Below are positions 1 to 64,000 of a DNA stretch of 64,000 bases, one piece after another. The translations under genes and the position numbers were made by a program. How positions within the stretch are numbered: the first letter of the stretch is position 1; each line of letters opens with the position of its first letter. Source of the stretch: Strix aluco (taxonomy: Eukaryota; Chordata; Aves; Strigiformes; Strigidae); assembly GCF_031877795.1 (NCBI RefSeq), contig NW_027436627.1, forward strand, positions 1 through 64,000, given 5' to 3'. Below the pieces are notes generated by a model, which was not told the origin of the DNA, did no database searches, and saw nothing but the letters and a program-made list of their open reading frames with translations.

Positions 1-1680
1 TAAATCCTCCACACCCCCCCCCCCCCCCCAAAAATACCGTGGTTGGAGCCCAGGAGCTGCTGCGGCTGCTGCTGCTTGCGACGAGGCATCCCCCGAATTA
101 TATATTTTTGGGGGGAAAAACCCAAAAAAACGGGTCACAGTAACAAAAATTTTAAAAAAGGGGGGCGACAGGGCCAAAAAAAAAAAAAAAGGGGGGGGGA
201 CACCCCAAAACCCTCCCTTCCCCCGTCCCCGAGCCCCCCAAAGCGGGGCCCCACCAGGGACACGCCTCCCCCCCCCCTCCTTTCAAAAAACCCTTTTTTT
301 CCCAAAACCGCCTTTATTTCCCCCATTTTCCTCCCTTTAACCCCTTCCCTTCCCTCCTGGGGGGGGGGGGGGGGGGGGCATTTTGGGGGGGACTGGGCTC
401 ATTTTTGGGGTGTATATTTAATTTGGGGGTAGCGTCTACTTGATTTTGGGGGTGTCCCACACTTATTTTTTGGGGTAAAATATTTCCTTTTGGGATGAAA
501 CACTTATTTTGAAGAATTACCAATTTTTGAAGGGATTCTAAACTTATTTTGGGGGGTTTCTACTTAATTTGCAGCATGTCCATTTATTTTGGGGGGGTTA
601 TTGGGGTATTTGAGGGATTTTGGGGGGGCGTGCCCACACTTATTTTTTGGGGTAAAATACTTATTTTTCAGGGTTAAACCCTTATTTAGTGATAAATATA
701 TTTATTTTAGAGGTTTATAAACTTATTTTTATGGGTTATAAACTTATTTTTATGGGTTGGGGGGGGTGGGCTCACTTTTGGGGTCTCTACTTTTGGGAGT
801 ATATATTTTTTTTTGGGGGGGGTGTACACTTATTTTTTGGGGTTAAATACCCAAATTTTGGTTTTTTGGGGGGTCGTAGACTTATTTTAGGAGTTATTTT
901 GGGGGCGTATAAATATTTAAAAATATAAATTTATAAATAAATATTTTTGGCGAGTGTCTACTTTTTTTGGGGGGGGGGGGTTTGCTTATTTTTGGGGTGA
1001 AATACCTTTTTTTGGGGGGGGGAGTTATCCGCTTATTTTGGGGCGTTATCCGCTTATTTTGGGGTTGTACGCTTATTTTTTGGGGTTAAATATTTATTTT
1101 GGGGGGTTATACACTTTTTTGGGGCGTGGGCTTAATTTTGGGGGTGTATATTTTTAGGGAGTCTATTTTGGGGGGGGCACCTACTTAATTTGGGGCATTA
1201 AATACTGATTTTGGGGGAGTTATATACTTATTTTTTGAGGGGGATCTACTTATTTTGGGGGAAACCCACTCATTTTTGGGGCTTACAGACTTATTGGGGG
1301 GGGGGCTCAAGCGAAGCGGGGGGGGCTTTGCGGGGGCGAAGGGGGTTATTTTGGGGGGGGTTTCCCCACTTTTGGGGTTTTTTTTTTCTTACCTGGGGGG
1401 TTGTGCAGAAGTTGGGGTGCGTCGCCTCTAGATGTCCTGGGGGGGGGTGTGTGTGTGTAAAAGATGGGGTGAATGGAGCGACCCCCCCTCATTGTTGCCC
1501 CCCCCCCCCCCCCCAAGTTTTGGGGGACCCCCCCCAAACCCTGGACCCCCCCCCAAGGCCTAGTTCCCCCCTCCGGGGCCTACCTGGGCCTAGTCCCCCC
1601 CCTGAGGCCTCTCCGCGCCCCCCCCCGCCCCCAGGGGCCTCTTCAGGCCTCCGCCCCCCCCCGTCCCCCCGTCCCCCCCG
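1..1680. repeat. G-rich degenerate tandem repeat
   Basis: The stretch is made of short degenerate units of the form TTATTTTGGGG, with a clean 21-bp tandem around 715-760 (ATAAACTTATTTTTATGGGTT). Long G runs on the + strand turn into C runs after 1500. Strand asymmetry is strong and there is G-quadruplex potential. Open frames here are low-complexity (Trp/Gly/Phe or Pro) and not genes. A short non-repetitive piece at 40-100 could not be assigned. Confidence 0.8.
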
Positions 1681-1689
1681 CGCTTTGAA

Positions 1690-1935
1690 CCCACCCCGAG
1701 CCGGTTGCTAAGGAAAATCCCGCGGTTGCTAAGGAAAATCCCGCGGTTGCTAAGGAAAACGGCGCGGTTGCTGGGGGGGGGGGAGGCGCTTCCGGGTTCC
1801 CCCGCCGCGCTCTGCGCAGGCGCGACGTCCCCGCCGTCACCGAAGCCACGCCCCTCCGAGCGCCGCCGGACCAATCAGCGCGCGTTGCTAGGCAGATTAG
1901 GGCGCCATTTCGCGGGGCGGGTGGTGCAAACCCCG
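1690..1935. promoter_or_regulatory. CpG-island promoter-like block
   Basis: This is a compact CpG-rich block between low-complexity DNA. It holds a CCAAT box in an NF-Y-like context (ACCAATCAGCG, CCAAT at 1871-1875), a CTTCCGG ETS-like site near 1788, a TGCGCAGGCGC NRF1-like site near 1811, a GTTGCTAGGCA RFX half site at 1884-1894, a GCCATTT YY1-like site near 1904 and a TTTCGCGGGGCGG E2F/Sp1-like site near 1908. The combination is typical of housekeeping promoters. No exon could be recognised on either side, so the transcript is unknown and the block may be orphaned. Confidence 0.55.
1701..1770 (+). repeat. Three 21-bp GGTTGCTAAGGAAAA repeats plus partial
   Basis: GGTTGCTAAGGAAAA starts at 1703, 1724 and 1745, a spacing of 21 bp, followed by a partial GGTTGCT at 1766. 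Each copy resembles an RFX X-box half site (GTTGCNA). The repeat sits at the edge of the CpG-rich block. Confidence 0.75.
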
Positions 1936-3640
1936 CTCTTTTATTTATTTTATTGCTTTTTATTTTCTTTTTTTTTGAGGTTTATTTAATCTACTTTGAT
2001 TTTCTTGTGAATTCATTTATTTTTATTATTATTTTTATTAGTCGGTTCGCCCTTTTACGCTTTAATTTGCTTTTATATTATTTAATTTCTACTTCCCTTT
2101 CAATCTTATTTTTTCTCTTTTTTGCTTTATTTTTAGGTTTTTATTGAATCGATTTTATTTATTTATTTCATTTATTTTTGCGTCTTTTATTCCCTTTTAT
2201 TTCACTTTATTACTTTTTTAGACATGAAATTGATTTGATTCCATTTATCGAATAAATTTTTATTTCTTGAATTTCGTTACTTTTCACTTATTTATATTTC
2301 TTTGAATGCTTTTATTTTCCTGCATTTTTCACCTATTTTTCTGCATTTCATTCATTTCCCGTTTATTTCACCCGTTTCACCTTCCTTTGGTTTAATCTTT
2401 CATGTATATTTCCTTATTTATTTTATTTATTTTACCAAATTTTTATTTCTTCACCCATTTCAGCGCTTCCATTTATTTCTATTTCATTTATTTCTGGTAT
2501 TTTTATGTATTTTTATTGTTGCTTTATTCCTACGCAATTATTTTTTACGGATTTTGATTTCCGTTTCTTCTATATTTATTTTATTCCATTTATTTTGCTT
2601 TATTCCTTTTATTTCCTTTTATTCCTGGTATTCAGGTTTTTTTTTTTTTTTTAAATTCCATTTATTTTATTTCCTTTAATTCCTTTTATGCCTTTTAATC
2701 ACTTTCTTGTTACTCCTTTATTTATTTTATTCCATTTCTTCTATTTTTATTCAATTTCTTTTATTTTATTCAATTTCTTTTATTTTATTCAATTTCTTTT
2801 GGTTTTAGTCAATTTCTTTTGGTTTTAGTCAATTTCTTTTAGTTTTATTCAATTTCTTTTGTTTTAGTCAATTTCTTTTGGTTTTAGTCAATTTCTTTTA
2901 GTTTTAGTCAATTTCTTTTGGTTTTAGTCAATTTCTTTTGGTTTTAGTCAATTTCTTTTATTTTTATTCAATTTCTTTTATTTTTATTCAATTTCTTTTG
3001 GTTTTAGTCAATTTCTTTTAGTTTTAGTCAATTTCTTTTGGTTTTAGTCAATTTCTTTTGGTTTTAGTCAATTTCTTTTGGTTTTAGTCAATTTCTTTTA
3101 TTTTTATTCAATTTCTTTTATTTTATTCAATTTCTTTTGGTTTTAGTCAATTTCTTTTATTTTATTCAATTTCTTTTATTTTATTCAATTTCTTTTAGTT
3201 TTATTAAATTTCTTTTGGTTTTAGTCAATTTTTTTAAATTTTTATTCCATTTCTTTTATTTTAGTCAATTTCTTTTGGTTTTAGTCAATTTCTTTTATTT
3301 TTATTCCATTTTCTTTCCCTTTCACATCATTTCATTTCTTTTTATTCAATTTATTTTTTTCATTCCTTTTACATTTTTTATGGTTTATTCCACTTTATTT
3401 ATTTTTTTATTTCATATATTTATTCCCCCTTTTTTCCCTTTTATTCCCTTTATTGTCTTTTTAGGCCATTCATTCCATTTATTTTATTATTCTATTTATT
3501 TTATTCCATTTATTTCCTTTTTATTCCATTTTTTTTTCCACTTTTTAAAATTTCAGTTTATTCCCTTTATTTTCTTTTTATTCCACTTATTTTCTTTTAT
3601 TCCATTTATTTATTTATTTTATTTTATTTTATTCCACTTC
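1936..3640. repeat. T-rich low-complexity tract with 20-bp tandem
   Basis: This is a pyrimidine-rich tract (TTTATTTTATTCC-like). From about 2750 to 3320 it becomes a tandem array with a 20-bp unit, GTCAATTTCTTTTGGTTTTA and close variants. Open frames such as the one at 3137-3763 are Phe/Leu/Ile low complexity and not credible proteins. Confidence 0.85.
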
Positions 3641-3674
3641 CCTCCCCGTCACTCCGCGGGCGCCTCCCCTCCCC

Positions 3675-3710
3675 CCCCCCCCCCCCCAAAAAAAAAAAAA
3701 AAAAAAACCG
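3675..3710 (+). repeat. C-run followed by A-run
   Basis: A homopolymer pair lies between the T-rich tract and the AAT tract: a run of C followed directly by about 20 A. Such junctions are prone to length error in assemblies. Confidence 0.8.
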
Positions 3711-3779
3711 GCGTTATTAAAGTTGCTGGGTTTGGGGTTTTTTTCCCCCCAAAAAGTTTATGATTTTTCAGGCAACACC

Positions 3780-3908
3780 AAGAAGAGAAATAATGATAAA
3801 TAAAATAATAATAATAATAAAAAATTCGTGCGGTTTTCTTCCAAATATAAGAATAATGGTAAAAATAAAATAGCCCGGAAAATAATAATAGTAGTAATAA
3901 TAGTGATA

Positions 3909-3946
<38 letters not shown>

Positions 3947-5505
3947 TAATAAAAATAATAACTAATAACAATAAGTAATAAAACACTAATAAAATAATAA
4001 AATAATAAATACTAATAAAATAATAAAATACGAAAAAAATAATAAAATAATAATAAAATATAAAATACGAAAAAATAATAAAATAATAAAAAATAATAAA
4101 ATAATAAAAATAATAAAATACTAATAAAATAATAAAATAATAATAAAATACGAATAAAATAATAAAGCCAATAATAATAATTATAATAATAATAACAACT
4201 AATAAAATACTAATAAAATAATAAAATACGAATAAAATGATAAAACCAATAATAATAATAACTACTAATAAAATACTAATAAAATATTAATAAAACAATA
4301 AAATAATAAAATACGAAAAATAATAAAATACTAATAAAATAATAAAATACGAAAAAATAATAAAATAATAATAAAATAATAAAATACGAAAAAATAATAA
4401 AATACGAATAAAATAATAAAGCCAATAATAACAATAACAACTAATAAAATACTAATAAAATATAAAATACGAATAAAATGATAAAACCAATGATAATGAT
4501 AATAACTAGTAAAATATGAATAAAATAATAATAAAATAATAAAATAATAAAATAAAATAATAAATAATAAAAAATAATAAAATAATAAAAAATAATAAAA
4601 TACTAATAAAATAATAAAATAATAATAAAATACGAATAAAATAATAAAGCCAATAATAATAATTATAATAATAATAACAACTAATAAAATACTAATAAAA
4701 TAATAAAATACGAATAAAATGATAAAACCAATAATAATAATAACTACTAATAAAATACTAATAAAATATTAATAAAACAATAAAATAATAAAATACTAAA
4801 AAATAATAAAATACTAATAAAATAATAAAATTATTAATATACTAATAAAATAATAAAGCCAATAATAATAATAATAATAACTACTAATAAAATGCTAATA
4901 AAATAATAAAATACGAACAAAATAATGAAATACTAATAAAGTAATAAAATACTAATAAAATAATAAAGTAATAATAAATAATAAAGCCAATAATAATAAT
5001 AATAACTAATAAAATGCTAATAAAGTAATAAATTACGAATAAAATAATAAAATAATAATAAAGTAATAAAGCCAATAATAATAATAATAATAACTAATAA
5101 AATACGAATAAAATACTAAAATACTGATAAAATAATAAAATACTAATACAATAATAGAATACGAATGAAGTAATAAAATACTAATAAAGTAATTAAATAA
5201 TAAGAAAATACTAAAATAATAATAAAATAATAAAATAACAATAAAATACTAAAATACGAATAAAATAATAAAATACGAATAAAATAATAAAAGACTAATA
5301 AAATACAAAAATAATAATAAAATGCTAAAATACGAATAATAAAATACTAATAAAATGATAAAACCAATAATAATAATAATGATAATAATAATAACTAATA
5401 AAATACTAATAAAATAATAAAATACTGATAAAATGGTGAAACCAATACTAATAACGATAATAATAATAAAATAAATAATCGGATAAAATTAATAATAATT
5501 ATAAA
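3780..5505. repeat. (AATAATAAAATA)n AT-rich satellite
   Basis: The sequence is almost entirely AATAAT, AATAAAATA and AATACGAATAAAATAATA units. Larger blocks recur: the stretch near 4100-4330 is repeated near 4590-4820, giving a higher-order period of about 490 bp. No gene is visible. Confidence 0.85.
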
Positions 5506-5539
5506 ATCGCGCGGGTTCCTACTAAAAATCAGAATTAAA

Positions 5540-5815
5540 AAGAAATCGAGCGGGGCGGGTTTTGGGGCAAAATCCCGAGATTGACAAAATCCCGAATAAT
5601 TCCGGTGAGGCCGTTGGTGATGAGCGGGGGGCGGGGCAGGAGGGGGCGGGGCAGGAGGGGGCGGGGCAGAGTCACAAACCCTCGTTAATTCGTCCAGTCG
5701 GGGCTGTCAGTGCCGGGCCGTTACGTCACGGTGATGACGTAATTAACGAGGGCGGTGCTGCCGGGAGAGCGACGGGACCGGGGGCGGGGGGGCGGGGGGG
5801 GATGATGGGAAATAG
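5540..5815. promoter_or_regulatory. Small CpG-rich island with Sp1 and CRE-like sites
   Basis: A unique GC-rich island between two AT satellites. It contains a 17-bp tandem of GC boxes at 5627-5669 (GGGGCGGGGCAGGAG-type, three copies) and a palindromic CRE-like module at 5679-5752. Further GC boxes follow at about 5770-5800. This looks like a promoter or enhancer core, but no adjacent exon or transcript could be recognised. Confidence 0.5.
5679..5752. promoter_or_regulatory. Inverted-repeat module with paired CRE-like sites
   Basis: CCCTCGTTAATT at 5679-5690 is matched exactly in reverse complement by AATTAACGAGGG at 5741-5752. Between and overlapping the arms lie TTACGTCA at 5721-5728 and its reverse complement TGACGTAA at 5735-5742, which are ATF/CREB/PAR-bZIP type sites facing each other. 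The symmetry is exact in both pairs. Function is inferred only. Confidence 0.65.
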
Positions 5816-5819
5816 TGGG

Positions 5820-8540
5820 AAATAGTAAAGTAATAAAAATAATAGAAATAATAAAAAGAATAAAAAAAAGAATAAAAAAGAATAAAAAAGAATAAAAAAG
5901 AATAAAAAGAATAAAAAATCATAAAATAATAAAAGGAATAAAAACGAATAAAAATAATGAAAAATAATTTTAAAAAGATAAAAATTAATAAAAATAATAA
6001 AAATAATAAAAATGATAAAATAATAAAAAGAATAAAAAAAATAAAAACAGTAAAAAGAATAAAAAGAATAAAAAATCATAAAATAATAAAAATAATAAAA
6101 ACTAATACAAATAATAAAACCGATAAAAAGAATAAAAAATAATAAAGATAAAAATTAAAAATAATAAAAATAATAAAAATGATAAAATAACAGAAAATGA
6201 TAAAATTAATAAAATTAATAAAACCAATAATAAATCAAAATAATAAAATTAATAAAATTTATAAAAAATAATAAAAATGATAAAAATAATAAAAATAACA
6301 AAAATAATAAGAATAATAAAAATAAAAATAATAAAATAAATAAAAATAACTGAAGTAATAAAAATAATAAAAACAATTAAAAAATACAAATAATAGAAAT
6401 AATTTAAAATAATAAAAATAATAAGAATAATAAAAAACAATAAGAATAATAAAATAAATTAAAACAAAAGTAATGAAAATAATAAAAATAATAAAATTAA
6501 TAAAAATAATTAAAATGATAAAATAATAAAAATAATAACAATAATAACAAGAACAAGAATAACAAGAATAATGAAAATAATAAAAATAATTAAAATAACA
6601 ATAATAGAAATAAAAATAATAAAATAATTAAAATAATAGACATTTAATAATAACAACCGTAATGGAAATAAAAATAAAAACAGTCGTAAAAAATGAATAA
6701 AACTAAAATTAATAGAAATAAAAATATAAAGTTAAAAAGAATAAGAATAAGTCATGAAAGTCATGAAAATACAAGTAATACAATAAGAATAAAAATAATC
6801 AAAATAATAAAAATAAACATAAAATTATAAAAATAAAAATAGTAAAAAGAATAAGATTTAAAATAATAAAAAGAATAAAAATACAAATAATAGAAGTAAT
6901 AAAAGTAATGAAAATACTAAAAAACAATCAAAGAATAAAAATAATTAAAATAATAAGAATAACATTAAAAATCATAAAAGTAATAAAAATACAAACAGAC
7001 GTAATAAAAAGAATAAAAATACCAAAATAAAAGCAGTAAAAATTTAAAAATAATAAAAATTCTAAAAATTATAAAATAAAAGTAATAGAAGTAATAAAAA
7101 TACAAGTAACAAAAAGAATAAAAATACTAAAATAAAATTTTTTTTAAAATGATAAAAGTAATAAAATAATAAAAATAGTGAAAATAATGAAAATACTAAA
7201 ATAAGAACAATAAAAAAATATAAGTACTAAAATAAAAACAATAAAAATTAAAAATAATCAAATGACAACAGGAATAAAATAATAAACATAATAAAAATCC
7301 TGAAATAAGAACAATAAAAATAACACAAAGCCTAAAATAAAACCAATATAAATTAAAAATAATAAAATAAAATAATTTAAATAAAAAATAGTCAAAATCC
7401 TAAAATAAGAACAATAAAAAAATAATAATGTAAGTGCTGAAATAAAAACAATAAAAATTAAAAATAATGAAATTATAAAAGTAGTCAAATAATGAAAATA
7501 ATGAAAATAATGAAAATAATTAAAATAATGAAAATAATGAAAATATAAATAATGAAAATAATGAAAATAAAAATAATGAAAATAATGAAAATAATGAAAA
7601 TAATGAAAATATAAATAATGAAAATAATGAAAATAATAAAAATAATGAAAATAATGAAAATAATGAAAATATAAATAATGAAAATAATGAAAATAATGAA
7701 AATAATGAAAATAATGAAAATAATGAAAATAAAAATAATGAAAATAATGAAAATAAAAATAATGAAAATAATGAAAATAATGAAAATAAAAATAATGAAA
7801 ATAATGAAAATAATGAAAATAATGAAAATAATGAAAATAAAAATAATGAAAATAATAAAAATAATGAAAATAATGAAAATAATGAAAATAATAAAAATAA
7901 TGAAAATAATGAAAATAATGAAAATAATGAAAATAATGAAAATATAAATAATGAAAATAATGAAAATAATTAAAATAATGAAAATAATGAAAATCCTAAA
8001 ATAAGAATAAAAATAATCAAAATAATATAAAAACTAATATAAACCCGATACAAATTAAAAATAATAAAATGATAAAAGTAATAAAATAATAAAATAATAA
8101 AACTAGTAAAAATATTAAAAATAATAAACATTAAAAAATCCTGAAATAAGAACCATAAAAATAATCAAAATCATATCAGTACTAAAAGAAAAACAATTAA
8201 AAAATAATAAAATAGTAACAGTAATAAAAGAATAAAAGTAATTAATAAAAATAATGAAAATGACAAAAATACTAAAATACGAACAGTAAGAAATCATGAA
8301 AAGAATATAAAAACTAAAATGAAACCAATAAAAATTTAAAAGAATAAAAGAATAAAAGAATAAAAGTAATAAAATAAAAATAATAGAATAATAAAATAAT
8401 AAAAATAATGAAAATAAAAATAATGAAAATAATGAAAATAATAAAAATAATAAAAATCCTGAAATAAGACCAATAAAAATAATAAAAATAATATAAAACC
8501 TAAAATAAACCCCATAGAAACTAAAAATAATAAAATATTA
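5820..8540. repeat. (AATAAAAATAATA)n AT-rich satellite
   Basis: Runs of AATAAAAAT, AATAAAA and AATAATGAAA dominate, with no strand-specific gene signal. It continues the composition of the tract at 3780-5505 after the small CpG island. Frames here translate as Lys/Asn/Ile or Ile/Phe/Tyr repeats. Confidence 0.85.
7490..7990 (+). repeat. (GAAAATAAT)n 9-bp minisatellite
   Basis: About 50 near-perfect tandem copies of GAAAATAAT lie within the larger AT satellite, with occasional AAAATAAAT variants. One phase is open over about 90 codons (Met-Lys-Ile repeats), which is a by-product of the 9-bp unit. Confidence 0.9.
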
Positions 8541-8734
8541 AATTAATTTAAAGGAAAAAATAACAAAAATAACAAAAATAATAAAATAATACCGAAAATA
8601 ACACAAATAAGCCGATTCTCCCAATTTCCACCCAGTAGCGATCGTGACAATAATCCGGCGTTTCCCACAAAAAAATAATAAAATTTAGACAACAAACCCC
8701 ATTTTTAATCAATAGACCCCTTCCCCTCATGAAT

Positions 8735-8795
8735 TATTAATCAGCCTCATTAATTATTAATCAGCCTCATTAATTATTAATCGGCCTCATTAACC
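8735..8795 (+). repeat. Three 21-bp ATTAATTATTAATC repeats
   Basis: Three tandem copies of a 21-bp unit, roughly CATTAATTATTAATCAGCCT, just before a C-run. Each copy carries several ATTA/TAAT cores. Confidence 0.75.
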
Positions 8796-8814
8796 CCCCC
8801 CCCCCCCCGCCCCA

Positions 8815-9030
8815 CTCGCACCTGCTGCCGCGTCTCCACACGCTGAGGGGGGGGGCGCCCCTTTTTCTGGGCTAAACCCGCCCGTTTCGGGGTTTCCCCG
8901 GCACCTGCTGCTGCCAAAAACATCCATTTACGCACCCGAAACCCCAAAAAGGGCTTTTTTTCCCCCAAATTTAGGCCCTGGTCTCGTTTTCGGGCTTTTA
9001 ATTGCAGCTGCTGCTCTCGGCACCTGAATT
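8815..9030. promoter_or_regulatory. E-box cluster in unique GC-rich stretch
   Basis: Four E-boxes lie within 210 bp of otherwise unique sequence: CACCTG at 8819-8824, 8902-8907 and 9021-9026, and CAGCTG at 9005-9010. CACCTG/CAGGTG is the preferred site of E2A-type proteins, which act at Ig loci. The cluster is visible in the sequence; a regulatory role is inferred. Confidence 0.35.
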
Positions 9031-9059
9031 TCGGGGGGGAATTAAATTTAGGCCACGGG

Positions 9060-9535
9060 GCCCTTAATTAGAGCGAATAATTAACTTTATTAGGGCGAAT
9101 AATTAAGCCTATTCCCCAGGCCCACTTAATTAGGCCTAATAATTAAGACTTTTAGGGCCAATAATTAAATTTATCCCCCAGCCGCTCTTAATTAAGGCGA
9201 ATAATTAGGTCATTAGGCCTAATAATTAAGTGTTTTAGGGCCAATAATTAAATTTATCCCCTGGCCGCTCTTAATTAAGGCAAATAATTAGGTCATTAGG
9301 CCTAATAATTAAGTGTTTTAGGGCCAATAATTAAATTTACCCCCCAGCCACTCTTAATTAAGGAGAATAATTAGGTCATTAGGCCTAATAATTAAGTGTT
9401 TTAGAGCCAATAATTAAATTTACCCCCCGGCTGCTCTTAATTAAGGCAAATAATTAGGTCATTAGGGCTAATAATTAAGTGGTTTAGGGCCAATAATTAA
9501 ATTTATCCCCCAGCTGCTCTTAATTAAGGCGATTA
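9060..9535 (+). repeat. 83-bp tandem repeat rich in TTAATTAA
   Basis: The CNGCTCTTAATTAAGG element recurs at exact 83-bp steps (about 9181, 9264, 9347, 9430 and 9513). Each unit contains AGGCCTAATAATTAAG and GCCAATAATTAAATTTA. The copies differ by a few bases each. No coding potential. Confidence 0.9.
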
Positions 9536-9539
9536 ACTC

Positions 9540-11640
9540 GACCGGTTGTACCAAACATTGATCATGTGCAGCAAAACTCAACAATTTTTACCCCAAATCT
9601 CGACCGTTTCTGCCCCAAACCTTGACTCTTCGCACCGACACTCAACCATTTGCCCCAAACTTTGACTTTTTGCCCCAAACCTTGACTGGTTTTACCAAAC
9701 ACCGACCTTATGAGGCAAAACTCAACCTTTTTTACCTCAGACTTCCACCATTTTTGCCCCAAATCCAACCATTTGCCCCAAATCTTGACCGTTTCTGCCC
9801 CAAACCTTGACTTTTTTTGCACTGAGCCTCAACCGTTTGCCCCAAACTTCCATTATTTTGCCCCAAACCTTGACTGGTTGTACCAAACATTGACCATTTG
9901 CAGTAAATCTTGACCATTTTTACCCCAATCCTCAACCAGTTGCCCCAAGTCTCAACCATTTTTGCCCCAAATCTTGACCATTTCTGCCCCAAACCTTGAC
10001 TTTTTTTACACTGAGCCTCAACCATTTGCCCCAAACTTTGACTTTTTGCCCCAAACCTTGACTGGTTGTACCAAACACCAACCTTATGAGACAAAACTCA
10101 ACCATTTTTACCTCAGACCTCCACCGTTTTTGCCCCAAATCTCGACCGTTTCTGCCCCAAACCTTGACTTTTTTTACACTGAGCCTCAACCATTTGCCCC
10201 AAACTTTGACTTTTTGCCCCAAACCTTGACTGGTTGTACCAAACACCGACCTTATGAGGCAAAACTCAACCATTTTTACCTCAGACCTCGACCGTTTTTG
10301 CCCCAAATCTCGACCGTTTCTGCCCCAAACTTTGACTCTTTGCACCGACACTCAACCATTTGCCCCAAACTTTGACTTTTTGCCCCAAACCTTGACTTTT
10401 TGCCCCAAACCTTGACTGGTTTTACCAAACACCGACCTTATGAGGCAAAACTCAACCTTTTTTACCTCAGACTTCCACCATTTTTGCCCCAAATCCAACC
10501 ATTTGCCCCAAATCTTGACCGTTTCTGCCCCAAACCTTGACTTTTTTTGCACTGAGCCTCAACCGTTTGCCCCAAACTTCCATTATTTTGCCCCAAACCT
10601 TGACTGGTTGTACCAAACATTGACCATTTGCAGTAAATCTTGACCATTTTTACCCCAATCCTCAACCAGTTGCCCCAAGTCTCAACCATTTTTGCCCCAA
10701 ATCTTGACCATTTCTGCCCCAAACCTTGACTTTTTTTACACTGAGCCTCAACCATTTGCCCCAAACTTTGACTTTTTGCCTCAAACCTTGACTGTTTTTA
10801 CCAAACATTGACCTTATGAGGCAAAACTCAACCATTTTTACCTCAGACCTCCACCATTTTTGCCCCAAATCCAACCATTTGCCCCAAATCTTGACCGTTT
10901 CTGCCCCAAACCTTGACTTTTTTTACACTGAGCCTCAACCATTTGCCCCAAACTTTGACTTTTTGCCCCAAACCTTGACTGGTTGTACCAAACACCGACC
11001 TTATGAGGCAAAACTCAACCATTTTTACCTCAGACCTCGACCGTTTTTGCCCCAAATCTCGACCGTTTCTGCCCCAAACTTTGACTCTTTGCACCGACAC
11101 TCAACCATTTGCCCCAAACTTTGACTTTTTGCCCCAAACCTTGACTTTTTGCCCCAAACCTTGACTGGTTTCACCAAACACCGACCTTATGAGGCAAAAC
11201 TCAACCTTTTTTACCTCAGACTTCCACCATTTTTGCCCCAAATCCAACCATTTGCCCCAAATCTTGACCGTTTCTGCCCCAAACCTTGACTTTTTTTGCA
11301 CTGAGCCTCAACCGTTTGCCCCAAACTTCCATTATTTTGCCCCAAACCTTGACTGGTTGTACCAAACATTGACCTTATGAGGCAAAACTCAACCATTTTT
11401 ACCTCAGACCTCGACCATTTTTGCCCCAAATCTCAACCGTTTCTGCCCCAAACCTTGACTCTTCGCACCGACACTCAACCATTTGCCCCAAACTTTGACT
11501 TTTTGCCCCAAACCTTGACTGGTTGTACCAAACATTGACCATTTGCGGTAAATCTTGACCATTTTTACCCCAATCCTCAACCAGATGCCCCAAGTCTCAA
11601 CCATTTTTGCAGCAAATCTCAACCATTTACCCCAAAACTC
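9540..11640. repeat. 20-bp CCCCAAACCTTGAC minisatellite with ~740-bp higher-order repeat
   Basis: The basic unit is 20 bp, GCCCCAAACCTTGACTTTTT and variants such as GTACCAAACATTGACCATTT. A higher-order block recurs with offsets of 730 bp (about 9710 to 10440) and 749 bp (10440 to 11189). The same repeat family reappears inside the V cluster at 12180-12860, 31130-31835, 43515-44210 and 53680-54180. Open frames here on both strands are repeat translations. Confidence 0.9.
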
Positions 11641-11652
11641 GTCTATTTTCAC

Positions 11653-11715
11653 AGACTCACAGAATCATCTCGGTTGGGAAAGACCTTGAAGATCACCGAG
11701 TCCAACCATTCTGTA
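11653..11715 (-). mobile_element. CR1 LINE 3' tail fragment
   Basis: Reverse complement of the CR1 3' end: GGTTGGACTCGGTGATCTTC, then TTCCAACC...ATGATTCT. It marks the border between the 20-bp minisatellite and the V cluster. Confidence 0.8.
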
Positions 11716-11889
11716 GATTCTTGGGGCAAAGATTTTGGGGCAGATGTTGGGAATTTGGGGCAGACGTTGGGAATTTGGGACACATCAGAGGGGTGTTGGG
11801 GCTCGGAGAACAAAAAGGCCAAAATTGAGGCGCCCGGTTTCGGCATCACCCCCCAAATCTGTCCCTGGGGAGGGGGTCGGCGGGGCTGG

Positions 11890-11948
11890 GTCACACAATC
11901 CCAGAATCATCCAGGTTGGAAAAGCCCTTGAAGATCCTCCAGTGCCAC
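11890..11948 (-). mobile_element. CR1 LINE 3' tail fragment (second variant)
   Basis: Reverse complement of GGAGGATCTTCAAGGGCTTT followed by the CR1 end TCCAACCTGGATGATTCTGG. It ends exactly where the inverted 3.5-kb block begins. Confidence 0.8.
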
Positions 11949-12179
11949 CATGAGCCTCACACTGACCCTTCTCTGGGCCCAGCCGGGACCCGGCCCCGAT
12001 CCTGGAGCCCTGCGTGACCCCGGCCCTGAGCCCAGACCCTCACCCTGAGCCCAGACCCTGCCCCCAGCCCAGCCCCCTCCCTGTGCCCAGACCCCCCCAG
12101 GATCCCAAATTTGCTCCCCCGAGGCCGGTGCCAGCCTGGAGCAGGGACTGGGGGGACCTGGGGGTCTCCCCTTGTGTCA

Positions 12180-12860
12180 AAGTTTTGGTCAAAAAAGGTT
12201 GAGACTTTGGGCAACGGATTGACATTTGAGGCAAAAATGCTCAAGATTTGCTGCAAACAGTTGATGTTTGCTACAACCAGTCAAAGTTTGGGGCAAATAG
12301 TCAAAGTTTGGGGCAAATGGTTGAGACTCAGTGCAAAGAGTCAAGGTTTGGGGCAAAACCAGTCGAGTTTTGGGGCACAAATGTTTGAGACTCCGGCAAC
12401 TGGTTGAGGTTTGAGGTAAAAATGGTGAAGATTTGCTGCTAAACGGTCGATGTCTGGTACAACCAGTGAAGGTTTGGGGCAAAAACAATTGAAGTTGGGG
12501 AAATATGGTTGAGACCCAATGAAAAAGGTTGAGTTTGGGGCAAAACCAGTCAAGGTTTGGGGCAAAACCAGTCAAGACTCAGTGCAAACGGTCAAGACTT
12601 GGGATAAACATGGTCAAGGTTTGGGGCAAATGGTTGAGATTGGGGTGAAAATAGTTGAGTTTTGGGGCAGAAATGGTCAAGGTTGGGGAAATGGTTGAGA
12701 CTTGAGATGAAAATGGACAAATTTTGGGGTAAATGGTTGAGATTTGCTGCAAAAATGGACGAGAGTTGGGGGCAAATGCTTCAGGCTTTGGGCCAACACT
12801 TGAACTTTGGGGCAAACGGTCACTCACGGTGCAGAAAGTCAAGGGTTGGGGCAAATGGTG
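12180..12860 (-). repeat. TTGAC-type 20-bp minisatellite inside V cluster
   Basis: Reverse complement of the array at 9540-11640 (GTCAAGGTTTGGGGCAAA units). It fills the 3' flank of pVH1 and contains no gene. Confidence 0.85.
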
Positions 12861-12952
12861 AAGACTCGGGACAAGGATCTGGGATGGGTTCAGCGGTTTT
12901 GGGAGGGTTTGGGGACACGGCGGAGGGACGTTGGGGCTCAGGGCCGGGGTTG

Positions 12953-13277
12953 GTGCCACCACCACTACCAGGTTCTTTGGCGCAGTAGTAGGTGGCCGTG
13001 TCGTCGTCCCTGAGGCCGCTCATCTGCAGCGTGACCGTGCTCTGGGCGTTGTCTCTGGAGATGGTGGAGCGACCTCGGACTGACGGTGCATAGTAGGTGT
13101 CACCAATGGTGCCAACAGCCGCAACGAACTCGATGCCCTTCCCGGGCGCCTGTCGCAGCCACTGCATGTCGAAGCTGCTGAAGGTGAAGCCGGAGCCCTT
13201 GCAGACGAGGGTCAGGGACCCCCCGGGGGCCCGGAGGCCTCCTCCAGTCTCCACCAATTCCACGGCCGCCCGCAGCC
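12953..13277 (-). pseudogene. IGHV: pVH1, pseudo-VH exon, full length
   Basis: Full V exon reading from [10 protein letters not shown] after a CCGCAG acceptor. CDR1 is SFDMQ, FR2 is [14 protein letters not shown] and CDR2 is [18 protein letters not shown]3 has RSTISRD and [10 protein letters not shown]. The exon runs straight from YYCAK into D-like codons EPGSGGGT, with no heptamer or nonamer. The frame is open. Head-to-head with pVH2 (353 bp apart). Its mirror copy is pVH20. Confidence 0.93.
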
Positions 13278-13371
13278 CTGCGGAGGGAAAAATTGAGGCA
13301 CCTGGTCCCGGCATCAACCCCCAGGGGATCCTCCAGTATCTTCTCCTCCTCCTCCTCACACTCTCCCATGT

Positions 13372-13629
13372 AGGACCCAGCCCCACTGAGCCCTCCCCGA
13401 GCACAGATTTGGGGGTCAATACCGGGATTAGGAGACTCAATTCTGACAAATTTGAGTCAGCTGGTCCTGGCATCGACCCCCAGGGGATTCCCCAGCACCT
13501 TCTTCTCCTCCTCCTCCTCACACCCTCCCAGGTAGGACCCAGCCCCGCCAACGCCCTCCCTGGGCGCGGATTTGGGAGAATGATGTCAAAATCTGGCGCT
13601 TCAATTTTTGCCCTTTTTGTCTTCCGCAG
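13372..13629 (+). other. Leader-exon remnants and leader intron of pVH2
   Basis: A Leu-rich-type TTCTTCTCCTCCTCC stretch ends at CCCAG|GTAGGACCC (donor at 13532), like the leader of the complete V gene. A 98-bp intron then runs to the TTCCGCAG acceptor at 13629. A second similar remnant ends at about 13371 with an altered donor (CCATGTAGG). Neither remnant starts with an ATG in the position used by the complete gene. Confidence 0.7.
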
Positions 13630-13956
13630 GGCTGCGGGCGGCCGTGGAATTGGTGGAGACCGGAGGAGGCCTCCGGGTCCCCGGGGGGTCCCTGACCCTC
13701 GTCTGCAAGGGCTCCGGCTTCACCTTCAGCAGCTTCAGCATGAACTGGGTGCGACAGGCGCCCGGGAAGGGGCTCGAGTGGGTCGCGCAAATTACCAGCG
13801 GTGGTAGCACCTACTACGCGCCGTCGGTCAAAGGTCGCTTCACCATCTCCAGGGACAACGCCCAGAGCACGGTCACGCTGCAGATGAGCAGCCTCAGGGA
13901 CGACGACACGGCCACCTACTACTGCGGGAAAGAACCTGGGGGCAGCTCGGCCCCGT
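13630..13956 (+). pseudogene. IGHV: pVH2, pseudo-VH exon, full length
   Basis: Open V exon with CDR1 SFSMN, FR2 [17 protein letters not shown]2 [16 protein letters not shown] and CDR3 region [17 protein letters not shown] in place of CAK is shared with pVH16, 19, 29 and 32. The 3' flank is a unique-looking spacer to 14450 and differs from the flank of most other members. No RSS. Mirror copy is pVH19. Confidence 0.93.
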
Positions 13957-14450
13957 CCCGCCAGGAAATCCCCCATCCAGGGGGTTTTTGGGGGGGGCAG
14001 CGATGCGGGGCTATGCCCCGCTCCCCTGCCCTGGGCCCGACATTCTGAGCTGCCCCTGGACCCTACCCTGAGCCCAGAGCCCCACCCCGACCTCGCTCTG
14101 GGCACCCAGACCCCGGCCTGCACCTGCCAGCTCCAGCACAGGGACCCCTAAGCCCTGCCCAGAGCCTAAACCCCCCCGTCGTCACCCCAAACATCTGCTC
14201 AGGACCAAACCTCTGCCCTCAGCCCAGACCCCAGCGTCACGCTCAGACGCGGGTGAGCTGCGTCCCCAAATTCCAGACAATCTCCCCAAAACTCTTCAGC
14301 TGAGCCTGAGCATCCCTGCGCTGCCTCAAGACTCCAGCGTCCATCGCAGGGGCACCCTAAGCCCAGCCCAGTGCCCAAATCCTCAGCTCTAGACCCGGCT
14401 GGATGCGGCACAACAGTCCCATCCTCTGTCCCCCTCCCACCCCCGGGGAG
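13957..14450. other. Spacer, no gene; duplicated five times
   Basis: GC-rich unique spacer after pVH2. Copies lie at about 27540-28040, 29565-30060, 40360-40860 and 42385-42880. I see no exon, RSS or promoter in it. Confidence 0.6.
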
Positions 14451-14454
14451 TTCT

Positions 14455-14544
14455 GTCCCCACTCCAGCCCCTTCCCGGGAGCCCCCAGGACGTTGCGGAG
14501 CTGCTGGGGGTGACGCTGGTGCCCTGACAGATTAGACAGAGGGC
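14455..14544 (-). pseudogene. Old V relic (FR1-CDR1-FR2), type 2
   Basis: Degenerate V piece read across frames as [15 protein letters not shown] and APGKGLEWG, homologous to [11 protein letters not shown]...APGKGLEW. It lies 3' of pVH3 in the same orientation. Confidence 0.65.
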
Positions 14545-14698
14545 AGGGATTGGGGCCAAAAGCCCAGGATTTGGGGTTGAGGAAGGGTTTTGTGCTTGGT
14601 GCAGGGGTCCAGGCTTGAGACAAGTCCTGGGTTTTGTGCAGGGATTGGAAGGCAATGCTGGGATTTGGGGACACAGCACAGGGGTGTTGGGGCTCGGT

Positions 14699-14978
14699 GC
14701 CACCACCACCACTATAAGCACGTTTGGCGCAGTAGTAGGTGGCCGTGTCGTCGTCCCTGAGGCTGCTCATCTGCAGCGTGACCGTGCTCTGGGCGTTGTC
14801 CCTGGAGATGGTGAAGCGGCCTTGGACCGACGGCGCGTACAAGGTGCTACCACCATCCTTGTTAATATACGCGACGTACTCAAGCCCCTTCCCAGGCGCC
14901 TGTCGCACCCAGTACATGCTGAAGCTGCTGAAGGTGAAGCCGGAGCCCTTGCAGACCAGGGTCAGGGACCCCCCGGGG
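14699..14978 (-). pseudogene. IGHV: pVH3, pseudo-VH exon, FR1-truncated
   Basis: V homology begins at [11 protein letters not shown]; the first 12-14 codons and the acceptor are replaced by spacer sequence. CDR1 SFSMY, CDR2 [17 protein letters not shown], then [14 protein letters not shown] with D-like codons. The frame is open. Mirror copy is pVH18, which has GSS instead of GGS in CDR2. Head-to-head with pVH4. Confidence 0.92.
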
Positions 14979-15229
14979 TTCTGGACCCAGCCAGGACCCT
15001 GCCCCAATCCTGGCTCCAAGCCCACACCCTAATACTGAGCCCTGAACCCAGCCCCTGCCCCCAGCCCAGCCCCTCCCTGTGCCCAGACCCCCCCAGGGTC
15101 CCAGAGCCCCCCCAGGCTGTGGCGGGGAAGCTCCTGCTGAGGAAAAGGCCTGAGTTTTGTCCAAATCGATTCCCCCGGTCTCTGGTTTGTACAGAAACAT
15201 CCACGGAACTGGGGGCGGGTGGGGGAGCG

Positions 15230-15460
15230 TTCCCGACCCCCCGTCACTGGTGTGCGGGGAACGCCGGGGTCTGTCTGCGGAGCTGCCGCCAGCAACTGGG
15301 TGAAGCCCGTGAAGGACAGAACGGGGTCGGAGCGACAGCGAAGGCTCCGCAGAGACCTGCAGGTGTGCGGGGACAGGAACTGAAAGAGCAACGCGGGAGG
15401 AAAGATAAAATGGGTCTGAAAAGAGAAAAGCTGCTAAAAACTGCGGGGCTGAGGCGATCG
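15230..15460 (-). repeat. 220-bp module abutting FR1-truncated V exons
   Basis: A non-V sequence (TTTCAGTTCCTGTCCCCGCA to GTGACGGGGG in its own direction) joins the V exon at the same FR1 position (GATCG|GGGGGTCCCTG). Copies are at 16757-16985, 28557-28785, 41377-41605 and 49728-49955. It is not V sequence. Its origin is not recognised. Confidence 0.7.
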
Positions 15461-15747
15461 GGGGGTCCCTGACCCTCATCTGCAAGGGCTCCGGCTTCAC
15501 CTTCAGCAGCTTCACCATGCTCTGGGTGCGACAGGCGCCCGGGAAGGGGCTCGAGTGGGTCGCGAGTATTTACAACGATGGTGGTAGCACCTGGTACGCG
15601 TCATCGGTCAAAGGCCGCTTCACCATCTCCAGGGACAACGCCCAGAGCACGGTCACGCTGCAGATGAGCAGCCTCAGGGACGACGACACGGCCACCTACT
15701 ACTGCGTCAAATACGCTGGTGCTGGTGCTTATGGTGGTTATGGTGGC
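15461..15747 (+). pseudogene. IGHV: pVH4, pseudo-VH exon, FR1-truncated
   Basis: Starts at [12 protein letters not shown] directly after the 220-bp module. CDR1 SFTML, CDR2 [17 protein letters not shown], then [17 protein letters not shown], the longest D-like tail of the simple type. YYCVK is unusual here. The frame is open. It lies at the end of the inverted-repeat arm; the matching position in the other arm holds a different V (pVH17). Confidence 0.92.
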
Positions 15748-15900
15748 CCCGAGCCCCAACACCCCTGTGCTGTGTCCCCAAATCGCAGCTTTGTCCCCAA
15801 ATCCCTGCACAAAACCCAGACCTTGTCTCAAGCCTGGACCCCTGCACCAAGCACAAAACCCTTCCTCGAGCCCAAGTCCTGGGCTTTTGGCCCCAATCCC

Positions 15901-15988
15901 TGCCCTGCTCATCCTCTGCCAGGGCTCTGACTTCACCCCCAGCAGCTCCGCAATGTTCTGGCTCCAACAGGCACCTGGACCCTTCCCC
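15901..15988 (+). pseudogene. Old V relic, type 1
   Basis: [19 protein letters not shown] and LQQAPG line up with [23 protein letters not shown]. This is a second, more diverged V fragment about 150 bp downstream of pVH4 in the same orientation. Confidence 0.7.
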
Positions 15989-16174
15989 AAACCCTCGCAC
16001 CAGTCCCAGGGCCCTGCCCAGAGCCCGGAAATCCCCACCCTGCACCCCCAAATCCCAGCATCTCCCCCCAAATCCTCACCCCGAGCATCAGTGTCCCAAC
16101 CCTGCATCCCAAAGTCCCAACATCTGCCCCAAAATCCCAACATCTGCCCCAAAATCTTTGCCCCAAGAATCTAC

Positions 16175-16236
16175 AGAATGGTTGGACTCGGTGATCTTCA
16201 AGGTCTTTTCCAACCGAGATGATTCTGTGAGTCTGT
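16175..16236 (+). mobile_element. CR1 LINE 3' tail fragment
   Basis: GGTTGGACTCGGTGATCTTC followed by TTTTCCAACCGAGATGATTCTGTG, the CR1 3' end in forward orientation, between pVH4 and pVH5. Confidence 0.8.
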
Positions 16237-16479
16237 AAAAATAGATGAGTTTTGGGGAAAATGGTTGAGATTTGTTGCAAAAATTGACGAGACTTGTTGG
16301 CAAATGGTTGAAGTTTTGGGCCAACACTTGAAGTTTGGGGCAAACGGTCACTCATGGTGCAGAAAGTCAAGGGTTGGGGCAAACGGTGAAGACTCGGGGC
16401 GAGATTCTGGGATGGGTTCAGCGGTTTTGGGAGGGTTTGGGGACACGGCGGAGGGACGTTGGGGCTCAGGGCCGGGGTG

Positions 16480-16756
16480 GGAGCCATTACCAGCACCATC
16501 TTCTCTGGCGCAGTAGTAGGTGGCCGTGTCGTCGTCCCTGAGGCTGCTCATCTGCAGCGTGACCGTGCTCTGGGCGTTGTCCCTGGAGATGGTGAAGCGG
16601 CCTTTGACCGACGGCGCGTAGGAGGTGCCACTACTATCGTCATGAATACCCGCGACGTACTCGAGCCCCTTCCCGGGCGCCTGTCGCACCCAGAGCATGG
16701 TGAAGCTGCTGAAGGTGAAGCCGGAGCCCTTGCAGACGAGGGTCAGGGACCCCCCG
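16480..16756 (-). pseudogene. IGHV: pVH5, pseudo-VH exon, FR1-truncated
   Basis: Truncated at [10 protein letters not shown] by the 220-bp module. CDR1 SFTML, CDR2 [17 protein letters not shown], then [15 protein letters not shown]. The CAR motif with Glu-Asp differs from the common CAK. Near-identical copy pVH38 lies 32971 bp downstream, with FYAPSVEG in CDR2. Head-to-head with pVH6. Confidence 0.92.
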
Positions 16757-17285
16757 ATCGCCTCAGCCCCGCAGTTTTTAGCAGCTTTTCGCTTTTCAGA
16801 CCCATTTTATCTTCCCTCCCGCGTTGCTCTTTCAGTTCCTGTCCCCGCACACCTGCAGGTCTCTGCGGAGCCTTCGCTGTCGCTCCGACCCCGTTCTGTC
16901 CTTCACGGGCTTCACCCAGTTGCTGGCGGCAGCTCCGCAGACAGACCCCGGCGTTCCCCGCACACCAGTGACGGGGGGTCGGGAAGGGAGGAGGTGAAGG
17001 GACCCCCCGGGGGTCTGGATCCAGCTGGGACCCTGCCCCAATCCTGGAGCCCAGCCCAACATTTGGTCCAAGCCCAGACCCTGAGCCAGAAATATAAAAA
17101 ATAAAAAATTGAGGCGCCCGATCTCGGCATCGTTCCCCCAAATCCAGGCCCAGGGAGGGGGTTGGTGGGCCTGGATCCTACGTGGGAGAGTGCGAGGAAG
17201 AGGAGGAGGAGAAGGTGCTGGGGGATCCCCTGGTGGTGGATGCTGGGACCAGGCGACTCAATTTTTGGATTTTCTTCTTCCGCAG

Positions 17286-17614
17286 GGCTGCGGGCGGCCG
17301 TGGAATTGGTGGAGACCGGAGGAGGCCTCCGGGCCCCCGGGGGGTCCCTGACCCTCGTCTGCAAGGGCTCCGGCTTCACCTTCAGCAGCACCTACATGCA
17401 GTGGGTGCGACAGGCGCCCGGGAAGGGCATCGAGTACGTCGCGGCTATTACCAACGATGGTGGTTGGACAGGCTACGCGCCGTCGGTCAAAGGTCGCTCC
17501 ACCATCTCCAGGGACAACGCCCAGAGCACGGTCACGCTGCAGATGAGCAGCCTCAGGGACGACGACACGGCCACCTACTACTGCGCCAAAGAAGCTGGTA
17601 GTGGTGCTGGTACC
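17286..17614 (+). pseudogene. IGHV: pVH6, pseudo-VH exon, full length
   Basis: Full open exon after TTCTTCCGCAG. CDR1 STYMQ, FR2 [17 protein letters not shown]2 [24 protein letters not shown], then [15 protein letters not shown]. Shares CDR2 with pVH24 and pVH40. A leader remnant with GTGGGAGAGTGCGAGG-like purine repeats precedes it. No RSS. Confidence 0.93.
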
Positions 17615-18420
17615 AAGCCCGGCCCCGTGTCCCCAAATCCCAGAAAAGTCCCAAAAATCTGTGCATCAAACCCAGGAGCTGCCACAAGCCCGTGTGAGGA
17701 TCTGAGGGAGTTGATGCCTCAAACATTCACCGACACAGAAAACCTCGAGGCCCAGCTGCACCTTTGGGTCAGTCTCAGGAACCTCCCCCCAGGCCGCGGG
17801 CGTGTCTCGAAGGCTGCACCCCCCCACTCCCGGGCAGCTGCACCCACAAACTCCTTCGGTGGGTCTCAGAGGGGGAGACGGGGGCTGAGGGAAACCAAAT
17901 ATTGACCAGCGGCTCCGTCGTGTCCCAGCCCCCGCGCGCCATCGCTCACGCCCTGCGAAGGGGCGGCAGTTCCGCCCCGGAGGCAGCAAAAACCTGCGGG
18001 ATCAGAGGAAAAAAAAACCCTAAATTTGGGCAGAAACGCTCATCGGCTGCTGCCAGGGACTGAAAAGGCGACAGAAATTTGCCGGGTGTGCGCCCACCCC
18101 GCAGCCGGGTCCCTGTGCGCCCCCCACCCAGGATCAGCGGGGCCGGGGCCGCGGGGGGCCCAGGGGCGCTGATCCGCGTTGCTTGGACTCGCGGCCTTGC
18201 CTGCCCTCCCCTCCCCTCCCCTTCCCTTCCCGCCCTTTCGTGCCGGGTTATAACCGACCACGTCGCTGATTCCCCTTCTCCGAGTGGGAATCGTTCTCCA
18301 GCGCCCGCGAAAGGTTTTAACCGGGCGTTGGGTCTCGTTTCAGCTCAATTGACCCCGCGGGGATCACAGAACCGTTCGACTCTGCGGGCTTCCAGGACGG
18401 GTGGGGACAGAGGTGACGTC
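17615..18420. other. CpG-rich spacer, no gene; inverted copy at 34285-35092
   Basis: Unique sequence with CpG-rich parts (about 17920-18320). Paired coordinates with 34285-35092 sum to about 52706, so this is a second inverted repeat with a different axis. I see no open V frame, RSS or splice structure in it. Confidence 0.6.
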
Positions 18421-18591
18421 AGAGCGCTGGCAGTGGGTGAGCAGGGCAGGGATTGGGGCCAAAAGCCCAGGATTTGGGCTCGAGGAAGGGTTTTGTGCTT
18501 GGTGCAGGGGTCAAGGCTTGAGACAAGGCCTGGGTTTTGTGCTGGGATTTGGGTTCCATGCTGGGATCTGGGGACACGGGGCCGGGCTCGG

Positions 18592-18870
18592 TGCCACCTC
18601 TACCAGTAAAACCTTTGGCGCAGTAGTAGGTGGCCGTGTCGTCGTCCCTGAGGCTGCTCATCTGCAGCGTGACCGTGCTCTGGGCGTTGTCCCTGGAGAT
18701 GGTGAAGCGGCCTTTGACCGACGGCGCGTATCTTGTGGTACTACCACTGCTGCTAATTTCTGCGACGTACTCGAGCCCCTTCCCGGGCTCCTGTCGCACC
18801 CACTGCATGGTGAAGCTGCTGAAGGTGAAGCCGGAGCCCTTGCAGACGAGGGTCAGGGACCCCCCGGGGG
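18592..18870 (-). pseudogene. IGHV: pVH7, pseudo-VH exon, FR1-truncated
   Basis: Begins at [11 protein letters not shown] with spacer sequence upstream. CDR1 SFTMQ, FR2 [14 protein letters not shown] (Ala to Glu change in QAPG), CDR2 [17 protein letters not shown], then [13 protein letters not shown]. The frame is open. CDR2 is shared with pVH10. Only a short stub of the type 1 relic remains 3' of it at about 18416-18440. Confidence 0.92.
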
Positions 18871-19068
18871 TTTGGATCCAGCAGGACCCTGCCCTGATTC
18901 TGGAGCCCAGCCCAACATTTGGTCCAGGATTAGTCCCTCACACTGAGCCCAGACCCCTCCCTGTGCCCAGACCCCCCCAGGGTCCCAGATTTGCTCCCCC
19001 GAGGCTGGTGCCAGCCTGGAGCAGGGACTGGGGGGACCTGGGGGTCTCCCCTTGTGCCCCCATCCCAG

Positions 19069-19122
19069 GGCTGCGGGCGGCTGTGGAATTCCATGGAACC
19101 AATTCCATGGCCACCAGCAGCC
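19069..19122. pseudogene. Two V-exon 5' stubs head to head
   Basis: CCCAG|GGCTGCGGGCGGCTGTGG on + starts at 19069. On the - strand CCGCAG|GGCTGCTGGTGGCC starts at 19122. Both are only the first 8-9 codons of a V exon, and they meet around a near-palindromic GGAATTCCATGGAACC stretch. Confidence 0.65.
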
Positions 19123-19321
19123 CTGCGGAGGAAGAAAGGACAGAATTGAGTCACCTGGTCCTGGCATCGACCCCCAGGGGATCCCCCAGCACCTTCTTCT
19201 CCTCCTCCTCCTCACAACCTCCATGGTAGGACCCAGCCCTGCCAACACCCTCCCGGGGAGCGGAGTTCAGGGTTGATGCTGGGACCAGGTGCCTCAATTC
19301 TGTCCTTTTTGTCTTCCGCAG

Positions 19322-19647
19322 GGCTGCGGGCGGCCGTGGAATTGGTGGAGACCGGAGGAGGCCTCCGGGCCCCCGGGGGGTCCCTGACCCTCGTCTGCAA
19401 GGGCTCCGGCTTCACCTTCAGCAGCTTCAGAATGCACTGGGTACGACAGGCGCCCGGGAAGGGGCTCGAATACGTCGGCTATATTAACAGCGATGGTAGC
19501 ACAGGCTACGCGCCGTCGGTCAAAGGCCGCTTCACCATCTCCAGGGACAACGCCCAGAGCACGGTCACGCTGCAGATGAGCAGCCTCAGGGACGACGACA
19601 CGGCCACCTACTACTGCGCCAAATGTGCTTATAGTGGTGGTGGTGGC
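19322..19647 (+). pseudogene. IGHV: pVH8, pseudo-VH exon, full length
   Basis: Open exon with CDR1 SFRMH, FR2 [17 protein letters not shown]2 [16 protein letters not shown], then [14 protein letters not shown]. The Cys in the D-like part (AKCAYS) would add an extra cysteine to CDR3. Most of the exon matches pVH9, which lies inverted about 630 bp further on. Confidence 0.93.
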
Positions 19648-19800
19648 ACCAAGCCCCAACACCCCTGTGCTGTGTCCCCAAATCTCAACATTGTCCCCAA
19701 ATCCCTGCATAAAACCCAGGACTTGTCTCAAGCCTGGACCCCTGCACCAAGCACAGAACCCTTCCTCGAGCCCAAATCCTGGGCTTTTGGCCCCAATCCC

Positions 19801-19888
19801 TGCCCTGCTCATCCTCTGCCAGGGCTCTGACTTCACCCCCAGCAGCTCCGCAATGTTCTGGCTCCAACAGGCACCTGGACCCTTCCCC
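19801..19888 (+). pseudogene. Old V relic, type 1
   Basis: [20 protein letters not shown] piece, 3' of pVH8, same orientation, nearly identical to the relic at 15901-15988. Confidence 0.7.
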
Positions 19889-19969
19889 AAACCCTCGCAC
19901 CAGTGCCAGGGCCCTGCCCAGAGCCCGGAAATCCCCACCCTGCACCCCCAAATCCCAGCATCTCCCCCA

Positions 19970-20280
19970 AATCCTTGCTCTGAGCCCAGATCAGTGGAAC
20001 CACCATCCCAAATCTTATCGTCTTGGGCCGGGATTGGGGCTCAGTGCTCGGGGCTGGGATGGGGGAGGATGCGCTGGGTGCCGTGGGTCCAGGCCTTGGG
20101 CAGGATTTGAGCTGGGATCAAGGTCTCTGGGGTGGGTGGAAGGGTCCGGGGTGGGCGGGGGGATGTCAGGAAGATGCTGGGAACTGAACAACAGCACCGG
20201 GATGTTCTGGGTGGGGGTGATTGAGGGGTCAGGGAGGGGCTGGGACGTGGGGACACAGCACAGGGGTGTTGGGGCTCGGG
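19970..20280. other. Spacer, no gene
   Basis: G-rich unique spacer between the convergent pVH8 and pVH9. Nothing recognisable. Confidence 0.5.
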
Positions 20281-20609
20281 GCCACCATAACTACCAGCAC
20301 CAGCATATTTGGCGCAGTAGTAGGTGGCCGTGTCGTCGTCCCTGAGGCTGCTCATCTGCAGCGTGACCGTGCTCTGGGCGTTGTCCCTGGAGATGGTGAA
20401 GCGGCCTTGGACCGACGGCACGTAGCCTGTGCTACCATCGCTGTTAATATAGCCGACGTATTCGAGCCCCTTCCCGGGCGCCTGTCGTACCCAGTGCATT
20501 CTGAAGCTGCTGAAGGTGAAGCCGGAGCCCTTGCAGACGAGGGTCAGGGACCCCCTGGTGGCCCGGAGGCCTCCTCCGCTCCCCACCAATTCCACGGCCG
20601 CCCGCAGCC
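20281..20609 (-). pseudogene. IGHV: pVH9, pseudo-VH exon, full length
   Basis: FR1 [17 protein letters not shown] differs from the usual [15 protein letters not shown]1 SFRMH, FR2 as in pVH8, CDR2 [16 protein letters not shown], then [14 protein letters not shown]. The frame is open. The leader-like remnant on the - strand ends with a CCAGGTAGGACC donor at about 20706. Confidence 0.93.
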
Positions 20610-20769
20610 CTGCGGAAGACAAAAAAAAGGCCAAAATTGAGGCGCCCGGTTCCGGCATCGACCCCCAAATCCGCTCCCCGGGAGGGTGTTGGTGGGGCTG
20701 GGTCCTACCTGGGAGGGTGCGAGGAGGAGGAGGAGAAGAAGGTGCTGGGGGATCCCCTGGGAGTGATGG

Positions 20770-20805
20770 AATTGGTTCCGTGGAATTCCACAGCCGCCCG
20801 CAGCC
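20770..20805 (-). pseudogene. V-exon 5' stub
   Basis: CCCCAG|GGCTGCGGGCGGCTGTGG then a break at GGAATTCCACGG; only the first codons of a V exon remain. Same lineage as the stubs at 19069, 51773 and 54802 and, by its upstream flank, pVH39. Confidence 0.6.
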
Positions 20806-21027
20806 CTGGGGTGGGGGCACAAGGGGAGACCCCCAGGTCCCCCCAGTCCCCGCTCCAGGCCTGCACCAGCCTCGGGGGAGCAAATCTGGGACCCTGGGGG
20901 GGTCTGGGTACAGGGAGGGGGCTGGGCTGGGGGCAGGGTCTGGGCTCAGGGCTGGGGTCATGCAGGGCTCCAGGATCAGGGCCGGGTCCCGGCTGGGCCC
21001 AGAGAAGGGTCAGTGTGAGGTTCATGG

Positions 21028-21085
21028 TGGCACTGGAGGATCTTCAAGGGCTTTTCCAACCGAGAGGATTCTGGGATTCTCTAAC
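21028..21085 (+). mobile_element. CR1 LINE 3' tail fragment (second variant)
   Basis: GGAGGATCTTCAAGGGCTTT, then TCCAACCGAGAGGATTCTGG. Located just 5' of pVH10. Confidence 0.8.
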
Positions 21086-21173
21086 CCAGCCCCGAAGAAC
21101 CCCTCCCCGGGTACGGATTTGGGGGTGATGCCAGGACCGGGTGACTCAATTTTGGCCCTTTTGTTCTCCGCAG

Positions 21174-21500
21174 GGCTGCGGGCGGCCGTGGAATTGGTGG
21201 AGACCGGAGGAGGCCTCCGGGCCCCCGGGGGGTCCCTGACCCTCGTCTGCAAGGGCTCCGGCTTCACCTTCAGCAGCACCTGGATGTCGTGGGTGCGACA
21301 GGCGCCCGGGAAGGGGCTCGAGTACGTCACAGAAATTAGCAGCAGTGGTAGTACCACAAGATACGCGCCGTCGGTCAAAGGTCGCTCCACCATCTCCAGG
21401 GACAACGCCCAGAGCACGGTCACACTGCAGATGAGCAGCCTCAGGGACGATGACACGGCCACCTACTACTGCGCCAAAAATGCTGATGGTTATGGTGGCA
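21174..21500 (+). pseudogene. IGHV: pVH10, pseudo-VH exon, full length
   Basis: Open exon after TTGTTCTCCGCAG. CDR1 STWMS, FR2 [17 protein letters not shown]2 [24 protein letters not shown], then [18 protein letters not shown] occurs only here. The CDR2 is the same as in pVH7, joined to different CDR1 and CDR3, which suggests donor-to-donor exchange. Confidence 0.93.
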
Positions 21501-21651
21501 CCGAGCCCCAACACCCCTGTGCTGTGTCCCCAAATCCCAGCATTGTCCCCAAATCCCTGCACAAAACCCAGGACTTGTCTCAAGCCTGGACCCCTGCACC
21601 AAGCACAAAACCCTTCCTCGACCCCAAATCCTGGGCTTTTGGCCCCAATCC

Positions 21652-21745
21652 CTGCCCTCTGTCTAATCTGTCGGGGCACCAGCGTCACCCCCAGCAGCTC
21701 CGGCACGTCCTGGGGGCTCCTGGGAAGGGGCTGGAGTGGGGACAG
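21652..21745 (+). pseudogene. Old V relic, type 2
   Basis: [15 protein letters not shown] with a following LGRGWSG piece; diverged V FR1-FR2 sequence 3' of pVH10. Confidence 0.65.
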
Positions 21746-22040
21746 AACTCCCCGGGGGTGGGGGGGGACAGAGGACGGGGCTGTGGGGCCGCATCCAGCC
21801 GGGTCTAGAGCTGAGGATTTGGGCTCCAGTCAGGGGTTGGGTGGCTGCCAAGGGTCCGGCTTTGGGGCAATTAGTCTGGGCTGGGGGCAAGTGGGGGAGG
21901 CTGAGGGTGAGGGCTGGGGGTGGGATCGGGGTCAAGGCTGGGGGTAACGGCCCAGGGTGGGTGCAGGGGTCCAGGAACAGGGGGGGAGATTCGTGAAGGG
22001 GCTGGGACGTGGGGACATGGCGCAGGGGTGTTGGGGCTCG

Positions 22041-22368
22041 GTGCCTCCACCACCACTATAAGCATCTTTGGCGCAGTAGTAGGTGGCCGTGTCGTCGTCC
22101 CTGAGGCTGCTCATCTGCAGCGTGACCGTGCTCTGGGCGTTGTCCCTGGAGATGGTGGAGCGACCTTTGAAGGCCGGAGCGTACCAGGCGCCAGCAGCGT
22201 AGTTAATATATGCGATAAACTCGAGCCCCTTCCCGGGCGCCTGTCGCACCCAGTTCATGTAGGCGTTGCTGAAATCGAAGCCGGAGCCCTTGCAGACGAG
22301 GGTCAGGGACACCCCGGGGACCCGGAGGCCTCCTCCGGTCTCCACCAATTCCACGGCCGCCCGCAGCC
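22041..22368 (-). pseudogene. IGHV: pVH11, pseudo-VH exon, full length
   Basis: A distinct subgroup: FR1 ends GSGFDFS, CDR1 NAYMN, FR2 [17 protein letters not shown]2 [23 protein letters not shown], then [16 protein letters not shown]1 has PGVSLTL for PGGSLTL. The same CDR2 is found in pVH21 and pVH33. The frame is open. Head-to-head with pVH12. Confidence 0.93.
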
Positions 22369-22805
22369 CTGCGGAAGACAAAAAAAAGGCCAAAATTGTG
22401 TCACCCGATCCCGGCGTCAACCCCCAAATCTGCACCCGGGGAGGGGGTCGGCGGAGCTGGGTCCTACCTGGCAGGGTGCGAGGAGGAGGAGGAGAAGTTG
22501 CTGGGGAATCCCCTGGGGGTTTATGCCGGGACCGGGTGACTCAATTCTGCTCTGTCTTCTTCTACCGAGGGCTGGTGGGGAAAAGAAAGGACAGAATTGA
22601 GGTGCCTGATCTCGGCATCGACCCCCGGGGTCTCCCCTGGCACCAGCCTCGGGGAGCAAATCTGGGCCCGTTGGGGGTCTGGGCTCAGGGTGAGGGTCTG
22701 GGCTCAGGGTGAGGGTCTGGGCTCAGGGCCGGGGTCACGCAGGGCTCCAGGATCGGGGCCGGGTCCCGGCTGGGCCCAGAGAAGGGTCAGTGTGAGGTTC
22801 ATGGT

Positions 22806-22861
22806 GGCACTGGAGGATCTTCAAGGGCTTTTCCAACCTGGATGATTCTGGGATTCTCTAA
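22806..22861 (+). mobile_element. CR1 LINE 3' tail fragment (second variant)
   Basis: GGAGGATCTTCAAGGGCTTT, then TCCAACCTGGATGATTCTGG, 5' of pVH12. Confidence 0.8.
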
Positions 22862-22951
22862 CCCAGCCCTGAAGAACCCCTCCCCGGGCACGGATTTGGG
22901 GGGTGATGCCAGGACCAGGTGACTCAATTTTGGCCCTTTTGTTCTCCGCAG

Positions 22952-23280
22952 GGCTGCGGGCAGCCGTGGAATTTGTGGAGACCGGAGGAGGCCTCCGGGC
23001 CCCCGGGGGGTCCCTGACCCTCGTCTGCAAGGGCTCCGGCTTCACCTTCAGCAGCTTCAGCATGGGATGGATGCGACAGGCGCCCGGGAAGGGGCTCGAA
23101 TCCGTTGCGGGTATTAACAGTGGTGGTAGCACCTGGTATGCGCCGTCGGTCAAAGGCCGCTTCACCATCTCCAGGGACAACGCCCAGAGCACGGTCACGC
23201 TGCAGATGAGCAGCCTCAGGGACGATGACACGGCCACCTACTACTGCGCCAGAGATGGTGCTGGTGCTGCTTATGGTGCC
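22952..23280 (+). pseudogene. IGHV: pVH12, pseudo-VH exon, full length
   Basis: FR1 [13 protein letters not shown]1 SFSMG, FR2 [17 protein letters not shown]2 [16 protein letters not shown], then [19 protein letters not shown] (Val to Met) is shared with pVH25 and pVH37. The frame is open. The direct 10-kb duplication begins in its 3' flank; the V exon itself is not part of it. Confidence 0.93.
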
Positions 23281-23435
23281 ACCAAGCCCCAACACCCCTG
23301 TGCTGTGTCCCCAAATCTCAACATTGTCCCCAAATCCCTGCACAAAACCCAGGCCTTGTCTCAAGCCTGGACCCCTGCACCAAGCACAGAACCCATAATC
23401 AACCCCAAATCCTGGGCTTTTGGCCCCAATCCCTG

Positions 23436-23522
23436 CCCTGCACATCCTCTGCCAGGGCTCTGACTTCACCCCCAGCAGCTCCGCAATATTCTGGCTCCAA
23501 CAGGCACCTGGACCCTTCCCCA
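23436..23522 (+). pseudogene. Old V relic, type 1
   Basis: [20 protein letters not shown] piece, 3' of pVH12. Confidence 0.7.
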
Positions 23523-23529
23523 AACCCTC

Positions 23530-24530
23530 GGACCTTCGTCTCCAGCCCCCTCAGCCCAGCCCAGACCCTCGTCCCCAGCCTCCAGCCCAGCCCTGGGAGG
23601 GGGCAGCACGTGGGGCCGATCCCCGCTGGGGCATCTCGGGAGGAGCTGCAGCCCCTGGGAAGGGCTCGGGGCGGAGAAAGTCCATGGGGGAGGGTCAGTG
23701 GGGAGAGGGAGAAAGCGGGAGCAAAACTGGGCCCCGGACGGAGGGAGGGGGAGAGGAGGGGGGTTAAGAGGGAGTTGAGCTCCTCCCTGTCTGTTGGGGG
23801 GGTCTGAACTCAAGGGAAGTTCTTTCCCTTCCCCAACGAGTCTGTCTTTTGCCCGTGACCATAATGGGGGAGTCACCGTTCCCCATCCTGATCGGGATTG
23901 TGGAGCCTTTTGCTTCATTTTTCTCCTTTTCAGGGGTAGGGGTGAAGGGGGGAGCGAGGGGCTGGGCGGGGTCAGTGGATCTGGGATAAAACCACGACAC
24001 GGGGCCAAACGGTGCAGGATGGGGGCGAGGGGCTGGGTGTGGGGACACGGCGGGGGGATGTTGGGGCTCAGGGCAGGACCCAGGTGAGGGGCTGGGCTGG
24101 GGCTGGGGGCGAGGGGCCGGGATGGCTGCAGGGGGCTGGGCTGGCTGCGCGGTTACGGGCAAGATTCCGGGATATTGGGAAAATTCTGAGGATTTGGGAT
24201 GCCGGGAGCCGATGCTGATGCTCACGGAAGGATTTGGGGGAAGATGCTGGGATTTTCGGAAAATGCTGAGATTTGGGGATGTGGGGCAGGGTTGTCTGGG
24301 CTCAAAAGAAGGATTTTGGGGAAGATGTTGGGATTTGGGGGTGTAGGGCACAGATGCAGGTGCTGGGGTGAGGATTTGGGGGAAGACGTTGGGAATTTGG
24401 GGCAGAAGTTGGGAATTTGGGATGCAGAGCAAGGATGCTGATGCCCGGGTGAGGATTTGGGGGCGATGCTGGGATTTGGGGGTGCAGGGTGGGGATTTCC
24501 GGGCTCTGGGCAGGGCCCTGGGACTGGTGC
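23530..24530. other. Spacer without V; partly tandem GATTTGGGGGAAGATG units
   Basis: The first half is unique GC-rich sequence. From about 24170 to 24530 it is built of degenerate GAGGATTTGGGGGAAGATGC units. The same spacer lies at 36350-37365. No gene is visible. Confidence 0.6.
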
Positions 24531-24540
24531 GAGGGTTTGG

Positions 24541-24625
24541 GGAAGGGTCCAGGTGCCTGTTGGAGCCAGAACATTGCGGAGCTGCTGGGGGTGAAGTCAG
24601 AGCCCTGGCAGAGGATGAGCAGGGC
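24541..24625 (-). pseudogene. Old V relic, type 1
   Basis: [20 protein letters not shown] on the - strand, 3' of pVH13. Confidence 0.7.
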
Positions 24626-24778
24626 AGGGATTGGGGCCAAAAGCCCAGGATTTGGGCTCGAGGAAGGGTTTTGTGCTTGGTGCAGGGGTCCAGGCTTGAG
24701 ACAAGGCCTGGGTTTTGTGCAGGGATTTGGGGACAATGGTGGGATTTGGGGACACAGCACGGGGGTGTTGGGGCTCGG

Positions 24779-25105
24779 TGCCACCACCATCACTATAAGC
24801 ACATTTGGCGCAGTAGTAGGTGGCCGTGTCGTCGTCCCTGAGGCTGCTCATCTGCAGCGTGACCGTGCTCTGGGCGTTGTCCCTGGAGATGGTGAAGCGG
24901 CCTTTGACCGACGGCGCGTAGTTGGTGCTACCACCGGTGTTAATACTCGCGACGTATTCGAGCCCCTTCCCGGGCGCCTGTCGCACCCAGAACATGCCAA
25001 AGCTGCTGAAGGTGAAGCCGGAGCCCTTGCAGACGAGGGTGAGGGACCCCCCGGGGGCGCGGAGGCCTCCTCTGGTCTCCACCAATTCCACGGCCGCCCG
25101 CAGCC
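24779..25105 (-). pseudogene. IGHV: pVH13, pseudo-VH exon, full length
   Basis: FR1 [17 protein letters not shown] (Gly to Arg), CDR1 SFGMF, CDR2 [23 protein letters not shown], then [14 protein letters not shown] with an extra Cys in the D-like part. The frame is open. Only 209 bp from its head-to-head partner pVH14. Duplicate is pVH26, which has RSTISRD. Confidence 0.93.
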
Positions 25106-25313
25106 CTGCGGAAGAAGAAAAGACAGAATTGAGTCGCCTGGTCCCGGCATCGACCCCCCAGGGTTCACCTGGCACCAGCCTCAGGGAGCAAATCTGGGCC
25201 CGTTGTGGGTCTGGGCTCAGGGCAGGGTCCGGGCTCAGGGTGAGGGTCTGGGCTGGCACCAAATGTCGCGAAGGGCTCCAGGATCAGGGCAGGGTCCCGG
25301 CTGGATCCAGACC

Positions 25314-25590
25314 ACCGGGGGGTCCCTGACCCTCGTCTGCAAGGGCTCCGGCTTCACCTTCAGCAGCTTCAACATGTTCTGGGTGCGACAGGCGCCTGGG
25401 AAGGGCCTTGAGTGGGTCGCGCTTATTACCAGTGGTGGTACCACAAGATACGCGCCGTCGGTCAAAGGTCGCTCCACCATCTCCAGGGACAACGCCCAGA
25501 GCACAGTCACGCTGCAGATGAGCAGCCTCAGGGACGACGACACGGCCACCTACTACTGTGCCAAAGAACCTGGTAGTGGTGGTGGCACCA
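25314..25590 (+). pseudogene. IGHV: pVH14, pseudo-VH exon, FR1-truncated
   Basis: Begins at [10 protein letters not shown] after GGATCCAGACCACCG spacer. CDR1 SFNMF, CDR2 [23 protein letters not shown], then [13 protein letters not shown]; this D-like tail also occurs in pVH1 and pVH42. The frame is open. Duplicate is pVH27. Confidence 0.92.
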
Positions 25591-25836
25591 ACCCCGGCCC
25601 TGAGCCCCAACGTCCCTCCGCCGTGTCCCCAAACCCTCCCAAAACCGCTGAACCCATCCCAGAATCTCGCCCCGAGTCTTCACCGTTTGCCCCAACCCTT
25701 GACTTTCTGCACCATGAGTGACCGTTTGCCCCAAACTTCAAGTGTTGGCCCAAAACTTCAACCATTTGCCAACAAGTCTCGTCAATTTTTGCAACAAATC
25801 TCAGCCATTTACCCCAAGACTCATCTATTTTTACAG

Positions 25837-25895
25837 ACTCAGAATCATCTCGGTTGGAAAAGACCTTGAAGATCACCGAGTCCAACCATTCTGTA
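25837..25895 (-). mobile_element. CR1 LINE 3' tail fragment
   Basis: Reverse complement of GGTTGGACTCGGTGATCTTC...CCAACCGAGATGATTCT, between pVH14 and pVH15. Confidence 0.8.
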
Positions 25896-26080
25896 GATTC
25901 TTGGGGCAAAGATTTTGGGGCAGATGTTGGGATTTTGGGGCAGATGTTGGGACTTTGGGATGCAGGGTTGGGACACTGATGCTCGGGGTGAGGATTTGGG
26001 GGCGATGCTGGGATTTGGGGGTGCAGGGTGGGGATTTCTGGGCTCTGGGCAGGGCCCTGGGACTGGTGCGAGGGTCTGGG

Positions 26081-26167
26081 GAAGGGTCCAGGTGCCTGTT
26101 GGAGCCAGAACATGGCGGAGCTGCTGGGGGTGAAGTCAGAGCGCTGGCAGAGGATGAGCAGGGCAGG
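26081..26167 (-). pseudogene. Old V relic, type 1
   Basis: [20 protein letters not shown] on the - strand, 3' of pVH15 (Gly to Arg against other copies). Confidence 0.7.
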
Positions 26168-26318
26168 GATTGGGGCCAAAAGCCCAGGATTTGGGGTCGA
26201 GGAAGGGTTTTGTGTTTGGTGCAGGGGTCCAGGCTTGAGACAAGGCCTGGGTTTTGTGCAGGGATTTGGGGACAAAGCTGGGATTTGGGGACACAGCACA
26301 GGGGTGTTGGGGCTCGGT

Positions 26319-26647
26319 GCCACCATAACCACTACCAGCACGTTTGGCGCAGTAGTAGGTGGCCGTGTCGTCGTCCCTGAGGCTGCTCATCTGCAGCGTG
26401 ACCGTGCTCTGGGCGTTGTCCCTGGAGATGGTGAAGCGGCCTTTGACCGACGGCGCGTACCAGGTGCCACTACCACTGCTGTAAATACCTGCGAGCCACT
26501 CGAGCCCCTTCCTGGGTGCCTGTCGCACCCAGAACATGTCGAAGCTGCTGAAGGTGAAGCCGGAGCCCTTGCAGACGAGGGTCAGGGACACCCCGGGGGC
26601 CCGGAGGCCTCCTCCGGTCTCCACCAATTCCATGGCCGCCTGCAGCC
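26319..26647 (-). pseudogene. IGHV: pVH15, pseudo-VH exon, full length
   Basis: Acceptor CTCTGCAG. FR1 [16 protein letters not shown]1 SFDMF, FR2 [14 protein letters not shown] (Gly to Arg), CDR2 [17 protein letters not shown], then [14 protein letters not shown]. The frame is open. Duplicate pVH28 keeps Gly in FR2. Confidence 0.93.
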
Positions 26648-26747
26648 CTGCAGAGAACAAAAAGGCCAAAATTGGGTCACCTGGTCCCGGTATCACCCCC
26701 CAAATCCGTGCCCGGGGAGGGGGTCAGCGGGGCTGCGTCACACAATC

Positions 26748-26806
26748 CCAGAATCATCCAGGTTGGAAAAGCCCTTGAAGATCCTCCAGTGCCACCATGA
26801 ACCTCA
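26748..26806 (-). mobile_element. CR1 LINE 3' tail fragment (second variant)
   Basis: Reverse complement of GGAGGATCTTCAAGGGCTTT...CCAACCTGGATGATTCTGG, in the head-to-head interval of pVH15 and pVH16. Confidence 0.8.
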
Positions 26807-27211
26807 CACTGACCCTTCTCTGGGCCCAGCCGGGTCCCGGCCCCGATCCTGGAGCCCTGCGTGACCCCGGCCCTGAGCCCAGACCCTCACCCTGAGCCCG
26901 GACCCCCAACGGGCCCAGATTTGCTCCCCGAGGCTGGTGCCAGGGGAGACCCCGGGGGTCGATGCCCAGATCAGGCGGCTCAATTCTGTCCTTTCTTCTC
27001 CCTGCCAGCCCTCGGTAGAAGAAGAAAGAGCAGAATTGAGTCACCCGGTCCCGGCATAAACCCCCAGGGGATTCCCCAGCAACTTCTCCTCCTCCTCCTC
27101 GCACCCTCCCAGGTAGGACCCAGCTCCGCCGACCCCCTCCCCGGGTGCAGATTTGGGGGTTGACGCCGGGATCGGGTGACACAATTTTGGCCTTTTTTTT
27201 GTCTTCCGCAG

Positions 27212-27536
27212 GGCTGCGGGCGGCCGTGGAATTGGTGGAGACCGGAGGAGGCCTCCGGGTCCCCGGGGTGTCCCTGACCCTCGTCTGCAAGGGCTCCGGC
27301 TTCACCTTCAGCAGCTTCGGCATGAACTGGGTGCGACAGGCGCCCGGGAAGGGCCTCGAGTGGGTCGCGCTTATTACCAGCGGTGGTAGCACCTACTACG
27401 CGTCGTCGGTCAAAGGCCGCTTCACCATCTCCAGGGACAACGCCCAGAGCACGGTCACGCTGCAGATGAGCAGCCTCAGGGACGACGACACGGCCACCTA
27501 CTACTGCGGGAAAGAACCTGGGGGCAGCTCGGCCCC
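27212..27536 (+). pseudogene. IGHV: pVH16, pseudo-VH exon, full length
   Basis: Leader remnant with donor near 27113 and a leader intron of about 98 bp precede it. CDR1 SFGMN, CDR2 [16 protein letters not shown], then [16 protein letters not shown]1 has PGVSLTL. The frame is open. Duplicate is pVH29. Same 3' flank type as pVH2. Confidence 0.93.
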
Positions 27537-27539
27537 GTC

Positions 27540-28040
27540 CCGCCAGGAAATCCCCCATCCAGGGGGTTTTTGGGGGGGGCAGCGATGCCGGGCTATGCCC
27601 CGCTCCCCTGCCCTGGGCCCGACATTCTGAGCTGCCCCTGGACCCTACCCTGAGCCCAGAGCCCCACCCCGACCTCGCTCTGGGCACCCAGACCCCGGCC
27701 TGCACCTGCCAGCTCCAGCACAGGGACCCCTAAGCCCTGCCCAGAGCCTACACCCCCCCGTCGTCACCCCAAACGTCTGCTCAGGACCAAACCTCTGCCC
27801 TCAGCCCAGACCCCAGCGTCACGCTCAGACGCGGGTGAGCTGCGTCCCCAAATTCCAGACAATCTCCCCAAAACTCTTCAGCTGAGCCTGAGCATCCCTG
27901 CGCTGCCTCAAGACTCCAGCGTCCATCGCAGGGGCACCCTAAGCCCAGCCCAGTGCCCAAATCCTCAGCTCTAGACCCGGCTGGATGCGGCACAACAGTC
28001 CCATCCTCTGTCCCCCTCCCACCCCCGGGGAGTTCTGTCC
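27540..28040. other. Spacer, no gene
   Basis: Copy of the spacer at 13957-14450 in the same orientation. Confidence 0.6.
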
Positions 28041-28128
28041 CCACTCCAGCCCCTTCCCGGGAGCCCCCAGGACGTTGCGGAGCTGCTGGGGGTGACGCTG
28101 GTGCCCTGACAGATTAGACAGAGGGCAG
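28041..28128 (-). pseudogene. Old V relic, type 2
   Basis: [15 protein letters not shown] and APGKGLEWG pieces on the - strand, 3' of pVH17. Confidence 0.65.
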
Positions 28129-28279
28129 GGATTGGGGCCAAAAGCCCAGGATTTGGGGTTGAGGAAGGGTTTTGTGCTTGGTGCAGGGGTCCAGGCTTGA
28201 GACAAGTCCTGGGTTTTGTGCAGGGATTTGGGGACAATGGTGGGATTTGGGGACACAGCACAGGGGTGTTGGGGCTCGG

Positions 28280-28556
28280 TGCCACCACCACCACTATAAG
28301 CACGTTTGGCGCAGTAGTAGGTGGCCGTGTCGTCGTCCCTGAGGCTGCTCATCTGCAGCGTGACCGTGCTCTGGGCGTTGTCCCTGGAGATGGTGGAGCG
28401 GCCTTTGACCGATGACGCGTACCAGGTGCTACCACCACCGCTGTTAATACTCGCGACCCACTCGAGCCCCTTCCCGGGCGCCTGTCGCACCCACTGCATG
28501 TAGAAGCTGCTGAAGGTGAAGCCGGAGCCCTTGCAGACGAGGGTCAGGGACCCCTC
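28280..28556 (-). pseudogene. IGHV: pVH17, pseudo-VH exon, FR1-truncated
   Basis: Truncated by the 220-bp module (junction reads GATCGAGGGGTCC). CDR1 SFYMQ, CDR2 [24 protein letters not shown], then [14 protein letters not shown]. The frame is open. Position-equivalent to pVH4 in the inverted arm but a different sequence. Duplicate is pVH30. Confidence 0.92.
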
Positions 28557-28785
28557 GATCGCCTCAGCCCCGCAGTTTTTAGCAGCTTTTCGCTTTTCAG
28601 ACCCATTTTATCTTCCCTCCCGCGTTGCTCTTTCAGTTCCTGTCCCCGCACACCTGCAGGTCTCTGCGGAGCCTTCGCTGTCGCTCCGACCCCGTTCTGT
28701 CCTTCACGGGCTTCACCCAGTTGCTGGCGGCAGCTCCGCAGACAGACCCCGGCGTTCCCCGCACACCAGTGACGGGGGGTCGGGA
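28557..28785 (+). repeat. 220-bp module abutting FR1-truncated V
   Basis: Copy of the module at 15230-15460, in inverted orientation, next to pVH17. Confidence 0.7.
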
Positions 28786-29037
28786 ACGCTCCCCCACCCG
28801 CCCCCAGTTCCGTGGATGTTTCTGTACAAACCAGAGACCGGGGGAATCGATTTGGACAAAACTCAGGCCTTTTCCTCAGCAGGAGCTTCCCCGCCACAGC
28901 CTGGGGGGACTCTGGGACCCTGGGGGGGTCTGGGCACAGGGAGGGGCTGGGCTGGGGGCAGGGGCTGGGTTCAGGGCTCAGTATTAGGGTGTGGGCTTGG
29001 AGCCAGGATTGGGGCAGGGTCCTGGCTGGGTCCAGAA

Positions 29038-29317
29038 CCCCGGGGGGTCCCTGACCCTGGTCTGCAAGGGCTCCGGCTTCACCTTCAGCAGCTTCAGCAT
29101 GTACTGGGTGCGACAGGCGCCTGGGAAGGGGCTTGAGTACGTCGCGTATATTAACAAGGATGGTAGTAGCACCTTGTACGCGCCGTCGGTCCAAGGCCGC
29201 TTCACCATCTCCAGGGACAACGCCCAGAGCACGGTCACGCTGCAGATGAGCAGCCTCAGGGACGACGACACGGCCACCTACTACTGCGCCAAACGTGCTT
29301 ATAGTGGTGGTGGTGGC
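29038..29317 (+). pseudogene. IGHV: pVH18, pseudo-VH exon, FR1-truncated
   Basis: Mirror copy of pVH3. CDR1 SFSMY, CDR2 [17 protein letters not shown], then [14 protein letters not shown]. Truncated at PGGSLTL with GGGTCCAGAACCC upstream. Open frame. Duplicate is pVH31. Confidence 0.92.
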
Positions 29318-29471
29318 ACCGAGCCCCAACACCCCCGTGCTGTGTCCCCAAATCCCAGCATTGCCTTCCAATCCCTGCACAAAACCCAGGACTTGTCTCA
29401 AGCCTGGACCCCTGCACCAAGCACAAAACCCTTCCTCAACCCCAAATCCTGGGCTTTTGGCCCCAATCCCT

Positions 29472-29561
29472 GCCCTCTGTCTAATCTGTCAGGGCACCAG
29501 CGTCACCCCCAGCAGCTCCGCAACGTCCTGGGGGCTCCCGGGAAGGGGCTGGAGTGGGGAC
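29472..29561 (+). pseudogene. Old V relic, type 2
   Basis: [15 protein letters not shown] and APGKGLEWG, mirror of 14455-14544. Confidence 0.65.
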
Positions 29562-29564
29562 AGA

Positions 29565-30060
29565 ACTCCCCGGGGGTGGGAGGGGGACAGAGGATGGGAC
29601 TGTTGTGCCGCATCCAGCCGGGTCTAGAGCTGAGGATTTGGGCACTGGGCTGGGCTTAGGGTGCCCCTGCGATGGACGCTGGAGTCTTGAGGCAGCGCAG
29701 GGATGCTCAGGCTCAGCTGAAGAGTTTTGGGGAGATTGTCTGGAATTTGGGGACGCAGCTCACCCGCGTCTGAGCGTGACGCTGGGGTCTGGGCTGAGGG
29801 CAGAGGTTTGGTCCTGAGCAGATGTTTGGGGTGACGACGGGGGGGTTTAGGCTCTGGGCAGGGCTTAGGGGTCCCTGTGCTGGAGCTGGCAGGTGCAGGC
29901 CGGGGTCTGGGTGCCCAGAGCGAGGTCGGGGTGGGGCTCTGGGCTCAGGGTAGGGTCCAGGGGCAGCTCAGAATGTCGGGCCCAGGGCAGGGGAGCGGGG
30001 CATAGCCCCGCATCGCTGCCCCCCCCAAAAACCCCCTGGATGGGGGATTTCCTGGCGGGA
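29565..30060. other. Spacer, no gene
   Basis: Inverted copy of 13957-14450. Confidence 0.6.
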
Positions 30061-30386
30061 CGGGGCCGAGCTGCCCCCAGGTTCTTTCCCGCAGTAGTAG
30101 GTGGCCGTGTCGTCGTCCCTGAGGCTGCTCATCTGCAGCGTGACCGTGCTCTGGGCGTTGTCCCTGGAGATGGTGAAGCGACCTTTGACCGACGGCGCGT
30201 AGTAGGTGCTACCACCGCTGGTAATTTGCGCGACCCACTCGAGCCCCTTCCCGGGCGCCTGTCGCACCCAGTTCATGCTGAAGCTGCTGAAGGTGAAGCC
30301 GGAGCCCTTGCAGACGAGGGTCAGGGACCCCCCGGGGACCCGGAGGCCTCCTCCGGTCTCCACCAATTCCACGGCCGCCCGCAGCC
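30060..30386 (-). pseudogene. IGHV: pVH19, pseudo-VH exon, full length
   Basis: Mirror copy of pVH2 with no difference in translation that I can see: CDR1 SFSMN, CDR2 [30 protein letters not shown]. Head-to-head with pVH20. Duplicate is pVH32. Confidence 0.93.
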
Positions 30387-30738
30387 CTGCGGAAGACAAA
30401 AAGGGCAAAAATTGAAGCGCCAGATTTTGACATCATTCTCCCAAATCCGCGCCCAGGGAGGGCGTTGGCGGGGCTGGGTCCTACCTGGGAGGGTGTGAGG
30501 AGGAGGAGGAGATGAAGGTGCTGGGGAATCCCCTGGGGGTCGATGCCAGGACCAGCTGACTCAAATTTGTCAGAATTGAGTCTCCTAATCCCGGTATTGA
30601 CCCCCAAATCTGTGCTCGGGGAGGGCTCAGTGGGGCTGGGTCCTACATGGGAGAGTGTGAGGAGGAGGAGGAGAAGATACTGGAGGATCCCCTGGGGGTT
30701 GATGCCGGGACCAGGTGCCTCAATTTTTCCCTCCGCAG

Positions 30739-31063
30739 GGCTGCGGGCGGCCGTGGAATTGGTGGAGACTGGAGGAGGCCTCCGGGCCCCCGGGGGGTCC
30801 CTGACCCTCGTCTGCAAGGGCTCCGGCTTCACCTTCAGCAGCTTCGACATGCAGTGGCTGCGACAGGCGCCCGGGAAGGGCATCGAGTTCGTTGCGGCTG
30901 TTGGCACCATTGGTGACACCTACTATGCACCGTCAGTCCGAGGTCGCTCCACCATCTCCAGAGACAACGCCCAGAGCACGGTCACGCTGCAGATGAGCGG
31001 CCTCAGGGACGACGACACGGCCACCTACTACTGCGCCAAAGAACCTGGTAGTGGTGGTGGCAC
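30739..31063 (+). pseudogene. IGHV: pVH20, pseudo-VH exon, full length
   Basis: Mirror copy of pVH1: CDR1 [12 protein letters not shown]2 [29 protein letters not shown]. Its own duplicate would lie inside the assembly gap at 43315-43514. Confidence 0.93.
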
Positions 31064-31129
31064 CAACCCCGGCCCTGAGCCCCAACGTCCCTCCGCCGTG
31101 TCCCCAAACCCTCCCAAAACCGCTGAACC

Positions 31130-31835
31130 CATCCCAGATCCTTGTCCCGAGTCTTCACCATTTGCCCCAACCCTTGACTTTCTGCACCGTGAGTGACCGT
31201 TTGCCCCAAAGTTCAAGTGTTGGCCCAAAGCCTGAAGCATTTGCCCCCAACTCTCGTCCATTTTTGCAGCAAATCTCAACCATTTACCCCAAAATTTGTC
31301 CATTTTCATCTCAAGTCTCAACCATTTCCCCAACCTTGACCATTTCTGCCCCAAAACTCAACTATTTTCACCCCAATCTCAACCATTTGCCCCAAACCTC
31401 GACCATGTTTATCCCAAGTCTTGACCGTTTGCACTGAGTCTTGACTGGTTTTGCCCCAAACCTTGACTGGTTTTGCCCCAAACTCAACCTTTTTCATTGG
31501 GTCTCAACCATATTTCCCCAACTTCAATTGTTTTTGCCCCAAACCTTCACTGGTTGTACCAGACATCGACCGTTTAGCAGCAAATCTTCACCATTTTTAC
31601 CTCAAACCTCAACCAGTTGCCGGAGTCTCAAACATTTGTGCCCCAAAACTCGACTGGTTTTGCCCCAAACCTTGACTCTTTGCACTGAGTCTCAACCATT
31701 TGCCCCAAACTTTGACTATTTGCCCCAAACTTTGACTGGTTGTAGCAAACATCAACTGTTTGCAGCAAATCTTGAGCATTTTTGCCTCAAATGTCAATCC
31801 GTTGCCCAAAGTCTCAACCTTTTTTGACCAAAACT
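31130..31835 (+). repeat. TTGAC-type 20-bp minisatellite
   Basis: Same family as 9540-11640, same orientation; mirror of 12180-12860. Confidence 0.85.
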
Positions 31836-32069
31836 TTGACACAAGGGGAGACCCCCAGGTCCCCCCAGTCCCTGCTCCAGGCTGGCACCGGCCTCGGGGG
31901 AGCAAATTTGGGATCCTGGGGGGGTCTGGGCACAGGGAGGGGGCTGGGCTGGGGGCAGGGTCTGGGCTCAGGGTGAGGGTCTGGGCTCAGGGCCGGGGTC
32001 ACGCAGGGCTCCAGGATCGGGGCCGGGTCCTGGCTGGGCCCAGAGAAGGGTCAGTGTGAGGTTCATGGT

Positions 32070-32128
32070 GGCACTGGAGGATCTTCAAGGGCTTTTCCAA
32101 CCGAGAGGATTCTGGGATTCTCTGACCC
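32070..32128 (+). mobile_element. CR1 LINE 3' tail fragment (second variant)
   Basis: GGAGGATCTTCAAGGGCTTT, then TCCAACCGAGAGGATTCTGG. It lies at the outer end of the right inverted-repeat arm, as the tail at 11890-11948 does for the left arm. Confidence 0.8.
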
Positions 32129-32215
32129 AGCCCTGCCGACCCCCTCCCCAGGTGCAGATTTGGGGATCGATGCTGAGACCGGGCGACCCAATTTTGGCCT
32201 TTTTGTTCTCCGCAG

Positions 32216-32541
32216 GGCTGCGGGCGGCCGTGGAATTGGTGGAGACCGGAGGAGGCCTCCGGGTCCCCGGGGTGTCCCTGACCCTCGTCTGCAAGGGCTC
32301 CGGCTTCGATTTCAGCAGCACCTACATGAACTGGGTGCGACAGGCGCCCGGGAAGGGGCTCGAGTTTATCGCGTATATTAACTACGCTGCTGGCGCCTGG
32401 TACGCTCCGGCCTTCAAAGGTCGCTCCACCATCTCCAGGGACAACGCCCAGAGCACGGTCACGCTGCAGATGAGCAGCCTCAGGGACGACGACACGGCCA
32501 CCTACTACTGCGCCAAAGGTTATACTGGTAGAGGTGGCACC
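32216..32541 (+). pseudogene. IGHV: pVH21, pseudo-VH exon, full length
   Basis: GSGFDFS subgroup: CDR1 STYMN, FR2 [17 protein letters not shown]2 [36 protein letters not shown]. The frame is open. It breaks the orientation alternation (follows pVH20 on the same strand). Duplicate is pVH33. Confidence 0.93.
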
Positions 32542-32684
32542 GAGCCCGGCCCCGTGTCCCCAAATCCCAGCATTGTCCCCAAATCCCTGCACAAAACCCA
32601 GACCTTGTCTCAAGCCTGGACCCCTGCACCAAGCACAGAACCCATAATCAACCCCAAATCCTGGGCTTTTGGCCCCAATCCCTG

Positions 32685-32772
32685 CCCTGCTCATCCTCTG
32701 CCAGGGCTCTGACTTCACCCCCAGCAGCTCCGCAATGTTCTGGCTCCAACAGGCACCTGGACCCTTCCCCAA
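32685..32772 (+). pseudogene. Old V relic, type 1
   Basis: [20 protein letters not shown], 3' of pVH21. Confidence 0.7.
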
Positions 32773-32860
32773 ACCCTCGCACCAGTCCCAGGGCCCTGCC
32801 CAGAGCCCGGAAATCCCCACCCTGCACCCCCAAATCCCAGCATCTCCCCCGAAATCGTTA

Positions 32861-32990
32861 ACACTCATTAACACAGCAGCGCTAATTCCCAGAACATACT
32901 CGAGCCCCTTCCCCAGCTCCTCTCACACCCAGCTCATGCTGGTGCCGCTGAAATCGAAGCCGGAGCCCTCCCAGGACACGGCCTGGGACA
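32861..32990 (-). pseudogene. Old V relic of a third type
   Basis: Reads on the - strand as [28 protein letters not shown] and GISAAVLMSVN. It matches FR1-CDR1-FR2 of the FDFS subgroup but is clearly older than the pVH exons and differs from relic types 1 and 2. The FR3 part is lost. The copy is at 45229-45358. Confidence 0.7.
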
Positions 32991-33294
32991 GGGACTGGGG
33001 GTCAGGTCAGGGTTTGGGCTGGGTGCGGGGTTTGGGGTGAGGACGGGGGGGTTTAGGCTCCAGGCAGGGCTTAGGGGTCCCTGGGTTGGACTGGCAGGTG
33101 CAGGCTGGGGTCTGGGTGCCCAGAGCGGGGTCGGGGCGGGGCTCTGGTCTGGGGGAAAATGGTCCTGATTTGGGCCAGGTCTGTGGGATCGGGGCAGGGG
33201 ACCGGGCTGGGGGTGATGGTGGGGGCTGAGGGCAGGGTCCAGGGAGGGGCTGGGATGTGGGGACACGGCGCAGGGATGTTGGGACTTGGGGATG
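32991..33294. other. Spacer, no gene
   Basis: GC-rich unique spacer between the third-type relic and pVH22; nothing recognisable. Confidence 0.5.
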
Positions 33295-33622
33295 GGGTCA
33301 GGGCCAATATCAGCATTTTTGGCGCAGTAGTAGGTGGCCGTGTCATCGTCCCTGAGGCTGCTCATCTGCAGCGTGACCGTGCTCTGGGCGTTGTCCCTGG
33401 AGATGGTGAAGCGACCTTTGACCGACGGCGCGTAGTCTGTCCAGCTATCACCATCGTCAATACCCGCGACCCACTCGAGACCCTTCCCAGGGGCCTGTCG
33501 TGCCCATCCCATGTCGTAGCTGCTGAAGGTGAAGCCGGAGCCCTTGCAGACGAGGGTCAGGGACCCCCCGGGGGCCCGGAGGCCTCCTCCGGTCTCCACC
33601 AATTCCACAGCCGCCCGCAGCC
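33295..33622 (-). pseudogene. IGHV: pVH22, pseudo-VH exon, full length
   Basis: CDR1 SYDMG, FR2 [17 protein letters not shown]2 [17 protein letters not shown], then [16 protein letters not shown] in FR2 matches the complete V gene and pVH34. The D-like part is short and runs into Pro-rich flank. The frame is open. Only 210 bp from pVH23. Confidence 0.93.
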
Positions 33623-33831
33623 CTGCGGAAGAAGAAAAGACAGAATTGAGGCGCCTGGTCCCGGCATCGACCCCCCGGGTTTCCCTTGGCAACACCCTTG
33701 GGGAGCAAATCTGGGCCCGTTGTGGGTCTGGGCTCAGGGCAGGGTCCGGGCTCAGGGTGAGGGTCTGGGCTGGCACCAAATGTCGCGAAGGGCTCCAGGA
33801 TCAGGGCAGGGTCCCGGCTGGATCCAGACCA

Positions 33832-34108
33832 CCGGGGGGTCCCTGACCCTCGTCTGCAAGGGCTCCGGCTTCACCTTCAGCAGCTTCAACATGTTCTGGG
33901 TGCGACAGACGCCTGGGAAGGGCCTTGAGTGGCTCGCAGGTATTTACAGCGATGGTAGTGGCACCTACTACGCGCCGTCGGTCAAAGGCCGCTTCACCAT
34001 CTCCAGGGACAACGCCCAGACCACGGTCACGCTGCAGATGAGCAGCCTCAGGGACGACGACACGGCCACCTACTACTGCGCCAAAAGTGCTGATGGTTAT
34101 GGTGGCCC
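33832..34108 (+). pseudogene. IGHV: pVH23, pseudo-VH exon, FR1-truncated
   Basis: Starts at [13 protein letters not shown]1 SFNMF, FR2 [17 protein letters not shown]2 [19 protein letters not shown]3 [10 protein letters not shown], then [12 protein letters not shown]. The 5' part matches pVH14 and the CDR2 matches pVH41, so it is a mosaic. The frame is open. Confidence 0.92.
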
Positions 34109-34284
34109 CGAGCCCCAACACCCCCGTGCTGTGTCCCCAAATCTCAACATTGTCCCCAAATCCCTGCACAAAACCCAGGATTGTCTCAAGCCTGGACCCC
34201 TGCACCAAGCACAAAACCCTTCCTCGAGCCCAAATCCTGGGCTTTTGGCCCCAATCCCTGCCCTGCACATCCTCTGCCAGGGCT

Positions 34285-35092
34285 CTGACGTCACCTCTGT
34301 CCCCACCCGTCCTGGAAGCCCGGAGAGTCCAACGGTTCTGTGATCCCCGCGGGGTCAATTGAGCTGAAACGAGACCCAACGCCCGGTTAAAACCTTTCGC
34401 GGGCGCTGGAGAACGATTCCCACTCGGAGAAGGGGAATCAGCGACGTGGTCGGTTATAACCCGGCACGAAAGGGCGGGAAGGGAAGGGGAGGGGAGGGGA
34501 GGGCAGGCGAGGCCGCGAGTCCAAGCAACCGGATCAGCGCCCCTGGGCCCCCCGCGGCCCCGGCCCCGCTGATCCTGGGTGGGGGGCGCACACGGACCCG
34601 GCTGCGGGGTGGGCGCGCACCCGGCAAATTTCTGTCGCCTTTTCAGTCCCTGGCAGCAGCCGATGAGCGTTTCTGCCCAAATTTAGGGTTTTTTTTTCCT
34701 CTGATCCCGCAGGTTTTTGCTGCCTCCGGGGCGGAACTGCCGCCCCTTCGCAGGGCGTGAGCGATGGCGTGCGGGGGCTGGGACACGACGGAGCCGCTGG
34801 TCAATATTTGGTTTCCCTCAGCCCCCGTCTCCCCCTCTGAGACCCACCGAAGGAGTTTGTGGGTGCAGCTGCCCGGGAGTGGGGGGGTGCAGCCTTCGAG
34901 ACACACCCGCGGCCTGGGGGGAGGTTCCTGAGACTGACTCAAAGGTGCAGCTGGGCCTCGAGGTTTTCTGTGTCGGTGAATGTTTGAGGCATCAACTCCC
35001 TCAGATCCTCACACGGGCTTGTGGCAGCTCCTGGGTTTGATGCACAGATTTTTGGGACTTTTCTGGGATTTGGGGACACGGGGCCGGGCTTG
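34285..35092. other. CpG-rich spacer, inverted copy of 17615-18420
   Basis: No V, RSS or exon seen. CpG-rich between about 34390 and 34790. Confidence 0.6.
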
Positions 35093-35420
35093 GTGCCAGC
35101 ACCACTACCAGCTTCTTTGGTGCAGTAGTAGGTGGCCGTGTCGTCGTCCCTGAGGCTGCTCATCTGCAGCGTGACCGTGCTCTGGGCGTTGTCCCTGGAG
35201 ATGGTGGAGCGACCTTTGACCGACGGCGCGTAGCCTGTCCAACCACCATCGTTGGTAATAGCCGCGACGTACTCGATGCCCTTCCCGGGCGCCTGTCGCA
35301 CCCACTGCATGCCGACACTGCTGAAGGTGAAGCCGGAGCCCTTGCAGACGAGGGTCAGGGACCCCCCGGGGGCCCGGAGGCCTCCTCCGGTCTCCACCAA
35401 TTCCACGGCCGCCCGCAGCC
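35093..35420 (-). pseudogene. IGHV: pVH24, pseudo-VH exon, full length
   Basis: CDR1 SVGMQ, FR2 [17 protein letters not shown]2 [39 protein letters not shown] (Ala to Thr after the Cys). Inverted homologue of pVH6 with changed CDR1. Head-to-head with pVH25 across a 353-bp leader interval like that of pVH1/2. Confidence 0.93.
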
Positions 35421-35772
35421 CTGCGGAAGACAAAAAGGGCAAAAATTGAAGCGCCAGATTTTGACATCATTCTCCCAAATCCGCGCCCAGGGAGGGCGTT
35501 GGCGGGGCTGGGTCCTACCTGGGAGGGTGTGAGGAGGAGGAGGAGAAGAAGGTGCTGGGGAATCCCCTGGGGGTCGATGCCAGGACCAGCTGACTCAAAT
35601 TTGTCAGAATTGAGTCTCCTGGTGCCAGTATTGACCCCCAAATCTGTGCTCGGGGAGGGTTCAGTGGGGCTGGGTCCTACATGGGAGAGTGCGAGGAGGA
35701 GGAGGAGAAGATACTGGAGGATCCCCTGGGGGTTGATGCTGGGACCAGGTGCCTCAATTTTTTCCTCCGCAG

Positions 35773-36104
35773 GGCTGCGGGCGGCCGTGGAATTGGTGGA
35801 GACTGGAGGAGGCCTCCGGGCCCCCGGGGGGTCCCTGACCCTCGTCTGCAAGGGCTCTGGCTTCACCTTCAGCAGCTTCGGCATGGGATGGATGCGACAG
35901 GCACCCGGGAAGGGGCTCGAGTTCGTCGCGGGTATTAACAAGGGTGGTAGTAGCACCTGGTACGCGCCGTCGGTCCAAGGCCGCTTCACCATCTCCAGGG
36001 ACAACGCCCAGAGCACGGTCACGCTGCAGATGAGCAGCCTCAGGGACGACGACACGGCCACCTACTACTGCGCCAAACAAGCTGGTGGTGGTGATTATGG
36101 TGCC
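35773..36104 (+). pseudogene. IGHV: pVH25, pseudo-VH exon, full length
   Basis: CDR1 SFGMG, FR2 [17 protein letters not shown]2 [32 protein letters not shown]. The frame is open. It occupies the same place before copy 2 of the 10-kb duplication as pVH12 does before copy 1, yet the two V exons differ in all CDRs. Confidence 0.93.
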
Positions 36105-36260
36105 ACCAAGGACCAACACCCCTGTGCTGTGTCCCCAAATCTCAACATTGTCCCCAAATCCCTGCACAAAACCCAGGCCTTGTCTCAAGCCTGGACCCCT
36201 GCACCAAGCACAGAACCCATAATCAACCCCAAATCCTGGGCTTTTGGCCCCAATCCCTGC

Positions 36261-36346
36261 CCTGCACATCCTCTGCCAGGGCTCTGACTTCACCCCCAGC
36301 AGCTCCGCAATATTCTGGCTCCAACAGGCACCTGGACCCTTCCCCA
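36261..36346 (+). pseudogene. Old V relic, type 1
   Basis: [20 protein letters not shown]; duplicate of 23436-23522. Confidence 0.7.
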
Positions 36347-36349
36347 AAC

Positions 36350-37360
36350 CCTCGGACCTTCGTCTCCAGCCCCCTCAGCCCAGCCCAGACCCTCGTCCCC
36401 AGCCTCCAGCCCAGCCCTGGGAGGGGGCAGCACGTGGGGCCGATCCCCGCTGGGGCATCTCGGGAGGAGCTGCAGCCCCTGGGAAGGGCTCGGGGCGGAG
36501 AAAGTCCATGGGGGAGGGTCAGTGGGGAGAGGGAGAAAGCGGGAGCAAAACTGGGCCCCGGACGGAGGGAGGGGGAGAGGAGGGGGGTTAAGAGGGAGTT
36601 GAGCTCCTCCCTGTCTGTTGGGGGGGTCTGAACTCAAGGGAAGTTCTTTCCCTTCCCCCAACGAGTCTGTCTTTTGCCCGTGACCATAATGGGGGAGTCA
36701 CCGTTCCCCATCCTGATCGGGATTGTGGAGCCTTTTGCTTCATTTTTCTCCTTTTCAGGGTAGGGGTGAAGGGGGGAGCGAGGGGCTGGGCGGGGTCAGT
36801 GGATCTGGGATAAAACCACGACACGGGGCCAAACGGTGCAGGATGGGGGCGAGGGGCTGGGTGTGGGGACACGGCGGGGGGATGTTGGGGCTCAGGGCAG
36901 GACCCAGGTGAGGGGCTGGGCTGGGGCTGGGGGCGAGGGGCCGGGATGGCTGCAGGGGGCTGGGCTGGCTGCGCGGTTACGGGCAAGATTCCGGGATATT
37001 GGGAAAATTCTCAGGATTTGGGATGCCGGGAGCCGATGCTGATGCTCACGGAAGGATTTGGGGGAAGATGCTGGGATTTTCGGAAAATGCTGAGATTTGG
37101 GGATGTGGGGCAGGGTTGTCTGGGCTCAAAAGAAGGATTTTGGGGAAGAAGTTGGGATTTGGGGGTGTAGGGCACAGATGCAGGTGCTGGGGTGAGGATT
37201 TGGGGGAAGACGTTGGGAATTTGGGGCAGAAGTTGGGAATTTGGGATGCAGGGCAAGGATGCTGATGCCCGGGTGAGGATTTGGGGGCGATGCTGGGATT
37301 TGGGGTGCAGGGTGGGATTTCCGGGCTCTGGGCAGGGCCCTGGCACTGGTGCGAGGGTTT
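36350..37360. other. Spacer without V
   Basis: Duplicate of 23530-24530, with several homopolymer length differences. Confidence 0.6.
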
Positions 37361-37362
37361 GG

Positions 37363-37447
37363 GGAAGGGTCCAGGTGCCTGTTGGAGCCAGAACATTGCG
37401 GAGCTGCTGGGGGTGAAGTCAGAGCCCTGGCAGAGGATGAGCAGGGC
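37363..37447 (-). pseudogene. Old V relic, type 1
   Basis: Duplicate of 24541-24625. Confidence 0.7.
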
Positions 37448-37600
37448 AGGGATTGGGGCCAAAAGCCCAGGATTTGGGCTCGAGGAAGGGTTTTGTGCTT
37501 GGTGCAGGGGTCCAGGCTTGAGACAAGGCCTGGGTTTTGTGCAGGGATTTGGGGACAATGGTGGGATTTGGGGACACAGCACGGGGGTGTTGGGGCTCGG

Positions 37601-37927
37601 TGCCACCACCATCACTATAAGCACATTTGGCGCAGTAGTAGGTGGCCGTGTCGTCGTCCCTGAGGCTGCTCATCTGCAGCGTGACCGTGCTCTGGGCGTT
37701 GTCCCTGGAGATGGTGGAGCGACCTTTGACCGACGGCGCGTAGTTGGTGCTACCACCGGTGTTAATACTCGCGACGTATTCGAGCCCCTTCCCGGGCGCC
37801 TGTCGCACCCAGAACATGCCAAAGCTGCTGAAGGTGAAGCCGGAGCCCTTGCAGACGAGGGTGAGGGACCCCCCGGGGGCGCGGAGGCCTCCTCTGGTCT
37901 CCACCAATTCCACGGCCGCCCGCAGCC
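37601..37927 (-). pseudogene. IGHV: pVH26, pseudo-VH exon, full length
   Basis: Duplicate of pVH13 (CDR1 SFGMF, CDR2 [30 protein letters not shown]) but with RSTISRD instead of RFTISRD. The change involves more than one base in the codon context, which looks like a short conversion tract and not a point error. Confidence 0.93.
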
Positions 37928-38135
37928 CTGCGGAAGAAGAAAAGACAGAATTGAGTCGCCTGGTCCCGGCATCGACCCCCCAGGGTTCACCTGGCACCAG
38001 CCTCAGGGAGCAAATCTGGGCCCGTTGTGGGTCTGGGCTCAGGGCAGGGTCCGGGCTCAGGGTGAGGGTCTGGGCTGGCACCAAATGTCGCGAAGGGCTC
38101 CAGGATCAGGGCAGGGTCCCGGCTGGATCCAGACC

Positions 38136-38412
38136 ACCGGGGGGTCCCTGACCCTCGTCTGCAAGGGCTCCGGCTTCACCTTCAGCAGCTTCAACATGTT
38201 CTGGGTGCGACAGGCGCCTGGGAAGGGCCTTGAGTGGGTCGCGCTTATTACCAGTGGTGGTACCACAAGATACGCGCCGTCGGTCAAAGGTCGCTCCACC
38301 ATCTCCAGGGACAACGCCCAGAGCACAGTCACGCTGCAGATGAGCAGCCTCAGGGACGACGACACGGCCACCTACTACTGTGCCAAAGAACCTGGTAGTG
38401 GTGGTGGCACCA
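38136..38412 (+). pseudogene. IGHV: pVH27, pseudo-VH exon, FR1-truncated
   Basis: Duplicate of pVH14: [35 protein letters not shown] one-base length difference in the 3' flank (CCCAAACC) changes the downstream frame only. Confidence 0.92.
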
Positions 38413-38657
38413 ACCCCGGCCCTGAGCCCCAACGTCCCTCCGCCGTGTCCCAAACCCTCCCAAAACCGCTGAACCCATCCCAGAATCTCGCCCCGAGTCT
38501 TCACCGTTTGCCCCAACCCTTGACTTTCTGCACCATGAGTGACCGTTTGCCCCAAACTTCAAGTGTTGGCCCAAAACTTCAACCATTTGCCAACAAGTCT
38601 CGTCAATTTTTGCAACAAATCTCAGCCATTTACCCCAAGACTCATCTATTTTTACAG

Positions 38658-38718
38658 ACTCAGAATCATCTCGGTTGGAAAAGACCTTGAGGATCACCGA
38701 GTCCAACCATTCTGTAGA
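38658..38718 (-). mobile_element. CR1 LINE 3' tail fragment
   Basis: Duplicate of the tail at 25837-25895. Confidence 0.8.
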
Positions 38719-38900
38719 TTCTTGGGGCAAAGATTTTGGGGCAGATGTTGGGATTTTGGGGCAGATGTTGGGACTTTGGGATGCAGGGTTGGGACACTGA
38801 TGCTCGGGGTGAGGATTTGGGGGCGATGCTGGGATTTGGGGGTGCAGGTGGGGATTTCTGGGCTCTGGGCAGGGCCCTGGGACTGGTGCGAGGGTCTGGG

Positions 38901-38987
38901 GAAGGGTCCAGGTGCCTGTTGGAGCCAGAACATGGCGGAGCTGCTGGGGGTGAAGTCAGAGCGCTGGCAGAGGATGAGCAGGGCAGG
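38901..38987 (-). pseudogene. Old V relic, type 1
   Basis: Duplicate of 26081-26167. Confidence 0.7.
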
Positions 38988-39138
38988 GATTGGGGCCAAA
39001 AGCCCAGGATTTGGGGTCGAGGAAGGGTTTTGTGTTTGGTGCAGGGGTCCAGGCTTGAGACAAGGCCTGGGTTTTGTGCAGGGATTTGGGGACAAAGCTG
39101 GGATTTGGGGACACAGCACAGGGGTGTTGGGGCTCGGT

Positions 39139-39467
39139 GCCACCATAACCACTACCAGCACGTTTGGCGCAGTAGTAGGTGGCCGTGTCGTCGTCCCTGA
39201 GGCTGCTCATCTGCAGCGTGACCGTGCTCTGGGCGTTGTCCCTGGAGATGGTGAAGCGGCCTTTGACCGACGGCGCGTACCAGGTGCCACTACCACTGCT
39301 GTAAATACCTGCGAGCCACTCGAGCCCCTTCCCGGGTGCCTGTCGCACCCAGAACATGTCGAAGCTGCTGAAGGTGAAGCCGGAGCCCTTGCAGACGAGG
39401 GTCAGGGACACCCCGGGGGCCCGGAGGCCTCCTCCGGTCTCCACCAATTCCATGGCCGCCTGCAGCC
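39139..39467 (-). pseudogene. IGHV: pVH28, pseudo-VH exon, full length
   Basis: Duplicate of pVH15: [38 protein letters not shown]2 has the normal WVRQAPGKG. Confidence 0.93.
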
Positions 39468-39567
39468 CTGCAGAGAACAAAAAGGCCAAAATTGGGTCAC
39501 CTGGTCCCGGTATCACCCCCCAAATCCGTGCCCGGGGAGGGGGTCAGCGGGGCTGCGTCACACAATC

Positions 39568-39626
39568 CCAGAATCATCCAGGTTGGAAAAGCCCTTGAAG
39601 ATCCTCCAGTGCCACCATGAACCTCA
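39568..39626 (-). mobile_element. CR1 LINE 3' tail fragment (second variant)
   Basis: Duplicate of 26748-26806. Confidence 0.8.
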
Positions 39627-40031
39627 CACTGACCCTTCTCTGGGCCCAGCCGGGTCCCGGCCCCGATCCTGGAGCCCTGCGTGACCCCGGCCCTGAGCCC
39701 AGACCCTCACCCTGAGCCCGGACCCCCAACGGGCCCAGATTTGCTCCCCGAGGCTGGTGCCAGGGGAGACCCCGGGGGTCGATGCCCAGATCAGGCGGCT
39801 CAATTCTGTCCTTTCTTCTCCCTGCCAGCCCTCGGTAGAAGAAGAAAGAGCAGAATTGAGTCACCCGGTCCCGGCATAAACCCCCAGGGGATTCCCCAGC
39901 AACTTCTCCTCCTCCTCCTCGCACCCTCCCAGGTAGGACCCAGCTCCGCCGACCCCCTCCCCGGGTGCAGATTTGGGGGTTGACGCCGGGATCGGGTGAC
40001 ACAATTTTGGCCTTTTTTTTGTCTTCCGCAG

Positions 40032-40356
40032 GGCTGCGGGCGGCCGTGGAATTGGTGGAGACCGGAGGAGGCCTCCGGGTCCCCGGGGTGTCCCTGACCC
40101 TCGTCTGCAAGGGCTCCGGCTTCACCTTCAGCAGCTTCGGCATGAACTGGGTGCGACAGGCGCCCGGGAAGGGCCTCGAGTGGGTCGCGCTTATTACCAG
40201 CGGTGGTAGCACCTACTACGCGTCGTCGGTCAAAGGCCGCTTCACCATCTCCAGGGACAACGCCCAGAGCACGGTCACGCTGCAGATGAGCAGCCTCAGG
40301 GACGACGACACGGCCACCTACTACTGCGGGAAAGAACCTGGGGGCAGCTCGGCCCC
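40032..40356 (+). pseudogene. IGHV: pVH29, pseudo-VH exon, full length
   Basis: Duplicate of pVH16: [35 protein letters not shown]. Translation identical as far as compared. Confidence 0.93.
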
Positions 40357-40359
40357 GTC

Positions 40360-40860
40360 CCGCCAGGAAATCCCCCATCCAGGGGGTTTTTGGGGGGGGC
40401 AGCGATGCCGGGCTATGCCCCGCTCCCCTGCCCTGGGCCCGACATTCTGAGCTGCCCCTGGACCCTACCCTGAGCCCAGAGCCCCACCCCGACCTCGCTC
40501 TGGGCACCCAGACCCCGGCCTGCACCTGCCAGCTCCAGCACAGGGACCCCTAAGCCCTGCCCAGAGCCTACACCCCCCCGTCGTCACCCCAAACGTCTGC
40601 TCAGGACCAAACCTCTGCCCTCAGCCCAGACCCCAGCGTCACGCTCAGACGCGGGTGAGCTGCGTCCCCAAATTCCAGACAATCTCCCCAAAACTCTTCA
40701 GCTGAGCCTGAGCATCCCTGCGCTGCCTCAAGACTCCAGCGTCCATCGCAGGGGCACCCTAAGCCCAGCCCAGTGCCCAAATCCTCAGCTCTAGACCCGG
40801 CTGGATGCGGCACAACAGTCCCATCCTCTGTCCCCCTCCCACCCCCGGGGAGTTCTGTCC
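40360..40860. other. Spacer, no gene
   Basis: Duplicate of 27540-28040. Confidence 0.6.
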
Positions 40861-40948
40861 CCACTCCAGCCCCTTCCCGGGAGCCCCCAGGACGTTGCGG
40901 AGCTGCTGGGGGTGACGCTGGTGCCCTGACAGATTAGACAGAGGGCAG
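40861..40948 (-). pseudogene. Old V relic, type 2
   Basis: Duplicate of 28041-28128. Confidence 0.65.
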
Positions 40949-41099
40949 GGATTGGGGCCAAAAGCCCAGGATTTGGGGTTGAGGAAGGGTTTTGTGCTTG
41001 GTGCAGGGGTCCAGGCTTGAGACAAGTCCTGGGTTTTGTGCAGGGATTTGGGGACAATGGTGGGATTTGGGGACACAGCACAGGGGTGTTGGGGCTCGG

Positions 41100-41376
41100 T
41101 GCCACCACCACCACTATAAGCACGTTTGGCGCAGTAGTAGGTGGCCGTGTCGTCGTCCCTGAGGCTGCTCATCTGCAGCGTGACCGTGCTCTGGGCGTTG
41201 TCCCTGGAGATGGTGGAGCGGCCTTTGACCGATGACGCGTACCAGGTGCTACCACCACCGCTGTTAATACTCGCGACCCACTCGAGCCCCTTCCCGGGCG
41301 CCTGTCGCACCCACTGCATGTAGAAGCTGCTGAAGGTGAAGCCGGAGCCCTTGCAGACGAGGGTCAGGGACCCCTC
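41100..41376 (-). pseudogene. IGHV: pVH30, pseudo-VH exon, FR1-truncated
   Basis: Duplicate of pVH17: [36 protein letters not shown]; same junction with the 220-bp module at 41377-41605. Confidence 0.92.
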
Positions 41377-41605
41377 GATCGCCTCAGCCCCGCAGTTTTT
41401 AGCAGCTTTTCGCTTTTCAGACCCATTTTATCTTCCCTCCCGCGTTGCTCTTTCAGTTCCTGTCCCCGCACACCTGCAGGTCTCTGCGGAGCCTTCGCTG
41501 TCGCTCCGACCCCGTTCTGTCCTTCACGGGCTTCACCCAGTTGCTGGCGGCAGCTCCGCAGACAGACCCCGGCGTTCCCCGCACACCAGTGACGGGGGGT
41601 CGGGA
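41377..41605 (+). repeat. 220-bp module abutting FR1-truncated V
   Basis: Duplicate of 28557-28785. Confidence 0.7.
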
Positions 41606-41857
41606 ACGCTCCCCCACCCGCCCCCAGTTCCGTGGATGTTTCTGTACAAACCAGAGACCGGGGGAATCGATTTGGACAAAACTCAGGCCTTTTCCTCAGC
41701 AGGAGCTTCCCCGCCACAGCCTGGGGGGACTCTGGGACCCTGGGGGGGTCTGGGCACAGGGAGGGGCTGGGCTGGGGGCAGGGGCTGGGTTCAGGGCTCA
41801 GTATTAGGGTGTGGGCTTGGAGCCAGGATTGGGGCAGGGTCCTGGCTGGGTCCAGAA

Positions 41858-42137
41858 CCCCGGGGGGTCCCTGACCCTGGTCTGCAAGGGCTCCGGCTTC
41901 ACCTTCAGCAGCTTCAGCATGTACTGGGTGCGACAGGCGCCTGGGAAGGGGCTTGAGTACGTCGCGTATATTAACAAGGATGGTAGTAGCACCTTGTACG
42001 CGCCGTCGGTCCAAGGCCGCTTCACCATCTCCAGGGACAACGCCCAGAGCACGGTCACGCTGCAGATGAGCAGCCTCAGGGACGACGACACGGCCACCTA
42101 CTACTGCGCCAAACGTGCTTATAGTGGTGGTGGTGGC
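41858..42137 (+). pseudogene. IGHV: pVH31, pseudo-VH exon, FR1-truncated
   Basis: Duplicate of pVH18: [36 protein letters not shown]. Shares the GSS variant with pVH18 against pVH3. Confidence 0.92.
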
Positions 42138-42291
42138 ACCGAGCCCCAACACCCCCGTGCTGTGTCCCCAAATCCCAGCATTGCCTTCCAATCCCTGCAC
42201 AAAACCCAGGACTTGTCTCAAGCCTGGACCCCTGCACCAAGCACAAAACCCTTCCTCAACCCCAAATCCTGGGCTTTTGGCCCCAATCCCT

Positions 42292-42381
42292 GCCCTCTGT
42301 CTAATCTGTCAGGGCACCAGCGTCACCCCCAGCAGCTCCGCAACGTCCTGGGGGCTCCCGGGAAGGGGCTGGAGTGGGGAC
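42292..42381 (+). pseudogene. Old V relic, type 2
   Basis: Duplicate of 29472-29561. Confidence 0.65.
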
Positions 42382-42384
42382 AGA

Positions 42385-42880
42385 ACTCCCCGGGGGTGGG
42401 AGGGGGACAGAGGATGGGACTGTTGTGCCGCATCCAGCCGGGTCTAGAGCTGAGGATTTGGGCACTGGGCTGGGCTTAGGGTGCCCCTGCGATGGACGCT
42501 GGAGTCTTGAGGCAGCGCAGGGATGCTCAGGCTCAGCTGAAGAGTTTTGGGGAGATTGTCTGGAATTTGGGGACGCAGCTCACCCGCGTCTGAGCGTGAC
42601 GCTGGGGTCTGGGCTGAGGGCAGAGGTTTGGTCCTGAGCAGATGTTTGGGGTGACGACGGGGGGGTTTAGGCTCTGGGCAGGGCTTAGGGGTCCCTGTGC
42701 TGGAGCTGGCAGGTGCAGGCCGGGGTCTGGGTGCCCAGAGCGAGGTCGGGGTGGGGCTCTGGGCTCAGGGTAGGGTCCAGGGGCAGCTCAGAATGTCGGG
42801 CCCAGGGCAGGGGAGCGGGGCATAGCCCCGCATCGCTGCCCCCCCCAAAAACCCCCTGGATGGGGGATTTCCTGGCGGGA
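42385..42880. other. Spacer, no gene
   Basis: Duplicate of 29565-30060. Confidence 0.6.
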
Positions 42881-43206
42881 CGGGGCCGAGCTGCCCCCAG
42901 GTTCTTTCCCGCAGTAGTAGGTGGCCGTGTCGTCGTCCCTGAGGCTGCTCATCTGCAGCGTGACCGTGCTCTGGGCGTTGTCCCTGGAGATGGTGAAGCG
43001 ACCTTTGACCGACGGCGCGTAGTAGGTGCTACCACCGCTGGTAATTTGCGCGACCCACTCGAGCCCCTTCCCGGGCGCCTGTCGCACCCAGTTCATGCTG
43101 AAGCTGCTGAAGGTGAAGCCGGAGCCCTTGCAGACGAGGGTCAGGGACCCCCCGGGGACCCGGAGGCCTCCTCCGGTCTCCACCAATTCCACGGCCGCCC
43201 GCAGCC
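42880..43206 (-). pseudogene. IGHV: pVH32, pseudo-VH exon, full length
   Basis: Duplicate of pVH19: [35 protein letters not shown]. The head-to-head partner is lost in the N run that begins 109 bp beyond its 5' end. Confidence 0.93.
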
Positions 43207-43314
43207 CTGCGGAAGACAAAAAGGGCAAAAATTGAAGCGCCAGATTTTGACATCATTCTCCCAAATCCGCGCCCAGGGAGGGCGTTGGCGGGGCTGGGTC
43301 CTACCTGGGAGGGA

Positions 43315-43514
43315 NNNNNNNNNNNNNNNNNNNNNNNNNNNNNNNNNNNNNNNNNNNNNNNNNNNNNNNNNNNNNNNNNNNNNNNNNNNNNNNNNNNNNN
43401 NNNNNNNNNNNNNNNNNNNNNNNNNNNNNNNNNNNNNNNNNNNNNNNNNNNNNNNNNNNNNNNNNNNNNNNNNNNNNNNNNNNNNNNNNNNNNNNNNNNN
43501 NNNNNNNNNNNNNN
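43315..43514. other. Assembly gap (200 N)
   Basis: Exactly 200 N. Sequence before the gap matches up to 30494 and sequence after it resumes at 31145, so about 650 bp are missing by comparison with copy 1. That interval in copy 1 holds pVH20 (30739-31063). Confidence 0.95.
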
Positions 43515-44210
43515 TCCCGAGTCTTCACCATTTGCCCCAACCCTTGACTTTCTGCACCGTGAGTGACCGTTTGCCCCAAAGTTCAAGTGTTGGCCCAAAG
43601 CCTGAAGCATTTGCCCCCAACTCTCGTCCATTTTTGCAGCAAATCTCAACCATTTACCCCAAAATTTGTCCATTTTCATCTCAAGTCTCAACCATTTCCC
43701 CAACCTTGACCATTTCTGCCCCAAAACTCAACTATTTTCACCCCAATCTCAACCATTTGCCCCAAACCTCGACCATGTTTATCCCAAGTCTTGACCGTTT
43801 GCACTGAGTCTTGACTGGTTTTGCCCCAAACCTTGACTGGTTTTGCCCAAACTCAACCTTTTTCATTGGGTCTCAACCATATTTCCCCAACTTCAATTGT
43901 TTTTGCCCCAAACCTTCACTGGTTGTACCAGACATCGACCGTTTAGCAGCAAATCTTCACCATTTTTACCTCAAACCTCAACCAGTTGCCGGAGTCTCAA
44001 ACATTTGTGCCCCAAAACTCGACTGGTTTTGCCCCAAACCTTGACTCTTTGCACTGAGTCTCAACCATTTGCCCCAAACTTTGACTATTTGCCCCAAACT
44101 TTGACTGGTTGTAGCAAACATCAACTGTTTGCAGCAAATCTTGAGCATTTTTGCCTCAAATGTCAATCCGTTGCCCAAAGTCTCAACCTTTTTTGACCAA
44201 AACTTTGACA
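43515..44210 (+). repeat. TTGAC-type 20-bp minisatellite
   Basis: Duplicate of 31130-31835, with single-base length differences. Confidence 0.85.
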
Positions 44211-44437
44211 CAAGGGGAGACCCCCAGGTCCCCCAGTCCCTGCTCCAGGCTGGCACCGGCCTCGGGGGAGCAAATTTGGGATCCTGGGGGGGTCTGGGCA
44301 CAGGGAGGGGGCTGGGCTGGGGGCAGGGTCTGGGCTCAGGGTGAGGGTCTGGGCTCAGGGCCGGGGTCACGCAGGGCTCCAGGATCGGGGCCGGGTCCTG
44401 GCTGGGCCCAGAGAAGGGTCAGTGTGAGGTTCATGGT

Positions 44438-44496
44438 GGCACTGGAGGATCTTCAAGGGCTTTTCCAACCGAGAGGATTCTGGGATTCTCTGACCC
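44438..44496 (+). mobile_element. CR1 LINE 3' tail fragment (second variant)
   Basis: Duplicate of 32070-32128. Confidence 0.8.
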
Positions 44497-44583
44497 AGCC
44501 CTGCCGACCCCCTCCCCAGGTGCAGATTTGGGGATCGATGCTGAGACCGGGCGACCCAATTTTGGCCTTTTTGTTCTCCGCAG

Positions 44584-44909
44584 GGCTGCGGGCGGCCGTG
44601 GAATTGGTGGAGACCGGAGGAGGCCTCCGGGTCCCCGGGGTGTCCCTGACCCTCGTCTGCAAGGGCTCCGGCTTCGATTTCAGCAGCACCTACATGAACT
44701 GGGTGCGACAGGCGCCCGGGAAGGGGCTCGAGTTTATCGCGTATATTAACTACGCTGCTGGCGCCTGGTACGCTCCGGCCTTCAAAGGTCGCTCCACCAT
44801 CTCCAGGGACAACGCCCAGAGCACGGTCACGCTGCAGATGAGCAGCCTCAGGGACGACGACACGGCCACCTACTACTGCGCCAAAGGTTATACTGGTAGA
44901 AGTGGCACC
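44584..44909 (+). pseudogene. IGHV: pVH33, pseudo-VH exon, full length
   Basis: Duplicate of pVH21: [38 protein letters not shown]. One change in the D-like tail (RSG for RGG). Confidence 0.93.
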
Positions 44910-45052
44910 GAGCCCGGCCCTGTGTCCCCAAATCCCAGCATTGTCCCCAAATCCCTGCACAAAACCCAGACCTTGTCTCAAGCCTGGACCCCTGCACCAA
45001 GCACAGAACCCATAATCAACCCCAAATCCTGGGCTTTTGGCCCCAATCCCTG

Positions 45053-45140
45053 CCCTGCTCATCCTCTGCCAGGGCTCTGACTTCACCCCCAGCAGCTCCG
45101 CAATGTTCTGGCTCCAACAGGCACCTGGACCCTTCCCCAA
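45053..45140 (+). pseudogene. Old V relic, type 1
   Basis: Duplicate of 32685-32772. Confidence 0.7.
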
Positions 45141-45228
45141 ACCCTCGCACCAGTCCCAGGGCCCTGCCCAGAGCCCGGAAATCCCCACCCTGCACCCCCA
45201 AATCCCAGCATCTCCCCCGAAATCGTTA

Positions 45229-45358
45229 ACACTCATTAACACAGCAGCGCTAATTCCCAGAACATACTCGAGCCCCTTCCCCAGCTCCTCTCACACCCAG
45301 CTCATGCTGGTGCCGCTGAAATCGAAGCCGGAGCCCTCCCAGGACACGGCCTGGGACA
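45229..45358 (-). pseudogene. Old V relic of the third type
   Basis: Duplicate of 32861-32990 ([26 protein letters not shown]). Confidence 0.7.
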
Positions 45359-45662
45359 GGGACTGGGGCTCAGGTCAGGGTTTGGGCTGGGTGCAGGGTT
45401 TGGGGTGAGGACGGGGGCGTTTAGGCTCCAGGCAGGGCTTAGGGGTCCCTGGGTTGGACTGGCAGGTGCAGGCTGGGGTCTGGGTGCCCAGAGCGGGGTC
45501 GGGGCGGGGCTCTGGTCTGGGGGAAAATGGTCGTGGTTTGGGCCAGGTCTGTGGGCTGGAGGCAGGGGATCAGGCTGGGGGTGATGGTGGGGGCTGAGGG
45601 CAGGGTCCAGGGAGGGGCTGGGATGTGGGGACACGGCGCAGGGATGTTGGGACTTGGGGAAG
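45359..45662. other. Spacer, no gene
   Basis: Copy of 32991-33294, noticeably more diverged than the rest of the duplication. Confidence 0.5.
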
Positions 45663-45988
45663 GGGGTCGGGGCCAATATCAGCATTTTTGGTGCAGTAGT
45701 AGGTGGCCGTGTCGTCGTCCCTGAGGCTGCTCATCTGCAGCGTGACCGTGCTCTGGGCGTTGTCCCTGGAGATGGTGAAGCGGCCTTGGACCGACGGCGC
45801 GTATCTTGTGGTACCACCACTGGTAATAAGCGCGACCCACTCGAGGCCCTTCCCAGGTACCTGTCGTGCCCATCCCATGGCGTAGGGGCTGAAATCGAAG
45901 CCAGAGGCCTTGCAGACGAGGGTCAGGGACCCCCCGGGGGCCAGGAGGCCTCCTCCAGTCTCCACCAATTCCACGGCCGCCCGCAGCC
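45663..45988 (-). pseudogene. IGHV: pVH34, pseudo-VH exon, full length
   Basis: FR1 has GGLLAPGGS and [10 protein letters not shown] (Gly to Ala). CDR1 PYAMG, FR2 [17 protein letters not shown]2 [29 protein letters not shown]. The 3' part matches pVH22 and the CDR2 matches pVH14/27. The frame is open. Copy 2 of the 10-kb duplication ends at its 3' edge. Confidence 0.93.
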
Positions 45989-46340
45989 CTGCGGAGGGAA
46001 AAATTGAGGCACCTGGTCCCGGCATCAACCCCCAGGGGATCCTCCAGTATCTTCTCCTCCTCCTCCTCACACTCTCCCATGTAGGACCCAGCCCCACTGA
46101 GCCCTCCCCGAGCACAGATTTGGGGGTCAATACCAGGACCAGGAGACTCAATTCTGACAAATTTGAGTCAGCTGGTCCTGGCATCGACCCCCAGGGGATT
46201 CCCCAGCACCTTCTTCTCCTCCTCCTCCTCACACCCTCCCAGGTAGGACCCAGCCCCGCCAACACCCTCCCTGGGCGCAGATTTGGGAGAATGATGTCAA
46301 AATCTGGCGTTTCAATTTTTGCCCTTTTTGTCTTCCGCAG

Positions 46341-46673
46341 GGCTGCGGGCGGCCGTGGAATTGGTGGAGACCGGAGGAGGCCTCCGGGTCCCCGGGGTGT
46401 CCCTGACCCTCGTCTGCAAGGGCTCCGGCTTCGATTTCAGCAACGCCTACATGTACTGGGTGCGACAGGCACCCGGGAAGGGGCTTGATTACGTCGCAAG
46501 AATTAACAGCGATGGTAGTAGCACAGAGTACGCGCCGTCGGTCAAAGGCCGCTTCACCATCTCCAGGGACAACGCCCAGAGCACGGTCACGCTGCAGATG
46601 AGCAGCCTCAGGGACGACGACACAGCCACCTACTTCTGCGCCAAAAGTGCTGATGGTGGTGCTTATGGTGGCA
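46341..46673 (+). pseudogene. IGHV: pVH35, pseudo-VH exon, full length
   Basis: FDFS subgroup: CDR1 NAYMY, FR2 [17 protein letters not shown]2 [17 protein letters not shown], then [15 protein letters not shown] (Tyr to Phe before the Cys, only here). The frame is open. Its 3' flank is cut by the CR1 element at 46742. Confidence 0.93.
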
Positions 46674-46741
46674 CCGAGCCCCAACACCCTTGTGATGTGT
46701 CCCCAAATCCCAGCATCGAACCTAAATCCCTGCACCAAACC

Positions 46742-47300
46742 CAGGCCTTGTCACAGAATCCCAGAATCATCTCGGTTCGAAGGGATCTTGAAGCTCCTCC
46801 AGTCCAACCATTAACCCAGCACTGACCGTTCCCAACTCCACCAGATCCCTCAGCGCTGGCTCAACCCGACTCTTCAACCCCTCCAGGGATGGGGACTCCC
46901 CCCCTGCCCTGGGCAGCCCATTCCAACGCCCAACAGCCCCTTCTGCAAAGAAATCCTTCCTAAGAGCCAGTCTGACCCTGCCCTGGCGCAGCTTGAGGCC
47001 ATTCCCTCTTGGCCTGGCGCTGGGTCCTTGGCTCAAGAGACTCCTCCCCCCTCTCTGCACCCTCCTTTCAGGGAGTTGTAGAGGGCCAGGAGGTCTCCCC
47101 TCAGCCTCCTCTTCTCCAGACTCAACCCCCCCAGGTCCCTCAGCCGCTCCCCACCAGACCTGCCTTTCCTAAACCCGCTGACTGGGCCTGACCATCTGGT
47201 TGTCCCACACGTGGTGTGTGATGGTGCTCAGGAGGAGCTGCTCCATCAGCTTCTCAAGCTGACAGGCCTGGAATTTCCCGGATCATCCTTCCGACCCTTC
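46742..47300 (-). mobile_element. CR1 LINE, 5'-truncated with internal deletion
   Basis: On the - strand the element starts with reverse-transcriptase coding sequence [13 protein letters not shown] (about 47250-47300), matching CR1 DDPGNYRPVSL. At about 47190-47215 it jumps to the 3' region (CCTCTACAACTCCCTGAAAGG, GGCTGCCCAGGGCAGG, GTTGGACTGGAGGAGC) and ends at the CR1 terminus CGAGATGATTCTGGGATTCTG at about 46742. It is not intact: the rest of the RT domain and the first open frame are absent. Confidence 0.85.
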
Positions 47301-47302
47301 GT

Positions 47303-47340
47303 GAAGTCAGAGCCCTGGCAGAGGATGTGCAGGGCAGGGA
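47303..47340 (-). pseudogene. Old V relic, type 1, truncated by CR1
   Basis: Only CQGSDFT and the upstream codons remain; the CR1 element begins where PSSSAMFW should follow. The insertion is therefore younger than the relic. Confidence 0.65.
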
Positions 47341-47489
47341 TTGGGGCCGAAAGCCCAGGATTTGGGCTCGAGGAAGGGTTTTGTGCTTGGTGCAAGGGTC
47401 CAGGTTTGAGACAATCCTGGGTTTTGTGCTGGGATTTGGGGACAATGTTGAGATTTGGGGACACAGCACAGGGGTGTTGGGGCTTGGTG

Positions 47490-47817
47490 GCACCATAAGC
47501 AGCACCAGCACCATCTCTGGCGCAGTAGTAGGTGGCCGTGTCGTCGTCCCTGAGGCTGCTCATCTGCAGCGTGACCGTGCTCTGGGCGTTGTCCTTGGAG
47601 ATGGTGAAGCAGCCTTTGACCGACGACGCGTAGTAGGTGCTACCACCGTTGGTAATAAGCGCGACCCACTCGAGGCCCTTCCCGGGCGCCTGTCGCACCC
47701 AGTTCATGCTGAAGCTGCTGAAGGTGAAGCCGGAGCCCTTGCAGACGAGGGTCAGGGACCCCCCGGGGGCCCGGAGACCTCCTCCGGTCTCCACCAATTC
47801 CACGGCCGCCCGCAGCC
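47490..47817 (-). pseudogene. IGHV: pVH36, pseudo-VH exon, full length
   Basis: CDR1 SFSMN, CDR2 [18 protein letters not shown]3 begins CFTISKD instead of RFTISRD (two changes, including a new Cys), then [15 protein letters not shown] as in pVH12. The frame is open. Head-to-head with pVH37. Confidence 0.93.
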
Positions 47818-48237
47818 CTGCGGAAGACAAAAAAAAGCCAAAATTGTGTCACCCGATGGCGGCGTCAACCCCCAAATCTGCACCCGGGGAGGGGGTCGGC
47901 GGAGCTGGGTCCTACCTGGGAGGGTGCGAGGAGGAGGAGGAGAAGTTGCTGGGGAATCCCCTGGGGGTTTATGCCGGGACCGGGTGACTCAATTCTGCTC
48001 TTTCTTCTTCTACCGAGGGCTGGTGGGGAGAAGAAAGGACAGAATTGAGCCGCCTGATCTCGGCATCGACCCCCGGGGTCTCCCCTGGCACCAGCCTCGG
48101 GGAGCAAATCTGGGCCCGTTGGGGGTCCGGGCTCAGGGTGAGGGTCTGGGCTCAGGGCCGGGGTCACGCGGGGCTCCAGGATCGGGGCCGGGACCCGGCT
48201 GGGCCCAGAGAAGGGTCAGTGTGAGGTTCATGGTGGC

Positions 48238-48292
48238 ACTGGAGGATCTTCAAGGGCTTTTCCAACCTGGATGATTCTGGGATTGTGTGACG
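48238..48292 (+). mobile_element. CR1 LINE 3' tail fragment (second variant)
   Basis: GGAGGATCTTCAAGGGCTTT, then TCCAACCTGGATGATTCTGG, 5' of pVH37. Confidence 0.8.
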
Positions 48293-48381
48293 CAGCCCCG
48301 CTGACCCCCTCCCCGGGCACGGATTTGGGGGGGTGATACCGGGACCAGGTGACCCAATTTTGGCCTTTTTGTTCTCTGCAG

Positions 48382-48711
48382 GGCTGCGGGCGGCCGTGGA
48401 ATTGGTGGAGACCGGAGGAGGCCTCCGGGCCCCTGGGGGGTCCCTGACCCTCGTCTGCAAGGGCTCCGGCTTCACCTTCAGCAGCACCTACATGGGATGG
48501 ATGCGACAGGCACCCGGGAAGGGGCTCGAGTTCGTTGCGCTTATTAACAGCGGTGGTGGTACCACCTGGTACACGCCGTCGGTCAAAGGCCGCTTCACCA
48601 TCTCCAGGGACAACGCCCAGAGCACGGTCACGCTGCAGATGAGCAGCCTCAGGGACGACGACACGGCCACCTACTACTGCGCCAAAGGTTATACTGGTAG
48701 AGGTGGCACTG
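48382..48711 (+). pseudogene. IGHV: pVH37, pseudo-VH exon, full length
   Basis: CDR1 STYMG, FR2 [17 protein letters not shown]2 [30 protein letters not shown]. The acceptor is TTGTTCTCTGCAG. The frame is open. Confidence 0.93.
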
Positions 48712-48851
48712 AGCCCGGCCCCGTGTCCCCACATCTCAACATTGTCCCCAAATCCCTGCATAAAACCCAGGACTTGTCTCAAGCCTGGACCCCTGCACCA
48801 AGCACAGAACCCATAATCAACCCCAAATCCTGGGCTTTTGGCCCCAATCCC

Positions 48852-48938
48852 TGCCCTGCACATCCTCTGCCAGGGCTCTGACATCACCCCCAGCAGCTCC
48901 GCCATGTTCTGGCTCCAACAGGCACCTGGACCCTTCCC
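48852..48938 (+). pseudogene. Old V relic, type 1
   Basis: [20 protein letters not shown], 3' of pVH37. Confidence 0.7.
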
Positions 48939-49146
48939 CAAACCCTCGCACCAGTCCCAGGGCCCTGCCCAGAGCCCAGAAATCCCCACCCTGCACCCCC
49001 AAATCCCGGCATCTTCCCCCAAATCCTCACCCCGAGCATCAGTGTCCCAACCCTGCATCCCAAAGTCCCAACATCTGCCCCAAAATCCCAACATCTGCCC
49101 CAAAATCCCAACATCTGCCCCAAAATCTTTGCCCTAAGAATCTACA

Positions 49147-49207
49147 GAATGGTTGGACTCGGTGATCTTCAAGGTCTTTTCCAACCGAGATGATTCTGTG
49201 AGTCTGT
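49147..49207 (+). mobile_element. CR1 LINE 3' tail fragment
   Basis: Same as 16175-16236, offset 32971 bp with its flanks. Confidence 0.8.
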
Positions 49208-49450
49208 AAAAATAGATGAGTTTTGGGGAAAATGGTTGAGATTTGCTGCAAAAATTGACGAGACTTGTTGGCAAATGGTTGAAGTTTTGGGCCAACACTT
49301 GAAGTTTGGGGCAAACGGTCACTCAAGGTGCAGAAAGTCAAGGGTTGGGGCAAACGGTGAAGACTCGGGGCGAGATTCTGGGATGGGTTCAGCGGTTTTG
49401 GGAGGGTTTGGGGACACGGCGGAGGGACGTTGGGGCTCAGGGCCGGGGTG

Positions 49451-49727
49451 GGAGCCATTACCAGCACCATCTTCTCTGGCGCAGTAGTAGGTGGCCGTGT
49501 CGTCGTCCCTGAGGCTGCTCATCTGCAGCGTGACCGTGCTCTGGGCGTTGTCCCTGGAGATGGTGAAGCGGCCTTCAACCGACGGCGCGTAGAAGGTGCC
49601 ACTACTATCGTCATGAATACCCGCGACGTACTCGAGCCCCTTCCCGGGCGCCTGTCGCACCCAGAGCATGGTGAAGCTGCTGAAGGTGAAGCCGGAGCCC
49701 TTGCAGACGAGGGTCAGGGACCCCCCG
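49451..49727 (-). pseudogene. IGHV: pVH38, pseudo-VH exon, FR1-truncated
   Basis: Copy of pVH5: [37 protein letters not shown], truncated by the 220-bp module at 49728-49955. Its 3' flank is mirrored by that of pVH39 (coordinates sum to 99975). Confidence 0.92.
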
Positions 49728-49955
49728 ATCGCCTCAGCCCCGCAGTTTTTAGCAGCTTTTCGCTTTTCAGACCCATTTTATCTTCCCTCCCGCGTTGCTC
49801 TTTCAGTTCCTGTCCCCGCACACCTGCAGGTCTCTGCGGAGCCTTCGCTGTCGCTCCGACCCCGTTCTGTCCTTCACGGGCTTCACCCAGTTGCTGGCGG
49901 CAGCTCCGCAGACAGACCCCGGCGTTCCCCGCACACCAGTGACAGGGGGTCAGGA
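49728..49955 (+). repeat. 220-bp module abutting FR1-truncated V
   Basis: Copy of the module next to pVH38; a further copy at 16757-16985 abuts pVH5 in the same arrangement. Confidence 0.7.
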
Positions 49956-50198
49956 ACAGAGGACGCACAGGGACCCCCGGGGGTCTGGACCCAGCCGGGA
50001 CCCTACCCCAATCCTGGAGCCCAGCTCAACATTTGGTCCAAGCCCAGACCCTCACCCTGAGCCCGGACCCAGCCCAGAGCCCAGCCCCTCCCTGTGCCCA
50101 GACCCCCCAGGATCCCAGATTTGCTCCCCCGAGGCTGGTGCCAGCCTGGAGCAGGGACCGGGGGGACCTGGGGGTCTCCTCTTGTGCCCCTACCCCAG

Positions 50199-50528
50199 GG
50201 CTGCGGGTGGCTGAGGAGCTGGTCGAGACCAGAGGAGGCCTCCAGATGCCTGAGGGGTCCCTGACCCTCGTCTGCAAGGGCTCCGGCTTCACCTTCAGCA
50301 GCTTCGACATGCAATGGCTGCGACAGGCGCCCGGGAAGGGCATCGAATTCGTTGCGGCTGTTGGCACCATTGGTGACACCTACTATGCACCGTCAGTCCG
50401 AGGTCGCTCCACCATCTCCAGGGACAACGCCCAGAGCACGGTCACGCTGCAGATGAGCAGCCTCAGGGACGACGACACGGCCACCTACTACTGCGCCAGA
50501 GAAGATGGTGCTGGTAATGGCTCCCACC
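50199..50528 (+). pseudogene. IGHV: pVH39, pseudo-VH exon, full length, divergent FR1
   Basis: FR1 reads [20 protein letters not shown], unlike any other exon here. The acceptor context (CCCCTACCCCAG) matches that of the short V stubs and not TTCCGCAG. CDR1 SFDMQ, WLRQ and CDR2 [16 protein letters not shown] are as in pVH1; the tail [15 protein letters not shown] is as in pVH5/38. The frame is open. This is a three-part mosaic. Confidence 0.93.
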
Positions 50529-50769
50529 CCGGCCCTGAGCCCCAACGTCCCTCCGCCGTGTCCCCAAACCCTCCCAAAACCGCTGAACCCATCCCAGAAT
50601 CTCGCCCCGAGTCTTCACCGTTTGCCCCAACCCTTGACTTTCTGCACCATGAGTGACCGTTTGCCCCAAACTTCAAGTGTTGGCCCAAAACTTCAACCAT
50701 TTGCCAACAAGTCTCGTCAATTTTTGCAACAAATCTCAACCATTTTCCCCAAAACTCATCTATTTTTAC

Positions 50770-50830
50770 AGACTCACAGAATCATCTCGGTTGGAAAAGA
50801 CCTTGAAGATCACCGAGTCCAACCATTCTG
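50770..50830 (-). mobile_element. CR1 LINE 3' tail fragment
   Basis: Inverted counterpart of 49147-49207. Confidence 0.8.
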
Positions 50831-51044
50831 TAGATTCTTGGGGCAAAGATTTTGGGGCAGATGTTGGGATTTTGGGGCAGATGTTGGGATTTTGGGGCAG
50901 ATGTTGGGACTTTGGGATGCAGGGTTGGGACACTGATGCTCGGGGTGAGGATTTGGGGGAAGATGCCGGGATTTGGGGGTGCAGGGTGGGGATTTCTGGG
51001 CTCTGGGCAGGGCCCTGGGACTGGTGCGAGGGTTTGGGGAAGGG

Positions 51045-51130
51045 TCCAGGTGCCTGTTGGAGCCAGAACATTGCGGAGCTGCTGGGGGTGAAGTCAGAGC
51101 CCTGGCAGAGGATGAGCAGGGCAGGGATTG
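51045..51130 (-). pseudogene. Old V relic, type 1
   Basis: [20 protein letters not shown] on the - strand, 3' of pVH40. Confidence 0.7.
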
Positions 51131-51265
51131 GGGCCAAAAGCCCAGGATTTGGGGTTGATTATGGGTTCTGTGCTTGGTGCAGGGGTCCAGGCTTGAGACA
51201 AGTCCTGGGTTTTGTGCAGGGATTTGGGGGCAATGCTGGGATTTGGGGACACGGGGCCGGGCTCG

Positions 51266-51593
51266 GTGCCACCTCTACCAGTATAACCTTTGGTGCAGTA
51301 GTAGGTGGCCGTGTCGTCGTCCCTGAGGCTGCTCATCTGCAGCGTGACCGTGCTCTGGGCGTTGTCCCTGGAGATGGTGAAGCGGCCTTTGACCGCCGGC
51401 GCGTAGCCTGTCCAACCACCATCGTTGGTAATAGCCGCGACGTACTCGATGCCCTTCCCGGGCGCCTGTCGCACCCACTGCATGCCGACACTGCTGAAGG
51501 TTTAGCCGGAGCCCTTGCAGACGAGGGTCAGGGACCCCTCGGGGGCCCGGAGGCCTCCTCCGGTCTCCACCAATTCCACGGCCGCCCGCAGCC
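51266..51593 (-). pseudogene. IGHV: pVH40, pseudo-VH exon with an in-frame stop
   Basis: CDR1 SVGMQ, FR2 [17 protein letters not shown]2 [30 protein letters not shown]. At 51502-51504 the FR1 Phe codon (GSGFTFS) is TAA, giving GSG-stop-TFS. This is the only stop I found inside a pVH exon. Two adjacent bases differ from the usual TTC. Otherwise close to pVH24. Confidence 0.93.
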
Positions 51594-51737
51594 CTGCGGA
51601 AGACAAAAAGGCCAAAATTGAGGTGCCCGATCTCAGCATTGACCCCCGGGAGGGTGTTGGTGGGGCTGGGTCCTACCTGGGAGGGTGTGAGGAGGAGGAG
51701 GAGAAGAAGGTGCTGGGGGATCCCCTGGGAGTGATGG

Positions 51738-51773
51738 AATTGGTTCCGTGGAATTCCACAGTCGCCCGCAGCC
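51738..51773 (-). pseudogene. V-exon 5' stub
   Basis: CCCCAG|GGCTGCGGGCGACTGTGG, then the break at GGAATTCCACGG; same as 20770-20805. Confidence 0.6.
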
Positions 51774-51979
51774 CTGGGGTGGGGGCACAAGGGGAGACCC
51801 CCAGGTCCCCCCGGTCCCTGCTCCAGGCCGGCACCAGCCTTGGGGGAGCAAATCTGGGACCCTGGGGGGGTCTGGGCACAGGGTGAGGGTCTGGGCTCAG
51901 GGCCGGGGTCACGCAGGGCTCCAGGATCGGGGCCGGGTCCCGGCTGGGCCCAGAGAAGGGTCAGTGTGAGGTTCATGGT

Positions 51980-52036
51980 GGCACTGGAGGATCTTCAAGG
52001 GCTTTTCCAACCTGGATGATTCTGGGATTGTGTGAC
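51980..52036 (+). mobile_element. CR1 LINE 3' tail fragment (second variant)
   Basis: GGAGGATCTTCAAGGGCTTT, then TCCAACCTGGATGATTCTGG, 5' of pVH41. Confidence 0.8.
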
Positions 52037-52125
52037 CCAGCCCCGCCGACCCCCTCCCCAGGGACAGATTTGGGGGGTGATGCCGAGACTGGGCGCCTCA
52101 ATTTTGGCCTTTTTGTCTTCCGCAG

Positions 52126-52456
52126 GGCTGCGGGCGGCCGTGGAATTGGTGGAGACCGGAGGAGGCCTCCGGGCCCCCGGGGGGTCCCTGACCCTCGTCT
52201 GCAAGGGCTCCGGCTTCACCTTCAGCAGCTTCGACATGTTCTGGGTGCGACAGGCGCCCGGGAAGGGCCTTGAGTGGCTCGCAGGTATTTACAGCGATGG
52301 TAGTGGCACCTCCTACGCGCCGTCGGTCAAAGGCCGCTTCACCATCTCCAGGGACAACGCCCAGAGCACGGTCACGCTGCAGATGAGCAGCCTCAGGGAC
52401 GACGACACGGCCACCTACTACTGCGCCAAACGTGCTGGTAGTGGTTATGGTGGCCC
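52126..52456 (+). pseudogene. IGHV: pVH41, pseudo-VH exon, full length
   Basis: CDR1 SFDMF, FR2 [17 protein letters not shown]2 [30 protein letters not shown]. The frame is open. Related to pVH15 (same CDR1 and tail) with the CDR2 type of pVH23. Confidence 0.93.
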
Positions 52457-52611
52457 CGAGCCCCAACACCCCTGTGCTGTGTCCCCAAATCCCAGCTTTG
52501 TCCCCAAATCCCTGCACAAAACCCAGGACTTGTCTCAAGCCTGGACCCCTGCACCAAGCACAAAACCCTTCCTCGACCCCAAATCCTGGGCTTTTGGCCC
52601 CAATCCCTGCC

Positions 52612-52698
52612 CTGCTCATCCTCTGCCAGGGCTCTGACTTCACCCCCAGCAGCTCCGCCATGTTCTGGCTCCAACAGGCACCTGGACCCTTCCCCAGA
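52612..52698 (+). pseudogene. Old V relic, type 1
   Basis: [20 protein letters not shown], 3' of pVH41. Confidence 0.7.
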
Positions 52699-52882
52699 CC
52701 CTCGCACCAGTCCCAGGGCCCTGCCCAGAGCCCGGAAATCCCCACCCTGCACCCCCAAATCCCAGCATCTCCCCCCAAATCCTCACCCCGAGCATCAGTG
52801 TCCCAACCCTGCATCCCAAAGTCCCAACATCTGCCCCAAAATCCCAACATCTGCCCCAAAATCTTTGCCCCAAGAATCTACA

Positions 52883-52943
52883 GAATGGTTGGACTCGGTG
52901 ATCCTCAAGGTCTTTTCCAACCGAGATGATTCTCTGAGTCTGT
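52883..52943 (+). mobile_element. CR1 LINE 3' tail fragment
   Basis: GGTTGGACTCGGTGATCCTC...CCAACCGAGATGATTCT, forward. Confidence 0.8.
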
Positions 52944-53189
52944 AAAAATAGATGAGTTTTGGGGTAAATGGTTGAGATTTGTTGCAAAAATTGACGAGAC
53001 TTGTTGGCAAATGGTTGAAGTTTTGGGCCAACACTTGAAGTTTGGGGCAAATGGTCACTCATGGTGCAGAAAGTCAAGGGTTGGGGCAAATGGTGAAGAC
53101 TCGGGGCGAGATTCTGGGATGGGTTCAGCGGTTTTGGGAGGGTTTGGGGACACGGCGGAGGGATATTGGGGCTCAGGTCCGGGGTTGGT

Positions 53190-53515
53190 GCCACCACCAC
53201 TACCAGGTTCTTTGGCACAGTAGTAGGTGGCCGTGTCGTCGTCCCTGAGGCTGCTCATCTGCAGCGTGACCGTGCTCTGGGCGTTGTCCCTGGAGATGGT
53301 GGAGCGGCCTTGGACAGACGGCTCGTAGTAGGTGTTACTACTATCGTCGTCAATACTCGTGACGTACTCGAGCCCCTTCCCAGGCGCCTGTCGCACCCAA
53401 CTCATGGCGAAGCTGCTGAAGGTGAAGCCGGAGCCCTTGCAGACGAGGGTCAGGGACCCCCCGGGGGCTCGGAGGCCTCCTCCGGTCCCCACCAATTCCA
53501 CGGCCGCCCGCAGCC
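53190..53515 (-). pseudogene. IGHV: pVH42, pseudo-VH exon, full length
   Basis: FR1 [13 protein letters not shown]1 SFAMS, FR2 [17 protein letters not shown]2 [37 protein letters not shown]. The frame is open. Followed upstream by another - strand member (pVH43), so the head-to-head pairing ends here. Confidence 0.93.
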
Positions 53516-53679
53516 CTGCGGAAGACAAAAAAAAGGCCAAAATTGAGGCGCCCGGTTCCGGCATCGACCCCAAATCCGCTCCCCGGGAGGGTGTTGGTGG
53601 GGCTGGGTCCTACCCGGGAGGGTGCGAGGAGGACGAGGAAGAGAAGGTGGAGGTGTAAAAAGAGTTGAGTTCTGCTGCA

Positions 53680-54180
53680 TATGGTCCATATTTGGTAGAA
53701 TCTGTCAAAGTTTGGGGCAAATAATCAAAGTTTGGAGGAAATGGTTGAGACTCAGTGCAAATAGTCAAGGTTTGGGTCAAAAATAGTCAAGCTTTGGGGC
53801 AGAAACAGCCGAGATTTGAGGCAAATTGTTGGACTTGGGGCAAAAATGGTTGAGGTCTGAGGTAAAAATGGTTGAGATTTGCTGTATATGGTCAAAGATT
53901 GGTACAACTGGTCAAGTTTAGGTCAAACGGTCAAAGTTTGGGGCAAAACCAGTCAAGACGCAGTGCAAAGAGTTAAGACTTGGGCAAAAATGGTCGAGGT
54001 TTGGGGCAAATGGTTGAGACTTGGGGTGAAAATAGATGAGTTTTGGGGAAAATGGTTGAGATTTGCTGCAAAAATGGTTGAGACTCGGGGGCAAATGGTT
54101 GAGGTTTTGGGTGGAACAGTGGAAGTTTGGGGCAAACGGTCACACATGGTGCAGAAAGTCAAGGATTGGGGCAAACAGGG
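53680..54180 (-). repeat. TTGAC-type 20-bp minisatellite
   Basis: GTCAAAGTTTGGGGCAAA units, as at 12180-12860 but more diverged. Confidence 0.8.
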
Positions 54181-54274
54181 AAGACTCGGTGCGAGATTCT
54201 GGGATGGGTTCAGCGGTTTTGGGAAGTTTTTGGGACAAAGCGGAGGGATGTTGGGGCTCAGGGCCGGGATCGGT

Positions 54275-54606
54275 GCCACCACCACCACCATCATCATCAT
54301 CTTCCTTGGCGCAGTAGTAGGTGGCCGTGTCGTCATCCCTGAGGCTGCTCATTTGCAGCGTGACCGTGCTCTGGGCGTTGTCCCTGGAGATGGTGAAGCG
54401 GCCTTCGACCGACGGCGCGTAGGAGGTGCTACCACTGGTGCCAATAATCGCGACGTACTCGGGCCCCTTCCCGGGCGCCTGTCGCACCCAGAGCATGTTG
54501 TAGCTGCTGAAGGTGAAGCCGGAGCCCTTGCAGACGAGGGTCAGGGACCCCCCGGGGGCTCGGAGGCCTCCTCCGGTCCCCACCAATTCCACGGCCGCCC
54601 GCAGCC
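54275..54606 (-). pseudogene. IGHV: pVH43, pseudo-VH exon, full length, last before the V gene
   Basis: FR1 [13 protein letters not shown]1 SYNML, FR2 [14 protein letters not shown] (Leu to Pro), CDR2 [32 protein letters not shown]. The D-like tail has four GAT codons followed by five GGN codons, unlike the others. The frame is open. A leader-like remnant with its donor lies at about 54710 on the - strand. Confidence 0.93.
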
Positions 54607-54766
54607 CTGCGGAAGACAAAAAAAAGGCCAAAATTGAGGCGCCCGGTTCCGGCATCGACCCCCAAATCCGCTCCCCGGGAGGGTGTTGGTGGGGCTGGGT
54701 CCTACCTGGGAGGGTGCGAGGAGGAGGAGGAGAAGAAGGTGCTGGGGGATCCCCTGGGAGTGATGG

Positions 54767-54802
54767 AATTGGTTCCGTGGAATTCCACAGCCGCCCGCAG
54801 CC
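54767..54802 (-). pseudogene. V-exon 5' stub
   Basis: CCCCAG|GGCTGCGGGCGGCTGTGG, then the break; copy of 20770-20805. Confidence 0.6.
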
Positions 54803-55044
54803 CTGGGGTGGGGGCACAAGGGGAGACCCCCAGGTCCCCCCAGTCCCTGCTCCAGGCCTGCACCAGCCTTGGGGGAGCAAATCTGGGACCCTGGGGGGGT
54901 CTGGGCACAGGGAGGGGGCTGGGCTGGGGGCAGGGGCTGGGCTCAGGGTGAGGGTCTGGGCTCAGGGCCGGGGTCACGCAGGGCTCCAGGATCGGGGCCG
55001 GGTCCCGGCTGGGCCCAGAGAAGGGTCAGTGTGAGGTTCATGGT

Positions 55045-55100
55045 GGCACTGGAGGATCTTCAAGGGCTTTTCCAACCTGGATGATTCTGGGATTGTGTGA
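55045..55100 (+). mobile_element. CR1 LINE 3' tail fragment (second variant)
   Basis: GGAGGATCTTCAAGGGCTTT, then TCCAACCTGGATGATTCTGG. The sequence after it (to 55175) resembles the leader interval of a + strand V, but the V exon is absent and repeat begins instead. Confidence 0.8.
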
Positions 55101-55189
55101 CCCAGCCCCACCGACCCCCTCCCCGGGCACGGATTTGGGGGGTGATGTTGGGATCAGGCGACCCAATTTTGGCCCGTCCCCGTGTCCCC

Positions 55190-57215
55190 AAATCCCAGCG
55201 TCGTCCTGAAATCCTTTCCCTGAGTGTCAGCATCCCTGCTCTAAAGCCAAAAATCCCCTTATCTTCCCCAAAATCCCATTATCTTCCCCCGAAATCCTTG
55301 CTCCAAACCCAGACACAACTGCCCTGCATCCCAAAATGTGAAGATTTTCCCAAAATCCCAACGTATTCCCCAAAATCCCATTATTTCCCCCCCAATTCCT
55401 TATTCCCAACCCAGATACAACAGCCCTGCATCCCAAAATATGAAGATTTTCCCAAAATCCCAGCATCTTCCCCCAAATCCTTTCCCTGTGCGGCAGCATC
55501 CCTGCTCTAAAGCCAAAAATCCCATTATCTTCCCCAAAATCCCATTATTTTCCCCCAAATCCTTACGCCAAACCCAAACACAACTGCCCTGTGTCCCGAA
55601 ATGTGAAGATTTTCCCAAAATCCCAGTATCTTCCCCCAAATCCTTTCCCTGAGTGTCAGCATCCCTGCTCTAAATCCGAAAATTCCATTATTCCCCCAAA
55701 ATCCCGTTATCTTCCCCCAAAATCCCATTTTCTTTCCCAAAAACCCATTATCTTCCCCCAAAACCCAGCATCTTCCCCAAAATCCCATTATTTTCCCCCA
55801 AATCCTTACGCCAAACCCAGACACAACTGCCCTGTGTCCCGAAATGTGAAGATTTTCCCAAAATCCCAGTATCTTCCCCCAAATCCTTTCCCTGAGTGTC
55901 AGCATCCCTGCTCTAAATCAGAAAATTCCATTATTCCCCCAAAATCCCATTATTTTCCCCAAAATCCTGTTATCTTCCCCCAAAATCCTTGCTCCAAACC
56001 CAGACACAACTACCCTGAATCCCAAAATGTGAAGATTTTCCCAAAATCCCAGTATCTTCCCCCAAATCCTTCCCTTGAGTGTCAGCATCCCTGCTCTAAA
56101 TCTGAAAATTCCATTATTCCCCCCAAATCCCATTATCTTCCCCAAAAACCCATTATCTTCCCCAAAATCCCATTATCTTCCCCCAAACCCAGCATCTTCC
56201 CCAAAATCCCATTATTTTCCCCCAAATCCTTACGCCAAACCCAGACACAACTGCCCTGTGTCCCAAAATGTGACGATTTTCCCAAAATCCCAGCATTTTC
56301 CCCCAAATCCTCACCCCAAACACCTGCATTCCCTCCCTGCATCCCAAATTCCCAAGATCTTCCCTAAATCCCATCATTTTTCCCCAAAAAATCCTTGCTT
56401 TGAGGCCAGACAACCCTGTCCAAAATCCTCAAATCTGAGCAGTTTCCTAAAATTCCAGTATTTTCCCCCAAATCCTTTCCCTGAGGGTCAGCATCCCTGC
56501 TCCAAATCCAAAAATCCCATTATCTTCCCCAAAATTCCATTATCTTCCCCAAAATCCCATTATCTTCCCCAAAACCCCATTATTTTCCCCAAAATCCTGT
56601 TATCTTCCAAAAAATCCCGTTATCTTTCCCAAAATCCCATTATTTTCCCCAAAATCCCGTTATCTTCCCCAAAATCCCATTATTTTCCCCCAAACCCCAT
56701 TATCTTCCCCCAAATCCCGTTATCTTCCCCAAAATCCTGTTATCTTCCCCAAAATCCCATTGTTTTTCCCAAAATCCCATTATCTTCCCCCAAATCCCGT
56801 TGTCTTTCCCAAAATCCCATTATCTTTCTCAAAATCCCATTATTTTCCCCCAAATCCCGTTATCTTTCCCAAAATCCCATCTTCACCAAAATCCCATTAT
56901 TTTCCCCCAAATCCCGTTATATTTCCCCAAAATCCCATTATTTTCCCCCAAATCCCGTTATCTTCCCCAAAATAGCATTATCTTCCCCAAAATCCCGTTA
57001 TATTTCCCAAAATCCCATTATTTTCCCCCAAATCCCGTTATCTTCCCTAAAATCCCATTGTTTTCCCCAAAATCCCGTTATTTCCCAAAATCCCATTATC
57101 TTCCCCAAAATCCCATTATCTTCCCCCAAATCCTTGCTCCAAGCCCGGACACACTTGCCCTCCATCCCAAAATGTGACGATTTTCCCCAAATCCCAACAT
57201 TTTCCCCCAAATCCG
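55190..57215 (+). repeat. ~20-bp CCCCAAAATCCCATTATCTT minisatellite
   Basis: Tandem units of about 20-21 bp. A higher-order block in the first half carries AATGTGAAGATTTTCCCAAA and CAGACACAACTGCCCTG. The open frames across it (up to 428 codons) are Pro/Lys/Ser repeat translations with no domain. Confidence 0.9.
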
Positions 57216-57369
57216 TGCCTCAGGCTGAGGGAGGGAAAGGGTTACAACAGCAGAAAAGAGCAAGGAACAACCAAAACCCTCATTTCCGGGTTTTTTACCC
57301 CAAAACAACAGCGATGACTTCAGTGAATGGGGCACCGCGGGGAGGGCAATTAACTAATTAGTGGCGGGA

Positions 57370-59590
57370 AGAGTCTGTAATTAATTAAATAATTCGCGTG
57401 GATAAACCGGGAGGGGGCGCTGGAGAGTTTGGGATGAAATAATTTGGGGTAAAATTAAATAATTTGGGGTAAAATTAAATAATTTGGGGTAAAAAATAAT
57501 TTGGGGTAAAATTAAATAATTTCGGGTAAAATTAAATAATTTGGAATAAAATTAAATAATTTGGGGTAAAACATGACACAAGGGTGCGCTGCAGAATTTG
57601 CGGTTAAATAATTTGGCATAAAATTAAATAATTTGGGGTAAACTTAAATAGTTTGGGGTAAAATTAAATAATTTGGGATAAAATGAAATAATTTGGGGAT
57701 AAAATTAAATAATTTGGGATAAAAATGACATAAGGGGGCACTGCAGGGCTTGTAATTTAATGATTTGGAGTAAAATTAAATAATTTGGAATAAAATTAAA
57801 TAATTTGGGGTAAAATTAAATAATTTGGGATAAAATTAAATAATTTGGGATAAAATAAAATAATTAGGGATAAAATTAAATATTTTGAGATAAAATTAAA
57901 TAATTTGGGATAAAACATGATATAAGGGCCCAGTGCAGAGCTTGAAATTAAATAATTTGGGGTAAAATTAAATAATTTGGGATCAAATTAAATAATTTCC
58001 AGTAAAATTAAATGATCTGGGGTAAAATTAAATAATTTGGAATAAAATAAAATAATTTGGGATAAAAAATGACATAAGGGTGCACTGAAGATCTTATAAT
58101 TAAATAATTTAGAATAAAATTAAATAATTTGGAAAAAATTAAATAATTTGGAATAAAATTAAATAATTTCCAGTAAAATTAAATAATTTGGGGTAAAATT
58201 AAATAATTAGGGATAAAATTAAGTAATTTGGGGATAAAATTAAATAATTTGGGATAAAACATGACATAAGGGCCCAGTGCAGAACTTGAAATTAAATAAT
58301 TTGGAGTAAAATTAAATATTATGGGATAAAATTAAATAATTTGGGATAAAATTAAAGAATTTGGGATAAAATTAAATAATCTGGGGTAAAATTAAATATT
58401 ATGGGATAAAATCAAATAATTTGGGATAAAACATGACATAAGTGTGTACTGCAGAGTTTATAATTAAATAATTTGGGATAAAATGAAATCATTTGGAGTA
58501 AAATTAAATAATTTGGAATAAAATTAAATAATTTGGGTAAAATTAAATGATCTGGGGTAAAATTAAATATTGTGGGATAAAATTAAATAATTTTGGTTAA
58601 AACCTGCCATAAGGGCCCAGTGCAGAGCTTGTGATTAAATAATTTCGAGTAAAATTAAATAATTTGGGGTAAAATTAAATTATTTGGGATAAAATTAAAG
58701 AATTTGAGATAAAACTAAATAATTTGGGATAAAATTAAATAATTTTGGATAAAAACTGCCATAAGGGCCCAGTGCAGAGCTTGTAATTAAATAATTTGGA
58801 TTAAAATTAAATAATTTGGGGTAAAATTAAATAATTTGGGATAAAATTAAAGAATTTGAGATAAAATTAAATAATTTGGAATAAAATTAAATACTCTGGG
58901 ATAAAATTGAATAATTTGGGCTAAAAATTGCCATAAGGGCCCAGTGCAGAGCTTGAAATTAAATAATTTGGATTAAAATTAAATAATTTGGGGTAAAATT
59001 AAATAATTTGGGATAAAATTAAATAATTTTGGTTAAAATGAAATAATTTGGGCTAAAAACTGCCATAAGGGCCCAGTGCAGGGCTTGTAATTAAATAATT
59101 TCGAGAAAAATTAAATAATTTGCGATAAAATTAAATTATTTGGGATCAAATTAAATAATTTCCGGTAAAATTAAATAATCTGGGGTAAAATTAAATATTA
59201 GGGGTTAAAATTAAATAATCTGGGGTAAAATTAAATATTAGGGGTTAAAATTAAATAATCTGGGGTAAAATTAAATATTATGGGATAAAATTAAATAATC
59301 TGGGGTAAAATTAAATATTAGGGGTTAAAATTAAATAATCTGGGGTAAAATTAAATATTATGGGATAAAATTAAATAATCTGGGGTAAAATTAAATATTA
59401 GGGGTTAAAATTAAATAATCTGGGGTAAAATTAAATATTATGGGTTAAAATTAAATAATCTGGGGTAAAATTAAATATTATGGGATAAAATTAAATAATC
59501 TGGGGTAAAATTAAATATTATGGGTTAAAATTAAATAATCTGGGGTAAAACCTGCCGTAAGCGCCCACCGCAGACCTTATAATTAAATAA
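57370..59590 (+). repeat. 20-bp AAATTAAATAATTTGGGGTA array upstream of the V promoter
   Basis: About 2.2 kb of a 20-bp AT-rich unit. At intervals of roughly 140-190 bp it is punctuated by a conserved non-AT element (CATAAGGGCCCAGTGCAGAG, for example near 57913, 58259, 58605, 58765 and 59062). From 59165 to 59550 a 40-bp dimer (ATCTGGGG.../TTAGGGGT...) is amplified. AT-rich composition suggests matrix-attachment potential; that is inference. Confidence 0.85.
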
Positions 59591-59825
59591 TTCGGTCAAA
59601 AAAAAAAACCAAAACAAAGACATTTGTGCGCCCCGCAGACCTCGCGATTAATTAATTCCCCTTAATTAACGACCGAGCTCCCAATTAAAAAAATCCCCCG
59701 GGGGACCCGCCGCCGTCGCCCAATCAACCACCTCCGCCTAACGAGGCGCCGAGATTTAACCCCCCCCTCCCCCGCCAAAACAAAAAATATATATTTTTAA
59801 TTAGCTTTGGGGAAACGAGCGATTA

Positions 59826-59835
59826 GGGGGCGGGG
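59826..59835 (+). promoter_or_regulatory. GC box of the V promoter
   Basis: GGGGGCGGGGCG, an Sp1-like site, about 13 bp upstream of the octamer. Confidence 0.5.
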
Positions 59836-59847
59836 CGTCGCCTTCGT

Positions 59848-59855
59848 ATGCAAAT
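59848..59855 (+). promoter_or_regulatory. Ig octamer ATGCAAAT
   Basis: Exact ATGCAAAT, the Oct-1/Oct-2 site of Ig V promoters, in the forward orientation normal for heavy-chain V genes. It lies 73 bp upstream of the chosen start codon. I did not notice another exact octamer near the pVH exons. Confidence 0.92.
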
Positions 59856-59872
59856 TAGCGGCGCCTCCACGG

Positions 59873-59880
59873 CCTTAAAA
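59873..59880 (+). promoter_or_regulatory. TATA-like box CCTTAAAA
   Basis: CCTTAAAA lies 17 bp after the octamer, where a V promoter has its TATA element. A start site about 25-30 bp downstream (59900-59908) would lie beyond the first ATG at 59896, which decides for the second ATG at 59929. Confidence 0.65.
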
Positions 59881-59928
59881 CCCTCCGCTCCCGCCATGGG
59901 GGCACATCCCCACCCGTCTCCTTCCACC

Positions 59929-60393
59929 ATGGGCACCCACTTGGCCTCCACCCTCCTCCTCCTCCTCGCGGCCCTGCCAGGTAGGACCCGACCGCGGCGA
60001 TTCGGGGGGGCGAAAAAAAAGCGCCGAAATCAGGCGGATTAATATTTCGGGGGGGACTTATTTTTTTTTTTTTTGTCTTCCGCAGGGCTGCGGGCGGCCG
60101 TGGAATTGGTGGAGACCGGAGGAGGCCTCCGGGCCCCCGGGGGGTCCCTGACCCTCGTCTGCAAGGGCTCCGGCTTCACCTTCAGCAGCTTCGGCATGGG
60201 ATGGGCGCGAGAGGCGCCGGGGAAGGGCCTCGAGTACGTCGCGAGTAGTAACACCGGTGGTAGCACCGACTACGCGCCGTCGGTCAAAGGCCGCTTCACC
60301 ATCTCCAGGGACAACGCCCAGAGCACGGTCACGCTGCAGATGAGCGGCCTCAGGGACGACGACACGGCCACCTACTACTGCGCCAAAGCTACT
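59929..60393 (+). CDS. IGHV: Complete, rearrangeable heavy-chain V gene
   Basis: The germline V that would be joined to D and J to make antibody heavy chains. Leader exon 59929-59980 reads [18 protein letters not shown], with donor CCAG|GTAGGA. The intron is 59981-60085 (105 bp, phase 1), with acceptor TTCCGCAG. The V exon is 60086-60393. The mature start is [13 protein letters not shown]1 is SFGMG, FR2 [17 protein letters not shown]2 [18 protein letters not shown]3 [19 protein letters not shown], ending YYCAKAT at the RSS. Cys22, Trp36 and Cys92 equivalents are present. FR2 has Ala37 and Glu39, where nearly all pVH exons have Val and Gln. The upstream ATG at 59896 is in frame and has a good Kozak context, but it would add 11 residues before a normal signal peptide and lies too near the TATA box. 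It is the only V here with promoter, leader and RSS. Confidence 0.93.
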
Positions 60394-60432
60394 CACGGCG
60401 ACGCCGAACCGCGGCGCCCGTGGCAAAAAACC
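60394..60432 (+). other. 23-bp-spacer recombination signal of the V gene
   Basis: Heptamer CACGGCG at 60394-60400 directly after the last coding base, spacer 60401-60423 (exactly 23 bp), nonamer CAAAAAACC at 60424-60432. The consensus is CACAGTG/ACAAAAACC. The essential CAC and the A-core of the nonamer are kept; heptamer and nonamer each have two mismatches. Confidence 0.9.
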
Positions 60433-60439
60433 CCGCGTC

Positions 60440-60605
60440 CGCACCTAAAAATAGTCCCTCAAAAAAAAAAAACCCACCACCGCAACCCCCCGGGGGAGGA
60501 AGAGGAAGAGGCGCGCGGCGGCTCGCTCGGAGCGCTCGGACGCGCTCGAGCGGCGGCGGATGCGGATGACGGGGTTTGGGTGGTGAGGAAGAGCGTTTCG
60601 AGGAG
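60440..60605. other. CpG-rich flank after the V gene
   Basis: An A-run followed by a short CpG-rich stretch (GGAGGAAGAGGAAGAGGCGC, then GCTCGAGCGGCGGCGG). No gene recognised. Confidence 0.4.
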
Positions 60606-60609
60606 CGCC

Positions 60610-62220
60610 CGGGGCCTTACAAAGCACCCAAGAGTCTTTGGAGGGCACCCAAGAGCGTTGGAGGACGCCCAAGAGCATTTGAGGGTGCCCAAGAGTCTTT
60701 GAGGGTGGCCAAGATAATTTGAGGGCACCCAAGAGTCTTTGTAGGGCACCCAAGAGCGTTTGTAGGGTGCCCAAGAGCGTTGGAGGGTGCCCAAGAGCGT
60801 TGGAGGACACCCAAGAGCGTTGGAGGACGCCCAAGAGCATTTGAGGGTGCCCAAGAGTCTTTGAGGGTGGCCAAGATAATTTGAGGGCACCCAAGAGTCT
60901 TTGTAGGGCACCCAAGAGCGTTTGTAGGGTGCCCAAGAGCGTTGGAGGGTGCCCAAGAGCGTTGGAGGACACCCAAGAGCGTTGGAGGACGCCCAAGAGC
61001 ATTTGAGGGTGCCCAAGAGTCTTTGAGGGTGGCCAAGATAATTTGAGGGCACCCAAGAGTCTTTGTAGGGCACCCAAGAGCGTTTGTAGGGTGCCCAAGA
61101 GCGTTGGAGGGTGCCCAAGAGCGTTGAGGGCACCCAAGAGTCTTTGAGGGTGCCCAAGAGGGTTGGAGGGTGCCCAAGAGCATTTGAGGGTGCCCAAGAG
61201 TGTTTGTAGGGCACCCAAACCCCCCTTCATGGAAGATGAGACCTTTGTAGGGTGCCCAAGAGTGTTGGAGGGTGCCCAAGGGTGTTTGAGGGTGCCCAAG
61301 AGTCTTTGAGGGCACCCAAGAGCGTTGAAGGGCACCCAAGAGCGTTGAGGGCACCCAAGAGTCTTTGAGGGCACCCAAGAGCGTTGGAGGGCACCCAAAC
61401 CCCCCTTCATGGAAGATGAGACCTTTGTAGGGTGCCCAAGAGTGTTGGAGGGTGCCCAAGGGTGTTTGAGGGTGGCCAAGAGTCTTTGAGGGCACCCAAG
61501 AGCGTTGAGGGCACCCAAGAGCGTTGAGGGCACCCAAGAGTCTTTGAGGGTGACCAAGAGCGTTTGAGGGCACCCAAGAGTCTTTGTAGGGCACCCAAGA
61601 GCATTTGTAGGGTGCCCAAGAGCATTGGAGGGTGCCCAAGAGCGTTGAGGGCACCCAAGAGTCTTTGAGGGCACCCAAGAGCGTTGGAGGGTGCCCAAGA
61701 GCGTTTGAGGGTGCCCAAGAGTGTTTGTAGGGCACCCAAACCCCCCTTCATGGAAGATGAGACCTTTGTAGGGTGCCCAAGAGTGTTGGAGGGTGCCCAA
61801 GAGTCTTTGAGGGTGCCCAAGAGTCTTTGAGGGCACCCAAGAGCGTTTGAGGGCACCCAAGAGCGTTGAGGGCACCCAAGAGTCTTTGAGGGCGCCCAAG
61901 AGCGTTGAAGGGCACCCAAGAGCGTTGAGGGCACCCAAGAGTCTTTGAGGGCACCCAAGAGCGTTGGAGGGTGCCCAAGAGTGTTTGTAGGGCACCCAAA
62001 CCCCTCTTCATGGAAGATGAGACCTTTGTAGGGTGCCCAAGAGTGTTGGAGGGTGCCCAAGGGTGTTTGAGGGTGGCCAAGAGTCTTTGAGGGCACCCAA
62101 GAGCGTTGAGGGCACCCAAGAGTCTTTGAGGGTGCCCAAGATTGTTGAGGGCACCCAAGAGCGTTTGAGGGTGCCCAAGAGCGTTGGAGGGCACCCAAGA
62201 GCCTTTCAAGGTGCCCAGAC
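60610..62220 (+). repeat. 20-bp minisatellite between V and D with 162-bp higher-order unit
   Basis: Basic unit CCCAAGAGCGTTGGAGGGTG (20 bp). Three copies of a 162-bp higher-order unit are marked by AAGATAATTT at 60711, 60873 and 61035. After 61200 a different unit with CCCTTCATGGAAGATGAGAC recurs at about 61221, 61401, 61742 and 62002. All long frames on the - strand (up to 516 codons) are repeat translations. Confidence 0.92.
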
Positions 62221-62224
62221 CCTT

Positions 62225-62590
62225 GCACGGCCCCCGAGCACCTTCACGTGGCACCCAGACGCTGGCAACGAGCCCACGTGGCCCTTCCATGGGTCCCCCC
62301 ACAAATCCCTTCGCTGCGCCCCAAAAAATCCCAGAAAACTTTTGGACAGTTTTGACCCAAAAATTGGGATACTTTGGCCCTTTTGGTGCCTCTTGGCCAA
62401 AATCTGGCCCCAGTTTGGCCCTTTTGGCCCTTCTCAACCCAAATCTGGGCCAAATTTGGCCCTTTTGCCCCCAATCGGGACGTTTGGGCCATTTCGAATG
62501 GTTTTGGGTTATTTTGGGTGCGGTTGGACGAGCTCAGCCTGTGGCCGAGGAGGGGGCTGGGCCGGGGGTGGATTTTGGGCTGAATCGGGG
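62225..62590. other. V-D spacer, mostly low-complexity; no gene
   Basis: Degenerate TTTGGCCCTTTTGGCC units. Two CACGTG E-boxes lie near 62245 and 62275. No RSS or exon seen before the D segment. Confidence 0.5.
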
Positions 62591-62618
62591 GGATTTTGTC
62601 CCACCCTGTGTCACCGTG
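62591..62618 (-). other. 5' 12-bp-spacer RSS of the D segment
   Basis: Nonamer GGATTTTGT at 62591-62599 (consensus GGTTTTTGT), spacer 62600-62611 (exactly 12 bp), heptamer CACCGTG at 62612-62618 (consensus CACTGTG). Confidence 0.88.
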
Positions 62619-62652
62619 GGGTGCTGGTGCTGGTGGTGGTTGGGGTGCTTAT
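62619..62652 (+). CDS. IGHD: Heavy-chain D segment
   Basis: 34 bp between two 12-RSSs. In the frame starting at 62620 it reads GAGAGGGWGAY, 11 codons without a stop, made of GGT/GCT codons with one TGG and a final TAT. The Gly/Ala/Tyr content matches the D-like tails fused to the pVH exons (for example YAGAGAYGG in pVH4). It lies 2.2 kb downstream of the V gene in the same orientation. It supplies part of CDR3. A flat RSS on both sides and the right spacing make a chance match unlikely. Confidence 0.88.
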
Positions 62653-62680
62653 CACGGTGGTGCAGGAGGTGACAAAAATG
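62653..62680 (+). other. 3' 12-bp-spacer RSS of the D segment
   Basis: Heptamer CACGGTG at 62653-62659, spacer 62660-62671 (exactly 12 bp), nonamer ACAAAAATG at 62672-62680 (consensus ACAAAAACC). It is the reverse complement of the 5' heptamer. Confidence 0.9.
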
Positions 62681-63100
62681 CTGATTTTCCTCTTTCTGCC
62701 CGTTTCTGCAGGAAATCTGTGACACACAAATGCCGCCGGGGGCTCAGCTCCACCCCCGGGGGGGCCTTTCCCGGGGGACCAGCCCCCGCTGGGCCCCACT
62801 TCCCCTTCCCGGCCGCTTCCGCACCAAATCTGGGGATATTTTACCCTTTTTATACCGTTTCCCCCCCCCTCCCCAGCTACAGACCTCTTACACCCTTTAC
62901 ACCCACATTTGCTCAAAAAGGACATTTTTTTGGCCCTTCAATATCACTTTTGCTAAAAGTGCTGGGGCCTTTCCTTTTAGGGCCTTTTTTTGCCCCAAAT
63001 CTGAGCACGTTTCACCTTTATTGCCCATTTTGCAACAAATCTAGAGACGTTCTCCCCGATTTTGTCAGTTTTCACCCCATTCTGGGCATGTTCTGGCTCT
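62681..63100. other. Region after D, no further D or J recognised
   Basis: Mixed unique and C/T-rich sequence. I looked for more 12-spacer RSS pairs and for a J-type WGxG motif with a 23-spacer RSS and saw none. Confidence 0.5.
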
Positions 63101-63106
63101 TCTGTC

Positions 63107-64000
63107 CAGTTTTGTCCCCACTTGGTGCATGCATTGGCCTTTTTTTGCCAGTTTTGACCCAATTCTGGGCATTCTTTGCCCCTTTTTGCCCAGTTTTGAC
63201 CCAATTCTGGGCAGGCTTTGGCCATTTTTGCCCAGTTTTGACCCAATTCTGGGCAGGCTTTGGCCCTTTTTTGCCCAGTTTTGACCCAATTCTGAGCATA
63301 TTTTGCCCCTTTTTTGCCCAGTTTTGACCCAATTCTGGGCAGGATTTGCCTCCTTTTTGCCCAGTTTTGACCCAATTCTGGACACGCTTTGACCCTTTTT
63401 TGCCTAGTTTTGACCCAATTCTGGGCAGGGCTTTGACCCTTTTTTGCCCAGTTTTGACCCAATTCTGGGCAGACTTTGACCGTTTTTGCCCAGTTTTGAC
63501 CCAATTCTGGGCAGGCTTTGACCCATTTTTGCCCACTTTTGACCCAATTCTGGGCAGGCTTTGACACCTTTTTGCCCAGTTTTGACCCAGTTCTGGGCAG
63601 GATTTGACCCTTTTTTGCCCAGTTTTGACCCAATTCTGGACACGCTTTGACCCTTTTTTGCCTAGTTTTGACCCAATTCTGGGCAGGCTTTGGCCCTTTT
63701 TGCTCAGTTTTGACCCAATTCTGGCAGGCTTTGCCCTTTTTTGCCCAGTTTTGACCCAATTCTGGGCAGGCTTTGACCCTTTTTTGCCCAGTTTTGACCC
63801 AATTCTGGGCAGGCTTTGGCCCTTTTTGCTCAGTTTTGACCCAATTCTGTGCAGGCTTTGCCCTTTTTTGCCCAGTTTTGACCCAATTCTGGGCAGGCTT
63901 TGACCCTTTTTTGCCCAGTTTTGACCCAATTCTGGGCAGGCTTTGGCCTTTATTGCCCAGTTTTGACCCAATTCTGGGCAGGCTTTGACCCTTTTTGCCC
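63107..64000 (+). repeat. ~43-bp minisatellite, continues beyond window
   Basis: Units of 42-44 bp, CCCAGTTTTGACCCAATTCT followed by GGGCAGGCTTTGACCCTTTT, about 20 copies with small variation, running off the end. Open frames on both strands are repeat translations. Confidence 0.92.

Follow-up and report, generated by a model that had tools for sequence, protein, structure and literature searches.

The window, i.e. the whole stretch of 64,000 bases that was analysed, corresponds to bases 1-64000 of scaffold C162 (96,089 bases). Toward its end lies a V gene, preceded by an array of V-like reading frames and followed by a short segment (D1) that is flanked on both sides by recombination signal sequences (RSSs). 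The features of the scaffold on which the analysis is based are as follows.

12976..54595, both strands: 43 V-like frames in an array, 21 of plus and 22 of minus orientation, sharing 76-92% identity with the V at 60097
59848..59855, plus strand: octamer ATGCAAAT, located 5' of the V leader
59929..59980, plus strand: V leader exon, 17 codons plus base 1 of a split Gly codon
60086..60393, plus strand: V exon, open and joined in frame to the leader by a splice, with a mature part that starts at 60097 and runs to the heptamer
60394..60432, plus strand: 23-RSS of V, consisting of CACGGCG, 23 bp and CAAAAAACC, with a score of 13.7
62440..62960, plus strand: core of the repeat unit of D1, with copies at 65353-65867 (D2) and 68586-69098 (D3) of C162
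62591..62618, minus strand: 5' 12-RSS of D1, with the heptamer CACGGTG, the 12-bp spacer ACACAGGGTGGG and the nonamer ACAAAATCC
62619..62652, plus strand: coding segment of D1, 34 bp, whose frame 2 reads GAGAGGGWGAY and is flush with the 3' heptamer
62653..62680, plus strand: 3' 12-RSS of D1, with the heptamer CACGGTG, the 12-bp spacer GTGCAGGAGGTG and the nonamer ACAAAAATG
65533-65562, C162 beyond the window: D2, a 30-bp core with a 12/12 RSS pair
68763-68792, C162 beyond the window: D3, a 30-bp core with a 12/12 RSS pair

Both spacers of D1 were exactly 12 bp, and the two RSSs were observed as mirror images around the 34-bp segment. In a preliminary description, 62591-62680 had been read as a D segment with this arrangement, which proved correct to the base, and its identity as a D segment is supported by anatomy and position. 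The stop-free Gly/Ala/Trp/Tyr reading given there is that of frame 2, and the other two frames are open as well. The same description had placed the D 2.2 kb downstream of V in the order pseudo-V, V, D. The V exon indeed stops at 60393, 2.2 kb upstream of D1, and the order holds, with the pseudo-V frames lying on both strands. V, bearing its 23-RSS, has the same orientation as D1. The heptamers of D1 (both CACGGTG) and V (CACGGCG) differ from the consensus RSS heptamer, CACAGTG, and recombination at these non-consensus heptamers may be less efficient. Matches with 23- or 24-bp spacers at 62610, 65524 and 68754 were dismissed as chance; in each, a heptamer-like CACAGGG lies inside a D spacer.

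The V exon was identified as a V-set domain (Pfam PF07686, E 3e-10) and matched antibody VH chains in PDB. The octamer ATGCAAAT upstream of the leader corresponds to a V promoter element. Framework 2 of the V gene opens with WARE (60202-60213), where the pseudogenes commonly have WVRQ. Most of the interval between V and D1 (60620-62210) is filled by a minisatellite with units of roughly 20 bp (cccaagagcgtttgagggca type, judged by eye).

When the V at 60097 was used as a protein query against the genome, 56 matches were obtained, 44 of which were on C162, including V itself; a stop lay inside the match in one of these 44. The matches on other contigs were distributed among C24 (nine, 45-48% identity), C12, C2 and C18 (one each). 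RSSs and tails were checked in the 40 of the 44 C162 matches that carry the exact FR3 motif. A good 23-RSS was observed only at the V at 60097 (13.7), and the other 39 frames scored 9.2 or less. The array appears to be of the gene-conversion donor type. The array contains a direct repeat of 7.56 kb (22937-30493 and 35758-43313; 99.5% identity) that stops next to 200 N at 43315-43514 and reflects either recent duplication or an artefact of the assembly. It also contains an inverted repeat of 4.2 kb (11804-15961 and 28067-32212; 98.2%), which is one element of a mosaic made up of V blocks in both orientations. Upstream of the array, at 2001-8000 of the window, the sequence is very AT-rich (10-22% GC), and its second part contains simple repeats of the AAT type. 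The nine VH-like frames of C24 lie on the minus strand at 3008287-3160985 and may be VH-delta genes belonging to a second TCR delta locus; such a locus with VH-delta genes is known in birds.

Inspection by eye of the 39 V-like frames indicated that 33 continue past the Cys codon into D-like tails of the Gly/Ala/Ser/Tyr type; five of the remaining tails read EPGGSSAP and one reads NADIGPDP. D1 aligned without gaps and in the same reading frame with the tail starting at 15706, with 24 identities in 28 positions. Among 500 dinucleotide-shuffled versions of D1, one reached the score of this alignment, and none of 500 reached the score of D1 summed over the 24 distinct tails. One V pseudogene carries fused D1-like sequence. 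D2 and D3 bore no resemblance to the pseudogene tails: their best score was reached by 210 of 500 shuffles and their summed score by 96 of 500.

The preliminary description had also advised a search past position 64000 for more Ds and J. Two Ds, D2 and D3, were gained in this way, and the scanned sequence yielded no J. C162 therefore carries at least three D segments, which are spaced 2.9 and 3.2 kb apart. The RSSs of D1, D2 and D3 are identical in every letter (28 of 28 per signal and 56 of 56 for both), and a DNA search in which the 521-bp core around D1 served as query retrieved these three units again. Further 5' than about 62430, the unit of D1 is diverged. A run of 200 N follows D3 (C162:70654-70853), and the sequence past this gap consists of different repeats, in which a script scan combined with partial reading revealed no RSS pair and no J.

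The core of D1 differs strongly, in sequence and in length, from that of D2 and D3, whereas the RSSs are identical and the near flanks almost so. D2 and D3 share one 30-bp core (0 of 30 sites differing, with 9 of 482 differing elsewhere). Between D1 and D2, 11 of 30 core sites differed in addition to a 4-bp indel, compared with 14 of 481 sites in the RSSs and flanks (Fisher p 1e-8, a flattering value in that the sites of a repeat are non-independent and the contrast is a single one). Between D1 and D3, the corresponding differences were 11 of 30 and 16 of 483; these flank counts vary with the pairwise alignment, since the 5' flank gave 3 differences for D1-D2 and 10 for D1-D3, yet none for D2-D3. 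The Gly-containing frame of D2 reads AVGSGSWGDD, and the Gly-containing frames of D1 and D2 are both flush with the 3' heptamer despite the difference of 4 bases in length. The plain reading of the core divergence is diversifying selection on the D cores together with homogenising gene conversion of the flanks, and a bolder one is replacement of the D core by RAG in the germline. That either germline process renews the Ds while keeping their signals is a tentative proposal, which we consider rather unlikely.

A C1-set search of the genome gave 45 matches, of which eleven were on C163, a contig other than the V/D scaffold:

60318, 58192, 56652 and 54997, minus strand: C1-set matches
37849-38070, minus strand: single C1-set match, between the mu-like and alpha-like blocks
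25049 to 30734, plus strand: four C1-set matches
7139 and 4984, minus strand: C1-set matches

Isotypes were assigned from three of these eleven matches by comparison with solved chains: the match at 54997 was mu-like, that at 30477 was alpha-like, and that at 4984, whose fourth match was a chicken IgY heavy chain, was upsilon-like. Heavy-chain constant exons were observed on C163. Read along the minus strand, their apparent order of mu-like, inverted alpha-like and upsilon-like exons fits the avian order; titles of papers on chicken and duck name the arrangement of mu, inverted alpha and upsilon. The assignment of the genome to a bird is based on this layout and on the type of locus. In C162, a motif scan for J yielded six WG/FG words, of which four fall within repeats of the V array; none of the six adjoins a 23-RSS-like site. 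C163 was scanned for J at 60001-72479 and otherwise read in pieces around the C1-set matches. There were 23 words at 60001-68000, all on the minus strand and nearly all in one repeat, with no RSS-like site above the threshold, and one word at 68001-72479 with no RSS-like site. A J whose motif is different or whose RSS is weak would escape such scans. J is presumably located between C162 and C163, in the gap that separates them. According to a survey of vertebrate genomes (PMC13320880), bird IGH loci fall on short contigs, the likely reason being their position on dot chromosomes with sequencing dropout.

The possibility that D1 is a chance pair of mirrored RSS-like words in repeat-rich DNA was considered, since single matches of like quality do arise by chance in a 64-kb window: when the consensus RSS was scanned with up to 3 mismatches, 2 matches were found in the window, and the 100 shuffles gave a mean of 1.19, with 2 or more matches in 30 of them. 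The mirrored pair of D1 was scored with an RSS matrix that was set by hand, its weights being based on the general conservation of RSSs, and reached 37.3 (19.3 + 18.0). With the same matrix, the best pair was 23.8 among 120 synthetic 96-kb contigs and 24.8 among 1000 synthetic 8.65-kb stretches with the composition of 62000-70653, in which any pair occurred in 14 of 1000; the reversed contig contained no pair. Furthermore, the degenerate pair pattern TTTTGT, 12, CACYGTG, 12-42, CACRGTG, 12, ACAAAA was matched three times in the genome of 1.41 Gb, each time on C162, and its backwards control was not matched anywhere. This pattern was composed after the element had been seen and requires exact nonamer cores, so that Ds with other nonamers are missed by it. 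Given a score of 37.3 against a null maximum of 24.8 and the three genomic occurrences of the pattern, the pair of RSSs is significant, although each RSS alone is not. These values, the presence of three copies with identical signals, and the position of D1 downstream of a V bearing a 23-RSS make an origin by chance extremely improbable.

It is equally hard to regard D1 as a T-cell-receptor D segment of the beta or delta type. Such Ds are likewise flanked by RSSs on both sides; however, in TRB and TRD one spacer is of 12 bp and the other of 23 bp, whereas D1 has 12 and 12 and is accompanied by a heavy-chain V and by V pseudogenes. On the other hand, D1 might be a D by descent that has fallen out of use, owing to weak heptamers (its own and that of V) or to preference for D2 or D3. 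The non-consensus heptamers of V and D speak for this. D1 is no worse than D2 and D3, however, because its RSSs are identical to theirs, and the genome search with the pair pattern revealed no 12/12 pair outside the three units. Disuse of D1 is therefore judged improbable, if less so than the two preceding explanations.

The most probable reading, to which we assign a probability of about 0.86, is that D1 is a germline IGHD of a bird that is able to be used. The locus is a bird IGH of the chicken and mallard type, a known kind, and D1 is a real but ordinary part of it. We infer that J carries a 23-bp spacer and that RAG1/RAG2 would pair and cut the 3' 12-RSS of D1 and the 23-RSS of J to form DJ. 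The 5' 12-RSS of D1 would then pair with the 23-RSS of V (60097-60393) to form VDJ, which would be expressed and would acquire diversity through gene conversion, with the upstream V pseudogenes and their D-like tails as donors. Under the 12/23 rule, spacers of 23 bp in V and presumably in J, together with 12/12 in D, would make the use of a D obligatory and disfavour D-to-D joining.

This organization was compared with bird loci as they are described in the respective reports. The chicken (Gallus gallus) IGH is stated to contain one VH, 58 VH pseudogenes, about fifteen DH and one JH (PMC3308330), and elsewhere 16 IGHD are reported, 12 of which were analysed since some are identical, along with V pseudogenes fused to IGHD-like sequence (PMC10917233). 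The present locus resembles it in one usable V, many V pseudogenes that do not bear an RSS, D-like fusions and several Ds, the comparison being one of locus descriptions. In contrast, three Ds are visible here before the gap, 2.9 and 3.2 kb apart, whereas a construct with chicken D-locus sequence has inter-D spacers of about 100-200 bp (PMC6008532). The mallard (Anas platyrhynchos) locus is described as having one functional IGHV, 57 IGHV pseudogenes, some of them reversed, five IGHD and one IGHJ (PMC13060830). The single functional V, the pseudogenes partly in reverse orientation and the several Ds are shared with the present locus, although three Ds and 43 V-like frames were counted here, both numbers being limited by the scaffold. 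That paper also speaks of paired 12- and 23-RSSs for IGHD, whereas D1 to D3 have 12-bp spacers on both sides. Gene conversion from V pseudogenes is described for chicken (PMC10917233) and mallard (PMC13060830). The passages considered from a study of zebra finch and Gentoo penguin (PMC5389807) report mu, alpha and upsilon isotypes, a single leader in expressed chains, read as one rearranging VH, and more than two JH segments in each species; they contain no description of a germline D. The mu-, alpha- and upsilon-like exons and the one rearranging-type V found here are similar to these, whereas no JH was seen in the scans of C162 and C163:60001-72479.

D segments such as these offer no long frame that ORF-based annotation could detect. 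The order of V, D and pseudogenes provides a germline reference for reading the CDR3s of the species, and comparison of D1 with D2/D3 offers a way to test whether D cores evolve more rapidly than the signals that flank them.
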